Of a stretch of DNA of 64,000 bases, positions 1 to 64,000 are shown piece by piece. A program made the translations under genes and the position numbers. How positions within the stretch are numbered: position 1 is the stretch's first letter; each line of letters starts with the position of its first letter. Source of the DNA: Desulfocarbo indianensis (lineage in GTDB: Bacteria; Desulfobacterota; Desulfarculia; Desulfarculales; Desulfarculaceae); the NCBI GenBank assembly GCA_001184205.1, contig LBMP01000007.1, positions 1-64,000 on the forward strand, written 5' to 3'. The notes under the pieces are model-generated. The model did not search any database. It was given only the letters and a program-made list of their open reading frames with translations, and was not told the origin of the DNA.

Positions 1-317
1 GGGATTCCCCCAGCCTGGTGATCATCCCGGAGCTGGTCAAGGCCGGGGCCCAGGCGCGGGCCTTCGACCCGGCGGGCATGGACATGGCCAAGCCCATGCT
101 GCCCCGGGAACTGACCTACTGCGCCAACGCCTATGAGACCTGCCAGGGGGCGGACGCCCTGGTGCTCATGACCGAGTGGAACCAGTTCCGCAACCTGGAC
201 TGGCAGCGGGTGGGCGAGGCCATGGCCGGCAAGGTGGTGGTGGATTTGCGCAACGTGTACCAGCCCCAGCGCATGCGCGACCTGGGCCTGGATTACCACT
301 GCGTGGGTAGATTGTAG
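1..317 (+). CDS. ugd: UDP-glucose 6-dehydrogenase, C-terminal part (5' end outside window)
   Basis: About 104 residues of the C-terminal UDP-binding domain of the UDP-glucose/GDP-mannose dehydrogenase family are visible; the frame enters at base 3. The family oxidises UDP-glucose to UDP-glucuronate with two NAD+ in the cytosol, feeding surface polysaccharide synthesis. The TEWNQFRNLDW stretch (fragment residue 57 onward) and the late strand VVVDLRNVY are typical of this domain, and TEW..FR favours the UDP-glucose type. The Rossmann domain and catalytic Cys lie outside the window, so the exact sugar nucleotide is not proven. Confidence 0.85.
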   Translation, partial: DSPSLVIIPELVKAGAQARAFDPAGMDMAKPMLPRELTYCANAYETCQGADALVLMTEWNQFRNLDWQRVGEAMAGKVVVDLRNVYQPQRMRDLGLDYHCVGRL

Positions 318-331
318 AAAGGCCGGCAGGG

Positions 332-886
332 GTGTCCCCATCCGCCAGCAAGAATCCGCCGCCGGCCATGCTGGTGATCGGTCTGTTGGCCGCCTCCGAG
401 GAGCCGCGCAGCCGGGCCGTGGGCCAGCTGGCGGAACGCTTCGGGGAGCTTTGTTTCCTTTCCGGACCGCTGGAGTTTCCTTCCAAGTACTACCGGCCGG
501 AGATGGGAGGCCCTCTCAGCCGGCGCATGGCGGCTTTTTGCCGGCTGGTGGAAGCCCAGGAGTTGGCCGGCATAAAAAAAACCTGCATGGAGCTGGAGGC
601 GGCGGCCGCGGTGGAGGGCAAGCGGGCGGTCAATATCGACCCAGGGCTTTTAAGCCCAGACGCCTTGATCCTGGCCACCCACAAGCATAGTGGCCATCGC
701 GTTACCTTGCAGCCGGGTATTCATGCCGAGATCACCTTGTGGTACCATCATGGAGCTTATCACCCCTTGCCCTGGACGTATCCGGATTTCGCCGGGGAAG
801 AATTACGGAACCTGCTTGCCGCGCTACGCCGCCGCTACCTATGGCAGTTGACCGACGCCGCGGGATTTGGAGGAGAGCGTTGTTGA
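332..886 (+). CDS. DUF4416 family protein
   Basis: 184-residue protein with a GTG start 15 bases after the ugd stop. The central block NIDPGLLSPDALILATHKHSGHR followed by an HAEITLW-like strand and WTYPDF near residue 150 is the pattern of the DUF4416 family, known mainly from Desulfobacterota and Nitrospirota; no biochemical function is established. No signal peptide or membrane segment is seen, so it is probably cytosolic. It overlaps the next gene yicC by 4 bases, indicating translational coupling with the RNA/nucleotide genes downstream. Confidence 0.8.
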   Translation: MSPSASKNPPPAMLVIGLLAASEEPRSRAVGQLAERFGELCFLSGPLEFPSKYYRPEMGGPLSRRMAAFCRLVEAQELAGIKKTCMELEAAAAVEGKRAVNIDPGLLSPDALILATHKHSGHRVTLQPGIHAEITLWYHHGAYHPLPWTYPDFAGEELRNLLAALRRRYLWQLTDAAGFGGERC

Positions 887-1758
887 AATCAATGACCGCC
901 TTTGGCCGCGGCCAGGCCCAGGCCCATGACGGCGCCTGGGTGGTTGAATTGCGTTGCGTGAATTCCCGTTTCCTGGACCCCCACTTCCGGCTGCCGCACG
1001 GTTTGGCCGGGCTGGAAGACCGCATAAAGAAAGCGCTGGCCGTGAGGCTGACCAGGGGCAGGATCAACATCGCGGTGAAGGCGGCCGGCGCGGTGGAGGC
1101 CCCGCCCAGGCTCATCCTCAACAAGCCGCTGGTGCATGAATACCGGCGGGTCCTGGAGGAGCTGAAAGCGGAATTGGGCCTGAGCGGCGACCCCGGCTTG
1201 GGGCCTTTTCTGGCCAACCGCGATCTGGTTCTGGTGGAGGACGCCTCGCCCGATCTGGATCAACTGTGGGCCGAGCTGGAGCCGGCCTTCAGACAGGCCC
1301 TGGACGAGGTGGAGGCCATGCGCTCCACCGAGGGGGCCAACCTGGCCAAGGACCTGGCCGAACGCCTGGACCTCTTGGAGGAGCTCTTTTCCCAGGCGGC
1401 CGCCCAGGCTCCCCTGGTGGTGGAGAACTACCGCGTCAAGCTGAAGGACCGCGTGGCGCAGATAATGGCGGACCTGGAGCCGGACGCCAACCGCCTGGCC
1501 ATGGAGGTGGCCATCCTGGCCGACAAGTGCGACGTGACCGAAGAGGCGGTGCGCGCCCAGAGCCACCTGGGCCAATTCCGCGAGTCGTTGGAGGCCAACG
1601 AACCGGTGGGCCGCAAGCTGGATTTCCTGTTGCAGGAGCTGAACCGCGAGGCCAACACCATGACCTCCAAACTGCCGGACGCCAAGGCCAGCCAACTTTG
1701 CGTGGACATCAAGACCGAGTTGGAAAGGCTGCGCGAGCAGGTGCAGAATATCGAGTAG
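883..1758 (+). CDS. yicC: YicC family endoribonuclease
   Basis: 291 residues from a TTG start that gives the family-typical N-terminus (KSMTAFGRG) and sits 7 bases after GGAGGAG at 869-875; TTG 880 is a nearby alternative. It has the YicC N-terminal domain (residues 1 to about 155) and the C-terminal DUF1732 domain ending in TELERLREQVQNIE. YicC proteins are stress-linked endoribonucleases acting on RNA in the cytosol. The order yicC - remA-like - gmk is a conserved neighbourhood in Desulfobacterota and Firmicutes. Confidence in family is high; the in vivo targets are unknown. Confidence 0.92.
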   Translation: MKSMTAFGRGQAQAHDGAWVVELRCVNSRFLDPHFRLPHGLAGLEDRIKKALAVRLTRGRINIAVKAAGAVEAPPRLILNKPLVHEYRRVLEELKAELGLSGDPGLGPFLANRDLVLVEDASPDLDQLWAELEPAFRQALDEVEAMRSTEGANLAKDLAERLDLLEELFSQAAAQAPLVVENYRVKLKDRVAQIMADLEPDANRLAMEVAILADKCDVTEEAVRAQSHLGQFRESLEANEPVGRKLDFLLQELNREANTMTSKLPDAKASQLCVDIKTELERLREQVQNIE

Positions 1759-1850
1759 GTCGTTTTCGGGGCCCGTCAGGGCCAGCCGTGTTTGAGTCCG
1801 GATCGTAATCGTTAAGACGAGCCAAACCTTTTAGCGCTGATCGGGGGAAG

Positions 1851-2144
1851 ATGCCCGGCAAACTGCTTAACCTGGGATTCGGCAATTCGGTGGTGGCCCG
1901 CCGGGTGCTGGCCATAGTGAATCCTTCCAGCGCGCCCATGAAGCGCCTGCGCGAGGAGGCCAGGGAGGCCGGACATCTCATCGACGCCACCCAGGGCCGC
2001 CGCACCCGCTCCATCATCGTGCTGGATTCGGGCCATGTGGTGCTGTCCGCCATCCAGGCCGACACCATGTCCCAGCGTTTCGAACACACCAGTTACGAAG
2101 ACCAAAGCATCTCCATTGCGCCCGAGGGGGAGGTCGAGGAATGA
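1851..2144 (+). CDS. RemA/DUF370 family DNA-binding regulator-like protein
   Basis: 97 residues, complete, starting [11 protein letters not shown] and carrying the conserved [11 protein letters not shown] segment (about residues 44-54) of the DUF370/RemA family. In Bacillus RemA is a ring-forming DNA-binding activator of biofilm matrix genes; in Gram-negative bacteria the homolog sits between yicC and gmk and its role is not established. The ATG follows GGGGGAAG unusually closely. The gene overlaps gmk by 4 bases (ATGA, 2141-2144). No extra domains are seen. Confidence 0.85.
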
Positions 2145-2746
2145 GCAAGGGGCAGATTTTCGTGCTGTCCGGACCGCCGGGGGCGGGCAAAAGCACCGTG
2201 CGCCAGGCCTTGCTGGAAAAACGGCCCTCCCTGATTTACTCGGTCAGCTTCACCACCCGCCAGCCTCGGGCCGGAGAGCGGGACGGAGTCGATTATTATT
2301 TCGTGACGCGGGAAGAATTCCTGGCCCGCCACAAGCAGGGCGAATTCGCGGAGTACAACCAGATATTCGGCAACTACTACGGCACCTCGCGCAAGACCCT
2401 GCAAGAGGCGCTCGATCAAGGCAAGGAAGTGCTGCTGGATATCGACGTCGACGGCGCGGCCATCCTGAAAATGAAGTTCCCCGGCGGCGTGTTCATTCTA
2501 CTGGTGCCGCCCTCGCGCCAGGAGTTGGAAAGAAGACTGCGCGGCCGCGGCACCGAGGACGAGGCCCAGGTTGAGGAGCGCCTGGCCCGGGTGGCCTATG
2601 AACTCGGCTCGGTGGGGGGGTATGATTACCTCATCTGCAATGACAGGCTTGATGAAGCCGTGGACGGGGTGCTCACCATCATCAAGGCCGAGTCCTACCG
2701 CACCAAGCTCAGCGCGGACGATCTCTTGCAGCAATTCGCCTTTTAG
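2141..2746 (+). CDS. gmk: Guanylate kinase
   Basis: 201 residues, normal length. Phosphorylates GMP to GDP with ATP in the cytosol. P-loop [10 protein letters not shown] is at residues 10-19; the GMP-binding region [21 protein letters not shown] follows, with NYYGTS and LLDIDVDGA motifs in the expected order. Translationally coupled to the upstream remA-like gene. The usual next gene rpoZ is absent; instead the 3' end overlaps that of the convergent rlmB gene by 4 bases (2743-2746). Confidence 0.96.
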
Positions 2747-3495
2747 CCGCCGCTCCTCTGGCGGACTATCTCGAAAAGCAAAATACCCGCGGCCACCGCC
2801 GCGTTGAGGCTCTCCACCCCGGCGGCCAGGGGCAGGCTGGCGGTGAGGTCGCAGGCCTTGAGCAGGCGCTCGCCCACGCCCTTGTGCTCGCCGCCCACCA
2901 CCAGGGCCAGGGGTATTTTCAAATCCAGTTCCCAGGGCGGCGGCGCGCCCCTGGTGCAGGCGGCCAAGGCCCACAGGCCGGCCTCCTTTAGCTCGGCCAG
3001 GGCCTGGCTTAGGTTCACCACCCTGGCCACGGGCAAAATACTCAGAGCCCCGGCCGCCGTCTTGGCCACCGCGGGGGTGAGGCCGCAGGCCCGGTCCTTG
3101 GGCACCACCAGGCCCTGGGCCCCCGCCGCCGCCGCGCTGCGGATCAGGGCCCCCAGGTTGTGGGGGTCTTGCAGATGATCGGCCACCACCACCAGGCCCT
3201 TTTCGCCCGCCTCCCTGGCCAGGCCGATTATGGTATCCAGTTCCGCATAGCCGCCGGCGGCCAGGTACAGTCCCACGCCCTGGTGATTGGCTCCCTGGCT
3301 GAGTTCATCCAAAAGGCGGGCCTCCACCCGGCGCACCTTGACGCCGGCGGCGCGCGCCGCTTCCAGGATGCTTCTCATGGGCGCTGATTTCTCTCCGCCG
3401 CTTATTAGCAGCTCGCGGGCTTGCCGGGCGTTGTTTAGCAACGCCTGGGCCACGGCGTGGCGGCCCACGATGATGGCGCTGGCATCCTTGGTCAA
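2743..3495 (-). CDS. rlmB: 23S rRNA 2'-O-ribose methyltransferase, SpoU/TrmH family (RlmB type)
   Basis: 250 residues from a TTG start behind AGGAGGGGG. The N-terminal substrate-binding domain (IIVGRHAVAQALLN) is followed by a SPOUT domain with motif 1 DPHNLGALIRSA, motif 2 VVGGEHKGVGERLL and motif 3 SLPLAAGVESLNAAVAAGILL, the knot that binds S-adenosylmethionine. RlmB methylates G2251 in the ribosomal P-loop; other TrmH-family targets cannot be excluded from sequence alone. It is the last gene of a - strand run (pterin protein, tatD, maf, yggS, rlmB). Confidence 0.9.
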   Translation of the reverse strand: MTKDASAIIVGRHAVAQALLNNARQARELLISGGEKSAPMRSILEAARAAGVKVRRVEARLLDELSQGANHQGVGLYLAAGGYAELDTIIGLAREAGEKGLVVVADHLQDPHNLGALIRSAAAAGAQGLVVPKDRACGLTPAVAKTAAGALSILPVARVVNLSQALAELKEAGLWALAACTRGAPPPWELDLKIPLALVVGGEHKGVGERLLKACDLTASLPLAAGVESLNAAVAAGILLFEIVRQRSGG

Positions 3496-3568
3496 GGCCC
3501 CCTCCTTTTGCTGAAGCCCTTTTGAAGCAAGCGGCGTGGTTTAACGTGAAGGACTTGCCGGAGATAAC

Positions 3569-4249
3569 TCAGCGGCCTCCGAAAATGGCGGTGCCCACTC
3601 TCACCAGGGTGGCCCCTTCGGCGATGGCCGCCTCGAAGTCGCCGCTCATGCCCATGGACAGTTCAGCCATGCAGCCGGGCGGCAGCGAGGGGGCCAGGCG
3701 GCGGGCCAACTCGCGCAGGGCGGCGAAATAGGGCCTGGCGCGCTCCGGCTCGTCGTAAAAGGGCGGAATGGTCATGAGGCCCCTGAGCTTGAGCCCCTCC
3801 AGGCCCGCCACGGCCTCGGCCAGGGCCGCGGCCTGGTCTTCCGCGCAGCCCGCTTTCTGCGGCTCCTGCCCCACGTTGACTTGCAGGAGCACGCCCAATA
3901 TCTTGCCCTGTTCCAAGGCCTGGCGCGACAAGGCCTGGGCGATCTTGAGCCGGTCCACGGTCTGCACCACGTCGAAAAGCGAAACCGCCAGCTTGGCCTT
4001 GTTGCTTTGCAGATTGCCGATCAGATGCCAGGAAGGGCCCGGACCCACCGCCGGTATCTTGGCCTGCGCCTCCTGCACGTAGTTTTCGCCGAAAACCGTC
4101 TGCCCGGCGGCCAGGGCCTCGATCACGTCGCCGGCCGGCTTGGTCTTGGATACCGCCACCAGGCGCACCTGGGCGGGGTCGCGTTGCGCGGCCAGGGCGG
4201 CGGCCCGCATGCGCTCGGTCACGGCTTTCAAGTTCTGCGCCAGATTCAT
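3569..4249 (-). CDS. YggS family pyridoxal phosphate homeostasis protein
   Basis: 226 residues. Single-domain alanine-racemase-like TIM barrel that binds PLP and buffers its cellular level. PLP lysine is K35 in LVAVSKTKP; GENYVQEA, WHLIGNLQSNKAK and the C-terminal SMGMSGDFEAAIAEGATLVRVGTAIFG are all present. Start ATG is preceded by AAGGG and lies 9 bases after the maf stop, so the two genes are almost certainly co-transcribed. Called with high confidence from full-length motif agreement. Confidence 0.95.
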   Translation of the reverse strand: MNLAQNLKAVTERMRAAALAAQRDPAQVRLVAVSKTKPAGDVIEALAAGQTVFGENYVQEAQAKIPAVGPGPSWHLIGNLQSNKAKLAVSLFDVVQTVDRLKIAQALSRQALEQGKILGVLLQVNVGQEPQKAGCAEDQAAALAEAVAGLEGLKLRGLMTIPPFYDEPERARPYFAALRELARRLAPSLPPGCMAELSMGMSGDFEAAIAEGATLVRVGTAIFGGR

Positions 4250-4258
4250 GATCGCCCT

Positions 4259-4873
4259 TCAGTTGAGTTGCGGAGCCGGTTGCGAGGCGGGCCGGATGAT
4301 GCCCCGGCGCATCATGAGCCTCACGCAGGCGGCCAGAGGCAGGCCCACCACGTTGGTGTAGGAGCCGCTCACCCACTCCACCAGGGCCGCGCCCCGGCCC
4401 TGCACCGCGTAGGCCCCGGCCTTGTCCAGGGGTTCGCCCGAGGCCACGTAGGATTCTATCTCAGCCGGCGCCAGGCTGCGGAAACGCACCTTGGTTTCGG
4501 CCAGGCCCAGTTCCTCCCAGCCCTCGCCGCGCAGGCAGAATCCGGTCACCACCCGGTGCTCCCGCCCGGAGAGAAGCCCCAGCATTTTTTTGGCCTGGCC
4601 CGCGTCATCCGGCTTGCCCAGGATCATATCATCCAGGGCGACCAGGGTGTCGGCCGCCAGCACCGCCGCCCCGGCGCGGGAAACTGCCGTTGCGGCGGCC
4701 TTGAGCCTGGCCAGGCGCTGGGCGGCTTCGGCGGCTTTTTCGCCGGGCAGCAGGCTTTCGTCGATGTGGGCCGGGGCCAGATCGAACTGCAGGCCGATGC
4801 GCCCCAGGAGCTCCAGGCGGCGGGGCGAGGCCGAGGCCAAGACCAGCCTTTGGCCGGGCGTCACGCAATACAT
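4259..4873 (-). CDS. maf: Maf-like nucleoside triphosphate pyrophosphatase
   Basis: 204 residues from ATG 4873. Hydrolyses non-canonical or free NTPs (dTTP/UTP/CTP or modified forms) to the monophosphate. LVLASASPRRLELL (about residues 10-23) and the catalytic AADTLVALD are intact, as are the GKP and SYTNVVGLPL blocks. The frame stays open upstream across tatD DNA, but MYCVTPGQRLVLASAS fits the family N-terminus. It lies 2 bases from the tatD stop. Subfamily (YhdE or YceF type) was not resolved. Confidence 0.93.
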   Translation of the reverse strand: MYCVTPGQRLVLASASPRRLELLGRIGLQFDLAPAHIDESLLPGEKAAEAAQRLARLKAAATAVSRAGAAVLAADTLVALDDMILGKPDDAGQAKKMLGLLSGREHRVVTGFCLRGEGWEELGLAETKVRFRSLAPAEIESYVASGEPLDKAGAYAVQGRGAALVEWVSGSYTNVVGLPLAACVRLMMRRGIIRPASQPAPQLN

Positions 4874-4875
4874 GG

Positions 4876-5661
4876 CTAGGCCCCCGCCGGCAGCCCGAAG
4901 ACCCGCCGGGAATTGGCCGTGGTGGCCGCGGCCACCTGGGCGGGGCTCAGGCCCAGAATCTCGGCCAGGCCCTGGCAGGTGTAGGCCAGATAGGCCGGCT
5001 CGTTGGGTTTGCCCCGCCGGGCCTGGGGCGCCAGAAACGGGCAATCGGTCTCCAGCATGATGCTGTTCAAGGGCACGCCGCGGGCCACTTCCCACAGCGT
5101 GTGGTTTTTGGGATAGGTTATGGGCCCATCGATGCCGATGGCGAAGCCCAGGTCCAAAAACCGCTTGGCCAGATTCAAATCCCCGGAAAAGCAGTGCACC
5201 ACCCCGCCCACTTGGCCGGCGTCCTGCTCCGTGAGCATGGCCAGGGTTTCCTCGTGGGCCTCGCGGTCGTGGATGACCAGGGGCAGTTGCAGGCGCAGGG
5301 CCAGCTCTATCTGGCGGGCGAAGACTTCCCTTTGCGCGGGGCGCGGCGAGCGGTCGCGATAAAAATCCAGGCCGCATTCGCCCCAGGCCACCGCGCCTTG
5401 CCCGGCCAGCCGGGCCATGGCCTGCCACATGGCCTCATCGGCCTGGGCCGCGTCGTGGGGGTGCAGGCCCACCGTGAAGAATATGTCTTCATTGTCCGCC
5501 GCGAATTGGGCGGCTTTCTGGGAGGAGGCCAGATCGATGCCGATGGTCACTATCTGCGCCACGCCGGCGTCGCGGGCCCGTTGCAGGGCCGCCAGGGGCT
5601 CTTTCAGGAGGTCCAGGTGGGCGTGACTGTCCACCAGAATCATTCGGTTATGCTCAGGCAA
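4876..5661 (-). CDS. TatD family metal-dependent hydrolase (DNase)
   Basis: 261 residues. TIM-barrel amidohydrolase-superfamily deoxyribonuclease with HAHLD metal motif near residue 13, a GLHPHD motif, the metal-bridging Glu in GECGLDFYRD, H in LVIHDREAHEE, HCFSG, and the late Asp in METDCPFLAP-like LETDCPFLAPQ. TTG 5661 has GGAG 9 bases upstream; ATG 5643 (MILVDSHAHLD) is an equally short alternative start. Next to maf and the pterin-binding protein on the same strand. Cellular role (DNA repair or 3'-exonuclease quality control) is inferred from the family. Confidence 0.93.
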   Translation of the reverse strand: MPEHNRMILVDSHAHLDLLKEPLAALQRARDAGVAQIVTIGIDLASSQKAAQFAADNEDIFFTVGLHPHDAAQADEAMWQAMARLAGQGAVAWGECGLDFYRDRSPRPAQREVFARQIELALRLQLPLVIHDREAHEETLAMLTEQDAGQVGGVVHCFSGDLNLAKRFLDLGFAIGIDGPITYPKNHTLWEVARGVPLNSIMLETDCPFLAPQARRGKPNEPAYLAYTCQGLAEILGLSPAQVAAATTANSRRVFGLPAGA

Positions 5662-5689
5662 GGCGAAAGGCTCCGTTCCATAGGCGTTC

Positions 5690-6484
5690 TCAATCCTGGT
5701 ATTCGCCGGGCGCGAACACGCGTTCGCCGCCGAAGACCCGGCACAGGCCGGCCACCCGCGCCAAGTCCCCGTCCAGGACGTCCAGCATGGCCACGTCCAG
5801 GCCGGCTCCCCAAGCCGCCGCCAGAAAAGGCCCGGCCGCGAAGCCGGCCCTGGCCCCGGCGGTGTGGGTGGCCAGGTTGGAGAGGGCCAATAGGGTGCGC
5901 GGCGCGGGGTCGAACACCTGGGGCGCCGCCCGCAAAAAGCGGATCACGGCGTCGGCGTGGGCCTCGCCGCCGGTCAGGGCCAGGGGCATGACCATGGGGT
6001 CCAGGATCAGGCGCTGGCCCATGATGCCCTGGCGGGCCGCCTCGCTCACGATCAGGGCGGCCAGCTCCAGGCGGCCTTCCAGGGAAACCGGCACGGTTTC
6101 GGTCATGGTGGCGGCCACCACGTCCAAACCGTACATGGCGGCCAATTCCATCACCGGCTTGAGCCGTTGGGGCTGGGCCGTGGCCATGTTCAGGATGGGC
6201 GGCCGCGAGCAAAAGCCCACGCCCAGGGAAAGGGTGTCGGCGTCCGGCGCGTCCAGCATCAGGGTGAGGCCGCAGGCCGCCTCCGCGGTCTGCACCGCGA
6301 AGCGCCAGACCTCGGCCCGCTGGGCGGCCGGCACGTAGCCGGGATTGATGTCCAGCCACTGGGCGCCGGCCTCCTGGCAGCGCCGGCAGAGGGCGGCCAG
6401 CGCCTCGGCGTCGCGTTGGGCCAGGGCCCTGGCCACGCTGGGCCGGGCCGCGCTCAGGTTGTCGGCGGCTTTGATCATGGGCAT
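5690..6484 (-). CDS. Pterin-binding (DHPS-like) methyltetrahydrofolate methyltransferase-type protein
   Basis: 264 residues from ATG 6484 with AGGGG 8 bases upstream. A single pterin-binding TIM barrel of the type in AcsE and MetH: LDINPG, LMLDAPDADTL, the conserved N in ILNMAT, LILDPMVMPL and TLLALSNL line up with pterin-contacting segments of AcsE. AcsE transfers methyl from methyl-H4folate to the corrinoid protein of the Wood-Ljungdahl pathway. No cobalamin or homocysteine domain is attached and no acs/cdh gene is near, so acceptor is unknown. Folate synthesis DHPS is less likely because the sequence tracks the methyltransferase branch. Confidence 0.75.
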   Translation of the reverse strand: MPMIKAADNLSAARPSVARALAQRDAEALAALCRRCQEAGAQWLDINPGYVPAAQRAEVWRFAVQTAEAACGLTLMLDAPDADTLSLGVGFCSRPPILNMATAQPQRLKPVMELAAMYGLDVVAATMTETVPVSLEGRLELAALIVSEAARQGIMGQRLILDPMVMPLALTGGEAHADAVIRFLRAAPQVFDPAPRTLLALSNLATHTAGARAGFAAGPFLAAAWGAGLDVAMLDVLDGDLARVAGLCRVFGGERVFAPGEYQD

Positions 6485-6577
6485 GAGTCTAACCCCTGGG
6501 CACCGGCCTGGCAAGCCGCGGGCGGCCCGACTTGACAGCGCCGTGGCGGCCGGGGTTTATTCTTTTGTCGCGGGTCT

Positions 6578-6641
6578 GATACCCCTAAGCTTGCTGCGGT
6601 ATGATTTGGTTCCCGCCGATACCCCGCAGCTTGCTGCGGGG
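6578..6641. repeat. Two tandem REP-like palindromes
   Basis: Copy 2 contains a perfect inverted repeat at 6622-6641 (CCCCGCAGC, TT, GCTGCGGGG). Copy 1 (6578-6600) shares the GATACCCC start and AAGCTTGCTGCGG core but its arms are degraded. They lie 40 bases apart in the spacer between divergent genes. Size, symmetry and tandem placement match REP-type intergenic elements; no RAYT transposase is in the window. Confidence 0.6.
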
Positions 6642-6686
6642 AGGTTCATGTGGGTATATTGAAGCAAACAGCAATACGGGATCGCT

Positions 6687-7856
6687 TTGGACCAATCAGA
6701 ACTCATAGAAATGCGCCGCCGCCTGGAGGAGGCCGAGGAAGCCCGGCTTTCGCCCCATGCCTGCCCCAGCGCCAGCGCCATCCGCCGCCGGCCCGATGCC
6801 GCGGCCGAGAGCGGCCACCGCCTGGCCTTCGCCCTGGACGCGGACCGGGTGCTGCATTCCCTGGCCTACACCCGCTACATAGACAAGACCCAGGTCTTCA
6901 GCCTCATGGATAACGACCACATCACCCACCGGGTGCTGCACGTGCAGTTGGTGAGCAAGATCGGCCGCACCATGGGCCGGCTCTTGGGGCTCAACGAGGA
7001 CCTCATCGAAGCCATAGCCCTGGCCCACGACATCGGCCATCCGCCTTTCGGCCACGACGGCGAGACCTATCTGAGCCGCAAATGCCGGGAGCACGGCTTG
7101 GGCCCCTATCTCCACAATCTGCAATCGGTGCATTTCCTGGAAACCGTGGAAAAGGGCGGCAAGGGCCTGAATCTTTCCCTGCAGGTTCTGGACGGGGTGA
7201 TGTGCCACGACGGCGAGGCGCACACGGAACAGCTGGCGCCCCGGCCGGAAAAGGATTTCGCCCAACTGGACGCCGAGCTGGCGGCCCAGCAGCGCGAGCC
7301 CGGCCTGCGGCTCACGCCCATGACCATGGAAGGCTGCGTGGTGCGCATCTGCGACACGGTGGCCTATATCGGCCGCGATCTGGAGGACGCCATCTCCGTG
7401 GGCCTGATCCGGCGCAAGGACATCCCCCGCCGGGTTAGCGATCTTCTGGGCGACAGCAACGGCACCATCGTGTACCGCCTGGTGGAAGATTTGGCGGCGC
7501 GTTCCGCCGGCCAGGCCTGGGTGGGCTTCAGCCCGGAGATGGGCCAGGCCCTGGGCGAACTGAAGCGCTTCAACCTGGAGCGGATCTACCTTGACCCCCG
7601 CATCAAAAGCCAGCACCCTAAGATCGAAAAGGCTTTCAGCGCGCTTTTTGACCATTATCTGGATGATTTGCTGTCCGGCCGTCGCCAGAGCCAGGTCTTT
7701 GGCGATTTCCTGGCCGGCATGTCGCCGGAGTATCAGGCCGCCCATCCTCCGGCCGCCCTGGTGCGCGATTTCATCGCCGGCATGACCGATGATTATTTCC
7801 TGCGCCGCTATGAGGAGCTGGTCTGGCCGCGCCGGCTGCCCTCCCGCTTAGACTGA
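6687..7856 (+). CDS. Deoxyguanosinetriphosphate triphosphohydrolase-like dNTPase (HD domain)
   Basis: 389 residues from TTG 6687 (ATG 6711 possible). HD-domain enzyme that removes triphosphate from dNTPs, controlling the deoxynucleotide pool. The N-terminal RLAFALDADRVLHSLAYTRYIDKTQVF segment, HRVLHVQLVSKI, the metal-binding IALAHDIGHPPFGHDGE and the later Asp in CDTVAYIGRDLEDAI are intact. Length is typical for the dgt type 2 branch. Stands alone, preceded by the REP-like repeats and followed by the liv promoter region. Confidence 0.92.
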   Translation: MDQSELIEMRRRLEEAEEARLSPHACPSASAIRRRPDAAAESGHRLAFALDADRVLHSLAYTRYIDKTQVFSLMDNDHITHRVLHVQLVSKIGRTMGRLLGLNEDLIEAIALAHDIGHPPFGHDGETYLSRKCREHGLGPYLHNLQSVHFLETVEKGGKGLNLSLQVLDGVMCHDGEAHTEQLAPRPEKDFAQLDAELAAQQREPGLRLTPMTMEGCVVRICDTVAYIGRDLEDAISVGLIRRKDIPRRVSDLLGDSNGTIVYRLVEDLAARSAGQAWVGFSPEMGQALGELKRFNLERIYLDPRIKSQHPKIEKAFSALFDHYLDDLLSGRRQSQVFGDFLAGMSPEYQAAHPPAALVRDFIAGMTDDYFLRRYEELVWPRRLPSRLD

Positions 7857-7958
7857 GCGTTCGCTCGGTTGGCCTGCCATGGAGGCCGGAATCGGCCTTC
7901 CAAGAATGAACCAAGTTTCACAATATCTGAAATGTTAAGCACTTGCTGACATTAGCCC

Positions 7959-7988
7959 TTGACAAGCGGGAAGCCGGTTAGCTACAAA
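7959..7988 (+). promoter_or_regulatory. Candidate sigma70 promoter of the liv operon
   Basis: TTGACA at 7959-7964 and TACAAA at 7983-7988 are separated by 18 bases, in a 288-base gene-free stretch that is more AT-rich than its surroundings. It would leave a leader of about 150 bases before livG. The -35 box is perfect, the -10 box matches 4 of 6. No operator was recognised. Confidence 0.45.
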
Positions 7989-8144
7989 AATTCTAGCAGG
8001 GGCGACTCTCATTTAATTCCTACACACTTCATAAAGGTCCATACGGATAAATTTGTGTATTGCTATGCAACTTGCTCAATGTGCGTCCAACGGCCCCCAC
8101 AGAGACGGGTCTGTGACTGTGCTTGGCAGGGCTAGGGAGGAACT

Positions 8145-8990
<846 letters not shown>

Positions 8991-9026
8991 GCGTTGAGCC
9001 ACCTTCCGTCTGTAAGGAGCTGAATT

Positions 9027-11042
9027 GTGCGTTTGACCTATCTCAAAGCCGACGAGCCGGGGGTTGACATCGCGGGTGCCACCATGCCGTCTCTTTTAAG
9101 GCGCAACGCGGAAAAATGGGGCGATAAAAAGGTGGCCTTGCGCGAAAAGGAGTTCGGCATCTGGCAAGACGTCTCCTGGCGGGCTTATTACGACCACGTC
9201 AAGTACCTGGCCCTGGGGTTGGCGGCCCTGGGATTTAAGGATGACGATTCGCTGGCCATAATCGGCGACAACCGCCCCGAATGGGTCTACGCCGAGCTGG
9301 CCGCCCAGTCCCTCAAGGGCCAGCCCCTGGGCATATACCAGGATTCCATCCTCACCGAGGTGGCTTACGTCATAGACCATTCCGGGGCCAAGTTCGTGGT
9401 GGCCGAGGACCAGGAGCAGACCGACAAGGTCCTGGACATGAAAGACCAACTGCCCGGCATCCAGAAGATCATCTACACCGATCCCAAGGGCATGCGCCAT
9501 TATGACGACCCCTTGCTGATCTTTCTCCCCGAGGTGGAGGAACTGGGGCGCAAGTTCGAAAAGGACAACCCCGGCTATTTCGAGAAATCCATAGAGCGCT
9601 TGACCTCCGAGGACGTGGCGCTCATCGCCTACACCTCGGGCACCACGGGCAAGCCCAAGGGCTCGCTGCTCTCCCACGCCAACATGCTAAAGATGGCCCT
9701 GAACCTGGCCCGGGTGGACCCCAAGCAGGAAAACGACCAGATCATTTCCTTTTTGCCGCTGCCCTGGATCGGCGAGCAGATGATAAGCGTCTCCACCGCG
9801 CTGGCCATCGGCTTCACGGTGAATTTTCCGGAAGAGCCGGAGACCGCCATGCATGATCTGTACGAGATCGGCCCCAACGTGGTCTTCAGCCCGCCCCGGG
9901 TTTGGGAGCAGCTGGCCCGCTCGGTCATCGTCAAGCACATGGACGCCTCCTGGCTGAAGCGCTTCATCTATCGCCTGTGCATGCCCATCGGCTATCAGAT
10001 GGCGGATTTTCATTTTGAAAAACGCACCCCCTCCCCGGCCTGGAAGCTCATGTACTCCCTGAGCTACCTGCTGCTTTTCCGGGCCCTCAAGGACCGCCTG
10101 GGCTTCAGCCGCATCCGCAGCGCCACCACCGGCGGCGCCGCCCTGGGGCCGGACGTGTTCCGTTTCTTCCACGCCTGCGGGGTGAACCTGAAGCAGATCT
10201 ACGGCCAGACCGAGATCAGCGGCATCTCCTGCATCCATCGGGCCGACAACGTGGACTTCCACTCCGTGGGGCAGCCCATACCCGAGACCGAAGTGGAGAT
10301 ATTCGAACCCGACCCCGAGGGAACCGGCGAGATAATCAGCCGTTCGCCGGCCCTGTTCACCGGCTACCTGAAAAACGAGGAAGCCACCAAAGAGACCATC
10401 ATCGACGGCTGGCTGCATTCCGGCGACGCCGGCTATATCACCGATGGCTCCCAACTGGTGTGCATCGACCGCGTCAAGGACCTCATGCGGCTCAACACGG
10501 GCGCGCGGTTTTCTCCCATGTTCATCGAGAACAAACTGAAATTCTGTCCCTATATAGTGGAGACCTGCGTCTTGGGCCATGAGCGTGATTACGTCACCGC
10601 CATGATCTGCATAGACTACAAGCACACGGGCAAGTGGGCCGAGGATCACCGCATAGGCTATACAACCTATACCGATCTGACCAGCAAGCCCGAGGTCTAC
10701 GACCTCATTGAAAAAGAGATGGTGCGGGTCAACCGGGCCCTGCCCGAGGGGGCGCAGGTGAAAAAATTCCTGCTGCTCTACAAGGAGTTCGATCCGGACG
10801 ACGGGGAGCTTACCCGCACCCGCAAGCTCAGGCGGCGATTCATCGCCGAGCGTTACGCCAAGGAGATAGAGGCTCTCTACACCGGGGCGGACCAGGTGCA
10901 CGTGGAGAGCGAGATTCAATATCAGGACGGAAAAACCGCCACCATAATAACCGACCTGCATATCCGCAAGATGAGGCGCCTTGACCAGTATGAGCTGGAA
11001 GAGGAGCGCAAATGGTGGCAGTTCTGGAAACCGGTGCATTAA
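9027..11042 (+). CDS. Long-chain acyl-CoA synthetase-like AMP-binding protein
   Basis: 671 residues, GTG start behind AAGGAG. Adenylate-forming enzyme of the FAA1/COG1022 branch that makes acyl-CoA from a carboxylic acid, ATP and CoA. The phosphate loop AYTSGTTGKPKGS (about residues 201-213), QTEISG, and the hinge region GDAGYITDGSQLVCIDRVKDLMR are all present. It lies between livG and livH, so uptake and activation of the substrate are encoded together. The chain length or aromatic nature of the substrate cannot be read from the sequence. Confidence 0.88.
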   Translation: MRLTYLKADEPGVDIAGATMPSLLRRNAEKWGDKKVALREKEFGIWQDVSWRAYYDHVKYLALGLAALGFKDDDSLAIIGDNRPEWVYAELAAQSLKGQPLGIYQDSILTEVAYVIDHSGAKFVVAEDQEQTDKVLDMKDQLPGIQKIIYTDPKGMRHYDDPLLIFLPEVEELGRKFEKDNPGYFEKSIERLTSEDVALIAYTSGTTGKPKGSLLSHANMLKMALNLARVDPKQENDQIISFLPLPWIGEQMISVSTALAIGFTVNFPEEPETAMHDLYEIGPNVVFSPPRVWEQLARSVIVKHMDASWLKRFIYRLCMPIGYQMADFHFEKRTPSPAWKLMYSLSYLLLFRALKDRLGFSRIRSATTGGAALGPDVFRFFHACGVNLKQIYGQTEISGISCIHRADNVDFHSVGQPIPETEVEIFEPDPEGTGEIISRSPALFTGYLKNEEATKETIIDGWLHSGDAGYITDGSQLVCIDRVKDLMRLNTGARFSPMFIENKLKFCPYIVETCVLGHERDYVTAMICIDYKHTGKWAEDHRIGYTTYTDLTSKPEVYDLIEKEMVRVNRALPEGAQVKKFLLLYKEFDPDDGELTRTRKLRRRFIAERYAKEIEALYTGADQVHVESEIQYQDGKTATIITDLHIRKMRRLDQYELEEERKWWQFWKPVH

Positions 11043-11189
11043 AAGGCCAGTGCCCGGCGGGTTGTCGGGTGTAGGGAGGCATCTGCCAGCCATCTCAACG
11101 CCGGGCGTGGTCACTTACTATCGTGGGCAATGGCTCCGCCGCGCCGGAGCCGGGCCGGCCGCAAGCCATCCGCGGAAGGAAGAGGGCGC

Positions 11190-12077
11190 ATGCAGGAGTT
11201 TTTACAACTGATCGTGACCGGTCTGGTGATCGGTTCGGTTTACGCCCTGGTGGCCATGGGCTTCGCCCTCATCTACAAGTCCACCAGCATCCTCAATTTC
11301 GCCCAGGGCGAGTTCGTGCTGGTGGGGGGCTACGTCTGTCTGTGGCTGTACACGGACATGGGCATACCCATCGTGGCGGCCTTTTTCATAACCATGATAA
11401 TCGCGGTGTTCATGGGCGTGATGCTGGAGCGGCTGATCCTGCGGCCCATGATCGGCGAGCCCATCATCAGCGTCATCATGGTCACCATCGCCCTGGCCGC
11501 GGTGCTCAAATCGGTGGTGACCATATTATGGTCCACCCAGATAAGGGTGTTCAGCCCGCCGATATTCAGCCAAAAGGCCCTTGAATTCGGAGTGGTGAGG
11601 ATATCAGAGGTCTACCTGTGGACCGTGGGATTCGCTTTCCTGTTCCTGGCCATATTCGCGGCCTTTTTCAAATTCACCCGGGTGGGCATCTCCATGCGGG
11701 CGGTGGCCAATGATCAGCAGGTGGCCCAGAGCATGGGCATCAGCGTGAAAAAGGTTTTCGCCATAAGCTGGTCCATCGGCGCCATGGTCTCGGCGGTGGG
11801 CGGCACCCTGGTGGGCAACATCAACGGGGTCAACATCACCCTGAGCGACTTCGGGCTGAAAGTTTTTCCGGCCGTGATCCTGGGCGGCCTGGAGTCCATC
11901 GGCGGCGCCATCATCGGCGGGCTCACCATCGGGGTGCTGGAAAACATCATGGGCTCCTACCTGGACGTGTATCTGGGCGGCGGTGTCAAGGAGATAGCGC
12001 CGTTCATCGTGCTCATAGTGATCTTGATGATCAAGCCATACGGTTTATTCGGCATCAAGGAAATCGAGCGGGTTTAG
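11190..12077 (+). CDS. livH: ABC transporter permease, branched-chain type (LivH)
   Basis: 295 residues from ATG 11190 with GGAAGGAAGAGG upstream; the frame is open farther 5' but MQEFLQLIVTGLVIGSVYALVAMGFALIYKSTSILNFAQGEF is the family N-terminus. Multi-spanning inner membrane permease (about eight hydrophobic segments). The EAA-like cytoplasmic loop lies around RAVANDQQVAQSMGISVKKVFAISW. Partner of livM directly downstream. Confidence 0.93.
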   Translation: MQEFLQLIVTGLVIGSVYALVAMGFALIYKSTSILNFAQGEFVLVGGYVCLWLYTDMGIPIVAAFFITMIIAVFMGVMLERLILRPMIGEPIISVIMVTIALAAVLKSVVTILWSTQIRVFSPPIFSQKALEFGVVRISEVYLWTVGFAFLFLAIFAAFFKFTRVGISMRAVANDQQVAQSMGISVKKVFAISWSIGAMVSAVGGTLVGNINGVNITLSDFGLKVFPAVILGGLESIGGAIIGGLTIGVLENIMGSYLDVYLGGGVKEIAPFIVLIVILMIKPYGLFGIKEIERV

Positions 12078-12094
12078 CCTGAAGGGGGAATCCA

Positions 12095-13156
12095 ATGCCC
12101 TGCGGACTTTTTTTCTCCGGCTATGAAAAAGACGACGCCATATTCAAGACCGTATGGCTGAAGGTTTGGATGGTGTTGTTCGTGCTCTTTCTGCTCACCT
12201 ACCCGCTGTACGCCCAGGCGGTGAGCGAAGCGGTCGGCATGAACACCCTCAACCTGTTCAATCTGATTTTCATCTATATCGTCGGGGCCCATGGCCTCAA
12301 CCTGCTCACCGGCTTCACGGGCCAGATATCCCTGGGCCACGGGGCCTTCATGGGGGTAGGGGCCTACACCGCCGGCATTCTGGCCAACCTGGGAGTGCCG
12401 TTCTGGGCGGCCTTGCCCGCCGCCGGCCTCATGACCGCGGCGGTGGGCATGATTTTCGGCATACCTTCCCTGCGCCTCAAGGGATTGTATCTGGCCATAG
12501 CCACCATGGCCGCCCAGTTCATCCTGATATACGCCATGCGCAACTGGGAGGGCCTCACCGGCGGCTCCAGCGGCCTTATCGTGGAACCGGCCAGCATCTT
12601 CGGCATATCCTTTGACAACGACTTCAACTTTTATTACTTGAGCCTTTTGTTCGCCGCCGCGGCCACCATGTATTTGAAAAACATCACCCGCACCCGCACC
12701 GGCCGGGCCTTCGTGGCGGTGCGCGACCGCTATCTGGCCGCCGAGGTGATCGGGGTCAACCTGTTCAAGTACCGCATCCTGTCCTTCGGCATCAGCTCCT
12801 TCATGGTGGGCATGGCGGGCGGGCTTTGGGCCTTTTACATCACCATCATCAGCGACGAGCATTTCACCATGTGGCTTTCGGTGCAGTATCTGGCCATGGT
12901 GATCGTGGGCGGCCTGGGCCACGTGCTGGGCTCCATCTTCGGCGTGGTTTTCATGGTGGTGCTGCCGGAGGTCTTGCGCATACCCACCGAGGCCCTGAGC
13001 GGGGTGTTCCCGGATATCTCCAGCATCTTCGCATCATTGCGCGAGCTGGTTTTCGGCCTGGTGGTGATTTTGTTCCTGATCTTCGAGCCCGATGGCATGG
13101 CCGCGCGCTGGCACACCATCAGGGCCTACTGGAAGCTGTGGCCCTTCTCCTATTAA
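12095..13156 (+). CDS. livM: ABC transporter permease, branched-chain type (LivM)
   Basis: 353 residues; ATG with AGGGGGA upstream. Inner membrane permease with about ten hydrophobic segments, the LivM-typical GLNLLTGFTGQISLGHGAFMGVGAY near residue 65 and a coupling loop ARTGRAFVAVRDRYLAAEVIGVN-like region (TRTGRAFVAVRD). Starts 17 bases after livH. Heterodimer with LivH is expected. The polar N-terminal about 20 residues precede the first membrane span. Confidence 0.93.
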   Translation: MPCGLFFSGYEKDDAIFKTVWLKVWMVLFVLFLLTYPLYAQAVSEAVGMNTLNLFNLIFIYIVGAHGLNLLTGFTGQISLGHGAFMGVGAYTAGILANLGVPFWAALPAAGLMTAAVGMIFGIPSLRLKGLYLAIATMAAQFILIYAMRNWEGLTGGSSGLIVEPASIFGISFDNDFNFYYLSLLFAAAATMYLKNITRTRTGRAFVAVRDRYLAAEVIGVNLFKYRILSFGISSFMVGMAGGLWAFYITIISDEHFTMWLSVQYLAMVIVGGLGHVLGSIFGVVFMVVLPEVLRIPTEALSGVFPDISSIFASLRELVFGLVVILFLIFEPDGMAARWHTIRAYWKLWPFSY

Positions 13157-13239
13157 ACGGGCCGCGAGTTTGGTTATGAGGGGCTAAAAGGCCAAGGGCC
13201 CTGGCCCCAAGGGAGGATACACTTGAAAGGGAGAGGTCT

Positions 13240-14403
13240 ATGAAGAGGACTTTATTGATGGCGGCTGTGGCGGCGGCTCTTTGCCTGGCCCTGGCCCCCT
13301 CGGCGCTGGCCGGGGATATCAAGGTGGGAGGCATCTTCGACCAGACCGGCCCCACCGGGGCGGTGGGCGAGGACTATCAAAAGGGCGCGGTGGGCGCCAC
13401 CAAGCATTGGAATGAAAAGGGCGGCGTGAACGGCGCCAAGTTGGACCTTATTTCCAACGACTACGCCTACAAAATTCCCGAGGCCGTGTCCCTGTATAAA
13501 AAGTACAAGGACGTGGACAAGGTCTTCGTGATCCAGGGCTGGGGCACCGGCGACACCAACGCCCTGCGTCCCCTGGTGAACAAGGACAAGATCGTCTTCT
13601 TCAGCGCCAGCTACGACGGCAACCTGACCGATCCCAAGAAGACGCCCTTCAACTTCTTCATCGGCACCTCCTACAGCACCGCCATCCGCCTGGCCTTGAT
13701 ATACGCCAAGGAGAACGGGGCCAAGAAGGTGGTCTTCATTTATCCCGACCACCCCTATGGCAAGAATCCCATCCCGGCGGGCAAGGATTACGCCAAGGTG
13801 CTGGGCCTGGAGGTGGGGCCTGACGAGATCGTGGGCTTAAGAGCCATCGACGCCACCAGCCAGCTCCTGCACATGAAGAAATTTGATCCCGATTTCGCCT
13901 GGATCGGCGGAACCACCCCCTCCACCGCGGTGATCATCAAGGACGCGGCCAAGCTGGGCCTGCGCACCAAATTCATGATCAACTGCTGGGGCTATGACGA
14001 GAACCTGCCCAAGCTGGCCGGCAAGGCCGCCGACGACCGCGCCTTCGGCATGCTGCCGGTGGCGCCTTTCGGCGCCGACGTTCCCGGCATGAAGGACGTG
14101 GTGGCCTCCACCGGCGACAAGAACTACACCCTGCATTACGTGAAGTCCTGGGTGTCGGTGATGGTCATGGTCGAGGGCCTGAAGAGGGCCCAAAAGGCGG
14201 GCAAGCTCAACGGCCCCGGCCTCAAGGCCGCCTTGGAGACCATAAAGGACTTCGACACCGGCGGGCTGACCGCCCCCATCACCTTCACCCCCACCGACCA
14301 CCGGCCCAGCACCTCCATGGCCATCGGCGGCGTGAAGGACGGCAAGATTTACATCGTGAAGGACGTGAAGTTCCCCCGCGAGGCCAAGTATATCGGCTGG
14401 TAG
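13240..14403 (+). CDS. Periplasmic substrate-binding protein of the liv-type ABC transporter
   Basis: 387 residues with a clear Sec signal peptide (MKRTLLMAAVAAALCLALAPSALA, cut before GD). Peripla_BP_6 fold: IKVGGIFDQTGPTGAVGEDYQKGA at the start, two lobes, ending with the DGKIYIVKDVKFP strand. Strong GGGAGAGG ribosome site. It captures the ligand in the periplasm and delivers it to LivHM. Ligand unknown; the linkage to a PaaK-like and a FadD-like ligase makes an organic acid more likely than an amino acid. Confidence 0.92.
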   Translation: MKRTLLMAAVAAALCLALAPSALAGDIKVGGIFDQTGPTGAVGEDYQKGAVGATKHWNEKGGVNGAKLDLISNDYAYKIPEAVSLYKKYKDVDKVFVIQGWGTGDTNALRPLVNKDKIVFFSASYDGNLTDPKKTPFNFFIGTSYSTAIRLALIYAKENGAKKVVFIYPDHPYGKNPIPAGKDYAKVLGLEVGPDEIVGLRAIDATSQLLHMKKFDPDFAWIGGTTPSTAVIIKDAAKLGLRTKFMINCWGYDENLPKLAGKAADDRAFGMLPVAPFGADVPGMKDVVASTGDKNYTLHYVKSWVSVMVMVEGLKRAQKAGKLNGPGLKAALETIKDFDTGGLTAPITFTPTDHRPSTSMAIGGVKDGKIYIVKDVKFPREAKYIGW

Positions 14404-14477
14404 CAGCCATTGCCGCCGGGGGCGGCGCGCCATGGCGCCGTCCCTGGCCAGATCACAACCCAGGGGAGCTTTTCCTT

Positions 14478-15281
14478 ATGCCGCTACTATCGGTGAACAA
14501 CATCGAGGTGATCTACGACGACGTGATCCTGGTCCTCAAGGGCATGTCGCTCAGCGTGGAGGAGGGCCAGATCGTGGCCGTTTTGGGCGCCAACGGCGCG
14601 GGCAAGACCACCACCTTGAAAGCCATCAGCGGCCTTTTGAAAACCGAGGAAGGCGAGGTCACCGACGGAACCATCGAGTTCGACGGCGTGAAGATCGACG
14701 GCATGGAGCCGGAGAAGATCGTCAAGCTGGGCATATTTCAGGTCATGGAAGGCCGCCGGGTGTTCGAGGACCTGACCGCCAAGGAAAACCTGGTGGCCGC
14801 GGCTCATACCCAGAAATGCTCCCGCGGCGAGTTGGAAGAGCGCATCGGGCAGGTCTATCATTATTTCCCCCGTCTCAAGGAGCGCGAAAACGGCTTGGCG
14901 GGTTATCTTTCCGGCGGAGAGCAGCAAATGCTGGTGATCGGCCGCGGCATGATGGCGCGGCCCAAGCTCATGATGCTGGACGAGCCCAGCCTGGGGCTTT
15001 CTCCGCTTTTGGTGGGCGAGATATTCGAGATAATCGTCAAGCTGAACAAGGAGCTGGGCACCACCATCCTATTGGTGGAACAAAACGCCCGCATGGCCCT
15101 CAATATCGCCGACCACGGCTATATAATGGAAAACGGCAAGATCGTTCTGGACGACACCACCGAGAAGCTCAAGAACAACGAGGACGTGAAGCAGTTTTAC
15201 CTGGGGCTCACCGAAATGGGCACCAAGCGTTCCTACCGCGACGTGAAACACTACAAGAGGCGCAAGCGTTGGTTGACCTAG
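14478..15281 (+). CDS. livF: ABC transporter ATP-binding protein, branched-chain type (LivF)
   Basis: 267 residues. Second ATPase of the importer. Walker A GANGAGKTTT near residue 37, signature YLSGGEQQMLVIGRGMM, Walker B LMMLDEPSLGLSP and the switch LLVEQNARMAL are intact. The C-terminal tail (about 30 residues, ending YKRRKRWLT) is basic and longer than in E. coli LivF. Fifth transporter gene in the operon; the PaaK-like gene follows after 85 bases. Confidence 0.93.
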   Translation: MPLLSVNNIEVIYDDVILVLKGMSLSVEEGQIVAVLGANGAGKTTTLKAISGLLKTEEGEVTDGTIEFDGVKIDGMEPEKIVKLGIFQVMEGRRVFEDLTAKENLVAAAHTQKCSRGELEERIGQVYHYFPRLKERENGLAGYLSGGEQQMLVIGRGMMARPKLMMLDEPSLGLSPLLVGEIFEIIVKLNKELGTTILLVEQNARMALNIADHGYIMENGKIVLDDTTEKLKNNEDVKQFYLGLTEMGTKRSYRDVKHYKRRKRWLT

Positions 15282-15366
15282 CGCCCCCCGGCTAAAGAGC
15301 GCGCCGGAGCGCCGTCCGGGATGAATTGGCGAGGCATGGCCCGCGAGAGGGTCGTTCGGGGAGGTA

Positions 15367-16647
15367 ATGATGCCTGACAAGGACCGCCAAAGCGGCTTTT
15401 TAAAACCAGAGTTGGAAACCATGAGCCGGGAGGCCCGGGACGCCTATCTGGACGGCAAGGTCGCCGAGATCGTGGCCTACGCCTATGAAAACGCGCCGGC
15501 CTTCAAGGGGATCATGCAGGAGCTGGGCGCCCTGCCCGGGGACGTCAAGGGCGTGGCCGATCTGGCCGGTTTCCCCATCACTGAAAAAGGCGCTCTGGTG
15601 GAAAAGCAGCGCCGCGAGCTGCCCTTCGGCGGCTGGTGCGGCGAGCCCATCGCCGACCTGGGGCGGATTTACGTGTCGCCCGGCCCCATCTACGAGCCCT
15701 GCGAGGCGGTTTACGAGGATACCCGCTGGTCCCAGGCGTTTTACGCCGGTGGCTTCCGCCGGGGCGACATCGCCCAGGTGACCTTCAACTTCAACATGGT
15801 GCCCTTCGCCTTCATGCTGGACGAGGGTTTAAGGCAGATGGGCTGCATTTCGGTGCCCACCGGCGTGGGCAACACCGAGACCCAGGTCCAAGCCTTGAGG
15901 GACCTCAAGACGCAGGGCTATCTGGGCACGCCCAGCTTCCTGGCGGTCATCGCCGACAAGGCCGAGGAGATGGGCCTGGATCTGCAAAAGGACCTCAACC
16001 TGCAAGTGGCCTTCGTGGCCGCGGAGATGCTGCCGGAAAGCCTGCGCGCCTCCCTGCAGGAGAGGCTGGGCATGCTGATCCGCCAGAGCTACGGCACCGC
16101 CGACGTGGGCTGCCTCAGCTATGAGTGCCATCACATGGGCGGCATGCATTTCGCCGCCGATTGCCTGGTGGAGGTGGTGGACCCCGAGACCGGCCGGCCC
16201 GTGGCCGAAGGCGAGCCCGGCGAAGTGGCGGCCACCGTGTTCAATAAAACCTATCCCCTGATCCGCTTCGGCACCGGCGATCTTTCCGCCTTCACCTGGG
16301 AAAAATGCGCCTGCGGCCGCACCTCGCCCAAGTTGACCCGCATCATGGGGCGGGTGGATCAGGTGACCAAGATCAAGGGCATGTTCGTGCACCCCGGCGG
16401 GGTGCAGCAGGTGGCGCAGAAATTCCCCCAAGTGATGGCTTATCAATTGGTGGTGACCCGCCAGGCCCACAGGGACGTGATGACCCTGGTGTGCGAACTG
16501 GCCGAGGGCGAAAATCAGGAACTAAAGCTCCGCATGGAAGCGGCCATGAAGGAAGTGCTCAGGGTCAGCGGCCAAGTGGATTTCGCGGAGCCCGGCACCC
16601 TGCCCCAGGGATGCAAGATCATCGACGACCGGCGGACCTGGGACTAG
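15367..16647 (+). CDS. Phenylacetate-CoA ligase-like protein with degenerate ATP loop
   Basis: 426 residues, PaaK family length and layout. Present: SYGTADVGCLSYE (acid/A5-like motif), PLIRFGTGDLS, and a C-terminal domain with GRVDQVTKIKGMFVHPGGVQ. However the phosphate-binding loop that is SSGTTGxP in PaaK reads VSPGPIYEP here (about residues 102-110), so canonical ATP binding is doubtful. It may be a divergent ligase branch or a CoA-ester binding protein working with the liv transporter. Contrast with the canonical PaaK at 32124-33410. Confidence 0.75.
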   Translation: MMPDKDRQSGFLKPELETMSREARDAYLDGKVAEIVAYAYENAPAFKGIMQELGALPGDVKGVADLAGFPITEKGALVEKQRRELPFGGWCGEPIADLGRIYVSPGPIYEPCEAVYEDTRWSQAFYAGGFRRGDIAQVTFNFNMVPFAFMLDEGLRQMGCISVPTGVGNTETQVQALRDLKTQGYLGTPSFLAVIADKAEEMGLDLQKDLNLQVAFVAAEMLPESLRASLQERLGMLIRQSYGTADVGCLSYECHHMGGMHFAADCLVEVVDPETGRPVAEGEPGEVAATVFNKTYPLIRFGTGDLSAFTWEKCACGRTSPKLTRIMGRVDQVTKIKGMFVHPGGVQQVAQKFPQVMAYQLVVTRQAHRDVMTLVCELAEGENQELKLRMEAAMKEVLRVSGQVDFAEPGTLPQGCKIIDDRRTWD

Positions 16648-16928
16648 ACGGCCAGGCCGCGCGACATGATTCCAGCCCCCGGCGCGCCCGGCCGCGGGGG
16701 AGGGCGCAAGGCGCGGCCGGCCTGGGCCGAAAACGCCGACGCGACTGCCTGCGCCCCTGAGGCCCCGCTCCGGCCGGCGCCGGCGGTCATTCACCAAGCG
16801 ACGCGGACAAGCCCAACCAGGGCCGCCGATGCGACCCCCGCCCCCCCACGCATCAACCCTGACCCGCCAAGACCCGGCAAACCGAAGCTCCGCGACGTCG
16901 CCTCGCCCGTGAGCGCCGGCCGGTCCTT

Positions 16929-18074
16929 TTATTTTTGATCGCGGGGGGCGGATGCCCCATTTGTTTGATTGCCCAGGACCAGACTGGCCGAACGCGGCGT
17001 ACCCTTGCGGCCGGCCTTGCGGCCCAAAAATCCCAGAAAATGGACGAACTGGGTGAGAAGGTCTTGGGACAACTGGGGGAGCATGGTTTCGTACATCTGC
17101 TGGATGGCTTCATACCCGGTGAGGCCGGTCTTGTAGCAGCGGGTGGAGGTTATGGCGTCGTAGCAATCCAGGATTTTGGAAATGCGGCTGGTGATGGGCA
17201 GGTCGTTTTCCTTGAGCCCGGCGGGATAGCCGCTGCCGTCCATGTTCTCATGGTGATGCAGCACCGTCAGCAGGCTTTGCTGGCTGAAGCCGGAATGCTT
17301 TTCCAGGATATCGAAGCCGATGGAACAGTGCTGGCGCATGACCTGCCATTCATCGGCGTTCAAGGGGCCGGGCTTCTTCAATATGTCTGGCGCGATGCGG
17401 GTCTTGCCCACGTCGTGGAACAAGGCGCCCATGCTCAGGGCCTTGGCTTCCTTGGGGGAGAGTCGGATGAATTCCGCGAAACAGAGCGCGAACAAACAGA
17501 CGTTCACCGAGTGGGTGTAGAGGCTGTAATCCAGGGTGAGCATTTGGGCCAGATCGCCCATGGCTTCCGGCACCTTGTGCACGAAATCGGCCACGGTGTC
17601 CACGTAGGCGCTGGCTCCCTGCACGCTTTCGCCGATCTTTTTTTCCTTTATGGCCACGGTGGCCAAAAGTTTGGCGCTGTCGTGCAAGAGCTTGGCCTTG
17701 GTCACGACGGGCACCGCTTGATTCTGGATGACCGCCTGGGCCGCTTCCTGGGTGACTTGAACCAGATTCCCCAGGCGCGGCGAGGGCACATAGACTTCTT
17801 CCAAGCCGAGTTTTTGAATGAGGGAGATCAGTTTGGCGGAAACCACGGCGCCGACGCGCATGATTTTTATGAACTCGATGGAATGGGTTTCCTTGTTTAT
17901 CTTGGCCAGGAACACATCGGAAGGGGTTTTTACGAGATTGGCTAGGATATTCAGCGGGATCGCTACCTTGTCCTTTATTTCCTGGAAAAGGGCGTCGTCC
18001 ACCTCCACCGTGGTGAACGATGTCCAGGCAGGTTCAAGAGCCGGCCTTGCAATCTGTGAGGCCGATAAGGTCAT
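16929..18074 (-). CDS. HD-GYP domain cyclic-di-GMP phosphodiesterase-like protein
   Basis: 381 residues from ATG 18074 (TTG 18080 possible). An N-terminal region of about 135 residues resembles the DUF3391-type segment of HD-GYP proteins; the HD-GYP domain follows with HSVNVC, FHDVGKTRI, RQHCSIGFDIL, HHHENMDGSGYPAGL and DCYDAITSTRCYK, so the metal and GYP residues look intact. It should hydrolyse c-di-GMP in the cytosol. No receiver domain. The gene starts 9 bases after the PilZ gene, so a sensing/turnover pair in one operon is likely. Confidence 0.88.
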   Translation of the reverse strand: MTLSASQIARPALEPAWTSFTTVEVDDALFQEIKDKVAIPLNILANLVKTPSDVFLAKINKETHSIEFIKIMRVGAVVSAKLISLIQKLGLEEVYVPSPRLGNLVQVTQEAAQAVIQNQAVPVVTKAKLLHDSAKLLATVAIKEKKIGESVQGASAYVDTVADFVHKVPEAMGDLAQMLTLDYSLYTHSVNVCLFALCFAEFIRLSPKEAKALSMGALFHDVGKTRIAPDILKKPGPLNADEWQVMRQHCSIGFDILEKHSGFSQQSLLTVLHHHENMDGSGYPAGLKENDLPITSRISKILDCYDAITSTRCYKTGLTGYEAIQQMYETMLPQLSQDLLTQFVHFLGFLGRKAGRKGTPRSASLVLGNQTNGASAPRDQK

Positions 18075-18083
18075 GTTCAAACG

Positions 18084-18764
18084 CTATTCGACGCTTATTG
18101 AGCAATACTGATCAACTGTACGAACAAAGGCCTCAATGGCTTGTTGTATACTAGGATCAATCTCCTCGAATTCCAATCCCAATAAAACCATGTCGCGCTT
18201 GATGTTGTGTGAACGGACCACGGCCCTGGCCTGGCCGGGCGCCCGCCCTTCCAGCAGGGCAAAGGAAAGCCCCAGCTTGGAGCCTTGATCGAGGGCGCTC
18301 AAGCCGTTGCCGCGCGGCTTATTGGCCACGAACAAACAGCCTCCCCGGCTGATGTTGATTATGGCGCCGTTGGATTCCTGGCCGCTCAATTCCGCGCTGG
18401 AGGGCAGGAAGCAATCCACCCGCTTATGGCGTCTGATATCCTGGCGGGAGACCACTTTAGGATAGCTGATGAACATCAAGGGAAGCGGCTTGGTGATGGT
18501 GTCGATGATCTGGCTTTGGAAGCCGTGGAGCGCGCCGCGGTTCAGATAGCGCACGATTATCTGCTTATCGATGAACAAGCTATGATCTATCCTGATATTG
18601 GATCTCGGCATGGCGATAACCACGAACCTGTTATCCACGACTCCCACCAGCGTGCTTTTCAGATAGCCTTCCACCGCCTCGATCTGAAGCATCAAGTTGG
18701 TGCGCAAAGAAATGTCCAAAGACCCACAGTCTTCAAATTCCTGAGCGATATGTTCCAGATCCAT
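18084..18764 (-). CDS. PilZ domain c-di-GMP binding protein (YcgR-like)
   Basis: 226 residues from ATG 18764 with AGGGGA 5 bases upstream. N-terminal YcgR-like barrel (residues 1 to about 105), then a PilZ domain with the c-di-GMP motif RRHKR followed by NISRGG. YcgR-type proteins act as flagellar brakes or other c-di-GMP effectors. It is co-directional with and 9 bases upstream of the HD-GYP gene. No transmembrane segment. Which output it controls is unknown. Confidence 0.85.
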   Translation of the reverse strand: MDLEHIAQEFEDCGSLDISLRTNLMLQIEAVEGYLKSTLVGVVDNRFVVIAMPRSNIRIDHSLFIDKQIIVRYLNRGALHGFQSQIIDTITKPLPLMFISYPKVVSRQDIRRHKRVDCFLPSSAELSGQESNGAIINISRGGCLFVANKPRGNGLSALDQGSKLGLSFALLEGRAPGQARAVVRSHNIKRDMVLLGLEFEEIDPSIQQAIEAFVRTVDQYCSISVE

Positions 18765-19193
18765 GCCCGTCCCCTGGCAGACCACAGATGAAAAACAATG
18801 GACGCGGGCCCAGAGCCACGCTCGCCGGGGTAATGGCGAAGACTATGCGGCCGCAAGCAAAATGAGACTTGGCTTTATGAGAATCCAAGCGGTTTTTGCT
18901 GAAAAAGCCAGCGTCCATGATTGCAAACTCAAAATGCTGTTTGCGGCAGGCTAGCCACCGATTACCCGCTTTAGCTAGGTTTCCGCTTGCCCGGCGGCGC
19001 TAAGCGGGCGGTAAAGTGGTTCGGAACTGGCAAAAAAGCCAGCTGACGGGACAGGCTATATGCGAAATTTCCAAAAAGTATAACAGATTAAAAGGTAAAA
19101 ATAACCCTAAATATTTGGGATATAAACCTGGCCGCTCCGGGCGTTTGCGGCAGGACGCGCCAGCGCCGGAGGGACTCCGGCCTCACCCCTTGA
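18765..19193. other. Gene-free stretch
   Basis: No convincing gene on either strand. Bases about 19030-19130 are strongly AT-rich compared with the surroundings. A perfect 7-bp hairpin with a 3-base loop (GCCGGAG / CTCCGGC) sits at 19165-19181, 13 bases past the stop of the small - strand gene that follows, but without a T-run. Promoters for the PilZ/HD-GYP pair presumably lie at the left end; none was pinned down. Confidence 0.4.
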
Positions 19194-19370
19194 TCAGGCC
19201 GCGGCATTTAGTCCGGACCCGGCCGAAGGCCTGCGTAGCATGCCCTTGCCCAGCATGTGGCGCAGGCAGGTCACAATTGCCGCGGCGTCAAGGCAAATCT
19301 CCTGCATTATGCCCACCAGCGTGGCCAGATCGGTGGTGATTGGCCTGGAATTACGCATTGCGCGCTTCAT
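19194..19370 (-). CDS. Small hypothetical protein, 58 residues
   Basis: Complete reading frame ATG to TGA, beginning MKRAMRNSRPITTDLATLVG, with AGGGG 8 bases upstream of the start. Basic N-terminus, a middle part with hydrophobic and Cys residues (EICLDAAAIVTCLRHMLG), no signal peptide or long membrane span. No family recognised. It stands alone in an otherwise gene-free 0.8 kb between PilZ and xdhC. The good ribosome site and isolated position are the only evidence; it may be spurious. Confidence 0.35.
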   Translation of the reverse strand: MKRAMRNSRPITTDLATLVGIMQEICLDAAAIVTCLRHMLGKGMLRRPSAGSGLNAAA

Positions 19371-19538
19371 GGTTTCATCCCCTGGCTAATTGACAAAGCA
19401 CGGGGCGCATTATTTTAGGCAAACAATATGCCAAGGCTGCGATGAAGGCGGGCCTTCAGGGCCGGCGGAGGGCTTTGGGGGATCAAGTAAAACAATGCGC
19501 CACTTGGCCCATTGCCGAATGCGGGGCGGAAAAGAATG

Positions 19539-19567
19539 GCAAGGCGGCATTTTAAATGCCGCCTTGC
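19539..19567 (-). terminator. Intrinsic terminator after xdhC
   Basis: Perfect inverted repeat GCAAGGCGGCATTT / AAATGCCGCCTTGC, 14 bp about a single base, beginning 35 bases past the xdhC stop. On the - strand it is followed by CATTCTTTTCC, a moderate T-tract. It would end the long TRAP/Mo-hydroxylase transcript. Confidence 0.65.
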
Positions 19568-19602
19568 GCGAACGTTGCTATGTAAAGATACTGGCGGGCT
19601 CG

Positions 19603-20703
19603 TCACACTCCGGGGCCCTGGCCCAGCCGTTTGGGATGCAGGCGGGCGCGCTCCTGCACCAGTTCGGCCACGATGCTCACGGCGATTTCCTCGGGCGTCT
19701 CCGCTCCGATATTCAGGCCCACGGGCGAATGCACCTTGGCGATGTCCTCCTGGGTGAAGCCTTCCTGCAAAAGGGCGCGATAGATTATATCCCGTTTGCG
19801 CCGGGAGCCGATCATGCCCACGTATGCCGTGGGCTTGCCAAGCGCTTGCGCCAATACGTCCTTGTCGAAAACATGGCCCCTGGTGATGATGATCACATAG
19901 GCTTCCGGGCCCAAGTCCATGTCGCCCAGCACGTTTTCAAAATCGCGCACCAACACCTCGTCCGCCATGGGAAAACGCTTCCGGTTGGCGAAGTCCGGCC
20001 GGTCGTCGATCACCACCAAGCGGAAGCCGACCATCTTGGCCAAAGTGGCCACCGGCAGGCTCACGTGGCCGCCGCCAAAAAGGTAAACCACGGGCGCGCT
20101 GGTTAATGGCTCGAAAAAACAATCTATTTTGCTGCCGCTTTCCGCCTGCTGCATCCACAGGCCGGGCCGGCCCCTGGCCAACATTTCCTCAAGGTTGAGG
20201 CTGAGTTCGGCCTCCAGCTGCGGCAATCCTTCCACCGAGCCCACCGCTTGGGCCTGGTGGGGAACCAACAGCTTGCGTCCCCGCAAACTGGCATGGGGGC
20301 CCGGCAGCAGGGGGGTGATTAAAAGCGCCCTTCCGCCCCGGCCCAACACGTGGGCGGTGGCCCCGAATACTTCCAGAGCGGCCGGGTCCGCGGCCAAGAC
20401 GGGTTCGAGATATACATCCACGTCGCCGCCGCAAAGCATGTCGGTCTCGGCGATTTCGGTGCCCTTGAGCCGAAAGTGGACGATGCGTGACTCGCGGTTG
20501 GCCAGGGCCTTGGCCGCCGCTTTGATGACGTCCGCCTCCAGGCGGCCTCCGCCGATGGTGCCGTTGATGGAGCCGTCTTGGCGCACGTAGAAACTGGCTC
20601 CCAGGGCTCTGGGCGCCGAACCTAGTTGGTTCACAATGGTGGCCAGGCAGAGATCACGGCCGTTAGTGATCTCCTGGTGTACATGCAAGAGGATTTCGTT
20701 CAT
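19603..20703 (-). CDS. XdhC/CoxF family molybdenum hydroxylase maturation protein
   Basis: 366 residues. XdhC_CoxI domain at the N-terminus (ATIVNQLGSAPRALGASFYVR, GTIGGGRLEADV, MLCGGDVDVYLEP) and a C-terminal Rossmann domain (VVYLFGGGHVSLPVATLAKMVGFRLVVIDDRPDFAN). XdhC-type proteins bind the molybdenum cofactor and help sulfurate and insert it into xanthine-dehydrogenase-type enzymes. Lies 11 bases after yqeB and ends the operon that also encodes the three Mo-hydroxylase subunits, which are its likely clients. Confidence 0.93.
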   Translation of the reverse strand: MNEILLHVHQEITNGRDLCLATIVNQLGSAPRALGASFYVRQDGSINGTIGGGRLEADVIKAAAKALANRESRIVHFRLKGTEIAETDMLCGGDVDVYLEPVLAADPAALEVFGATAHVLGRGGRALLITPLLPGPHASLRGRKLLVPHQAQAVGSVEGLPQLEAELSLNLEEMLARGRPGLWMQQAESGSKIDCFFEPLTSAPVVYLFGGGHVSLPVATLAKMVGFRLVVIDDRPDFANRKRFPMADEVLVRDFENVLGDMDLGPEAYVIIITRGHVFDKDVLAQALGKPTAYVGMIGSRRKRDIIYRALLQEGFTQEDIAKVHSPVGLNIGAETPEEIAVSIVAELVQERARLHPKRLGQGPGV

Positions 20704-20714
20704 GCCTATGCCTC

Positions 20715-21566
20715 CTAAGGATGATTGAACCGGGCTAGCATGCCCTCCAGAACCGACCCTCCAATGGCCCTGGCTTTTTCGCTAATCGTGTCAAGATACT
20801 CGATATTTCCCCTGGGGTCCACGTCACCCACCTTCAGGCCTTGGCTCACTTTGGCCCCGGGCCTGATCAGCCCCCGCAAGATTCCGTCCAACTGGCTGAC
20901 CACCGGCTGCCCCGCCACCATGGCCACCGCTTCTCCGGCCTTCACCCGGTCTCCCAGCTTGAGTTCGGTCTCGAACACGCCGTCGGCCGGCGAGCGCAGC
21001 ACCCGCTGGTGGGTGTAGCCGGCGATGTCGCCGGGAACCCCGGTATTGGCCTGGGGTTCGCCCTGGTATATCAAGCGCCCCAGGTTGTGCCCGCGATTGG
21101 TTTCGATCGCCAGGTGCACCTCCTCCGGGGCCCGGAAGCCGGGTCCCAGGCCGATGGTCAGGGGGGCCATCCCGCGGTTGAGGCCGGTGTTCCGCTTGGC
21201 CAACAGCGCGTCGATGACCACGGCGGGCCTCAGGTATTCCAGGCAGGTCAGGTCCGGGTCCACCAGAACCGGCAATTCGCCGCGTTCCCATAGGGCAGGC
21301 GCTTGGGCAGGCTCGTTGATCAGGCGCGCCGTGAAGTCTTCCACTCGCTTATGGCCGTCGTGAACCGCTTCGCAGAAACTGACCGCCCGGCGCACCGCCA
21401 AAGGATTGGGGGCCTCGGTCATGAGCAAACGAAAACCAGCGCGGGCCAGGCGATGGGCCACCCCGCTGGCCATCTCGCCGGCGCCTCTTATGACTACCAC
21501 CAAATCATATAACTCGCCATGGGGGTTAAGTTGCGCTTCGCTCGCGGTGGCTGATGATTTTGGCAT
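20715..21566 (-). CDS. yqeB: YqeB/EF2563 family selenium-dependent molybdenum hydroxylase accessory protein
   Basis: 283 residues from ATG 21566 with GAGAGGAAG upstream. The Rossmann-like start LVVVIRGAGEMASGVAHRLARAGF and the VVIDALLAKRNTGL, GLGPGFRAPEEVHLAIETNRGHNLG and biotinyl-lipoyl-like C-terminal blocks match the YqeB family. In comparative genomics this family marks molybdenum hydroxylases that carry labile selenium, together with SelD. SelD is not in this window. Function is therefore maturation of the neighbouring hydroxylase, mechanism unknown. Confidence 0.88.
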   Translation of the reverse strand: MPKSSATASEAQLNPHGELYDLVVVIRGAGEMASGVAHRLARAGFRLLMTEAPNPLAVRRAVSFCEAVHDGHKRVEDFTARLINEPAQAPALWERGELPVLVDPDLTCLEYLRPAVVIDALLAKRNTGLNRGMAPLTIGLGPGFRAPEEVHLAIETNRGHNLGRLIYQGEPQANTGVPGDIAGYTHQRVLRSPADGVFETELKLGDRVKAGEAVAMVAGQPVVSQLDGILRGLIRPGAKVSQGLKVGDVDPRGNIEYLDTISEKARAIGGSVLEGMLARFNHP

Positions 21567-21627
21567 GACTTGCTTCCTCTCTGGCTTGTGATGGGGGCGA
21601 AATATTACTCCGTCAAGCAAGCCGATA

Positions 21628-24135
21628 TCAGGTTGTCATTCTGCGGTATAACTTCGGCAGCCAGCGGCCCAAGCCCTCAAGGTCCTTCAATATTAAATGG
21701 GGCACTTGGCCGTAGGCAATATGCGGCCGGCGTCCCTCCGGGGTCAAAAGCACCGCCACCGGATGCACGCCTTGGGCGCGGGCGGCGCCGAGCGCCAGGG
21801 GCAAATCGCGCCCCGCCACCTCGGCGCCATAGCCGTAGTCATCCGGTTTGCCGTCGGTGATGATGATGAGCAAACGCTGCCGCGCCGAGCGCCCCGCCAG
21901 CAGACGGGTGGCGTGGCGGATGGCCGCGCCGTCGCGGTTTTGGGCCATGGGCTTGATGCCGGCCAGCCGTTCGCGAACCAGGTCATTCCAAGGCTCGGCA
22001 AAGGTTTTCAGGAGATAGAAGTCCACCCGTTCCGGCCCCACCCCGGAATAGGCCCACAAGGCGAACTCGTCGCCGGCCGCGGTCAGGGCCCTGGCGAAAA
22101 GGGCCAAGGCCTCGCGGGCCGCGTAAAGCTGCGCCCGGCCGCTTTTGGAGCTTTGGCCGCCGTCCAAGTTTCTTCTGGTGGAGCCGGACACGTCCCAGAG
22201 CACTCCGCAGGAAACCTGGCGCAGCCGGGGGAGCCTGCGCCGGAAAACCAAACCCCTGGGGCTGAAACCGGCCAGGGCCTCGGCCCTCTCGGCCACCAAG
22301 GCTCCCATGTCCAACTCCGGGCCGTCATCGCTTTTGCCGTTCCAGGCCGGTTGGCTGGGCGCCAAGGTGAGGAAAGCGCGCTCCAGGGCGGAAGCCAGGC
22401 GGGCTTTGTTGGCCAGGGCCTGGCGCAGCTCCGTGGCGTCGCCCCGCGGCGCGTTTCTTTCCACCACCAGCGCCCGGCCCGTGGTCAGGCGGCGCATCGC
22501 CGGGTCCCATTCAGGATAACGATGCTCCGCCAGGCCGCGGTCGCGCTGTCCGTTGACCTCCAGGTCCCAGGGCGGCGGCGCGCCGTCCGCGCCGGGGCCG
22601 TGCTTATTGGAAAGCGGCGTGTTGGGCCCGGCCTCGGGCTCCTCTTCCCGCTGCCCCCCAGGGCCGGGGGAGGACTGGTTCAGCGGCTGCGGCAGGCGTT
22701 GGCCGGGCTGGGCCGAGGCTTCGGGCAGGCGGCCGTAGATCTCGGCGGCTAAAGACATCAGCTCCAGGGGGCCGCGCCAGGGTGCCCGGCGGCGCAGGGT
22801 CTGGGCCAGCTCCAGGGCCAGCTCATGATCTCCGGGCAGGACCTGCGCCGGTTTGTCGCCGCCGGCCAGTTCGCGGATGAGCAGGCCGAGAACCCTTTCC
22901 GCCGGTTCCAGGGCGGGCCAGGGCGGCGGCGATTCCCTGCGCAAGCGGTCCAGAGCCAGAAAGTCCTTTTGCAGGCCGGGCAGGCGCGGAGCCAGCTCCT
23001 GGCGGATTCTCTGCTCCGCGGCCAGCGCCAAAAGCGCCGCCGCTAAAAGCGGAGACGCGAAGCCCGAGCAAAAAAGCGCCGGCGGGGAAAGCTGATGCAA
23101 GGCCGGCGCGGAACGGCCGCTTGTCTGCAAGAGGCTTAAGACCTGGCCGGACTCCAGGTCGTAAAGGCCCAACAGCCTCGTGCGGGCCGCCAGCACGGCC
23201 AGGGCCCTGGCCAGCCTGTGGGGATCGCCGCAGCCCGGCGGCAGGCGGGCGGGCAAGGTGAGCAGAGCCGCCTCGTGCAGATCGAAATGGGGCAGGCTGG
23301 GTTCCCCCTCCCTGGTTTCCAGGCCGAAGGAGCGGCCCCCATGCAGCGAGGCGTAAGGGCCCAGCCAGGGGAACAGCCGCCGCAGGCTGAGCCCGCCGCT
23401 CAAACGGTCCGCCTCGGCCAGGCCGGTCAGGGAATCTTCGCTGAAAAAGCCGGTTGCCAGGCGCTCCACGCGGAGTCCGGCCACCACCCAGGCGCAAAGC
23501 TGCTGGGGGGTGAGGCGCGCGGCCGGGCCCGTGCCGATATTCTGCAGAAAAGAGCGGGCCGATTCCGGGCGCTGCCTGGCCAGGCGATAGGCCAGGCCCA
23601 AAATCAGGTGCGGGCGTCTCTGGCCGTGGGCGGCCTGGGAAACCAGACGCAAGGCGGCTAAAGGATTGCCGCCGGCCCGTTCGCTCAAGTGGGAGGCCAG
23701 GCGCAGGGCCAGCTTCGCCGCGAGCCGATTGCCCAGGCCGCCCAACAGGGCCGGCCCTCGTTGGGCCAATTCAGCCTGCTGGCCCTGCGTCAAGCCGCGG
23801 GCCAGATTGAGCCATTCGTTAAGACCCTGGGGACCCAATACCTTGTCCAGCCAGGGCAGGCTGCGCAAAAAAGTGAGAGCCAAGCCCGGCTCCAGGGAAT
23901 CGAGCAAAGCCAGGGCCGGCGAATCCAGGGTCAACTGGGGCAGGGTGTCCAGGGCGGCGCGCAGGGCTTCGGCGGCCCTTTTCTCCAAACGGCCGGCCAG
24001 GGAAAGGGCGATCCGGCGCTGGCGGGCGGAGAGGCCCTGCAACTCGGGCAGCAAGGCCTCGGTCTGGCGGGGGGTGAGGCCCATCGCCAGCAACTGCTCA
24101 TGCATCGCGGCTGAACCGTTTTCGAGCATGTTCAT
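21628..24135 (-). CDS. NorD/CoxE-like von Willebrand factor A domain protein
   Basis: 835 residues. About 640 residues of leucine- and alanine-rich helical sequence precede a VWA domain with MIDAS DVSGS, followed by [19 protein letters not shown] and [16 protein letters not shown], the NorD/CbbO pattern. These proteins work with a MoxR AAA+ ATPase to remodel metalloenzymes. Overlaps the norQ-like gene by ATGA (24132-24135). In CO dehydrogenase the equivalent pair CoxD/CoxE matures the Mo-Cu site; here the client is presumably the Mo-hydroxylase upstream in the operon. Confidence 0.85.
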
Positions 24136-24971
24136 TCCCCCGGCGGAAAATGATCGCTCACCAGCTCCATGAGGCTGCGGGCCAGATCGGGGTCGTCGGT
24201 GGCCGGGCCCACCATGGCGCTGAGGCAGGCCAGATGGGGGTCCATGCCCTGGGCCATGAGCTGGCCCGCGTAAACCACCAGCCTGGTGGAAATTCCTTCG
24301 CTGAGCCCGTACTCGGTCAATCCCCTGGCGCGGCCGGCCAGCTCAACCAGATGAGCGGCAAGCTCGCGGCTGACGCAGCTCTCGGCCATCACCACCTGAA
24401 TCTCAACCTCGGGCGGCGGGAAATCAAAGCTCAAGGCCACGAAGCGCTGCCGGGTGGAGGGCTTCATTTCCTTTAACAGCGACTGGTAGCCGGGGTTGTA
24501 GGAAACCGCCAGCAGGAAATCCGGATGCGCCTTCAGCACGGTGCCCAGCTTGTCCAGGGGGAGCTGGCGGCGATCGTCGGTGAGGGGGTGGATCAGAACC
24601 ACGGTGTCCTTGCGGGCCTCCACCACCTCGTCCAGATAGCATATGGCCCCATGGCGGGCGGCCAAGGTGAGAGGCCCGTCCCGCCAAACCGTGTCGCCGT
24701 CCTCAATGAGAAAGCGCCCCACCAAATCCGCCCCCGAAAGATCCTCGTGGCAAGCCACGGTTATCAGCGGCCTGCCCAGGTGATAGGCCATGTGGCGCAG
24801 AAAGCGGGTCTTGCCGCAGCCGGTGGGGCCCTTGAGCAGCACGGGCAAGCGCTTGGCGGCGGCGGCGCGGAACAGTTCGCGTTCCGAGCCCACCGCCAGG
24901 TACATGGGCTCCTCTGGGATGCGGAAAGCCGCCAAGGGGTCGGCGGGAGCTGTGGTGGATTTGGCCGGCAT
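24132..24971 (-). CDS. CbbQ/NirQ/NorQ-type MoxR AAA+ ATPase
   Basis: 279 residues. Walker A GPTGCGKT at 48-55, [16 protein letters not shown] (MoxR-type pore region), Walker [12 protein letters not shown] near residue 112, sensor 1 [10 protein letters not shown], and arginine finger region [15 protein letters not shown]. Chaperone ATPase for metalloenzyme activation, cytosolic. Coupled to the VWA gene by ATGA overlap. The 238 bases upstream, separating it from the Mo-hydroxylase large subunit, hold no gene that I can support and no obvious promoter. Confidence 0.9.
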
Positions 24972-25209
24972 GGCTCAGGCCCCCTTGCCGAGGGCGGCGA
25001 GGGGTGAGCCCAGCGGGCGGGACGGCAGGGCATCCGCCCCTGACGCGCTAAACGAGCCGGCCAATCCCGGGCGGCCAACCAGACCTCAATCGTGCGATGC
25101 TAGTTCATGCTGAAACACGTGATTTGGCATTCCTCGTGACCGCTTTCTTGAAAATCTGACCTTGTCTTACCACGCCGCCAGGGCGCGGCCGGTCTCCACG
25201 CTCCCAATT

Positions 25210-27528
25210 CTACCGGTTTTTCTCCTTTATGGCTTTAAGCACCCGTTCCGGCGTCATGGGCAATTCGCTCATGCGCACGCCGATGGCGTCGTAGATCGCG
25301 TTGGCAATGGCCGGAGAGGAAGGCACGCAGCCGGGCTCTCCGATGCCTTTGGCTCCATAGGGGCCCGCCGGGTCGAAGGTCTCCACGATTATGGGAGTCA
25401 CCGGCAGGACGTCCTTGGCGGTGAGGAGCTTGTAATCGGTGAAGCTGCCGTTCATCACCTTGCCGTGGTCCAGCCGCAGCTCCTCGGTGAGCGCCATGCC
25501 GGTGCCCATCACCGCCGCGCCGTAGATCTGTCCTTCGATGAACAGCGGGTTGAGGGCCTTGCCCACGTCGTGGGCGGCCTGGTAATTGAGTATCTTGACC
25601 TGGCCGGTCGCGGTGTCCACCTCCACCTCCACGCCATGGCAGCCGAAGGCCCAGGAGCACGAGAGGTTGCCCTTCATCTCCTTGTCCAGCATCTCGTTGG
25701 GCGGATCGTAAAAGGTCTCGGCCATGACCATCTTGCCCTGGGTGGAGAAGTGGGCCCGCTTGAGCACCTTGAGCAGCGGCATGGCCTGGTCCTCGGCGCC
25801 CTTGCGGAAGATGCTGCCCTCCCGCATTTCCAATTCGGCCGGGTCCGCTTTCATCTGCTCGCCCGCCAGGGCGAACAGCTTCTTTTTCAACTCTCCGGCG
25901 CACTGGATGGCCGCGTTGCAGGAGATGAAGGCCTGGCGGCTGGCGTGGGTGCCCACGTCCCAAGGGCAGATGTCCGTGTCGTGGGACACGATGTTGACGT
26001 CTTCTATGGGAAGCCCCACCGATTCGGCCACGACTTGCCGCAGGGTGCTTTCGGTTCCCTGGCCGATCTCAACCGCGCCGGTGAAGACGCTCAGCTTGCC
26101 GAAGTCGTCCAGCTTCATGATCATGCCGTGGCCGTCGGAGCGGTACACCCGCGCGCCGCCGCCCACGTGGATCAGGGAGGCCAGGCCCATGCCCCGCGCC
26201 TTGGAGCCGGTGGCGTGGTTGCCGGCGGCCTTGGCCGCCAGGTGCTGATCCCAACCCAGGCCGTCGCGCACCTTTTCGATGCATTCGCTGAGCCCGCAGG
26301 AGGTGATCTGAAAACGCTGGGGCGAGGTTTCGCCGGGCTGGTTGGCGTTGATCAGCCTGAACTCCGCCGGGTCGATGCCGGCGGCCTCGGCCAGCTCGTC
26401 CATGGAGCATTCCACCGCGAAGGTGGCCTGGGGATTGCCGTAGCCCCGGAAGGCCTGGGAATAGAGGTTGTTGGTGTAGACGATATCCGCGTCGTAAAAG
26501 ACGTTGGGCACCCGGTAGAGACTGCTGGCGGGCACCATCATCACGCTGGGGGTGGTGGCTCCCCAACTGGTGTAGGCGCCGTTATCCAAAAGCATCTTTA
26601 TCTCGCGGAAGGTCAAGCGCCCGTTCTCATCGCAGCCCTGGCTGATCCTGGTGATGGTGGGCTGCCGGGTGGCCTGGGCCAGGAACTCCTCCTCGCGGGA
26701 AAAGAGAATCTTGACCGGCTTGCCGGTGGCAAAGGACAGGAGGATGGCGATGAACTCATAACAATGGGTGTCCAGCTTGGAGCCGAAGCCGCCGCCGATG
26801 GTCTGGCACAGCACCCGCACCTTGCTGCGCCCCAGGCCGAGAACCTTGAGCGCTTCCAGATAGTCGCCCTGCGCCAGATAGGGTATCTGGGTGATGGAAT
26901 ACATGGTGAGGTTCTTGTCGTGGTCGAATTCGGCCACCACCCCGCTGGCCCCCATGCAGCAATGGCTTACGAAGGTGGTGCGGTATTCATGCTCCACCAC
27001 GTGCTTGGCGCGCGACTTGCCCTCGTCCGGATCGCCGCAGACCAGCTTCCAGGGCAGCTTGACCTTGTTGCTGGTGGCCGGACGCCCCTTGAAATCCAGA
27101 TCGTGGATCAGGGGCGCTCCCTCGGCCAGGGCCTCCTCCGGCGTGAACACGCCGGGCAGCGGCTCGTATTCTACCTTTATCAACGACACGGCCTCGGCGG
27201 CTATATCCGGGTCAGTGGCGGCCACGGCGGCGATTTCGTCGCGCATGGAGCGCACCTTGCCCTTTTTCAGCGGCCGATTGTCCTTTATGAAGCCGATGGG
27301 TATCTCGGGAACGTCGTCGGCGGTGATCACCGCCCGCACGCCCGGCAGCGCCTTGGCGCGGCTGACGTCGATGCTTTTGATCAGGGCATGGGGGTAGCGC
27401 GAATACAGAATGGCGCCGTAGAGCATGCCCGGCCGCTTGAGGTCGTTGATGTATATCGCCTGCCCGGTTACCTTCTTGGCGCCGTCAGAGCGGGGGATGC
27501 GTTTCCCTACGTAATTAAGTTCACTCAT
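25210..27528 (-). CDS. Molybdenum hydroxylase large (Mo-cofactor) subunit, xanthine dehydrogenase family
   Basis: 772 residues from ATG 27528. Ald_Xan_dh_C a/b hammerhead (YVGKRIPRSDGAKKVTGQAIY) then the molybdopterin-binding domain with GGGFGSK, AFRGYGNPQATF, EIGQGTES and GAKGIGEPG, whose Glu (E731) is the base that activates the Mo-OH. It hydroxylates an electron-poor carbon with water as oxygen source. It resembles hydroxybenzoyl-CoA reductase/xanthine dehydrogenase rather than CO dehydrogenase (no CSFR-type Cu loop seen). In this context a heteroaromatic such as an indole is the proposed substrate. ATGA overlap with the Fe-S subunit. Confidence 0.93.
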   Translation of the reverse strand: MSELNYVGKRIPRSDGAKKVTGQAIYINDLKRPGMLYGAILYSRYPHALIKSIDVSRAKALPGVRAVITADDVPEIPIGFIKDNRPLKKGKVRSMRDEIAAVAATDPDIAAEAVSLIKVEYEPLPGVFTPEEALAEGAPLIHDLDFKGRPATSNKVKLPWKLVCGDPDEGKSRAKHVVEHEYRTTFVSHCCMGASGVVAEFDHDKNLTMYSITQIPYLAQGDYLEALKVLGLGRSKVRVLCQTIGGGFGSKLDTHCYEFIAILLSFATGKPVKILFSREEEFLAQATRQPTITRISQGCDENGRLTFREIKMLLDNGAYTSWGATTPSVMMVPASSLYRVPNVFYDADIVYTNNLYSQAFRGYGNPQATFAVECSMDELAEAAGIDPAEFRLINANQPGETSPQRFQITSCGLSECIEKVRDGLGWDQHLAAKAAGNHATGSKARGMGLASLIHVGGGARVYRSDGHGMIMKLDDFGKLSVFTGAVEIGQGTESTLRQVVAESVGLPIEDVNIVSHDTDICPWDVGTHASRQAFISCNAAIQCAGELKKKLFALAGEQMKADPAELEMREGSIFRKGAEDQAMPLLKVLKRAHFSTQGKMVMAETFYDPPNEMLDKEMKGNLSCSWAFGCHGVEVEVDTATGQVKILNYQAAHDVGKALNPLFIEGQIYGAAVMGTGMALTEELRLDHGKVMNGSFTDYKLLTAKDVLPVTPIIVETFDPAGPYGAKGIGEPGCVPSSPAIANAIYDAIGVRMSELPMTPERVLKAIKEKNR

Positions 27529-27995
27529 GGCATCTTCTCCGCGGCGGTCTTGATGGCGTCCACGATTTGCTTGTATCCCGTGCAGCGGCAGAGGTTGCCT
27601 TCGATGGCGGTGCGGATCGTTTCCTCGTCGGGGGCGGCGTCCTCGTCCAGGAGCGCCTTGGCGCTCATCACCATGCCCGGCGTGCAAAAGCCGCACTGCA
27701 CCGCGCCGAAATCCACAAAGGCCTGTTGCAGGGGATGCAGGGAACCATCCGGCCCGGCCAGGCCCTCCACCGTCTCCACCCGGCAACCGGACGCTTCCAG
27801 GGCCGGCATTATGCAGGAATTGACCGCCAGGCCGTCAACGATAACCGTGCAGGCCCCGCACTCGCCCTCGCCGCAGCCTTCCTTGGCGCCGGTAAGCTCG
27901 AACTCCTCGCGCAGGAGGCTCAACAAGCTCTGCCTGGTGTCGGCTTCTGCGGTAACCTCGTGGCCGTTGAGGATGAATTGCATATGTTTTTTCAT
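27525..27995 (-). CDS. Molybdenum hydroxylase small subunit, two [2Fe-2S] clusters
   Basis: 156 residues from ATG 27995. Plant-type ferredoxin domain with Cys 41, 46, 49 and 61, then the [2Fe-2S]-binding helical domain with Cys 101, 104, 136 and 138 (QCGFCTPGM and NLCRCTGY). Transfers electrons from the Mo site to the FAD subunit. Both ends overlap the neighbours by ATGA, so the three subunits are made in fixed ratio. No twin-arginine leader, so the enzyme is cytosolic. Confidence 0.95.
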   Translation of the reverse strand: MKKHMQFILNGHEVTAEADTRQSLLSLLREEFELTGAKEGCGEGECGACTVIVDGLAVNSCIMPALEASGCRVETVEGLAGPDGSLHPLQQAFVDFGAVQCGFCTPGMVMSAKALLDEDAAPDEETIRTAIEGNLCRCTGYKQIVDAIKTAAEKMP

Positions 27996-28873
27996 GATCG
28001 GCCTCCCGTCTGGGCCCTTTGCACGGCGGTCCAGGCCACCCGCGGCAGCACCACCCTGATCATCTCCTGGCGGTACCAGCGGCTGGCGCGCACGTCGTCC
28101 CAGGGTTTGGCCTCCGCTAAAGCGGCCTCCGCCGCGGCCGCGAACGTCTCCTCGCTGGGCGCGGCGCCGGTGAGCTTTTCTTCGGCCGCGCGCAGGCGCA
28201 AGGGGGTGGGGCCCACCGCGCCGGCGGCGGCCCGGGCCTTGGCGATGCGCTTGCCGCCCGCTTCCAGCTCCAGCAGTATACAGACGCTCACCACGGCCAG
28301 ATCCAGGGCGGCCCTGCGGCCCAGCTTGTAAAAGGCCATGCCGCAATTGGGCTGAGGCGCGGGGAACTCCAGCGCCAGCAGCACTTCGTCGTCCTGGGCA
28401 TTGGTCTGGCGGGGGCCCGGAAAAAAGTCGGCCAAGGGCACGGCGCGTTCGCCCTCGGGCGAAGCCAGCCGGCACACGGCCTCCAAGGCCAGCAGGGGCG
28501 GGATGGTGTCGCCGCTGGAAACGGCGCTCATCACGTTGCCGCCCACGGTGGCCAGGTTCCGCATCTGGGTGCAGCCCATCACCGACACCGCGTCGTGCAA
28601 GGCCGGCAGCTTGCCGCGCACCAGCTCGGAAGCCGTGAGCTGGGTCAAGGTGGTTCCGCCGCCTATGCGGATGACTCCCTTGTCTTGGGATATGCCTTGC
28701 AGTTCTTGAACCCGTCGCAGACTTATCAACGCTTGAAAGTCCAGACGGCCGGCTCGCTTCAGCACCAGAACGTCGGTGCCGCCGGCCACGAATCTGGCCT
28801 CGCCGCCATGGCCTTTCTTGATGCGCAAGGCATCTGCCAGCTCGGTCGGCTGATGATAATCATAGTCTTTCAT
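27992..28873 (-). CDS. Molybdenum hydroxylase FAD-binding medium subunit
   Basis: 293 residues from ATG 28873 (TTG 28879 possible). FAD_binding_5 domain with ARFVAGGTDVLVL and TVGGNVMSAVSSGDTIPPLLALEA, then CO_deh_flav_C. Passes electrons out of the hydroxylase to an unknown acceptor. No extra [4Fe-4S] insertion like that of hydroxybenzoyl-CoA reductase beta is visible. Follows the TRAP dctM gene by 30 bases. Confidence 0.93.
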   Translation of the reverse strand: MKDYDYHQPTELADALRIKKGHGGEARFVAGGTDVLVLKRAGRLDFQALISLRRVQELQGISQDKGVIRIGGGTTLTQLTASELVRGKLPALHDAVSVMGCTQMRNLATVGGNVMSAVSSGDTIPPLLALEAVCRLASPEGERAVPLADFFPGPRQTNAQDDEVLLALEFPAPQPNCGMAFYKLGRRAALDLAVVSVCILLELEAGGKRIAKARAAAGAVGPTPLRLRAAEEKLTGAAPSEETFAAAAEAALAEAKPWDDVRASRWYRQEMIRVVLPRVAWTAVQRAQTGGRS

Positions 28874-28903
28874 GGCCAATCAACCTTGTCTCCATGGGAC
28901 GTA

Positions 28904-30208
28904 TCAATGAAGTAGATTTGCGGTGAAAGTAACAAGTTCCGGGAAAACGGTTAAAAGAATCAGCGTGACGATGTAGGCGGGCAGGAAAAACAGGACGCCC
29001 TTGAATATGGCTTGCAACGGTATGTCCGGGGCCATGCCCGCCACTACATAGGTCGTGGCTCCCACCGGGGGAGTGATGGCGCCCAGAGTGGTCACCACGG
29101 TTATGGTGACGCCGAACCAGATGGGGTCGTAGCCCAATTTCTCGGCCACCGGGAAGAAGATCGGTATGGTGATTAGAAGCAGGGCCAGGGCGTCCATGAC
29201 CGCGCCGCCGATTATGTATATAAAGAAGATGATCATGATGATGACCACGCCGGGCACCGGCAGATTGGCCACCCAATCGGCTATGTCGTAGGGGATGCGG
29301 GTGACGGCCAGGAAACGGCCGAAGATGGTGGCGCCGGCTACGATGACGATAACCATGCAGGAGATGCGCAAGGTCTCCATGATGGAGCTGAGGAAGCCTT
29401 TCCAGGTCAAGCGCCGCTGCACCACGCTGAGCACCACCGCGAAGAAAGAGCCTACCGCGCCTGCCTCGGCCGGGGTGAACACGCCCACATAAAGGCCGAT
29501 CATCACCGCCAGAAAGAGAACCACCATGTCAATGGCTCCCGGCAGGGCGCGGAATCGTTGGGTCCAGGTGGCCTTTTCCGCAACCGGTCCCCAGGCGGGG
29601 CGCTTGAGGCATAGCAGATAGACCGTCAGCGCGAGACATAGGGCCAAGATGACGCCGGCGGTTATGCCGCCATAAAAGAGCTTGGCAATGGGCTGGCCGG
29701 TGTAGAGGCCGATGACGATGAGCACCACGCTGGGAGGAATCACCACGCCCAAGGTGGAGCCGGCGGCGATGGTGCTGGTGCTCAGCATGGGTTCGTATTT
29801 GAATTTTTTCATTTCCGGCAGGGCCACCGTGGTCATGGTGGCGGCGGTGGCCGCGTTGGAGCCGCAGATGGCCGCGAAAGCCGCGCAGGCCAGCACCGTG
29901 GCCATGGCGATGCCGCCTCGGATGTGCCCTACCCAGCGGTGGGCCGTATGATAGAGTTTCTCATTGACCCCGGAGTGAAATGCAATCTGCCCCATGAAAA
30001 CGAACAGGGGGATCACCGTGAGGCCGTATTGGGAGAAAGTCATCCAGAGGTCGGTGCTGAGCATGCCCAGGCCGGCCGTAAGGTTGAGAACGTAGCAATA
30101 ACCAACGAATCCCACGATGGCCATGGCAAAGCCCACCGGCGTTCCCAGGAAAAACAGGGCGAACATCAAGACGGCGATGCCGAGTATGCCTATGAAAGTT
30201 AAGCTCAC
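28904..30208 (-). CDS. dctM: TRAP transporter large permease (DctM)
   Basis: 434 residues, GTG start overlapping the dctQ stop (GTGA). About twelve hydrophobic segments, the family's GTPVGFAMAIVGFVGY near residue 25, AAICGSNAATAATMTTVALPEM, and SVVLIVIGLYTGQPIAKLF. Ion-coupled inner membrane transport subunit. Being in the same block as the Mo-hydroxylase, it probably imports the substrate of that enzyme or the organic acid degraded by the locus. Confidence 0.95.
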   Translation of the reverse strand: MSLTFIGILGIAVLMFALFFLGTPVGFAMAIVGFVGYCYVLNLTAGLGMLSTDLWMTFSQYGLTVIPLFVFMGQIAFHSGVNEKLYHTAHRWVGHIRGGIAMATVLACAAFAAICGSNAATAATMTTVALPEMKKFKYEPMLSTSTIAAGSTLGVVIPPSVVLIVIGLYTGQPIAKLFYGGITAGVILALCLALTVYLLCLKRPAWGPVAEKATWTQRFRALPGAIDMVVLFLAVMIGLYVGVFTPAEAGAVGSFFAVVLSVVQRRLTWKGFLSSIMETLRISCMVIVIVAGATIFGRFLAVTRIPYDIADWVANLPVPGVVIIMIIFFIYIIGGAVMDALALLLITIPIFFPVAEKLGYDPIWFGVTITVVTTLGAITPPVGATTYVVAGMAPDIPLQAIFKGVLFFLPAYIVTLILLTVFPELVTFTANLLH

Positions 30209-30696
30209 TTCTGCTGCTCCTGTTTGCTATGGAAGGTTTGCAGGATATCCACCAGGAACACCAGCGCAAGCACCAGGCAGCCCAAGGCAGTGGCGTAAGT
30301 AAATGGGTAGAAAACAATTTGCAGAGTTTCCGTCACCTCACTGGTTTCCAGCAAAACGCCGGACCATTTGGCGATCTGCCAGGCGGCCAGAAAGAAAAAG
30401 GCCATGCACATGAGATCGTTGGCGATGGTGAGCTTTCGCCTGGTTTTGGTGGAAAACCTGTCCACCAGCACATTGACGGCGATATGCATTCGAAAGCGTT
30501 GGGTGTAGGCCAAGGCAAAGGTCGTCGCTACCGCCCCAAAAATACCGAGCAACTCGAAGGTCCCGTTGATGGGCACCCAAATGGTTCGCAAAAAGATGTT
30601 GCTGCAGGTGAGCAGTATCATGCTCACCAGAGCCAATCCGGCGATAAAAGCCAGAATCTTATCCAAGACGCGGGTGATGCTTTCCAGGAACTGCAT
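30205..30696 (-). CDS. dctQ: TRAP transporter small permease (DctQ)
   Basis: 163 residues from ATG 30696 behind GGAG; a longer frame upstream is arginine-rich and unlikely to be translated. Four membrane segments, with the DctQ-type RTIWVPINGTFELLGIFGAVATTFALAYTQRFRMHIAVNVL in the first half. Partner of DctM. Starts 139 bases after the dctP stop. Confidence 0.9.
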   Translation of the reverse strand: MQFLESITRVLDKILAFIAGLALVSMILLTCSNIFLRTIWVPINGTFELLGIFGAVATTFALAYTQRFRMHIAVNVLVDRFSTKTRRKLTIANDLMCMAFFFLAAWQIAKWSGVLLETSEVTETLQIVFYPFTYATALGCLVLALVFLVDILQTFHSKQEQQK

Positions 30697-30835
30697 TAAG
30701 GCGCTCCAGAGCTTGTCCGTTGGTTCGGATCGCTTTTTTCCCCGCCCACACGGGCCGCCCCCCAATTGCCCCGCGGGTCTGCCACGCCCCGGCCCGCGCC
30801 GGGCCGGGACATGGCGTATTTCATTCATCCGCAGG

Positions 30836-31864
30836 TCATTTGGCGGAATTCTTTTTGATCATGGCCGCGATGTCGGCCACGATGGCCTTGCCATCCACGC
30901 CGCCGGCGCTCACCTTCTTCACCCACTCGTCGACGATGGGCTTGAGCGGGGCGTCGAATTTGGCTTTTTCCTCGGGCGACAGCGCGAAGATTTTTACCTG
31001 GTAGGTCTTCACCGACCAATCCAGGGCCTCCTGGGCGTGGTCATCCACGTATTTCCCGGTCCACTCGCCCTGCTCGCGGAAGAGGCCGTCCATCACCTCC
31101 TGCACGTCCTTGGGCAGCTGGTTCCATTTGTCCAGATTCATGAACACGGCGAAGGGATAAATGCCGGTGTCGGTCATGGTGACGAAGCGGCAGTACTCGG
31201 CGAACTTGAAGTCCTTCATCACCTCCACCGAGGAGAACAAGCCTTGCACCACGCCCTTTTGCAGGGCCTCCGGAGTGGCGGGCATGGGCATGCCAACCTG
31301 GTTGGCGCCCCACGCCTTCAGTATCTGGGCGGCGCCGCCCGAAGCGCGCAGGCTCTTGCCCTTCAAGGATTCCAGGGTGGGCAGCGCGTCCTTGGACATG
31401 ATGTTGGCCGGGCTGGTGGTGAAAAGGGTCAGCATCTTCAGTTTAGCGAATGACTTGGGCTTGTACTTCTCGAAAAGGTCCATGAGAACCTTGCTGCCCA
31501 CCAAACCGCTGGGGATGCCCACCGGCAGCGCCGTGGCGTTCAGCACCACGAAGCGGCCCGGCTGGTAGGCGGTGCTGGTGCAGCCGATGTCGGCCTGGCC
31601 GGCGATGACGCCATCCACCATGTTTTTGGCGTTCAAAAGCGAGCCGCCCGGAAAGGTCTTGATCTTCACTTTGCCGTTGGTGCGCTTTTCCACTTCCTTT
31701 ACCCAACGATTCATCTGCACGTCGGGGAAAGTGCCCGGTGGCGGGAAGTTGGCATAGTTCAATTCGATAACGTCCGCCGCCTGCGCCGGCGGAGTGCTGG
31801 CTCCCAAACAGAACGCCAGAGCCAAAAACAAGGCCGCAAAAACCAACCATGGTTTATGCTTCAT
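30836..31864 (-). CDS. dctP: TRAP transporter solute-binding protein (DctP)
   Basis: 342 residues from ATG 31864 with a strong AAGGAGGAGAGGG site. Signal peptide MKHKPWLVFAALFLALAFCLGASTPPAQA is followed by the mature DctP fold (IELNYANFPPPGTFP, GGSLLNAKNMVDGVIAGQADIG, the conserved Arg region SLRASGG). Binds the substrate in the periplasm. The Arg in LRASGG suggests a carboxylate ligand, as in most family members. First gene of the block that continues into the Mo-hydroxylase. Confidence 0.94.
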   Translation of the reverse strand: MKHKPWLVFAALFLALAFCLGASTPPAQAADVIELNYANFPPPGTFPDVQMNRWVKEVEKRTNGKVKIKTFPGGSLLNAKNMVDGVIAGQADIGCTSTAYQPGRFVVLNATALPVGIPSGLVGSKVLMDLFEKYKPKSFAKLKMLTLFTTSPANIMSKDALPTLESLKGKSLRASGGAAQILKAWGANQVGMPMPATPEALQKGVVQGLFSSVEVMKDFKFAEYCRFVTMTDTGIYPFAVFMNLDKWNQLPKDVQEVMDGLFREQGEWTGKYVDDHAQEALDWSVKTYQVKIFALSPEEKAKFDAPLKPIVDEWVKKVSAGGVDGKAIVADIAAMIKKNSAK

Positions 31865-32123
31865 TTCCCTCTCCTCCTTACGACATGGGTTGGGTTGACT
31901 GGTTCGCGAGTTTGTCACTCTAAAATTTGGCCCTCCCCCGCCGGGGCCGATGGCCTCGGCCAAAGGGGACGATTATTAATATGGTTGAGGCCGCAGTTGC
32001 GAAGCAATCACAAGTTGCCAAATCTGAGCATTTCCGCAACCAACCCGCTGGCGCCGCGGCGGGGAGAATCGCCGGGGGGCTTCCCAGATCATCCCCGCTT
32101 CTCCCAGGCCGCCTCCCTGGCGC

Positions 32124-33410
32124 CTATTCGAAACGATGATCAAACACCCGCTTGGACTTTCGGTCGCTGCGGGGCAGAGTGCCGTAATCAACTAGTTCAA
32201 CTTGAGGGCTCACCAAAACCTCGGCCTTGACGCCCTTGGCCACGATCTGGGCCGTCTTGGCGTCGTCGTCCGGCGGGGCATCCTCGGCGCGTTCCACCTT
32301 GATGGTCATGTAGTCCTTGCCGTCATCCCGGTTGTCGAGGATTATCTGGTATTCGCTGCCGATGCCGGGGCTGTGGCTGAGCACGTGGTCTATCTGGCCG
32401 GGATAGATGTTCACCGCCCGGAAGATGATCATGTCGTCGCTGCGCCCCAGGATGCGATCGTGCCTGGGCATAAGGCAGCCGCAGGGACAGGGCTCCGGCA
32501 GCAACCTGGTCAGATCGCGGGTGCGGTAGCGGATCAAGGGCGCGGCTTCCTTGCAAAGGGTGGTGACCACCATCTCGCCCAGCTCGCCCGGCGGCACCGG
32601 CTCCAAGGTTATGGGATTCAATATCTCCAGGATGTAGTAGTCGGCCCAATAATGAATTCCCTGATGGACTTGGCATTCCAGGCCGGTGCCGGGGCCGTAA
32701 AGCTCCGTGAGGCCGGGGATGTCGAACAGCTCCACCCCGCCCAGGCCTTCGATGATGCGTTTCCGCATGGCCTCGCTGGTGCGCTCGGAGCCGTAGATGA
32801 TTTTCTTCACCCGGTGCTTGTCGCTGAGCTCGCGCCGCTTGATCTCCTCGGAGAGCAGAAGCGCCATGGAGGAGGTGCAGCACATGACCGTGGGCTGGAA
32901 ATCCACCAGGAACTGGCATTGCATGTCCAGGTTGCCCGGCCCGATGGGAACCGCCAAGGCTCCGAAGTTTTCGCAGCCGAGCTGAAAGCCCACTCCCGCC
33001 GTCCAAACGCCGTAGCCCACCGCGATCTGGACCCGGTCCTCCTTGCTGAGGCCCGCGATCTCGTAACAGCGGGCGAACATGTGGGCCCAGTCCTGGATGT
33101 CTTTTTTGCTGTAGCAGAGGACCTTGCGCTTGCCCGTGGTGCCGCTGGAGGCGTGGATGCGCACCACCTCGCTCATGGGCACCGAAAGCAGGGGGAAGGG
33201 ATAGCCGGTGCGCAGGTCCTCGGCCGAGGTGAAGGGCAGCTTGCCGAGGTCGTCCAGGCTTTTGATGTCGCCGGGTTTCACGCCGGCCTGATCCAACTTG
33301 GCGCGATAGTGCTCACTGCCGTGGTAGGCGTGATCCACGGTCCATTGCAGACCCGTTAACTGGTGGGCGGCCAGCTCCTCCAGGCTTTTCAGGGGGGGCA
33401 TGAAGGTCAT
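32124..33410 (-). CDS. Phenylacetate-CoA ligase family protein, candidate indoleacetate-CoA ligase
   Basis: 428 residues from ATG 33410. Canonical PaaK layout: ATP loop HASSGTTGKRKVLCY (about residues 88-102), GLTELYGPGTGLECQ, APLIRYRTRDLTRLL, and a C-terminal domain with GRSDDMIIFRAVNIYPGQID. Forms an aryl-acetyl-CoA from acid, ATP and CoA. In Aromatoleum a PaaK-family enzyme of this kind activates indoleacetate within the anaerobic auxin operon. Here it is the last gene of the operon with hydantoinase and mutase genes, which supports that role; phenylacetate is the main alternative. Confidence 0.85.
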   Translation of the reverse strand: MTFMPPLKSLEELAAHQLTGLQWTVDHAYHGSEHYRAKLDQAGVKPGDIKSLDDLGKLPFTSAEDLRTGYPFPLLSVPMSEVVRIHASSGTTGKRKVLCYSKKDIQDWAHMFARCYEIAGLSKEDRVQIAVGYGVWTAGVGFQLGCENFGALAVPIGPGNLDMQCQFLVDFQPTVMCCTSSMALLLSEEIKRRELSDKHRVKKIIYGSERTSEAMRKRIIEGLGGVELFDIPGLTELYGPGTGLECQVHQGIHYWADYYILEILNPITLEPVPPGELGEMVVTTLCKEAAPLIRYRTRDLTRLLPEPCPCGCLMPRHDRILGRSDDMIIFRAVNIYPGQIDHVLSHSPGIGSEYQIILDNRDDGKDYMTIKVERAEDAPPDDDAKTAQIVAKGVKAEVLVSPQVELVDYGTLPRSDRKSKRVFDHRFE

Positions 33411-33415
33411 GGCTA

Positions 33416-33808
33416 TTAGTGAACTCCTTGCATCAGGGGGTAGAAATAAGTGCCCGCGGTCAAAGCGAACAACAATGACAAAAGCAGCGAAACCGGGTGA
33501 GTCGCGCGGAAAAAGCGAAACTGCAGGCCCAGGCGCAGGAGCCAAAAGGCTCCCATGATGGTTATGAGTTTGCGCCCCAGCGCGCTGGTGAGCAGCTCCG
33601 GCCCAAAGACCAGAGAGAGATAGGCCGCCGCCACGAAGTAAAAAGTGAGGCACAGGTTGAGGATCTGATAGATGCCCCGGTTGACCAAATCCAAGGAGGA
33701 CAGGGCCTCGCGCCATTTAAAGATTCTGGGGAAGAACACGTGGAACATCGCCCAGCCCACATGCAGGGCGCCGCCCGCGTAAAGGCTGTATAAATGCGCC
33801 TGGTTCAT
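33416..33808 (-). CDS. Small four-span membrane protein of unknown function
   Basis: 130 residues from ATG 33808, overlapping the hyuB stop (ATGA). Four hydrophobic segments: about 8-27, 45-67, 80-95 and 103-122. No family recognised. Charged loop FPRIFKWREALSSLDLVNRG follows the first span. It is tightly coupled to the hydantoinase pair and 5 bases before the CoA ligase, so it is part of the catabolic operon and not a stray. It could be a permease helper or electron-transfer anchor; no heme or cofactor motif is evident. Confidence 0.7.
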   Translation of the reverse strand: MNQAHLYSLYAGGALHVGWAMFHVFFPRIFKWREALSSLDLVNRGIYQILNLCLTFYFVAAAYLSLVFGPELLTSALGRKLITIMGAFWLLRLGLQFRFFRATHPVSLLLSLLFALTAGTYFYPLMQGVH

Positions 33809-35541
33809 TGCGCTCCTCGCAGGCGGGCGGTTTCCTCGGCGTCCACCTCGCCATCCGGAGTGAGCGCCACGCCGTAGACCTCGCGGGCGGCTTCGGCGCT
33901 GACCACCTGGTTCTTCACTTCCCAGGCCACCTTTTCGACCTTGCGCTCCTTGGGGTCGCCGAAGCCGCCGCCGCCGCCGGCCTCCTGGTGATAAATCGTT
34001 CCCTTGGGCACTCCGCGCACCAGGTCCTTGGTGGTGCACTGATATTTCTGGCCGTCGGGATATCGCAGCCATATGGTGTTGAGCGCGCCCTCGCCGCCGC
34101 CGTGGGAGCCGTAGGCCGGCTCCACGTCGCCGTCGCCGAAGGTGACCACCTGGGTGTCGTCGCTGCCGATGACGAACTCGGTGATGACGCCCAGGCCGCC
34201 GCGCCAGCGGCCGGCGCCGGCCGAGTCGGTCCAATACTCGTGGCTTTTCAAGATATGCGGCGTTTGCTGCTCGAACATTTCGTAATCCTGGTCCAGCACG
34301 CCGCCGGAGGCGTCGATCATGCCTATGTGGTCGTAGCCGTCCATGCCCTGGATGGCGCCGGAACCGCCCTTCAGGCCCATGAAGCCGATGTCCACGTAAG
34401 GCTCGCCCTTGCGCGGGTCGATGCCGGTGGTGAGCGAGCAGAGCAGCTCGTTCCATTCCGCGGTGACCCGGTCGGGGATGACCGGAGCCAGGGCGCGCAT
34501 GACGGCGTCCGCGTTGTTGGGGCACAGATGGTTGCCATAGGTGGTGGCCGCCGGATAGGAGGCGTTCAGGATGGTGCCCTCGGGAATGGTGATTTTCATG
34601 GGCCGCACCATGCCGTCGTTGTGGGGCATGTCCGGGTTGACCATCTGCAGGAAGGTGAGCAGGGTGGCCGAGGCGCTGCTGGTGTAGGTGCCGTTCACGA
34701 AGCCGGTGGTCTGGGCGTCGGTGCCGGTGTAATCAAAAGCGATCTCCTCCTCCTCCACCGTGATCTTCACCCTGATGGTGAAAACCGTGCCCGGATGGTG
34801 ACCGTCGAAATAGGCGCGGGACTCGCCCTGGTACACGCCGTTGGGGATGCTGCGGATTTCGGCGCGCATCATTTTCTCGGTGGATTCGAAGAGAAAATCC
34901 TTGTGCGCCTCGAAGGCCTCCAGGCCGTAGCGGTCCAACAGCATGTGGATGCCGCGCTCGCCCACCACGCAGGAGCCGATCTCGGCCCGCATGTCCTCGG
35001 CCACGATGTCCAGCCGGATGTTGGCGAAGATGAGGTCCCACACGTCTTTTCTCAGCTTGCCCTTTTCGTAGACCTTCACCGGCGGGATGCGCAGGGCCTC
35101 CTGCCAGACCTCGGTGGCCTGGGGGTTGTAGCCGCCGCGCACCGCGCCGCCGATATCGGCCTGGTGACCCTTGCAGGCCGCCCAGGCCACCAGCTTGCCC
35201 TCCCAGAAGATGGGCTTGAAAGCGGCCACGTCGTTGTTCTGGTTGCCCAGGCTGAAAACGTCGTTGTGGAAAATCACGTCGCCGTCGTGCAGATCATCGC
35301 CGAAATATTCCACCAGGTATTCGCACACCGGCCCCAGGCTGAAGGCCAGGATGGGCAGGTTCTCGCACTGCTCCAGCATCTTGCCCTTGGCGTCGTAAAG
35401 GCCGGTGACGAAGTCCTTGGCCTCGCAGAGAATCGGCGAGCGGGTGGTGCGGGCCAGGGCGATGGACATCTCCTCGGTGATGGACTTCAGCCGCCGCTGC
35501 AATATGGAAACCAGTACCTTGTCTATCTTGACCTGGCTCAT
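33805..35541 (-). CDS. Hydantoinase B/oxoprolinase family subunit
   Basis: 578 residues. HyuB fold with the metal-site region HNDVFSLGNQNND, CKGHQADIGG and later HLCPNNADAVMRALAPVIP and ETGAG-like DSAGAGRWRGGLG motifs. With HyuA it forms an ATP-dependent enzyme that either opens a lactam (oxoprolinase, hydantoinase) or carboxylates a ketone (acetone/acetophenone carboxylases). Only two subunits are present, no small AcxC-type zinc subunit, which favours lactam hydrolysis, for example of an oxindole. ATGA overlap with both neighbours. Confidence 0.88.
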   Translation of the reverse strand: MSQVKIDKVLVSILQRRLKSITEEMSIALARTTRSPILCEAKDFVTGLYDAKGKMLEQCENLPILAFSLGPVCEYLVEYFGDDLHDGDVIFHNDVFSLGNQNNDVAAFKPIFWEGKLVAWAACKGHQADIGGAVRGGYNPQATEVWQEALRIPPVKVYEKGKLRKDVWDLIFANIRLDIVAEDMRAEIGSCVVGERGIHMLLDRYGLEAFEAHKDFLFESTEKMMRAEIRSIPNGVYQGESRAYFDGHHPGTVFTIRVKITVEEEEIAFDYTGTDAQTTGFVNGTYTSSASATLLTFLQMVNPDMPHNDGMVRPMKITIPEGTILNASYPAATTYGNHLCPNNADAVMRALAPVIPDRVTAEWNELLCSLTTGIDPRKGEPYVDIGFMGLKGGSGAIQGMDGYDHIGMIDASGGVLDQDYEMFEQQTPHILKSHEYWTDSAGAGRWRGGLGVITEFVIGSDDTQVVTFGDGDVEPAYGSHGGGEGALNTIWLRYPDGQKYQCTTKDLVRGVPKGTIYHQEAGGGGGFGDPKERKVEKVAWEVKNQVVSAEAAREVYGVALTPDGEVDAEETARLRGAQ

Positions 35542-37643
35542 TTGCCGATCCTCCCCAAAACTTCATTTTCCTTGGTGGGCAGATAAATCGTCATGCTGCC
35601 GTAGCGGTCCACCACCATGTGATACTCGGGCGTGATGAAGGTGGAGGTGTTGACCTGCTCCACGATGGCCGGGCCGGCGACCCGCATGCCGTGCTTGAGC
35701 AGGGCGCCGTCGTAGACCGGCACTATTTGGAATTGGTTGGCGCTGGGCACGAAAGCCAAGCGGTCGCCTTTCTTGGCGCTGGAGGCGTCGTGGCCGAAGA
35801 AAGGCTCCTCGTTGAAGCGGGGCTTCTCGGTCACGCCTATGGTCTGCACCCGGATGTTGATCAGCTCCACCGGCGTGTTGGTGTCGCTCAGCTCGTAACC
35901 GTAGAGGCGGTTGTGGGCCGGATGGAAGCGGGCGGCCATGGCGTCGAGATCGCCCTTTTTTATCTCCTCCTCGCTGACCTCCACGCTCACCTCGTGGTAT
36001 TGCTTGAGGTAGCGCAGATCAAGGACGTAGACCGTGCGCACCCGGTTTTCCGGGATGCCTTCCTCGCCCAAAAGGCGCAGGCCCTCGGAGCGCATCTCGC
36101 CGACGAGCGTTTGGAAGTGCTTGATATCGATATCCCGCAGCTGGCAGGTGTAGGTCCGCACGAAATCGTGCTGCAGATCGCTCATGAGCATGCCGGCCGC
36201 GCAGAAGATGGAAGACTCGCGCGGCACCAGGAGCAGCGGTATCTCCAGCTCGTAGGCGATCATGCAGGCGTGGTTGGGACCGGCGCCGCCGGCCACCACC
36301 AGGGGGAAGTCCCTGGGATCGACGCCTTCCTCGACGCTCACCTCGCGCACCGCCGCGGCCATGTTCACGTTGATCACCTGATACATGCCGGCCGCGGCCT
36401 GCTCCACGGTGAAGCCCAGGGGATCGGCCACGTGCCGCTTGATGGCGGCCCTGGCTTTTTCCGGGCTGAGCGGCATCTTGCCGCCGGCGAAGAAGCCCGG
36501 CGCCAGATAGCCCAGCACCAGGTCCGCGTCGGTGCAGGCGGGCAGTTCGCCGCCCAGGCCGTAGCAGGCCGGCCCCGGCGAGGAGCCCGCCGACTGGGGC
36601 CCCATGCGCAGGAGGCCGCCTTCATCGATCCAGCCGATGGAGCCGCCGCCCGCGCCGATGGTCACCACCTTGAGCATGGGCAGGGCGATGCGGCGGCGGT
36701 CGATGTCGCCCTCGGTGGTGACCAGGGGCTTGCCGTCCTTGACCAGGGCGGCGTCGAAACTGGTTCCGCCCATGTCCACGGTGATGAGGTTCTTTTGGGC
36801 GTGCACCTCGCCATAGGCGATGCCCGCCACCGGGCCGCCGGCCGGGCCGGAAAGCAACGTCGTGGCCGCGTTGGCCTGGGCGTTGGCCGGGCTGGTCACG
36901 CCGCCGTTGGACTGCATTATCAGAAGGACGTTCCGGTATTTCACGTCCGCCAGCTTCTTGACCAGGCTGTCCAGATAGCGCTTGAGAATAGGGCCCACGA
37001 AGGCGTTCAAGCAGGTGGTGGATATGCGGTCGTAAAAACGGATGGAAGGCAGCACCTGGGTCGAGACGCTCAAGTAGGCCTCGGGCAGGATTTCCTCCAC
37101 CAGCTTGGCCGCGGCTTCCTCGTGGGCCGGGTTGGCAAAGGAATTCATGAAGCAGATGGCCACCGCCTCCACGCCCTGGGCCTTGAAGGATTCGCAGACC
37201 TGGCGCACCTCGTCCAGATCGAGGGGCTCCAGCTGGTTGCCGGCGTAATCCAGGCGGCCTTTCACCGGCTGCCGCAGATAACGCGGGATCACCGGCTCGG
37301 CGTTGGGGTAGCGGTTGTTGTACTGCTCCTCGCGGATGCCGCGCCGCATCTCCAGGGCGTCGCGCACGCCGGGGGTGGTCAAAAGCCCGCTTTTGGCTCC
37401 CCGCAAGGTCAGCACCGCGTTGGTGGTCACCGTGGTGCCGTGCACGATGGTGGTGACCTGCTTGAGAAAGTCCTCGATGGAAAGCCCCCTGGCGGCGGCC
37501 ATTTCGCCGATGCCCTTCATGGTGCCGATGCTGGGGTCCTGGGGAGTGGAGAGCACTTTGTATATCTCGGAGCTCCCGTCCTCCATGGTGAGTAAAAAGT
37601 CAGTGAAAGTGCCGCCTACGTCTATGCCGATCTTATACTTCAT
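35538..37643 (-). CDS. Hydantoinase A/oxoprolinase family ATPase subunit
   Basis: 701 residues. ASKHA ATPase with IGIDVGGTFTDF at residues 5-16, IVHGTTVTTNAVL, the second phosphate motif VDMGGTSFDAAL, and AGGAGPNHA. It phosphorylates the amide or carboxylate substrate to drive hydrolysis by HyuB. Stop overlaps the hyuB start. In the anaerobic indoleacetate operon of Aromatoleum a pair of this family opens the oxindole ring. Full length, no truncation. Confidence 0.9.
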   Translation of the reverse strand: MKYKIGIDVGGTFTDFLLTMEDGSSEIYKVLSTPQDPSIGTMKGIGEMAAARGLSIEDFLKQVTTIVHGTTVTTNAVLTLRGAKSGLLTTPGVRDALEMRRGIREEQYNNRYPNAEPVIPRYLRQPVKGRLDYAGNQLEPLDLDEVRQVCESFKAQGVEAVAICFMNSFANPAHEEAAAKLVEEILPEAYLSVSTQVLPSIRFYDRISTTCLNAFVGPILKRYLDSLVKKLADVKYRNVLLIMQSNGGVTSPANAQANAATTLLSGPAGGPVAGIAYGEVHAQKNLITVDMGGTSFDAALVKDGKPLVTTEGDIDRRRIALPMLKVVTIGAGGGSIGWIDEGGLLRMGPQSAGSSPGPACYGLGGELPACTDADLVLGYLAPGFFAGGKMPLSPEKARAAIKRHVADPLGFTVEQAAAGMYQVINVNMAAAVREVSVEEGVDPRDFPLVVAGGAGPNHACMIAYELEIPLLLVPRESSIFCAAGMLMSDLQHDFVRTYTCQLRDIDIKHFQTLVGEMRSEGLRLLGEEGIPENRVRTVYVLDLRYLKQYHEVSVEVSEEEIKKGDLDAMAARFHPAHNRLYGYELSDTNTPVELINIRVQTIGVTEKPRFNEEPFFGHDASSAKKGDRLAFVPSANQFQIVPVYDGALLKHGMRVAGPAIVEQVNTSTFITPEYHMVVDRYGSMTIYLPTKENEVLGRIGK

Positions 37644-37673
37644 CCCAGCCGTCCTTCGTTGGCCAAGCCAAGC

Positions 37674-39311
37674 TTAGAAAATCGAGGGCTCCTTAAGCTC
37701 TCCCAACTCCTGCCTCATGATTCCGGCCATTTCGCCCACCGTGGCGAAAGCCGAACAGCATTGCACCAAGGCGGGCATAACGTTCCGGCCGGCCTTGAGC
37801 GCCTTTTCCAGGGCCTTGAGCCCCGCGCTTACGTCCTTCTGATTGCGTGTACGTTTGACCTCCTTGAGGCTTTTGATCTGGGCCTCGGCCGAAGCCAGGG
37901 AGTATTCGTGCAGTTCCACCTCGGGCTCTTCGTCTTCCTCAACGTATTTGTTGACGCCGACCTTTATGCGGCGGCCCTCGGCCAGATCGCGTTCCCATTC
38001 ATAAGCCTGCCGCGAAACCAGGCGCTGCACCTGGCCGCTCTCCACCGCGGCCACCATGCCGCCCCAACGATCCACCTGCTCCATCTCCTCCAGGACCTTG
38101 TCTTCCATCTGCCTGGTGAGGGTTTCGATGAAATAGCTGCCGGCCAAGGGGTCCACCGTGTCGCGCAGGCCGATCTCGTCCATGAGGATTTCCAGGGTGC
38201 GCAGGCTCAAGAGGGCCGAGGTGGGGGTGGGAATGGTGAAGGCCTCGTCATAGGAACAGAGCGCCGTGGTCTGGGCTCCGCCCAGGGCCGCGGCCAGGCC
38301 GTAATAGGCCCCGCGCACGATGTTGTTCAGCGGTTGGGCCTTGGTGAGTCCGTAGCCGCCGCCGCCGAACAGGCCGCGCAGGTAGAGGGCCTTTTTGTCC
38401 TGGATGCCGTAGCGCTCCTTGAGCAGCTTGGCCCAAAGCTTGCGCGCGGCCCGGAACTTGGCCACCTGCTCCCAGAGGTTGCCGAATATGTTGAGGTTGA
38501 AGCTGAAACGCTCGGCCACCTGGGTGGGCTCGTAGCCGCGGGCCACCACGTTGTCCACGTAGGCGAAGGCTATGCCGAAGGCAAACGCGATCTCCTGGGC
38601 CGGCGTGGCTCCGGATTCGCGGATGTGATAGCCGCAGATGCTCACCGGATTGCAGCGGGGCAGCTTGCCCTGGGCGGTGGCGTATTCGATCACGTCGCAG
38701 GTGAGGTCCACCCCGGCGCGCACCGGGAAAATCCAGGCGCCCCTGCCGATGATCTCCTTGAGGATGTCGTTCTGCGGCGTGGCGCTGATCTTGGCGGTGT
38801 CCACCCCCTGGCTGCGGGCCAGGGCCTCGTACATGGCCAGCATGATGCAGGCCACCGCGTTGATGGTGAGCCCCGAGCCGATCCTGGTCAGGTCCAGGCC
38901 CTTGAAGGCGGTCTGGAAATCGACCAGGGTGTCCACCGACATGCCCACCCGGCCGATCTCGCCTTCGGCCATGGGGTCGTCGGAATCGTAGCCCATCTGG
39001 GTGGGCAGGTCGAAAGCCACGTTGAGGCCGTTCTGGCCGTGGCCGATGAGCAGCTTGAAGCGTTCGTTGGTTTCGGCCGGGGTGCCGAATCCCGAATACT
39101 GGCGGGTGGTCCAGGCCCGGGAGCGGTAGCCCAGGGGATGCAGCGCCCGGGTGAAGGGATACTGGCCCGGATCGCCCAGGTCTTGCTGGTAATCGAAGCC
39201 CACGGCCGCCAGGTCGTCCGGGCCGTACACCGGCTTCACCTTGATGCCGCTATGCAGTTCGACGTCGGTTATGGCGTCCTTGTTGTCCTTGGTGTATTTG
39301 GCTACGCCCAT
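37674..39311 (-). CDS. B12-dependent acyl-CoA mutase large subunit (methylmalonyl-CoA mutase type)
   Basis: 545 residues, substrate-binding TIM barrel without a B12 domain, as in split mutases. By comparison with Propionibacterium MCM as I remember it, the substrate residues are kept: Tyr72 (Tyr89 in RQYSGFG), Gln180 (Gln197 in QNDILKE), Arg190 (Arg207) and His229 (His244 in GYHIRESG). Isobutyryl- and 2-hydroxyisobutyryl-CoA mutases replace the Tyr and Arg, so a CoA ester with a free carboxylate is expected. In this operon (2-aminophenyl)succinyl-CoA to (2-aminobenzyl)malonyl-CoA is proposed; succinyl/methylmalonyl-CoA is the alternative. Confidence 0.9.
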   Translation of the reverse strand: MGVAKYTKDNKDAITDVELHSGIKVKPVYGPDDLAAVGFDYQQDLGDPGQYPFTRALHPLGYRSRAWTTRQYSGFGTPAETNERFKLLIGHGQNGLNVAFDLPTQMGYDSDDPMAEGEIGRVGMSVDTLVDFQTAFKGLDLTRIGSGLTINAVACIMLAMYEALARSQGVDTAKISATPQNDILKEIIGRGAWIFPVRAGVDLTCDVIEYATAQGKLPRCNPVSICGYHIRESGATPAQEIAFAFGIAFAYVDNVVARGYEPTQVAERFSFNLNIFGNLWEQVAKFRAARKLWAKLLKERYGIQDKKALYLRGLFGGGGYGLTKAQPLNNIVRGAYYGLAAALGGAQTTALCSYDEAFTIPTPTSALLSLRTLEILMDEIGLRDTVDPLAGSYFIETLTRQMEDKVLEEMEQVDRWGGMVAAVESGQVQRLVSRQAYEWERDLAEGRRIKVGVNKYVEEDEEPEVELHEYSLASAEAQIKSLKEVKRTRNQKDVSAGLKALEKALKAGRNVMPALVQCCSAFATVGEMAGIMRQELGELKEPSIF

Positions 39312-39312
39312 C

Positions 39313-39735
39313 TTAAGCCTCGACTCTCTTTTCTTCGGCGGCCCGGCGCACGCCCGCGACTATGCTGTCCAGGGCGGAGCCGCCGGGAAATACGCCGTCT
39401 ATGCCCAGCTCCTTGAGGGCGGGTATATCGCGGTGGGGGATCACGCCTCCCACCACCACGGCCACGTCGTTCAGTCCCTTGTCCTTCAAGCCCTTCATCA
39501 GCTTCTGGCTGATGGGCAGATGGGCGCCGCTCATGATGCTGAGCCCGACCACGTCCACCGCCTCCTGCACGGCCGTGGCGATGATTTGATCCACGGTTTG
39601 ATGCAGGCCCGAATAGATCACTTCAAAGCCGGCGTCCCTCAGGGCGTGGGCGATAACCTTGGCCCCCCGGTCGTGCCCGTCAAGGCCCGGTTTGGCCACC
39701 AATATGCGCACGGTTCTTTGGTTTGCTGACGCCAT
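39313..39735 (-). CDS. Acyl-CoA mutase small subunit, cobalamin-binding
   Basis: 140 residues, a stand-alone B12-binding domain: KPGLDGHDRG holds the Asp19-x-His21-x-x-Gly24 motif whose His coordinates cobalt base-off/His-on; SIMSGAH and GGVIPHRDIPALKELGIDGVFPGG complete the fold. One base separates it from the large subunit gene and none from the regulator upstream. It carries adenosylcobalamin to the active site. No MeaB-type GTPase chaperone is in the window. Confidence 0.93.
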   Translation of the reverse strand: MASANQRTVRILVAKPGLDGHDRGAKVIAHALRDAGFEVIYSGLHQTVDQIIATAVQEAVDVVGLSIMSGAHLPISQKLMKGLKDKGLNDVAVVVGGVIPHRDIPALKELGIDGVFPGGSALDSIVAGVRRAAEEKRVEA

Positions 39736-40434
39736 TTAGGTCTCCTCGGTGTCTTGCTGCTTAAGCTGGTCCAGAATCCAGGAACCGCCGGTCAGCACAT
39801 GAGCCCGGCAGGCCTTGACGGCCTGATCCTGGTCTCCCCGTTTCAAGGCCGCCAGCATTTCGCGGTGGTCCTCCAGGGAGCGGATCGCCGCCTTGGGGTC
39901 CGAAAGCAGGGCCACCCTGAAACGGTGCAGGTTTTCGGCCAGGTCGTTGATCAGCCGGATGAGCAGTTGGGAGCCGGCCAGTTTGTAGAGCATGGCGTGG
40001 AACTGGGTGTTGAGTTCCACCAGGCGCTTGCGGTCGTCCGCTATGAGCGCCTTTTCGAATTCGGCCACGTTGCGCTCCAGCTCGGCCAGGGTGTTCCTGG
40101 TTATGCGCCGGGCGCCCAGTTCCACGGCGTAGGATTCCAGGGCGGCGCGCACGCCGGTGACCTCCTCCACCTCCTGCGCCGAGATGGGCCGCACCTTGTA
40201 GCCGCCGCGGTTGCGGCGCTCCACCAGCCCCTCCTGGACCAGGCGGTGCAGGGCTTCGCGGATGGGCGTGCGGCTGGTGCCTATGCGGCGGGCCAGGTGT
40301 TCCTCCACCAGACGTTCGCCGGGCTTCAGCTCTCCCTCGGAGATCATGCGCCGCACCAGGCCGAAGACCTGTTCCCCCAGGGGGCGGCGTTCAATGCGAA
40401 CTTGGGCCGGCACGCTTGCTTTTTCGGCTATCAT
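39736..40434 (-). CDS. GntR family regulator with FCD ligand domain
   Basis: 232 residues from ATG 40434, overlapping the acyl-CoA dehydrogenase stop (TGATG). Winged helix HTH with GTSRTPIREALHRLVQEGLVERRNRGGYKV, then an all-helical FCD domain with the usual metal-ligand positions (ELNTQFH, SLEDHREMLAALKRGD, CRAHV). Such proteins are usually repressors released by an organic acid or acyl-CoA. It sits inside the operon it probably controls; a matching palindrome lies at the operon promoter (44950-44965). Confidence 0.92.
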   Translation of the reverse strand: MIAEKASVPAQVRIERRPLGEQVFGLVRRMISEGELKPGERLVEEHLARRIGTSRTPIREALHRLVQEGLVERRNRGGYKVRPISAQEVEEVTGVRAALESYAVELGARRITRNTLAELERNVAEFEKALIADDRKRLVELNTQFHAMLYKLAGSQLLIRLINDLAENLHRFRVALLSDPKAAIRSLEDHREMLAALKRGDQDQAVKACRAHVLTGGSWILDQLKQQDTEET

Positions 40435-41579
40435 CAAAACTTCAACTCCCGGGCGATGTTCTGTTGAAGCACTTCGTGGGTGCCTCCGCCGTACAAGAGA
40501 AAGCGGGCGTCGCGGAAGTAGCGTTGGGCGGGGTATTCCATGGAATAGGCATAGGCTCCCATGATCCGGGTCGCTTCGTCGCAGCAGCGGCAGGCGGTCT
40601 CCGTGGCGAAATACTTCACCATCATGGATTCCTTGCCCGCGGGCAACCCGGCGTCTATCTTGCGGGTGGTTTCATAGAGCATCAGCTCGGCGGCCCAGAT
40701 ATCGGTGGCCATGTTGGCGATCTTGGACTGAATGAGCTGATACTTGTTGATGGTCTTGCCGAAGGCCTGGCGTTCCTTGGCGTACTGGAAGGCCGTCTCA
40801 TAGGCCGCCTTGGCCAGGCCCAGGGCCAGGGCCGCGGTCATGGAGCGGATATCGGCCAGAATGCTGAGCAGGGACTTAAGCCCCTTGCCCACCTCGCCCA
40901 GGATGTATTCGCCGGGTATGCGGCAATCGTTGAAGGCCACCTCGGCGATGTCGGTGGTGCGGGTGCCCAGGGTCTCGAAGCGGGGGCTGATGCGCACGCC
41001 CGGCGTATCGCGGGGCACGAAGAAGAAATTCAGGCCCCGCACGCCCTTGCTGCGGTCGGTCTGGCACAGCACCGTGAAAAAATCGGCGATGGGCGCGTTG
41101 GTGATCCAGGTCTTCATGCCGCTTATCACCCACTCGTCGCCGTCCTTGGTGGCGGTGGTGGCCACCGCCCCCAAATCGCCGCCCGCCTCGGGCTCGGTGA
41201 GGCAGAAGGAGCCGATCTTTTCGCCGCGCATGGCCGGGGCGAAATATTTCTCGTGCATCTCCTTGCTGCCGAAGCGGTAGAGATGCTCGGTGCCCATGAG
41301 GCATTGCTTGGAGACCTTGGCCGCCAGGGAGAGGAGCCCCCTGGCCAGTTCCTCGCTCATGATGCAATAGAGCGTGGAGTTGCCGCCGCAGCCGCCGCCC
41401 TTCACGGGATAGCGCATGCCGAATAGGCGCATCTGGGCGATTTTACGCATGAGCTCCTTGGGAATCTTGCCGCTTTCGTCCATGTCGCGGGCCAGAGGCG
41501 TTATCTCCTGGGCCACGAAGCGGGAGATTATCTGGCGGAGCAGTTTTTCCGGGTCTGATCTAAGCGCGGGCTTGCTCAT
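40434..41579 (-). CDS. Acyl-CoA dehydrogenase, candidate (aminobenzyl)malonyl-CoA dehydrogenase
   Basis: 381 residues from ATG 41579. Complete three-domain flavoprotein: CLTEPEAGGDLG and WITNAPIADFFTV (FAD/acyl binding), RQAFGKTINKYQLIQSKIANMATD, and YSMEYPAQRYFRDARFLLYGGGTHEVLQQNIAREL at the end. Electrons go to the EtfBA pair encoded just upstream. In the Aromatoleum auxin pathway the equivalent enzyme oxidises and decarboxylates benzylmalonyl-CoA to cinnamoyl-CoA. Whether this one decarboxylates cannot be seen from the sequence. Lies 2 bases after etfA. Confidence 0.9.
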   Translation of the reverse strand: MSKPALRSDPEKLLRQIISRFVAQEITPLARDMDESGKIPKELMRKIAQMRLFGMRYPVKGGGCGGNSTLYCIMSEELARGLLSLAAKVSKQCLMGTEHLYRFGSKEMHEKYFAPAMRGEKIGSFCLTEPEAGGDLGAVATTATKDGDEWVISGMKTWITNAPIADFFTVLCQTDRSKGVRGLNFFFVPRDTPGVRISPRFETLGTRTTDIAEVAFNDCRIPGEYILGEVGKGLKSLLSILADIRSMTAALALGLAKAAYETAFQYAKERQAFGKTINKYQLIQSKIANMATDIWAAELMLYETTRKIDAGLPAGKESMMVKYFATETACRCCDEATRIMGAYAYSMEYPAQRYFRDARFLLYGGGTHEVLQQNIARELKF

Positions 41580-41581
41580 GG

Positions 41582-42769
41582 CTAGCGTGCCTCCTTCAGC
41601 GCCGCCAGCATGGCGGGCACCACTTTGAACACGTCGCCCACGATGGCGTAGTCGGCCACCGAGAAGACGGGCGCGTTGGCGTCGCGGTTGATGGCCACGA
41701 TGAAACGCGAGCCGAGGATGCCGGCGCGGTGCTGGATGGCGCCGCTGATGCCGCAAGCGATGTAAAGCTCGGGCCGCACCGTGACGCCGGTCTGGCCGAT
41801 CTGGCGCTCCACGCCGATCCAGCCTTCCTCCACCGCCACCCTGGTGCCGGCCAGTTCCGCGCCCATCTCCTGGGCCAGCTCGGCCAGGAGGCCGAAGCCT
41901 TCCCGGCTGCGGCAGCCGCGGCCGCCGGCCACGATGGTCTTGGCCTGGCTGATATCCACCCCCTGGCTGGCCAGGGGAGTGAAGGACATCAGCTTGAGCA
42001 ACAGGTCGCTGTCCAGAAGCTTGACTTCCTGCTTTATAACCTCGGCCTGGGCCCCGGCCCGGGCCTGGGGAGGGGCCATGACCCCCGGACGCACCGTGGC
42101 CATCTGGGGCCGCACCCTGGGGGTGTAGATGGTGGCCATGACGTTGCCGCCGAAGGCCGGGCGGGTCTGCAACAGGTTGCCGGTTTCCTTGTCGATGCCC
42201 AGTTGGGTGCAGTCGGCGGTGAGCCCCAGGTCCAGGCGGCGGCTCAGCCGGGGGGCCAGGTCGCGGCCCAGGGGGGTGGCTCCCATGAGCAGCACCGCCG
42301 GCGCGTGGGCCTGGATCATGTCGGCCAGCACCCTGGTGAAGGCCAGGGTGGCATAGGCGGCCAGCCTGGGGTCGTCGGCCAGAAAGACCTTCTTGGCGCC
42401 CAGGGAGGCCAGTTCGTCCGCCAGGGGCTCCAACCCGCTGCCCACCAGCACCGCGCATAAATCCTGGCCCAGTTCGGCGGCCAGGCGGCCTCCCTCGCCC
42501 ATGAGCTCCCGGCTCACGGGCAGGAGCTTGCCCTCCTGGGTTTCGGCGAAGACCCAGACCCCCTTGTAGCCGGAAAGATCGGGGATGGGCTCCTGCTCGA
42601 TATCGGATGCCAGGGCCTCGAACTTGCACGCGGCAAGACAGGCCCCGCATTCGGTGCAGCGGTCGGTGACCCGGGCCAATTTGTCCTCGATCACCATGGC
42701 CCCGTAGGGACAGGCCTTGGCGCAGAGCCCGCAGCCCGTGCAATTTTCCTCAATTATCCATACAGCCAT
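41582..42769 (-). CDS. etfA: Electron transfer flavoprotein alpha subunit with N-terminal ferredoxin domain
   Basis: 395 residues. Residues 1-60 are a two-cluster ferredoxin: Cys 10, 13, 16, 20 and Cys 38, 41, 44, 48. The rest is EtfA with the C-terminal FAD site ([70 protein letters not shown]). Ferredoxin-fused EtfA is known from clostridial and sulfate-reducer systems, including the caffeyl-CoA reductase complex. It could wire the acyl-CoA dehydrogenase to a low-potential or membrane Fe-S acceptor. Twelve bases after etfB. Confidence 0.95.
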
Positions 42770-42781
42770 GATCTGGCCTCT

Positions 42782-43579
42782 CTATATTAGGTTCCGCTGG
42801 CTGAGCGCGTTGACCAGATGGCGGGCCTGTTCCTCGGCAGTGCCTTCGATCCAGTCGGTCTTGCGTTCGCTCTTGGGGCTGAAGGTTTGCATGACCTGGG
42901 TGAGCGACCCCCTGAGGCCGGTGCTCTTGGCCGGTGCTTCTATGTCGGCCGCGTCCCAGACCCGAATGGGCGACTTGGGGCCGCAGGCCCACAAGAGCCG
43001 GTCCACCATGGCCCAGCGGGGATCCTGGGGCGCGTCCAGCACCGTGACCACCGCCGGCAGGGGACAGACCACCTCCTCCACCCCGCCCGGCAGCTTGCGC
43101 CAGGCCCTTAAGGAGCCGTCTTCCAGCTTCAGTTCGCTGACATAAGTTACTTGGGGCCAGCCCAGATGCTCGGCCACCTGGGGACCGATCTGGGCGGTGT
43201 CCCCGTCTATGGCCTGGCGGCCGGCGATCACCAGGTCCAACCGGGTCTCGGCCAGGAGTTTTTCCAGGGCCTTGCCCAGGGTGTAGCTGGTGGCCCAGGT
43301 ATCGGCCCCGGCGAAGTTGCGGTCGCTGAGCAGCACCCCGCCGTCGGCCCCCATGGCCATGGCCTCGGTTATCACGTCTATGGCCTGGGGCGGGCCCATG
43401 CTGATCACCGTTACCTTGGCGCCGTGGGCGTCCTTCAGCATCAGCGCCGTTTCCAGGCCCAGACGGTCGTCCGGGTTCATGATGCTCTCGACGCCCTCGC
43501 GGATCAGGGTCCCGGTCTTGGGGTCCAGCTTGATCTCGTTGGTGTCGGGCACTTGTTTGACTAGCACCGCGATGTTCAT
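42782..43579 (-). CDS. etfB: Electron transfer flavoprotein beta subunit
   Basis: 265 residues. MNIAVLVKQVPDTNEIKLDPKTGTLIREGV, then ISMGPPQA, SDRNFAGADTWATSYTLGKAL and GRQAIDGDTAQIGPQVAEHLGWPQVTYV. These blocks are closer to the bifurcating-type EtfB of clostridia than to the mitochondrial type, judged from memory of those sequences. Partner of the ferredoxin-fused EtfA immediately downstream; receives electrons from the acyl-CoA dehydrogenase. Confidence 0.95.
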   Translation of the reverse strand: MNIAVLVKQVPDTNEIKLDPKTGTLIREGVESIMNPDDRLGLETALMLKDAHGAKVTVISMGPPQAIDVITEAMAMGADGGVLLSDRNFAGADTWATSYTLGKALEKLLAETRLDLVIAGRQAIDGDTAQIGPQVAEHLGWPQVTYVSELKLEDGSLRAWRKLPGGVEEVVCPLPAVVTVLDAPQDPRWAMVDRLLWACGPKSPIRVWDAADIEAPAKSTGLRGSLTQVMQTFSPKSERKTDWIEGTAEEQARHLVNALSQRNLI

Positions 43580-43688
43580 CTTACGCTCCGTGGCGGGCGG
43601 CCTTGGGCAGCCCCTTTTTTCTTAGAGAAACCAGGCCGCGGCGGCCGTGGCGTCGGTTTTGGAATTCCGTCCCCAAGGGGGGGCGCCC

Positions 43689-44876
43689 TCAGATGACGCC
43701 CTGTTGCTTAAGCTTGTCCAGGTCCGCCTTGCCAAGCCCCAATCTCCCCAGAACCTCGGCGTTGTGCTCGCCGAAGCGCGGGGGGAAATCCAGCCGGCCG
43801 CCCCGCTCCTCCAGAAACGGCGTGGAGTAGGGCGGCGGGGCCAAAGTCAGCTCCAGCCCGCTTAGGGGGTCCTTGCTCTTGAGCAGGGCGGGGCTGATCA
43901 GGGGGTCCTGCACCAGTTCGGGGATGGTCTGAATCTTGGATACGGGAAGTCGAATCTGCTGGAGCTTGGCGATCAAATCCGCGCTGGGCAGCCGGCTGGT
44001 CACCTCGGCCAGGGCCAGGTTCAGGTTTTCCACGTCGTGGATGCGGCCCAGGTTCTTTTGGTAATCCGGCTTGTCCAGATGGCTGAATTCGGGAAGCTTG
44101 ACCAGCTCGGACCACTGGCGGTCGTTGCCCACCGCCAGATAGATATAGCCGTCGGCGGTGGGGTACACGCTGACCGGCGCGAAAAACTGATGGGTGTTGC
44201 CCCGGCGGGCCACCTTGACCTGGAAGGTGCTGCTCAAGGTGATGGGCACCGTGAGCCAGCTCACCGTGGAGGCCAGCATGCTCAAATGCAGGGTGGCTCC
44301 CTGGCCGGTGCGCTCCCTGGCGTACAGCGCCTTCATGATGGCCCCATAGGCGTGCTCGCTGGTGCCCATGTCGGGCAGAGGCACGCCCACCACCTGCGGC
44401 TCGCCGCCCGCCTCGCCGGTCATCTCCATAAGTCCGCCCCTGGCCTGCAAAATCGGGTCATAGGCCGCTTCCACGTGGTCCGGGCCGAAGCCGCTGACCC
44501 CCAGCCAGATCAAATCCGGCTTAACGCCGCGCAGGATTTCCGGGCTTATGCCAAGTTTTTCATATGAATTGGGCAATTGATTGGTGGTGAAAACGTCGAT
44601 ATTCAATTCCTGGATAAGGCGCTTCAACAGGTCGCGGCCTTGCGGATCGGCCAGGTTGAGGGTCACCGCCTTTTTCCCCGCGTTGATGGGCAGGAAATAC
44701 TGGTTCATGCGCTCTTCGCCGGGCAAAGGTTCGCCCACCAGCCGGTTGGGGTCGCCCAGTTTAGGGTGCTCCAGCCGGATCACCTTGGCGCCGTCCATGG
44801 CCAGGCGGTAGGTGAGATAGGGCAATACCGTGGCCTGCTCCAGGCTGAGGACCGTGATGTCGGCAAATGGGTTCAT
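43689..44876 (-). CDS. Class III (CaiB/BaiF) CoA-transferase, candidate phenylsuccinyl-CoA-type transferase
   Basis: 395 residues, ATG behind AGAGGA. Family III fold: LSLEQATVLPYLTYRLAMDGAKVIRLEHP at the start, the catalytic Asp in VGVPLPDMGTSEHAYGAIMKALYARERTGQG (about residue 169), and a C-terminal PYSTPFLEERGGRLDFPPRFGEHNAEVL. Moves CoA between two acids through acyl-aspartyl anhydrides. First gene of the operon, 89 bases after the predicted transcription start. In the Aromatoleum indoleacetate operon a transferase of this family makes the phenylsuccinyl-type CoA ester for the mutase. Confidence 0.9.
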   Translation of the reverse strand: MNPFADITVLSLEQATVLPYLTYRLAMDGAKVIRLEHPKLGDPNRLVGEPLPGEERMNQYFLPINAGKKAVTLNLADPQGRDLLKRLIQELNIDVFTTNQLPNSYEKLGISPEILRGVKPDLIWLGVSGFGPDHVEAAYDPILQARGGLMEMTGEAGGEPQVVGVPLPDMGTSEHAYGAIMKALYARERTGQGATLHLSMLASTVSWLTVPITLSSTFQVKVARRGNTHQFFAPVSVYPTADGYIYLAVGNDRQWSELVKLPEFSHLDKPDYQKNLGRIHDVENLNLALAEVTSRLPSADLIAKLQQIRLPVSKIQTIPELVQDPLISPALLKSKDPLSGLELTLAPPPYSTPFLEERGGRLDFPPRFGEHNAEVLGRLGLGKADLDKLKQQGVI

Positions 44877-44949
44877 GATTTCCTCTGGCCGGCTGGAAAA
44901 CGTTGCGTTGACGGGAACGGCGAGCCGGTTTATTATGTGCGCGAACAGT

Positions 44950-44965
44950 ATGCTGTATACAGTAT
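44950..44965. promoter_or_regulatory. Putative GntR/FCD operator
   Basis: ATGCTGTATACAGTAT: a perfect 10-bp palindrome CTGTATACAG (44953-44962) extended by near-symmetric flanks, inside a CAGTATGC direct repeat (44946-44953 and 44960-44967). FCD-type GntR proteins commonly bind palindromes centred on GT..AC. It begins about at +1 of the - strand promoter, so a bound repressor would block transcription of the operon that encodes the GntR protein. Confidence 0.6.
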
Positions 44966-44971
44966 GCGAGA

Positions 44972-45001
44972 ATTATAGGTCGGGCCGATAAGCCGTGTCA
45001 A
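44972..45001 (-). promoter_or_regulatory. Consensus sigma70 promoter of the CoA-transferase/mutase/hydantoinase operon
   Basis: On the - strand TTGACA (45001-44996) and TATAAT (44977-44972) are both perfect and 18 bases apart. The start point should fall near 44965, at the edge of the palindromic operator, leaving an 89-base leader to the CoA-transferase. A perfect promoter next to an operator suggests strong expression held down by a repressor. Confidence 0.75.
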
Positions 45002-45198
45002 GGGGGCATCGTGAAACAAAATCGATTTGAGAGGCTTTTTTTGAAACCCCCTGTATTCACTGCAAAATGCCAATCAGGCCGGCTCGGCGGGAATAGTTAT
45101 AGCCCCAGGGTCGCATAAAACCTATAATGCCCGGGACATGCTTACGACCGGACAAGCAACGCGTTCGGCCCTGGGCCGAAGGAAAGAGGGAGTGGATA

Positions 45199-47223
45199 AT
45201 GAGTCAGGATCGCAAATTATACCCCACCATGTTTAACCCTTTGTTGCTGAAGCCCAGCCGGCCCCTGCCCAAGGAGATGGCGGTGATCGGGGCGGGCACC
45301 ATCGGCCCGGATATCGGCTATTATCTCAAGAGCGCTCTGCCCAACACGACATTGCACTTGGTGGATATAGCGGAAAAGGCTTTGAAGGCCGCGGAGGAGC
45401 GTCTCACCGGCTATGCCAACAAGGCCGTGGACCGCGGCAAGATGAAGCCCGAACAGGCCCAGGCGGTTTTGCAGAACATCAACTACACCAGTGATTACGG
45501 CGCCATAAAGAACGCGGGCCTGGTCATCGAGGCGGCCACCGAGGATATCCCCCTCAAGCAGAAGATATTCTCCCTGGTGGAGGACACGGTGAGCCCGGAG
45601 GCCATCATCACCTCCAACACCAGCTCGATTCCGGCCGACCGCATCTTCGGGGCCATGAAGCACCCCCAGCGCACCACGGTCACCCATTTCTTCGCCCCGG
45701 CCTGGCGCAGCCTGCCGGTGGAGGTGATCGATTGGGCCAAGGCCGACCGGGAGGTGGTGGATTACCTGTGCTGGTTCTTCGCCCACACCGGCAAGGCCCC
45801 CATCATGACCGCCAACGCCATTTGCTTCATGCTGGACCGCATTTTCGACAACTGGTGCAACGAAGCGGCCTATCTGCTGGCCGAGGCCGGCGCCGCCCGG
45901 ATAGACAAGGTGGCCGAGGAGTTCGTCTATGCCGGGCCCTTCTTCGTCTTGAACATGGCCAACGGCAACCCCATCATCATGGAGACCAACACCCTGCAAA
46001 TGGAAGAAGGCGCTCATTACAAGCCGGCCTCCATCCTGGGTTCGGTTTACCGCTGGCAGATTCCCCGCCCCGGCAGCAAGGTGGAGGTGCCGGCCGAGGT
46101 GAAGGGCACGGTGCGCGACCGTTTGCTGGGCATTTTGTTCTCCCAGTCCTTTGACATCGTGGACCGGCAGATCGGCACCAAGACCGACCTGAACTTCGGC
46201 TGCCAGGTGGCCTTGGGCTTCCGGCGCGGGCCCCTGGACGTCATGGCCAAGCTGGGCGAGGCCGAGGTGAAGCGGGTCATGGCCGCGTTCCTGAAAGCCC
46301 GGCCCGGCTTTCCCCAGGCCCAGGAGCCCTTGGCAAGCTATCTGGATTTCAAGCGCCACGTGCTGGTGGACGATCTGGACAAGGTGAAGGTCATCACCAT
46401 CCGGCGGCCCCAGGCCATGAACGCGCTCAGCGACGAGGTCACCGACGAGATACTGGCGGTGCTTAAAGAATTCGCCGACGATCCGGCGGTGGAAGGCTTC
46501 GTGATCACCGGCTACGGCAACCAGGCCTTTTCCGCCGGGGCCGACATCGGCAAGTTCCCCTCCATGCTGGGCGACGCCAAGGCCGCGACCCAGTACGCCC
46601 GCGATTGCGCCAAGGTGCAGGTGTTCATGGACAAGATGAACAAGCCCGTGGTGGCGGCGATCAACGGCATCGCCCTGGGCGGAGGCCTGGAGGTGGCCCT
46701 GCGCTGCCACGGCCTGGTGGCCTCGCCCAGGGCCCGCTTCGGCCTGCCCGAGATCACCCTGGGCATTCTGCCCGGCATCGGCGGCTGCGTGGTGCCCTAC
46801 CGCAAGTGGCCCAAGGGCGCCGAGCTGTTCCATCAGATGCTGTGCCTGGGCAAGCAGATCACGGCCAAGGAGGCCCAGGAGATCGGCATGGTCTCCCGCT
46901 TGGTGGATGGCTATGGCGAGTTGATCGCGGCGGCGGTGGAAGAGGTCAAGAAGCTGGCCGGCAACCTGCCCCGCATCCAGGAAGGCCCGGTGCAGGTGCC
47001 GCCCGTGCAATTGCCCGATCCGCCCATGTGCGGCAAGCTCCAGCTCAGCCGCGAGGCGGTGGGCCTGCTCAAGGAGACCATCGAGTCCGCCGCCGCGGCG
47101 GACAGCCTGGATAAGGCCCTGGATATCTGCTATCAGGGCTTCGGCAAAATCGCCTGCCTGGACGCCGCCAAAGAAGGCATCGGCGCGTTCCTGCAGAAAA
47201 GGAAGCCGGAATATAAGAAATAG
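45199..47223 (+). CDS. 3-hydroxyacyl-CoA dehydrogenase/enoyl-CoA hydratase fusion protein
   Basis: 674 residues from ATG 45199 with AGGGAG upstream. N-terminal NAD-binding dehydrogenase (AVIGAGTIGPDIGYYL; NTSSIPADRIFG; HFFAPAWRSLPVEVI with catalytic-His region), C-terminal hydratase from about residue 390 with AFSAGADIGKF oxyanion region and both catalytic Glu positions in GGGLEVALRC and FGLPEITLGILPG. Domain order is opposite to FadB. Catalyses hydration and oxidation steps of beta-oxidation. Divergent from the operon at 44876 and sharing its 322-base control region; a TATAAT at 45123-45128 may be its -10. Likely acts on the aminocinnamoyl-CoA-type product. Confidence 0.9.
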   Translation: MSQDRKLYPTMFNPLLLKPSRPLPKEMAVIGAGTIGPDIGYYLKSALPNTTLHLVDIAEKALKAAEERLTGYANKAVDRGKMKPEQAQAVLQNINYTSDYGAIKNAGLVIEAATEDIPLKQKIFSLVEDTVSPEAIITSNTSSIPADRIFGAMKHPQRTTVTHFFAPAWRSLPVEVIDWAKADREVVDYLCWFFAHTGKAPIMTANAICFMLDRIFDNWCNEAAYLLAEAGAARIDKVAEEFVYAGPFFVLNMANGNPIIMETNTLQMEEGAHYKPASILGSVYRWQIPRPGSKVEVPAEVKGTVRDRLLGILFSQSFDIVDRQIGTKTDLNFGCQVALGFRRGPLDVMAKLGEAEVKRVMAAFLKARPGFPQAQEPLASYLDFKRHVLVDDLDKVKVITIRRPQAMNALSDEVTDEILAVLKEFADDPAVEGFVITGYGNQAFSAGADIGKFPSMLGDAKAATQYARDCAKVQVFMDKMNKPVVAAINGIALGGGLEVALRCHGLVASPRARFGLPEITLGILPGIGGCVVPYRKWPKGAELFHQMLCLGKQITAKEAQEIGMVSRLVDGYGELIAAAVEEVKKLAGNLPRIQEGPVQVPPVQLPDPPMCGKLQLSREAVGLLKETIESAAAADSLDKALDICYQGFGKIACLDAAKEGIGAFLQKRKPEYKK

Positions 47224-47290
47224 GGCATTCGCCGCCGGTTGATGCCAATGGGTTGGGTTGCTTAAGGCTAAAGGCGGCGGATGAATGCTA

Positions 47291-47327
47291 AAGGCCCTTG
47301 CCGGTTTGCGCTGCCGGCAAGGGCCTT
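47291..47327. terminator. Strong hairpin between convergent genes
   Basis: AAGGCCCTTGCCGG / CCGGCAAGGGCCTT, 14-bp perfect stem with 9-base loop, between the stop of the fusion gene (47223) and that of the convergent CoA ligase (47393). T-tracts on either side are short, so it may serve both directions as a bidirectional terminator. Confidence 0.65.
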
Positions 47328-47392
47328 ATTGCGGGCGGGCGGCTTCATGGCATAATCAATGACAGCCTCCCCCGCGCCAGAAATGGGCGGGA

Positions 47393-48946
47393 TCAGTTTC
47401 CCCCTTGGCGGGCCTTTTCCAGGAGCAGGAACTTGCGCACCTTGCCCAGGGGGGTGCGGGGGAATTCCTTTACAAAGGCTATGCGGTGCGGCACCTTGTA
47501 GGCCGCCAAATGATCCCGGCAGTGGTCGTGCAGGGCTTCAGCCTCTACGCCCGCGTCCGCGTGCAGGATGACGAAGGCGTGGCCCACCTCGCCCCATTTG
47601 GGGTCGGGCACCCCCACCACGGCGGCCTCGGCCACGGCGGGGTGCAGTTTCAGGACCCGCTCCACCTCGGCGGGATACACGTTTTCGCCGCCGCTGATGA
47701 ACATGTCGCGCGCCCGGTCCATGAGGTAGTAATAGCCTTCCTCGTCGCTGCGGCCCAGGTCGCCGGTGTGCAGCCAGCCGCCGCTCATGGCGTCTTCGGT
47801 GCGCTTGGGGTCGCGCCAATATTCCTTCATCACCACCGGGCCGCGGGCCACGATCTCGCCCACCTGGCCCTGGGACGCCAGGGAGCCGTCCTCGGCCACC
47901 AGGCGCACCTCGGCGTGGAAAACCGGGCGGCCCACGGTGCCGGGCTTGGCCAGGCTTTCCTCCTCCGAGGCCCAAAGCAGGATGGAGGTCTCGGTCTGGC
48001 CCATGATCTGGCGGCAGGCCAGGCCGGCGTCGCGGCAGGCGCGCAGCAGCTCGGGCGTCACCTGCTCCCCGCCGATGGCGCACACCCGCAGGGAGCTTAA
48101 ATCCCCCCGCTCCCCGGCGGGCACGTCCAACAGCGCGCGGTAGACCGTGGGCACTCCCAGGAATTTGGTGACCCGGTGGCGCTGGATGTCGGCGTAGGCC
48201 CGGCCCGGATCGAAACGGTGATGCAGCAGGATGGTGCCGCCGTGGTAGAGCATGGGGGTCAATTGGATGAAAAGTCCGCCCGAGTGGAAGAGCGGCAGAA
48301 TCAAGAGCATTATGTCGTCGTAACTGGCCTTGAAAAAAATATTGGCGTTGAGGCAGTTGAAAAAGGTCTTTTTATAGGTCAGCACCGAGCCCTTGGGATG
48401 GCCGGTGGTGCCGGAGGTATACATGATGACCTGGGGCTCCTCCGGGTCGGAGGGGCCGATGGAGCTGGTGACGAAAGGCTTTTCCCCGTTGAAGCGGGCG
48501 GTGGTGTTGGCGTAATCCAGCACCCGGTGATCCACGGTTTTTTGCCCCACCACCGCCGCGGCCAGGGGAGGCTGGTAATTGGCCAGGTTGAGCGGGGCTA
48601 TCTTTTCGGCCAGCGCGTCGCGGAAAACGAAAAGGCGCGGCCGGCAGTTCACCAGGAGGTAATCGATCTCGGGCGTGGCCAGGCGGAAGTTGAAGGGCAC
48701 GAAGATGGCGCCCAGGCGCGCGCAGGCCAGATACAGCTCGATGAACTCCGGGCAATTGTCCAGGAGCACCGCCACCCGGTCGCCTTTTTCGATGCCCAGG
48801 GATTGCAGCCAAGAAGCCACGGCCTCGGATTTGTCGTGCAGCTCCGCGTAGCTTATGGAGCGGTTTTCAAAATTAATCGCGGTTTTTTCCGGATGCAGCT
48901 CGCTCCAGCGCCGCACCCACCAAGCCACGTTCATGGATTTGATCAT
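47393..48946 (-). CDS. AMP-dependent acyl/aryl-CoA synthetase
   Basis: 517 residues from ATG 48946 with GAGGAG upstream. Class I adenylate-forming ligase: VIMYTSGTTGHPKGSVLTYKK loop, IMGQTETSI, GWLHTGDLGRSDEEGYYYLMDRARDMFISGGENVYPAEVE and the C-terminal catalytic Lys in RTPLGKVRKFLL. The frame is open 5' to 49216 through a terminator, so that extension is rejected. Substrate unknown; neighbours suggest an aromatic or fatty acid linked to the locus. It is the first gene behind a cobalamin riboswitch and terminator, an uncommon arrangement for a CoA ligase. Confidence 0.9.
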   Translation of the reverse strand: MIKSMNVAWWVRRWSELHPEKTAINFENRSISYAELHDKSEAVASWLQSLGIEKGDRVAVLLDNCPEFIELYLACARLGAIFVPFNFRLATPEIDYLLVNCRPRLFVFRDALAEKIAPLNLANYQPPLAAAVVGQKTVDHRVLDYANTTARFNGEKPFVTSSIGPSDPEEPQVIMYTSGTTGHPKGSVLTYKKTFFNCLNANIFFKASYDDIMLLILPLFHSGGLFIQLTPMLYHGGTILLHHRFDPGRAYADIQRHRVTKFLGVPTVYRALLDVPAGERGDLSSLRVCAIGGEQVTPELLRACRDAGLACRQIMGQTETSILLWASEEESLAKPGTVGRPVFHAEVRLVAEDGSLASQGQVGEIVARGPVVMKEYWRDPKRTEDAMSGGWLHTGDLGRSDEEGYYYLMDRARDMFISGGENVYPAEVERVLKLHPAVAEAAVVGVPDPKWGEVGHAFVILHADAGVEAEALHDHCRDHLAAYKVPHRIAFVKEFPRTPLGKVRKFLLLEKARQGGN

Positions 48947-49074
48947 GTCGTCTCCTCGTTGTTGATGCCTGTTTATCCCCTTAATTGCGGTTTTGGTCAA
49001 GGTGACGGCGCTGGGAGGCCGCTTTTCGGGTACTTTTTCGGCTTGCAAGCTATGTTTTGGCCCAAGTTGGTGCG

Positions 49075-49117
49075 AAAAAACCAATATAAAACCCCCGGTC
49101 CCAATATGGACCGAGGG
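49075..49117 (-). terminator. Intrinsic terminator downstream of the cobalamin riboswitch
   Basis: On the - strand CCCTCGGTCC / GGACCGGGGG pair (10 bp, one G-T) around a 6-base loop (hairpin 49092-49117), followed by TTTTATATTGG and TTTTTT to 49075. It lies about 100 bases after the riboswitch and 129 bases before the CoA ligase start, the usual expression-platform position. Confidence 0.8.
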
Positions 49118-49218
49118 TCTGCACCCGTGTTTACTTGATACCCCCGGTGGGCCCTGGCGGGCACACCAATCGCTTGGCGTCCGCCGGCGGTGACGCGCCG
49201 CCTTGCCGGGCCGCATAT

Positions 49219-49411
49219 GCGATAGGCAGGTCTTCTGACTTCCGGATCGTCCTACTTGCCGCGCCTTCCCGCCTGATCGGCAGTGGCTCGACGGTTCGCC
49301 GGTCTTCTTACGCGCGGCGAACCGATTCGCGGTTTTCGTCCCCGGTAACAGCGGCGGGACCGCGACGGATTCACACCGTCTTCCCTCTTAGCCCTTGGCG
49401 GGGCCTATCGC
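49219..49411 (-). promoter_or_regulatory. Cobalamin riboswitch
   Basis: 193 bases, sense on the - strand. P1 is formed by GCGATAGG (49411-49404) and CCTATCGC (49226-49219). The core GGGAAGACGGTGTGAATCC, then GTCCCGCCGCTGT, GAGCCACTGCC, GGGAAGGC and the 3' block AGTCAGAAGACCTGCC (49240-49225) match the conserved B12-box elements in order. Adenosylcobalamin binding would normally switch expression off, here through the terminator at 49075-49117. The only downstream gene on the strand is the CoA ligase. Confidence 0.92.
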
Positions 49412-49640
49412 CATGGAACATATTCATGCTTGGCGCTTTTTGTAAAGAAAAAACGCGCAACGGCGGGGTGATTGTTTGCCGCCGGCCCCGGACGCGGGGC
49501 CTGGGCGGGCGGGCTTGAAGCCGGCTGGGCAAGCGCAGTCTGTTAATCGCCCGCCGGCCGTGTTAAAAAGAAGCCCTCGCGACCAAGGCAGGGGGGGGAT
49601 GGCGGAGTCCGGCAAATCCGAGGCGGGGGAAAGGGCGGTC

Positions 49641-50159
49641 ATGGACTATAAAAAATATTTCCAGGACTGGAGCAGGGAAGACCTGCTGGAGTACCTGGAG
49701 TTTCTTTTGCACAACTACCGGGTGATGGACGCCTTTTGGTTTCTCAATATCGAGAAGCGTCACGGCCACCAGGAGGCCTGCCTGATCAACGAAATGGTGT
49801 GGGGCAAGACCGCCCAACTGGCGGCCCGCGACCTCAAAAAGCGCTTCGGCTTCACCCAGGGCGGCCTGCAATGCTACCTGAAGGCGCAGCGGATTTTCCC
49901 CTGGGCCATTCTGGTGGGCTATGATTTTCAGGATCACGGCGATCACCTGACCCTTCAGGTGCCGGACTGCCCGGCCCAAACCGCCCGCCTGGAGCGGGGC
50001 CTGGGCGAATACGATTGCAAGGCCATGCACCGGGCCGAGTTCCAGGGCTTTGCCCAGGAGATCGACCCTCGCCTCAAGGTGACCTGCCTTTACGCGCCGC
50101 CGGATAAGCATCCGCCGGATCATTTCTGCAAGTGGCGCTTTGCGATCGATGAAGGTTGA
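49641..50159 (+). CDS. DUF6125 family protein
   Basis: 172 residues from ATG 49641 (MDYKKYFQDWSREDLLEYLEFL); ATG 49599 would add 14 polar residues. The pattern DAFWFLNIEKRHGHQEACLINEMVWGKTA, the mid block ILVGYDFQDHGDHLTLQVPDCPAQTARLERGLGEYDCKAMHRAEF and CLYAPPDKHPPDHFCKWRF match DUF6125, common in Desulfobacterota and archaea and distantly like L-2-amino-thiazoline-4-carboxylate hydrolase. Two conserved Cys (in PDCP and YDCK) may bind something. No function is known. Not obviously part of the catabolic operons. Confidence 0.75.
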   Translation: MDYKKYFQDWSREDLLEYLEFLLHNYRVMDAFWFLNIEKRHGHQEACLINEMVWGKTAQLAARDLKKRFGFTQGGLQCYLKAQRIFPWAILVGYDFQDHGDHLTLQVPDCPAQTARLERGLGEYDCKAMHRAEFQGFAQEIDPRLKVTCLYAPPDKHPPDHFCKWRFAIDEG

Positions 50160-50241
50160 ACTGTAAAGGCCCTGGGCTCCGCGCGGGGGCCGGGGCGATC
50201 AATAAACGCCAAGCCGGGATGTAAGGAGAAAAGCGCTAGTC

Positions 50242-50850
50242 ATGCCACTGGGATTTAACAGCTTGAACCACGGCGTCATTGCTTTTGGCTTCTTCAACAT
50301 CGAGACCGATCTGTTGTTGATGCAGAACCGGGTGTTTTGGTGTCGCGACTTCTGCGCCCTCTTCACCGATCTGGGGGCCACCGAGGCTCACAAGATTTTT
50401 CAGGCCAGGCTCCCCGCCTGGATCATTCAAAGCCGCGAGGACTTGGGCGATCTGCACGGCTCCATAGCGGGGCGCACCCACTACGGCCTGATCGGCGAAC
50501 TGTACCGCCTCTGGCCTTTCCCCAGCGATCCCGCCGGCTTTCGCCAAAAGCCCGCCGGCGTGGCCCCCAAGGCACAGGTGCAGGAAATCGTTGAACGATT
50601 TGGCCAGCACGCGGAGTTGGAGATCAGGGCCGAGGCCGGCCAGGACCTTTGTGATATGGGCGGCATAAGCTTCAACGGCGATGGAACCCGCGCCTTGGCC
50701 AATTACGTGTGGCGCGGCGGCATGCCCGGCTGGCAGGATGGCCAACGCCCTGATTATCTTTGGGAGGCGGCCGCCGACTGGCGCGAGGCCATCAATCCGT
50801 TGCTGGCCGGCATGGCCCTGGACCCCAAGGAGGTGGGGGTGCCGGCCTGA
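50242..50850 (+). CDS. Conserved hypothetical protein
   Basis: 202 residues; the start is ATG with AAGGAG about 14 bases upstream. N-terminus MPLGFNSLNHGVIAFGFFNIETDLLLMQNRVFWCRDFC resembles a family I have seen as hypothetical in Desulfobacterota but cannot name. No signal peptide, membrane span or catalytic motif was recognised. Follows the DUF6125 gene by 82 bases on the same strand, so the two may be co-transcribed. Confidence 0.6.
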   Translation: MPLGFNSLNHGVIAFGFFNIETDLLLMQNRVFWCRDFCALFTDLGATEAHKIFQARLPAWIIQSREDLGDLHGSIAGRTHYGLIGELYRLWPFPSDPAGFRQKPAGVAPKAQVQEIVERFGQHAELEIRAEAGQDLCDMGGISFNGDGTRALANYVWRGGMPGWQDGQRPDYLWEAAADWREAINPLLAGMALDPKEVGVPA

Positions 50851-50934
50851 GTCCCGGCCGGACCGCGCTTGGTTACATATGTGTAAGTTGTGGCGCATTC
50901 TGACTTTTTTATTGCCGAGGCTTCATCTATAGCT

Positions 50935-50962
50935 TTGACAATGGCGGACGCGCTGCTAAACT
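50935..50962 (+). promoter_or_regulatory. Candidate promoter of the PEP-CTERM gene
   Basis: TTGACA (50935-50940) and TAAACT (50957-50962) are 16 bases apart. The same stretch also contains TGGC (50942) and CTGC (50953) with the spacing of a sigma54 -24/-12 element, though both boxes are imperfect. A TTACA..TGTAA inverted repeat lies at 50873-50886. Which sigma factor reads it is open. Confidence 0.35.
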
Positions 50963-51059
50963 TACATTCATAAAGGGCCGAACCGTCCGGCCCGTGGTTC
51001 GATTGCTCGGCAGGTTGGCCGGGCGATGCCGTCCCCAATGAAAGCGGAGGGTTAAGACA

Positions 51060-51785
51060 ATGAGAACCTGGGGGAACATGACGCGCTATGTCGCGCCGGG
51101 GGTTGCTGCAACCTTGGCGTGTTTGATAATGATTCTTTTTGCCGCCACCGCCCAAGCCGCCTTGCTTGAGTTCACCGGCCCTCCCTACAACACCTGGGGC
51201 ACCGGCCCTCATAGCTACACCACGGATTTCGGCGGGGTGCAGACCACCATCTCGGCCTGGGGCACCAACGGTCAGTACCGCAACCTGGGCTACAAGCAGG
51301 AATCCGGCAACGGCAACACCGCGGCCGGCATCGGCGTGGCCGGCGGCTCCGCCAGCGGTGAGATAGGCCAGGGCGAGGAACTGCGCTTCAGCTTTGACGG
51401 CGGCGTGCTCCTCACCAGCTTCACCACCAATTTCCAGTATTACGAATACACCAACAGGACGCCTGGGTCGCAATTCCTAGAGGGCGGCCAGTACCGCATC
51501 TTCGACGGCGTGTCTTGGGGCTCCTGGGTTGATTTCGCCCAAGCCGATTACATGCAGACCTATCCCAACCCCTTCACGCCCGGAGCGGTGACCGTGTCCT
51601 TTGGCTCGGGCGTTACCGCCTGGGGCTTGGCCATCCGCGCCTCGGGGGTGTATGACCACGACTTCACCATCAACAACATGACCAGCGGCAGCGCTTCGGC
51701 CACCCCGGAGCCGGCTTCGATGATGCTGCTGGCTTCGGCCCTGGGCGGTCTGGGGCTCTGGAACTGGCGGAGGCGGCGTCCCTAG
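51060..51785 (+). CDS. PEP-CTERM sorting domain protein
   Basis: 241 residues. N-terminal signal peptide (hydrophobic stretch to about residue 35, ending ATAQA), a Gly/Thr/Asn-rich exported domain of about 180 residues, and a C-terminal PEP-CTERM signal: TPEPASMMLLASALGGLGLWNWRRRRP (motif, membrane span, Arg cluster). Such proteins are cut and anchored by exosortase EpsH/XrtA at the cell surface of exopolysaccharide producers. No exosortase is in the window. The body has no named fold. Followed by a strong terminator. Confidence 0.9.
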   Translation: MRTWGNMTRYVAPGVAATLACLIMILFAATAQAALLEFTGPPYNTWGTGPHSYTTDFGGVQTTISAWGTNGQYRNLGYKQESGNGNTAAGIGVAGGSASGEIGQGEELRFSFDGGVLLTSFTTNFQYYEYTNRTPGSQFLEGGQYRIFDGVSWGSWVDFAQADYMQTYPNPFTPGAVTVSFGSGVTAWGLAIRASGVYDHDFTINNMTSGSASATPEPASMMLLASALGGLGLWNWRRRRP

Positions 51786-51814
51786 CTTTATCTCCGCATA
51801 TAACAGATAGATAG

Positions 51815-51849
51815 AGAAGGCCGGCGCGGCATCCCCGCGCCGGCCTTCT
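51815..51849 (+). terminator. Intrinsic terminator after the PEP-CTERM gene
   Basis: Fifteen-bp perfect stem AGAAGGCCGGCGCGG / CCGCGCCGGCCTTCT with a 5-base loop, followed by TATTGGCCTTTTT on the + strand, 30 bases past the stop at 51785. It lies between convergent genes (proC stop at 51882) and may serve both. Confidence 0.8.
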
Positions 51850-51881
51850 TATTGGCCTTTTTACGGCGGAAGCGGCGCCGC

Positions 51882-52694
51882 TTAATCCCCGCCCAACTCC
51901 CGGCTCCGGCGGGTGGCCGCGGCGACGGCCTCCATGAGCACTCCCTTGAATCCCCTGGCTTCCAAGGCGAACAGGCCCGCGATGGTGGTCCCCCCCGGCG
52001 AGGCCACCTGATCGGTGAGCACGCCCGGGTGCAGGCCGCTGGTCTTCAAGAGCTCGGCCGCTCCCAAAACGGTCTGCGCGGCCAGGGCCAGGGCGGTCTG
52101 GCGGTCCAGGCCCTGGGCCACTCCCCCGTCGGCCAGGCCCTCGATGAACTGAAACACGTAAGCCGGCCCGGAGCCGGAAAGCCCGGTCACCGCGTTGAGC
52201 AAGTCTTCCTTGACCGCCACCACCTCGCCCACCGCGCTGAACACCTCGCGGGCCACGGCCAGATGCTCGGCGGTGGCCGCGGGGCCGGCCGCGATGGCGG
52301 TGGCGCCCCGCAACACCAGGGCCGGGGTGTTGGGCATGGCGCGGATGATGGGCGTATCTATGGGCAGGCAATGGGCCACGCTATCGATCTTCACCCCGGC
52401 GGCCAGGCTGATGACCAGGGCGTCTTTATTGAGGCACGCCGCCGCGGCCTTGACCGCGTCGGGCAAGTCCGGCGGTTTCACGGCCGCCACCAGGATATCC
52501 ACCTTGCCCAACTCGCCGGGCTGGGCCACCACGGCAACGCCCAGCTCCCGGGCCAGGGTCTGCCCCCGCTCGGCGTCCTTTTCGGCCACCACCAGCTGAG
52601 CGGCCTGGCAGCGGCCGCTGGAAATCAGCCCCTTGAGCATGGCGGAGCCCATGTTGCCCCCGCCTAAAAAACCCACCCGGCCGCTCAATGCCAT
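51882..52694 (-). CDS. proC: Pyrroline-5-carboxylate reductase
   Basis: 270 residues from ATG 52694 with AGGAGG 7 bases upstream. Last step of proline synthesis: reduces pyrroline-5-carboxylate with NAD(P)H. Rossmann motif VGFLGGGNMGSAML at residues 7-20, ILVAAVKPPDLP, RAMPNTPALV, and the dimerisation/catalytic SGSGPAYVFQFIEGLADGG and GVLTDQVASPGGTTIAGL blocks are all present. It follows the sigma54 activator gene by 1 base. Confidence 0.96.
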   Translation of the reverse strand: MALSGRVGFLGGGNMGSAMLKGLISSGRCQAAQLVVAEKDAERGQTLARELGVAVVAQPGELGKVDILVAAVKPPDLPDAVKAAAACLNKDALVISLAAGVKIDSVAHCLPIDTPIIRAMPNTPALVLRGATAIAAGPAATAEHLAVAREVFSAVGEVVAVKEDLLNAVTGLSGSGPAYVFQFIEGLADGGVAQGLDRQTALALAAQTVLGAAELLKTSGLHPGVLTDQVASPGGTTIAGLFALEARGFKGVLMEAVAAATRRSRELGGD

Positions 52695-52695
52695 T

Positions 52696-54105
52696 TCATT
52701 CCTCCTCTGGGTCCAAAATCTTGTAGCGCCTGCCCCCCCGGCGGCCCCTGGCTTCCAGCATGCCCGCCTCCACCAGGGCGCGCAAGAGATTCTTGGCCGT
52801 GGAATCCGAACAAGCCAGCGCCTCCCGCACTTCCTTGTTGCTGATTTCGCCATCCCCGGCCGCCGCCAGGAGGCGGGCCAACTCGGCTTGCCGCTTCTCG
52901 GGGATGCCCTCCACCCCTGCTAGCAGTCGGGAGAAAAAAACCGTGTCTTGGGCTCCGGACTGGCGCACCTCCTCTGGCAGGGACTCCGGCCCGATTTCGT
53001 ATTCGGGCGCCAGGGCGACCAGGCGCTGCAACAGGTGGCTCAGCTGCCGCACGTTGCCGGGCCAATGATACTCCAGGAGCAGCCGCCTGGTATCCGGCGC
53101 CAGACGCCGGGTGCGTTTGGCCAGCACGCAGGCCTGGGCCAGGAAATGATCGATGAGCGCGGGCAGATCCTCGGGCCGGCGGCGCAGGGGCGGCAGCTTC
53201 AGGGGCACCACCAGAACGCGGTAGAGAAGGGCCTGGTTGAAATCACCCTGCCGGGCGGCCTCTTCCAGGTCGCGGTGGCTGGCGGTCACCAGGCGGAAAT
53301 CGATGCGGCGGCCCTGACGGCCGCCCACCGGGGTGACCATCCCGTCTTCCAGGACCCGTAACAGCCTCACCTGGAATTGGGGCGTGGTTTCGCCGATCTC
53401 GTCCAGGAAAAGGGTGCCGCCCCGGGCGGCCTGCACGTAGCCTTCCCTGGCGGCCGTGGCCCCGGTGAAGGCCCCTTTCTCGTGGCCGAAAAGCTCGCTT
53501 TCCAAAAGGCTGTCCGCCAGCGCCGCGCAGTTGACCGGCACAAAGGGGCCCTCGCGCCTGGCCGACTTCTGGTGGAGCCGCCGGGCCAGCAATTCCTTGC
53601 CCGTGCCGGTCTCGCCCCACAGCAACACCGGCAGATCGGTCTCGGCCACCATTGCCAGGTCTTTCAGCACCTGGGCGAAGGCCCCGGACTGCCCGCCCAC
53701 GAGTTCGGGAGCGCCCGCGCCGCCGCCGGTGGCCGCGGCGGGGGGCAGCTCCAGGCCCTGGGCAGCCAGCTCGGCCAGGCGCGGCAGGTTGACCAGATAG
53801 GGGGCCTCCCCGGCCAGGCGCGCCAAGAGGGCCCGCTGGGTATCGGCGCCGATGCCCTTGGCCATGAGGTGCTTGCGGGCGGCGTGCTCCATGGCGCCGC
53901 TCATTTGCCCGGCGTCCAGCCGCTGGCCGGCGAGCTTGAGCACCGCATCCACCACGGTGCGCGCCAGGTCTTCTAAAATATGGGTGTCGGCGGTGGCCAG
54001 GCGGTGGTCAGCAGGCTGGCGCATGGCCGCGTCCGCCACCAGGGATTTTGCCGCCGCGCCGGATAGGTTATCCAGACGGTTGCGCAAATCCCTGGCCGCG
54101 GCCAT
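52696..54105 (-). CDS. Sigma54-interacting AAA+ transcription activator with C-terminal winged helix
   Basis: 469 residues from ATG 54105 with GGAG 9 bases upstream; TTG 54129 behind GGAGG is also possible. An N-terminal helical region of about 130 residues without a recognised sensor, then the sigma54 AAA+ domain: [56 protein letters not shown]. The GAFTGA loop is intact, so it should contact sigma54. The C-terminus is a winged helix ([30 protein letters not shown]) in place of the usual Fis HTH. Targets unknown. Confidence 0.88.
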
Positions 54106-54303
54106 GGTCAATCGCTCCACGGGTTGCAATACGTTAGTCCTCCCGCCCCCACAAAGTTCACTCTTAATACCCCAGGGCCGGGCGCGAAGACAAGGGTCAT
54201 GCCGTAACTTGCCTTGCCCCGCCGGAGTTGCAATGATATAACAATACGTTAACTGGCGTGTTTTTCTGGCGTCCCCGCGGCGCGGAAAGGTGTTTCAAGC
54301 TAT

Positions 54304-55407
54304 ATGTTGAAGATGCGTCTGGCGCTGTTGCGCGCCCGCCTGCGCGAAAAGGGATTGGACGGCCTGCTGGTGAGCCTGCCCGCCAACCGGCGCTATCTGT
54401 CGGGCTATGCGCCGGACGACGCCCAGTGGGGCGAAAGCTCCGGCTGGCTGTTCATAAGCGCCTATGAAGCCGTGCTTTTAACCGATTTCCGCTACGAATT
54501 GACCGCCCGCGCCCAGGCGCCGCTCTATCGGGTGGCGGTGCATCGGCGGGGCTTGGTCAATGAGTTAAAGCCATTGCTGGAAGCCAGCCGGGTTCGCCGC
54601 CTGGGCTTCGAACCGGAAGCCATGCTGGTGGAGCATTATGAGCGCCTGGCCAGGGAGCTTGGCCCGGCGGTGGAGCTGGTGCCCGTCCATAACTTGACGG
54701 GACCATTGCGGGCGCTGAAAGACAAGCAAGAGCTGCGATATATCAAAGACAGCCTGGGCCTGATGGAGCAGGTGCTGCGCGAGGTGATTTCCGACGGCGT
54801 GGTGGGGAAAACCGAGCGGGAGCTGGCCTTAAGCATCGTGCGCGCGGTGGAGGACGCCGGGGCCGAGGGCCCGGCCTTCGCGCCCATCGTGGCCAGCGGG
54901 CCCAATGGCGCGGAACCCCATGCCGAGCCGGGCGACAGAGTCATCGCCGCCGGCGAGCCGGTGATATTCGACGTGGGGGCTAGGCTGGCCGGCTATTGCA
55001 GCGATATCTCGCGCACGGTGGTGGCCGGCGGGCTGGCTGAGGCGGATGATCGTTTTCGGGAAGTTTACGCCACGGTAAGAAAGGCGCAACTTAAAGCAAT
55101 CGCTGAAATAAAGCCCGGCCTGAGCGGGGCCCGGGCCGACGCCCTGGGCCGGGAGGTGATAGCCGAGGCCGGCTATGGCAAGCATTTCGGCCATTCCCTG
55201 GGCCACGGCGTGGGCCTGGCCACGCACGAAGCCCCCTCGGTGGGGCCCAACTCCTCCGAAGTGCTGCGCCCGGGCATGGTCATCACCGTGGAGCCGGGCA
55301 TATATCTGGAGGGTTGGGGCGGCGTGCGCTTGGAAGAGATGGTGGTCATAACCGAAACCGGCTGCCAACTTCTTAACAAGCTTGACGATTTTTATGAGCT
55401 GCCCTAG
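54304..55407 (+). CDS. Xaa-Pro aminopeptidase/dipeptidase, M24 family
   Basis: 367 residues. Creatinase-like N-terminal domain (to about 130) and pita-bread peptidase domain with the dinuclear metal ligands: Asp in FDVGARLAGYCSDISR (two Asp), His in GHSLGHGVGLATHE, Glu in ITVEPGIYL and Glu in GVRLEEMVV. Cleaves N-terminal Xaa-Pro bonds in the cytosol. ATG 54304 has only a weak, distant ribosome site. Followed by xerD after 20 bases; the two are probably one operon. Confidence 0.93.
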   Translation: MLKMRLALLRARLREKGLDGLLVSLPANRRYLSGYAPDDAQWGESSGWLFISAYEAVLLTDFRYELTARAQAPLYRVAVHRRGLVNELKPLLEASRVRRLGFEPEAMLVEHYERLARELGPAVELVPVHNLTGPLRALKDKQELRYIKDSLGLMEQVLREVISDGVVGKTERELALSIVRAVEDAGAEGPAFAPIVASGPNGAEPHAEPGDRVIAAGEPVIFDVGARLAGYCSDISRTVVAGGLAEADDRFREVYATVRKAQLKAIAEIKPGLSGARADALGREVIAEAGYGKHFGHSLGHGVGLATHEAPSVGPNSSEVLRPGMVITVEPGIYLEGWGGVRLEEMVVITETGCQLLNKLDDFYELP

Positions 55408-55427
55408 ATCGGCGCTGGTTTGATTCC

Positions 55428-56333
55428 ATGGCGGCATTGAGCCAATTGGACCAGGACCTGGATCAGTATCTCGCCTTTTTAGCGGCGATACGGGGCTTGT
55501 CCGCCAACACGGTGGAGGCCTATGCCGATGACCTGAAGGACATCGCGGAGTTCATGCGGGGGCAGGAGGTGGAGGCCTGGCCTCAGCTGGATTCCTTGCA
55601 TGTGCTGGCCTATCTCGCCCAGGCCAAGAAGCGGGATTTGGCTCCCCGCACCAGGGCCCGCCGCCTTTCTTCCCTGCGGGGCCTGATAAAGCATTTGCTT
55701 CAAGAAGGCAGATTGCAATCTGACCCCCTGGCGGGTTTGAGCGGCCCCAAGACGCCGGATGGGCTCCCCCATTTTCTTTCGCGCCAGGAGGTGGAGCGCC
55801 TGTTGGACGCGCCGGACGCCTCCAGCGACCTGGGCATGCGGGACCGCGCCATGTTGGAGCTGATGTACGCCGCCGGTCTCCGGGCCAGCGAGGTCACTAC
55901 CTTGGGGGTGGGCGACGTGCAGTTCCAGGTGGGCTGTCTGGTGGTGCGCGGCAAGGGCTCCAAGGAACGCCTGGTGCCGGTGCATCAGACCGCCCTGGAC
56001 GTGTTGCGGGATTACCTGGAGGGGGCGCGGGAACGGCTGCGCAAGCAAAAGCGGGTGGAAGAGGTTTTTCTGAACGTCCGGGGGAGCGCCCTGAGCCGCA
56101 TGGGACTCTGGAAAATCTTGCGGAAGCATGTGCTGGCGGCGGGAATCAAGGGGCAGGTGAGCCCCCACACCCTGCGCCACACCTTTGCCACCCATCTTCT
56201 GGAAGGCGGGGCGGATTTGCGCTCGGTGCAGCTCATGCTGGGGCATGCCGACATCGGCACCACCGAGATTTACACCCACGTGGACCGCCAGCGCCTGGCC
56301 CAGGTGCATAAGCAGTTCCACCCCCGCGGGTGA
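55428..56333 (+). CDS. xerD: Site-specific tyrosine recombinase (XerD type)
   Basis: 301 residues. Core-binding SAM-like domain (residues 10-95) then the catalytic domain with Arg in AGLRASEV, Lys in GKGSKERLVP, HTLRHTFATHLLEGG (His and Arg), LGHADIGTTEIYTHV (His and nucleophile Tyr). Resolves chromosome dimers at dif with XerC. The EIYTHV ending favours XerD. Housekeeping position beside a peptidase gene, with no integrase-type cargo around, argues against a phage origin. Confidence 0.93.
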   Translation: MAALSQLDQDLDQYLAFLAAIRGLSANTVEAYADDLKDIAEFMRGQEVEAWPQLDSLHVLAYLAQAKKRDLAPRTRARRLSSLRGLIKHLLQEGRLQSDPLAGLSGPKTPDGLPHFLSRQEVERLLDAPDASSDLGMRDRAMLELMYAAGLRASEVTTLGVGDVQFQVGCLVVRGKGSKERLVPVHQTALDVLRDYLEGARERLRKQKRVEEVFLNVRGSALSRMGLWKILRKHVLAAGIKGQVSPHTLRHTFATHLLEGGADLRSVQLMLGHADIGTTEIYTHVDRQRLAQVHKQFHPRG

Positions 56334-56427
56334 AGCAATCGCCTTAAGACGCGCGCCGTTTCGCGGGGGGCTGAAACGGCCGGCCGGTGGAGCGGGCCAG
56401 CGGAGTTAACGCTCCCATGCCAGTTAT

Positions 56428-56450
56428 AGGCCGGCCAGGGCGGCCTTTTT
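56428..56450 (+). terminator. Intrinsic terminator after xerD
   Basis: AGGCCG / CGGCCT stem with 7-base loop, followed directly by TTTTT (the last stem T included), about 95 bases after the xerD stop. It lies within the 253-base spacer before the next gene; the rest of that spacer shows no gene. Confidence 0.7.
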
Positions 56451-56586
56451 CTTGGCGCACTGGTCCGGCTCGTGCTAAGTACAAGCGTTTTTCTGGTCTT
56501 TGGCTCCCCGTCATGCAGCCTTGCGCCAGGCGGTGTACACTGAGCCCAGGCAACAGCGCGCGCGGATTTCGGAACTCAGGAACGTC

Positions 56587-59271
56587 ATGGAAAACCATTC
56601 GGGCAACAACTCGCTCAAGCGCGACGTGGAGGTGATAACCACCCACGTCAACGCTGATTTCGACGCCTTGGCCAGCATGCTGGCGGCCGCCAAGCTCTAC
56701 CCGCAGGCCATGTTGGTCTTTCCTGGGGCCCAGGAACGCAATCTGCGTAATTTCTACGTGGAATCGGTCTGTTATTTCTACAATTTCGTCAAGGTGAAAA
56801 ACGTTCCTTTCGAGAGGGTGAAACGGCTGATCTTGGTGGATACCCGCCAAAAGGACCGCATCGGTCCCCTGGCCAAGCTCCTGGACGACCCCGAGGTCGA
56901 GATCCACGCCTATGATCACCACCCGGACAGCGAAAACGACGTCAAGACCGATCTCCAGAGGGTGGAGATGGTGGGCGCCACGGTGACCCTCTTGAGCGGG
57001 CTTTTGCAGGAAAATGGCGTGCTGCTCGGCGAGGACGAGGCCACCATTCTTTCCTTGGGAATTTATGAGGATACGGGCTCCTTCACCTTCTCCTCCACCA
57101 CCCAGGAGGATTATCGCGCCGCTGCCTGGCTGTTGGGGCAGGGCGCCAATTTAAACGTGGTCAGCTCCCTGATCACCCGCGAACTCACCGCCGAGGAGGT
57201 GGGCCTGTTGAACGACCTGATCCGCTCGGCCCAGGAAGTGGTGGTCAACGGCGTCACCGTGGTGATAAGCGAGGTAAGCCGGGAGCGCTATGTGCCCGAT
57301 TTCGCGGTGCTGGTGCATAAGTTCATGGATATGGACAACTTGAACGTGCTGTTCGCCCTGGCCCGCATGGAGGGCCGCGTCTATTTGGTGGCGCGTTCCC
57401 GGCTGCCCGAGGTGGACGCCGGCGTGATCGCCAAGGCCCTGGGCGGCGGCGGCCACCCCACCGCGGCCAGCGCCACCCTGCGCGACATGACCTTGGTGGA
57501 GGCGCGCGACCGGCTAAAAACCGTGTTGCAGACCCGCATCAATCCCACCCGCACCGCCGCCGACCTCATGACCAGCCCGGTGGTGGCCGTGGAGGCCGAC
57601 GCCAGCCTGGCCGAGGCTCATGACGTGCTAACCCGCTACGATCTCGACGTGCTGCCCATATTGAAAGAAGGCAAGGTTATCGGGATCATACAACGCCCCA
57701 ACGTGGAAAAGGCCCTGGTGCACAAACTTGAAAAGCTGCCGGTAACCGAATATATGGACACCAGGGTTGAAGCAATCTCTCCAAGCGACGGCCTGGGCCG
57801 GGTGGAGCAGGCCCTGGTGGCGGAACGGCAGCGCCTGGTGGCGGTGATGGATCAGGGGCGCTTGGCCGGGGTGATAACCCGCACCGATTTGCTGAATCAC
57901 TTCTTTGAGCAGCCCCTCATGGACGAGCAGCCGGTGCAGGCCGGCGAGGAGGCGGGGCAGCCCCGCTTCAAGAGCATCAAGGGCCTGATGCGCGAGCGCT
58001 TTCCCAAGCGGGTCTCGCAGGTGCTCATGGAAATGGGCCGGGTGGCCGAGGAGATGGGGCACGCCGCCTACCTGGTGGGCGGCTCGGTGCGCGATCTTTT
58101 CCTACGCAGGGATAACCTGGACCTGGACGTGGTGATCGAGGGAGACGGCGTGGCCTTTATCAAGCGTTTCGCGGAAGGACGCCAGGGCCTGCGCACCCGC
58201 ATTCACCAGAAATTCAACACCGGCAAGCTGATTTGGGACGACGGCCTGATAATCGACGTGGCCACCGCCCGCCTGGAATACTATAAATCTCCGGCCAGCC
58301 TGCCCACCGTGGAGCTCTCCAGTATAAAGCTTGATCTATATCGCCGCGATTTTACTATCAATACCCTGGCCGTGCGTCTCAACCCCAAGCAGTTCGGCCA
58401 GCTTTTCGATTTCTTCGACGGCATGCGCGACATCAAGGAAAAGGTTATCCGGGTGCTGCACAACCTCTCCTTTGTGGAAGACCCCACCCGGGTGTTCCGC
58501 GCGGTCCGTTTCGAGCAGCGCTTCGGCTTCCGCATCGGCAAGCTCACCGAGGGTCTGATCAAGAACGCCATCAAGATCGAGGCCTTTCTGCGGCTGTCCG
58601 GCAGCCGGCTTTTCGGCGAGTTAAGGCAAATACTGGATGAAGAGCGCGCTCTGGATTGCGTCAAGCGGTTGATGGAGTTAAAGCTTTTACGTGAATTCCA
58701 TCCCAACCTGAAGCTGGAGGACAAGGACCTGGGGCTTTGGAACGAGATTCAGGACGCCCTGGCCTGGTATCAGTTGTCGTTCCTCGATCAGCCCATAAGG
58801 CAATGGGTTTTGTATTTCCTGCCCCTGGTGGACAATCTGACCGACGAGGAACTGGGCCAGATGGGCGCCCGCCTTAGCTTGGCCCCCAAGTTGCGCAACG
58901 AAATCATCGGCATGCGCAAGGAGGCCCAAAACACGCTCAACCAGATGCAAAGGGCGCGGCCGGCGCCTTCCGTGGTCTACGGCCTGCTGCAGGGGCTCAA
59001 GCCGGAATACCAGCTCTACATCATGGCCAAGGCCACGCGCGATTGGGTGAAGCGTAGCGTCAGCAAATACTTGACCACCCTCAAGCAGGTGCGGCCCGAA
59101 CTCGGCGGCGACGACCTCATGGCTATGGGGTTCGAGCCGGGCCCGGTTTTCAGGCAAATCCTGGAGCGGCTCCTGGCCGCCCGTTTGGACGGCGAGGTAA
59201 AGGACCGCGACGGCGAACAGGCGCTGGTACGGGCCGAGTTCGGCAAGGAAAGGGAGGCTCTGCCCAAATGA
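56587..59271 (+). CDS. DHH phosphoesterase - CBS - tRNA nucleotidyltransferase/poly(A) polymerase fusion
   Basis: 894 residues from ATG 56587 with AGGA upstream. Domains in order: DHH phosphoesterase (THVNADFDALAS at 19-30, YDHHPDS with DHH at 110-112, DHHA1 GGGGHPTAA near 286), a CBS pair (about 323-445, with LMTSPVVAVEAD), and a class II polymerase head from about 480 (VGGSVRDLFLRRDNLDLDVVIEGDG) with RNA-binding helices to about 750. The fusion is known in Desulfobacterota, Aquificae and others; the nucleotidyltransferase part adds A or CCA to tRNA 3' ends. The DHH part may degrade oligonucleotides or signals. Confidence 0.9.
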   Translation: MENHSGNNSLKRDVEVITTHVNADFDALASMLAAAKLYPQAMLVFPGAQERNLRNFYVESVCYFYNFVKVKNVPFERVKRLILVDTRQKDRIGPLAKLLDDPEVEIHAYDHHPDSENDVKTDLQRVEMVGATVTLLSGLLQENGVLLGEDEATILSLGIYEDTGSFTFSSTTQEDYRAAAWLLGQGANLNVVSSLITRELTAEEVGLLNDLIRSAQEVVVNGVTVVISEVSRERYVPDFAVLVHKFMDMDNLNVLFALARMEGRVYLVARSRLPEVDAGVIAKALGGGGHPTAASATLRDMTLVEARDRLKTVLQTRINPTRTAADLMTSPVVAVEADASLAEAHDVLTRYDLDVLPILKEGKVIGIIQRPNVEKALVHKLEKLPVTEYMDTRVEAISPSDGLGRVEQALVAERQRLVAVMDQGRLAGVITRTDLLNHFFEQPLMDEQPVQAGEEAGQPRFKSIKGLMRERFPKRVSQVLMEMGRVAEEMGHAAYLVGGSVRDLFLRRDNLDLDVVIEGDGVAFIKRFAEGRQGLRTRIHQKFNTGKLIWDDGLIIDVATARLEYYKSPASLPTVELSSIKLDLYRRDFTINTLAVRLNPKQFGQLFDFFDGMRDIKEKVIRVLHNLSFVEDPTRVFRAVRFEQRFGFRIGKLTEGLIKNAIKIEAFLRLSGSRLFGELRQILDEERALDCVKRLMELKLLREFHPNLKLEDKDLGLWNEIQDALAWYQLSFLDQPIRQWVLYFLPLVDNLTDEELGQMGARLSLAPKLRNEIIGMRKEAQNTLNQMQRARPAPSVVYGLLQGLKPEYQLYIMAKATRDWVKRSVSKYLTTLKQVRPELGGDDLMAMGFEPGPVFRQILERLLAARLDGEVKDRDGEQALVRAEFGKEREALPK

Positions 59272-59939
59272 ATTGGCTAAGCGATTTCATGGTTAAGTTC
59301 GCGGTGCTGGCCCCTCCCATCCTTTTCGCCCTCACCATCCACGAGGTGGCCCACGGCTGGATCGCCTATGCCAAGGGCGATCCCACCGCCAAGGCGGCCG
59401 GCCGGCTCACGCTCAATCCTTTCAAGCATTTGGACCTCACGGGCACCTTGGTGTTTTTCGTCACCGCCTGGCTGGGCGCGGGCATCGGCTGGGCCAAGCC
59501 GGTGCCGGTGGATTACCGTAATCTGCGCAACCCCCGGCGGGACATGATGTGGATCTCGGCGGCCGGCCCGGTGGTGAACCTTTTATTCGCGGTGCTGATC
59601 GCCGTGGTTTTCCGCTTGCTGCTGTGGGCCGGCCTCTTTTCCGAATACGCGGTTTGGAAAGACTTCCTGGCCCAGGTGCTGCTGGTGGGGGTGCGCATCA
59701 ACGTCATCCTGGCCTTCTTCAACCTGATACCCCTGCCGCCCCTGGACGGCTCGGGAGTTTTGGCCGGCCTCTTGAGTCCGCGGGCGGCGGCCAAGTATCA
59801 TGGGCTGGCGCGCTACGGTTTTGTTATACTCTTGGCGCTGATATTCCTGCCCGGCTGGATTCCGGGTTTTCCCGATCTGATCCGGGCCTTGGTGGTGCAG
59901 CCGGCTTATTACTTGGTTTCCTGGCTTCTGCCCATATAA
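59268..59939 (+). CDS. Site-2 protease (M50) family membrane metallopeptidase
   Basis: 223 residues. Polytopic protein with zinc motif HEVAHG near residue 25, GWAKPVPVDYRNLRNPRRDMMWISAAGPVVN, and the third-ligand motif FNLIPLPPLDGSGVL near residue 150. No PDZ domain. Short S2P-like group often found before scpA in Desulfobacterota; substrate unknown. Start overlaps the previous stop (ATGA), so it is co-translated with the nucleotidyltransferase fusion. Confidence 0.92.
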   Translation: MNWLSDFMVKFAVLAPPILFALTIHEVAHGWIAYAKGDPTAKAAGRLTLNPFKHLDLTGTLVFFVTAWLGAGIGWAKPVPVDYRNLRNPRRDMMWISAAGPVVNLLFAVLIAVVFRLLLWAGLFSEYAVWKDFLAQVLLVGVRINVILAFFNLIPLPPLDGSGVLAGLLSPRAAAKYHGLARYGFVILLALIFLPGWIPGFPDLIRALVVQPAYYLVSWLLPI

Positions 59940-59961
59940 ACGGCAGGCGAGGTTGGGCCGC

Positions 59962-60741
59962 ATGGACGTAGCGGTAAAGCTGGATATTTTCGAGGGGCCC
60001 CTGGATTTGCTCCTCCACCTCATTCGCAAGAACGAGGTGGATATCTATGATATTCCCATCGCCCTGATTACCGGCCAATACCTGACCTATCTGGATATGA
60101 TGCGCGAGCTGAACATCAGCATGGCCGGCGAGTTCCTGGTCATGGCCAGCACCCTCACCCATATCAAAAGCCGCATGCTTCTGCCCAGCCATGACGCGGC
60201 CGACGACGAAAGCGAGGAGGACGACCCCCGCATCGATTTGGTGCAGCAACTCAAAGAACACATGCGGTTCAAGGCCGCCGCCGAGGCCTTGGGCGAAAGG
60301 CCGCTTTTGGAGCACGACGTGTTCACGCGTCCCGGGGGACGCAAGGAGGTGAACGAGGCCATCGAGCAGGCCGACCAGCAGGAGGTCATCGAGGCCGGGG
60401 TTTTCGATCTCATCGAGGCCTTCCGGGCGCTTCTCAAGAGCCGGGGGGAAAGGCTCAACCTGGCCATTCCTTCTGCCGGCATAAGCATCGAGGATCGCAT
60501 GACCCAGCTCCTCGAAATCCTGCGCCGTCAGGACACCGTCACTTTTGACGATCTTTTCTCCGGCGTGCGCACCAGGGGCGATTTGGTGGTCACCTTTCTG
60601 GCCCTGCTGGAGCTCACCAGGGTGGGGCTGGTGCGGGCCTATCAGGACCGCTCCGCCCCGGCCTCCGCGGGCACGGCGGCCTGGGGCACCTTGCGAATAT
60701 ATTTCAATGTGTTGTCCCGCGAGGAGGATGAGGAGCTGTGA
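59962..60741 (+). CDS. scpA: Segregation and condensation protein A
   Basis: 259 residues from ATG 59962 (TTG 59953 possible). Kleisin subunit that bridges SMC heads in the bacterial condensin. N-terminal VKLDIFEGPLDLLLHLIRKNEVDIYDIPIALITGQYLTYL and FLVMASTLTHIKSRMLLP are diagnostic; the C-terminal winged helix ends in the TLRIYFNVLSREEDEEL region. GTGA overlap with scpB. No smc gene in the window. Confidence 0.95.
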   Translation: MDVAVKLDIFEGPLDLLLHLIRKNEVDIYDIPIALITGQYLTYLDMMRELNISMAGEFLVMASTLTHIKSRMLLPSHDAADDESEEDDPRIDLVQQLKEHMRFKAAAEALGERPLLEHDVFTRPGGRKEVNEAIEQADQQEVIEAGVFDLIEAFRALLKSRGERLNLAIPSAGISIEDRMTQLLEILRRQDTVTFDDLFSGVRTRGDLVVTFLALLELTRVGLVRAYQDRSAPASAGTAAWGTLRIYFNVLSREEDEEL

Positions 60742-61781
60742 GCACCGATCTCAAACGCATCGTGGAGGCCGTGCTCTTTGCGGCCGAGACTCCTCTTTCC
60801 TTGGCCCATATCTGCCAGGTGCTGGAAACCGGCGACAAGGAGCGGGTCAACACCGCCCTGGCCGAGTTGGCCAGGGAGTATGACTATCTGGAGCGCGCCT
60901 TCGCCCTGGTGGAGGTGGCCGGCGGCTGGCGCATGCGCACCAGGCCGGACATGGCCTTTTGGCTGCGCAAGCTCAAACGCCAGTCCGCCACCCGCCTCTC
61001 CCGCGCCTCCCTGGAAACCTTGGCCATCATCGCCTACAAACAGCCGGTCCTGAAAGCCGAGATCGAACGCATCCGCGGGGTGGAAGTCTCCGGCGTCTTG
61101 CGCATGCTCATGGAAAAGGACCTGGTGCGGGTGGTGGGGCGCAAGGATTTGCCCGGCAGGCCCCTGATCTATGGCACCACCCGGCGTTTTTTGGAGGTGT
61201 TCGACCTCAACGACCTTTCCGATCTGCCCACCCTGGAAGAAATGCAGGAACTCCTGGGCGAGCCTGATCTGGCCACGGAACGCGGGCCCGAGGATGACGC
61301 CGGCCAGGACGAAGCGCCGCTGTTCACCAGGGGCATGGCCGGCCAGGATCAGGCTTATGACGACGAGACGCAGGAGGACCAGGAGGAGGCCGCGATCGAG
61401 GAGGCAGAATATCTGAACGCAGCGATTGGGGAGGCGGCCGACGCCGGGCTGGATGAAGAGGCCGGCGAGGAGCCAACTCTTGACGCCGCCTCTGATGAAG
61501 CGGAACCCGTCGCGCAAAACGATTCCCCTGGCGACCGGGAATTAGCCGAGGAACTGGCCGCGCCGGAGAGCGATCCGGACCTGGAGCCGGAGGCCGCGTC
61601 CGCTGACCAAGACGCACCCGTGGCCGGCCCTGCGCTGGGCATGGGCGACCAATATCCCGGAGCGCCGGAACCGGAAAACCTTGCCGACGAGCCGCGGGGC
61701 CTTCCGGAAGAAAAACAGGAAGACCGGGAAGCATCCCCGCCCGACGACAGCGAAGACAACTCCGGGCCCAGGGCGGCTTGA
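60738..61781 (+). CDS. scpB: Segregation and condensation protein B with long acidic tail
   Basis: 347 residues. Residues 1 to about 180 are ScpB: RIVEAVLFAAETPLSLAHICQVL, GGWRMRTRPDMAFWLRKLKRQ, RLSRASLETLAIIAYKQPVLKAEIERIRGV, and GRPLIYGTTRRFLEVFDLNDLSDLP. Residues 180-347 are a low-complexity, Asp/Glu/Pro/Ala-rich extension with no fold predicted. Dimer of ScpB binds ScpA in the SMC complex. The tail roughly doubles the usual length and is probably disordered. GTG start overlapping scpA. Confidence 0.93.
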   Translation: MSTDLKRIVEAVLFAAETPLSLAHICQVLETGDKERVNTALAELAREYDYLERAFALVEVAGGWRMRTRPDMAFWLRKLKRQSATRLSRASLETLAIIAYKQPVLKAEIERIRGVEVSGVLRMLMEKDLVRVVGRKDLPGRPLIYGTTRRFLEVFDLNDLSDLPTLEEMQELLGEPDLATERGPEDDAGQDEAPLFTRGMAGQDQAYDDETQEDQEEAAIEEAEYLNAAIGEAADAGLDEEAGEEPTLDAASDEAEPVAQNDSPGDRELAEELAAPESDPDLEPEAASADQDAPVAGPALGMGDQYPGAPEPENLADEPRGLPEEKQEDREASPPDDSEDNSGPRAA

Positions 61782-61790
61782 GGGCGCGGC

Positions 61791-62636
61791 TTGGCTCAGG
61801 AACGCCTGCAAAAAATCTTGGCCAAGGCCGGCCTGGCCAGCCGCCGGCGGGCCGAGGACATGATCGCCGCCGGCCGGGTGGCGGTGGACGGCCGGGTGAT
61901 AACCGAGCTGGGCTTTAAGGCCGATCCCCTCACCCAGCGCATCAGCCTGGACGGCAAGCCGTTGCCCCGCCAGGAGGCCAAGGAGTATTGGCTGGTGCAC
62001 AAGCCCCAGGGAGTGGTCTGCACGGTCAAGGACCCCCAGGGCCGCAGGCGGGTGGTGGATTTGCTGCCGCCCGAGGCGGGCAGGGTGTATCCGGTGGGGC
62101 GGCTGGACCGGGATTCGGAGGGCCTGGTGCTTCTGACCAACGACGGTCAACTGGCCCACCATCTGATGCACCCCCGCTACGAGGTGACCAAGACCTATAA
62201 AGTATGGGTGGAAGGACAGCCATCCGCGCAAGCCCTTGAACAGCTCCGCAAGGGCGTCGATATCGGCGACGAGCGCCCCACCTCGCCGGCCAGGGTGCAT
62301 ACGAAAGCCGCCAATCCATACCGCTCCAAACTGAGCTTGGTGCTCAACGAAGGCCGCAAGCGGGAAATCCGCCGCATGTGCGAGGCGGTGGGGCACCCGG
62401 TGACCCGGCTTTTGCGGGTGGCCCTGGGCCCGCTCAAACTGGGCGACCTGCCGCCCGGCGCGGCGCGGCGCTTGAGCATGGCCGAGGTGCGCGAACTCAG
62501 GCAAGCCGCCGGCTTAATTGACGGTTGCAAACCCGGCGGCGTTGGTGTAAAAAACAGCACGTTGCGCGCGCAAGGCCGACGGGCCGGCGGCAAGGCCGGA
62601 ACCGGCAAAACGAGCGGCCGGCGGCGCGTAAGATAG
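61791..62636 (+). CDS. rluB: 23S/16S rRNA pseudouridine synthase, RsuA/RluB family
   Basis: 281 residues from TTG 61791. N-terminal S4 RNA-binding domain (RLQKILAKAGLASRRRAEDMIAAGRV), then the synthase domain with catalytic Asp in VGRLDRDSEGLVLLTND and the RKREIRRMCEAVGHPVTRLLRVALGPLKLGDL block. C-terminal about 45 residues are basic. Often follows scpB in bacteria, as here. RluB (23S U2605) versus RsuA was not resolved beyond length. Confidence 0.9.
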   Translation: MAQERLQKILAKAGLASRRRAEDMIAAGRVAVDGRVITELGFKADPLTQRISLDGKPLPRQEAKEYWLVHKPQGVVCTVKDPQGRRRVVDLLPPEAGRVYPVGRLDRDSEGLVLLTNDGQLAHHLMHPRYEVTKTYKVWVEGQPSAQALEQLRKGVDIGDERPTSPARVHTKAANPYRSKLSLVLNEGRKREIRRMCEAVGHPVTRLLRVALGPLKLGDLPPGAARRLSMAEVRELRQAAGLIDGCKPGGVGVKNSTLRAQGRRAGGKAGTGKTSGRRRVR

Positions 62637-62644
62637 CGAAAAAT

Positions 62645-62719
62645 AGGGCCGTAACTCAGCGGGAGAGTGCCATCCTCACACGGTGGAAGTCACGGGTTCA
62701 AATCCCGTCGGCCCTACCA
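62645..62719 (+). tRNA. tRNA-Val(CAC), CCA end encoded
   Basis: Cloverleaf: acceptor AGGGCCG / CGGCCCT, D stem ACTC / GAGT, anticodon stem CCATC / GGTGG with loop CTCACAC (anticodon CAC, Val codon GUG), T stem ACGGG / CCCGT with TTCAAAT loop, discriminator A and encoded CCA. It begins 9 bases after the rluB stop, so it is probably cut from the rluB transcript. Confidence 0.93.
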
Positions 62720-62730
62720 GATAAGAAAAT

Positions 62731-63086
<356 letters not shown>

Positions 63087-63370
63087 AAACAGCCATATCT
63101 TATCCCGTCGAGAATTATTAGTATTTATCAAACGTCAAATAGACGGCTTCGGCTTATTCGGTATCCGCTTGGTTTTATCGATAATGGGATGGTCCAAATT
63201 GAGGCCCCACAGAAGCCGCGGACGCGTAACACTAACCCACTAGTGACAATGTCTTATCCTTCCCTGTATTGGTTTTTCTGCCAGCTTGCATAGGCCTAAG
63301 TACGGGCCAACAACCCAGCCACGGCCAGGATTCACTGAAAGCCTCCCCGCGTGGAATTGAAGACGAACCT
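63087..63370. other. AT-rich gene-free spacer
   Basis: No supportable gene. The left part (to about 63180) keeps the AT-rich composition of the GIY-YIG gene; the right part returns to GC-rich. No copy of the tRNA-Val 3' end was found by eye, so no attachment site is called. Confidence 0.4.
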
Positions 63371-64000
63371 TCAGGTCTTGGCCAGGGGCTCGTACTCTTC
63401 GGAGGATTCCGGTGGGGCGTGGCGGGCTGAGTCCGGGCCGCACGAGTTCAGGGGCAGGACCAGCCGGAAGGTGGAGCCCAGGTCGGGCGCGCTTTCCGCC
63501 GTCAGGTCGCCGCCATGCTCATTGGCGATGCGTTTGGCGATGGCCAGGTTCATGCCCACCGCGTCGGCCTTGGTGCTGAACAGGGGATCGAATAGGAAGG
63601 GCAGGTCCTTGGCCAGGATGCCCACCCCGGTGTCGCACACGCTTATGATGGCCTGGTCGCCGCCGCAAGCCAGGCCCAGGGTGAGCCGCCCGCCCTGGGG
63701 CATGGCCTCCAGGGCGTTGTCCATGAGCACCCGCAGCAGCTTTTCGATCTGCCCGCGGTCAAGCCAGGCCTGCACTTGAGCTTCCTGGCCGGCCTGACCC
63801 TCCAGGGCCAACTCCACGCCCCCGGCCTGGGCCTGGCTCTTGTATTCTTCGCAGAGGCTTTTCAAGAGCGCCCCCAGGTCTTCCGGGGCCAGCATGGGCG
63901 CGGGCATGTCGGCATAGGCCCGCACCTCGCTGACGATTCTTTCCAGGCGGCGCACCCCGGAGAGAATCCTGTTCAGGTACTCGGGGTCGTCAGCGGAGCT
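63371..64000 (-). CDS. Sensor histidine kinase, C-terminal part (5' end outside window)
   Basis: About 209 residues are visible, open to the window edge. The end of a HisKA-like helix region (LNRILSGVRRLERIVSEVRAYA, with the phospho-His outside) leads into a HATPase_c domain: N box LLRVLMDNALEAMPQGG, G1 box ISVCDTGVGILAKDLPFLFDPLFSTK, G2 box GMNLAIAKRIANEHGGDLTAES. G2 reads VGMNLAIAKRI in place of the usual GTGLGLAI, so two glycines are changed. Sensor type and partner regulator are unknown. Confidence 0.88.
   Translation of the reverse strand, partial: SSADDPEYLNRILSGVRRLERIVSEVRAYADMPAPMLAPEDLGALLKSLCEEYKSQAQAGGVELALEGQAGQEAQVQAWLDRGQIEKLLRVLMDNALEAMPQGGRLTLGLACGGDQAIISVCDTGVGILAKDLPFLFDPLFSTKADAVGMNLAIAKRIANEHGGDLTAESAPDLGSTFRLVLPLNSCGPDSARHAPPESSEEYEPLAKT

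Follow-up and report, generated by a model that had tools for sequence, protein, structure and literature searches.

A putative face-to-face divergon around one GntR/FCD operator at a CoA-dependent catabolic operon of Desulfocarbo indianensis

Genes at the locus

The window, i.e. the whole stretch of 64,000 nucleotides that was analysed, carries a catabolic operon on its minus strand and a divergent gene on the plus strand. The predicted genes are as follows (in order of transcription for the operon):

43689-44876, minus strand: CaiB-type (family III) CoA transferase, operon gene 1 (PF02515)
42782-43579, minus strand: EtfB (ETF beta), named by sequence and by its place before EtfA; the ortholog is kept in place
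41582-42769, minus strand: EtfA, ETF alpha with an N-terminal ferredoxin domain (PF01012, PF00766, Fer4)
40434-41579, minus strand: acyl-CoA dehydrogenase, ACAD (PF00441, PF02770)
39736-40434, minus strand: GntR/FCD regulator, proposed repressor of promoters P1 and P2 (PF00392, PF07729)
39313-39735, minus strand: acyl-CoA mutase small subunit (MutS), B12-binding (PF02310, TIGR00640)
37674-39311, minus strand: acyl-CoA mutase large subunit (MutL; PF01642), best solved relative HcmA (4r3u)
35538-37643, minus strand: hydantoinase/oxoprolinase A-type subunit (HydA), caprolactamase-alpha-like (PF01968; NF050156 at 706 bits, below the cut-off of 1000)
33805-35541, minus strand: hydantoinase/oxoprolinase B-type subunit (HydB; PF02538; NF050157 at 408 bits, below the cut-off)
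45199-47223, plus strand: 3-hydroxyacyl-CoA dehydrogenase/enoyl-CoA hydratase fusion (HAD-ECH), proposed target of P2 (PF02737, PF00378)

The acyl-CoA dehydrogenase frame extends to 41582, where it reads AMSK..., and the ATG is at 41579. HcmA is a 2-hydroxyisobutyryl-CoA mutase with the active-site residues Ile90 and Asp117, and although it is the top-scoring solved relative of the large mutase subunit we rejected this assignment, since Tyr and Ala are present at the places aligned to these two residues. The large subunit has Tyr and Arg at the aligned places as in methylmalonyl-CoA mutase, and hence the enzyme may act on a dicarboxylyl-CoA.

The window also encodes a molybdenum hydroxylase (25210-28879, minus strand). 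The region 19603-28879 comprises genes for its FAD, 2Fe-2S and Mo subunits as well as accessory genes (CbbQ-type AAA, VWA and XdhC); all share the strand of the operon and follow genes for a TRAP transporter and a PaaK-like CoA ligase. Together, the operon enzymes and the molybdenum hydroxylase suggest the breakdown of a heterocycle or lactam.

In the HAD-ECH fusion the dehydrogenase domain precedes the hydratase domain, which is opposite to FadB and FadJ. No counterpart of this gene was detected in the 20 further genomes of the order; where the divergent gene of the relatives was readable it encodes a molybdenum-hydroxylase FAD subunit, followed by the 2Fe-2S subunit.

Two predicted promoters face each other around a putative operator dyad

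The region between the CaiB and HAD-ECH genes contains the following sites:

44996-45001, minus strand: P1 -35 box TTGACA (TTGACA/TTGTCA kept in 6/6 family members)
44972-44977, minus strand: P1 -10 box TATAAT, with an 18-nt spacer to the -35 box (the same in 6/6)
44946-44969: putative operator, a 24-bp imperfect dyad, TCGCATACTGTATACAGCATACTG in minus strand reading, with the core CTGTATACAG at 44953-44962
44931-44936, plus strand: P2 -10 box TATTAT, with a 17-nt spacer to the P2 -35 box
44908-44913, plus strand: P2 -35 box TTGACG, facing P1 and directed towards 45199 (TTGACG/T in 6/6 family members)

A reading of the sequence alone had noted a perfect minus strand promoter, TTGACA-18-TATAAT, with a palindrome behind it, and both are present at 45001-44946. 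The pattern TTGACA-N16-19-TATAAT has one match in the window (shuffle mean 0.01) and six in the whole genome (5.1 Mb), compared to none for the reversed control pattern. With the P1 start predicted approximately 7 nt past the -10 box, at 44965, the dyad spans about -4 to +20.

The second promoter, P2 (TTGACG-17-TATTAT, 44908-44936), was absent from that description and is an important addition to an observation that is otherwise confirmed. In the window 35 nt separate the two -10 boxes, with the operator dyad in the gap; taking the P2 start 7 nt past its -10 box (≈44943), the dyad spans approximately +4 to +27 of P2. The P2 leader up to the HAD-ECH start is ≈255 nt.

Eight of the 12 pairs of the dyad are formed in the window, and a dyad of this strength was matched in 1-6% of shuffles; on the basis of one genome alone it is therefore not decisive, and these figures by themselves would leave room for a chance arrangement, or for an RNA hairpin acting without a regulator. 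The core CTGTATACAG has a single match in the whole genome, which is weak evidence since the reversed control also occurs once. Its GTATAC fits the published operator consensus of the FadR subfamily, NyGTM-N0-1-KACNy (PMC4494728). The same 24 nt can also be read as two copies of CAGTATGC on the plus strand, 14 nt apart. An arrangement of three tandem 7-bp GTATNNN repeats, as for NanR, was also considered; in two family members (G005 and G018) the repeats fade but the dyad does not, and we therefore prefer the dyad. A half-like box, CCTGTATTCACTGC, is present at 45048-45061, ≈95 nt from the operator, and is a possible auxiliary site.

Conservation within the family

We compared this spacer in related genomes, as the sequence-only reading had proposed, and five further family members have the site at the corresponding position. 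Specifically, a near-consensus P1 with an 18-nt spacer followed by the dyad is present in the window, G007, G011, G005, G018 and G002, i.e. in all six members for which the CaiB upstream region was readable. The dyad is centred 12-16 nt past the P1 -10 box (23-24 nt in G018), and the palindrome varies in sequence, e.g. CTGGATGCAG in G007 and G011 and TTGCATACAA in G005. The six aligned dyads share the columns A5, T6, T9, G10, A12, T13, C15, A16, A19 and T20, and symmetric columns pair in 80.6% of the cells compared to 15-53% in slid controls. Cases in which both sides have changed are not more frequent than in shuffles (183/500), so covariation adds little and the argument is carried by the percentage of pairs formed.

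P2 is conserved as well. The pattern TTGAC(G/T)-N17/18-TAT(T/C/A)(A/T)T is present on the opposite strand in 6/6 family members with a shuffle frequency between 0.00035 and 0.001 per member, and the -10 boxes of P1 and P2 are 33-38 nt apart across the six, with the dyad between them.

The gene order CaiB-EtfB-EtfA-ACAD-GntR-MutS-MutL-HydA-HydB is kept in G007, G005 and G002, the latter with a 3.5-kb insertion behind CaiB, while in G011, G018 and G015 contig ends break the operon into pieces. Wherever the contig of a family member spans the region, the GntR gene is part of the operon.

The GntR/FCD protein

The operon had been predicted to encode its own GntR/FCD protein at 39736-40434, and the gene is found there. 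The protein has an N-terminal GntR winged helix-turn-helix (PF00392, 71 bits; cut-off 27), which begins at residue 20, and a C-terminal FCD domain (PF07729, 101 bits; cut-off 24); the N-termini of the homologues are shorter.

The known ligands of FCD-type effector domains are mainly carboxylic acids, and in this family a set of N-H-H-H residues holds a metal and, via the metal, a carboxylate. Residues N142, H146, H190 and H212 are invariant in 11 sequences and, judging from the family, this D/N-H-H-H set would provide the metal ligands. The inducer is thus most likely a free acid of the pathway, and a CoA ester, which had been put forward together with a pathway acid, appears less likely given the acids known for FCD domains and the invariance of these residues.

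The D. indianensis genome has a single close GntR of the operon type and one intergenic full TGTATACNNNATAC site, as expected for a dedicated pair. A second full TGTATACNNNATAC (C111:624401) falls within a frame predicted to be coding and was attributed to chance. Among the matches listed in the scan for GntR homologues most were unrelated FCD regulators; also among them were distant relatives of the module in L079 and L080, where the contigs start inside the operon. In one genus, paralogous regulators (46-51% identical) are positioned in front of other genes and have TTGAC(A/G)...TTGTATACGARATAC before their own gene; the motif thus travels with the protein subfamily.

Operator and regulator co-occur across the phylum

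CaiB orthologues were detected in 70 out of 395 genomes and GntR homologues (E ≤1e-36) in 57. In 69 genomes the stretch up to 220 nt from the CaiB start was examined for GTATAC: the box is present upstream of CaiB in 41/44 genomes with a close GntR and in 5/25 without (Fisher p = 6e-10, a value that overstates independence because the genomes are related). Eight control hexamers were much less frequent, with GntR or without. Among the five positive genomes without GntR, G315 has a GntR gene 70 nt behind CaiB that scored just below the threshold. The three GntR-positive genomes lacking GTATAC upstream of CaiB are G007, with its variant dyad, and G282 and G362, in which CaiB and GntR are on separate contigs. 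In many genomes the box directly follows the -10 box, e.g. TATAAA-CCCCATTGTATACAGTATCC, while in other families it lies over the -10 box (L224, L225). In distant operon relatives of other families GntR still adjoins the mutase genes.

The palindrome is thus conserved in orthologous loci both in the family and in the phylum, contrary to what its dismissal would have called for. This conservation of sequence and position over many families, together with the link to one protein, is the decisive evidence against chance, and we regard the chance or hairpin explanation as extremely improbable.

The palindrome might instead be bound by another, unlinked member of the superfamily, and other TGTATACNNNATAC sites elsewhere in the relatives do indicate that similar boxes may be recognised by several FCD proteins. 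Against this, the D. indianensis genome has only the one GntR of the operon type, and the operator site is present or absent together with the operon GntR; a role for an unlinked protein is accordingly very unlikely. In several relatives a further near-identical box, TGTATAC(C/G)GTATAC, is present beside a TTGAC-type -35 box elsewhere in the genome (L162, L163, L169, L181-L184); these are probably operators of other FCD regulators.

P2 is associated with the divergent gene

Facing promoter pairs were scored with thresholds of at least 11/12 for P1 and at least 9/12 for P2, set after the first six cases were known. In a scan of 527 kb (the window and related loci) such pairs were present only at this divergon, namely in the six family members, L219, L228 and G020. 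Among 74 orthologous regions, 13 of the 22 with a recognised divergent gene have a facing pair compared to 2 of the 52 without (p = 4e-7); with related, i.e. not independent, genomes and post hoc thresholds, the p-values given here are guides only. Of the two exceptions, L243 is truncated at the end of its contig and L247 matches weakly. Where an orthologue has both GntR and a divergent gene, the pair is present in every case (9/9).

P2 lends weight to the suggestion that this site may also control the divergent gene at 45199. GntR could also repress P1 only, with HAD-ECH served by a promoter of its own nearer to the gene and P2 being a relic or a source of antisense interference: HAD-ECH is a lineage-specific neighbour, the P2 leader is long in the window, and a weak promoter-like sequence, TTGAAA-16-CAAAAT (8.5/12), is located nearer to HAD-ECH. 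Yet P2 is present in every GntR-positive divergon regardless of which gene is divergent, and almost never without a divergent gene. Moreover, in L080/L222 a 60% identical relative of the HAD-ECH fusion belongs to the same pathway set, being co-directional and ahead of EtfB-EtfA-ACAD-GntR. Repression of P1 alone is therefore unlikely, if less so than the other alternatives considered here.

Proposed mechanism

Taken together, the locus is probably a face-to-face divergon: a single operator would allow the GntR/FCD protein to repress P1 and P2, with a carboxylate of the pathway as the inducer. P1 on the minus strand would drive CaiB-EtfB-EtfA-ACAD-GntR-mutase-HydAB, and P2 on the plus strand would direct transcription towards the HAD-ECH fusion. 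From the position of the dyad just behind both starts we infer that a bound GntR/FCD dimer would block open-complex formation or promoter escape at P1 and P2 alike. Binding of the pathway substrate, or of an early carboxylate intermediate, to the FCD domain would cause the repressor to leave, and both transcripts would be made. The polymerase footprints of P1 and P2 overlap, so the promoters would also be expected to compete when free. Since the P1 transcript includes GntR as its fifth gene, release of the repressor would also yield more of it, as in the negative-feedback switch that had been postulated for the locus, and the location of GntR inside the operon in all family members covered is consistent with it.

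Some FCD regulators both activate and repress, and GntR might hence act here as an activator or in a dual role. The dyad, however, overlaps or follows the starts of both promoters, which is the position of a repressor, and both promoters are near consensus such that activation should be unneeded; in L224 and L225, from other families, the same GTATAC box sits on the -10 box. We consider activation to be highly doubtful and repression from the shared operator to be the better explanation.

Relation to known systems

In Escherichia coli the bioABFCD (BirA) and argECBH (ArgR) loci have facing promoters, divergent transcripts and one operator region that controls both. At the sequence level the present locus has the same layout: its two promoters lie on opposite strands and converge on a single putative operator. 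The repressors and pathways are unrelated, and the E. coli systems are biosynthetic and shut off by the end product, whereas here a substrate-induced catabolic operon is expected. In the literature that we searched, mostly outside subscription journals, no direct precedent was found for a facing-promoter layout with a GntR protein.

Divergons of the FCD-type GntR class with a single intergenic site have been described (PMC4494728), and by the tests available the present locus would belong to them: shared features are an FCD GntR protein, a GT-N2-AC palindrome, one divergent intergenic site and catabolic genes. In the published FadR-subfamily cases the regulator is the first gene of one arm while here it is the fifth operon gene, and in contrast to them two recognisable, conserved near-consensus promoters here face each other around the site (PMC4494728).

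The E. coli NanR operator, (GGTATA)3, is likewise bound by an FCD GntR repressor, located downstream of the promoter and built of GTAT-containing repeats (PMC8012715). It differs in its tandem repeats, in being occupied by three dimers and in the long N-terminal extension of NanR, compared to the conserved dyad and the short GntR N-terminus here (PMC8012715). We rejected a NanR-type operator, as the window has no GGTATA repeats and the dyad is conserved; the NanR-type N-terminal extension (≈32 residues) is likewise lacking in a protein with a GntR domain that begins so early.

Possible exchange of the operator

In G020 and G359 GTATAC is missing, while the facing promoters, CaiB and the divergent FAD subunit are retained (the P1 of G359 is weak, 9.5/12). 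The corresponding slot is occupied by other palindromes, TGTAGCGATTTAACCGCCACA in G020 (8/10 pairs; ≈1% of shuffles, or 0.2% for a 27-nt version) and AAAGGACCAAAGTCCTTT in G359. No close GntR homologue was detected in G020 at 1e-20, G359 has only matches of 31-33% identity, and no linked regulator was recognised among the reading frames near the changed operators of these two genomes. Facing pairs in which another palindrome takes the place of the GTATAC box lie at L316 (≈7960-8250) and L049 (≈9020-9100).

Tentatively, the facing promoters might constitute a conserved bidirectional cassette in which the operator slot has been exchanged in evolution while the promoters and pathway genes were retained, a proposal that we hold with clearly less confidence than the divergon itself. 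If true, selection would act on the layout of the circuit irrespective of the regulator in charge, and these loci offer a natural series in which the facing-promoter layout seems to be kept and the operator changed.

The analysis assigns a defined candidate regulator and operator, along with two promoters, to a CoA-dependent catabolic module that is uncharacterised and common in the phylum. The module consists of a CoA transferase, a B12 mutase and an ATP-dependent lactamase-like enzyme, in many cases accompanied by a divergent molybdenum hydroxylase. A ligand screen on one protein and one DNA fragment could reveal the inducer and hence the pathway substrate. Finally, our data suggest that one local regulator probably switches two neighbouring sets of breakdown genes together.
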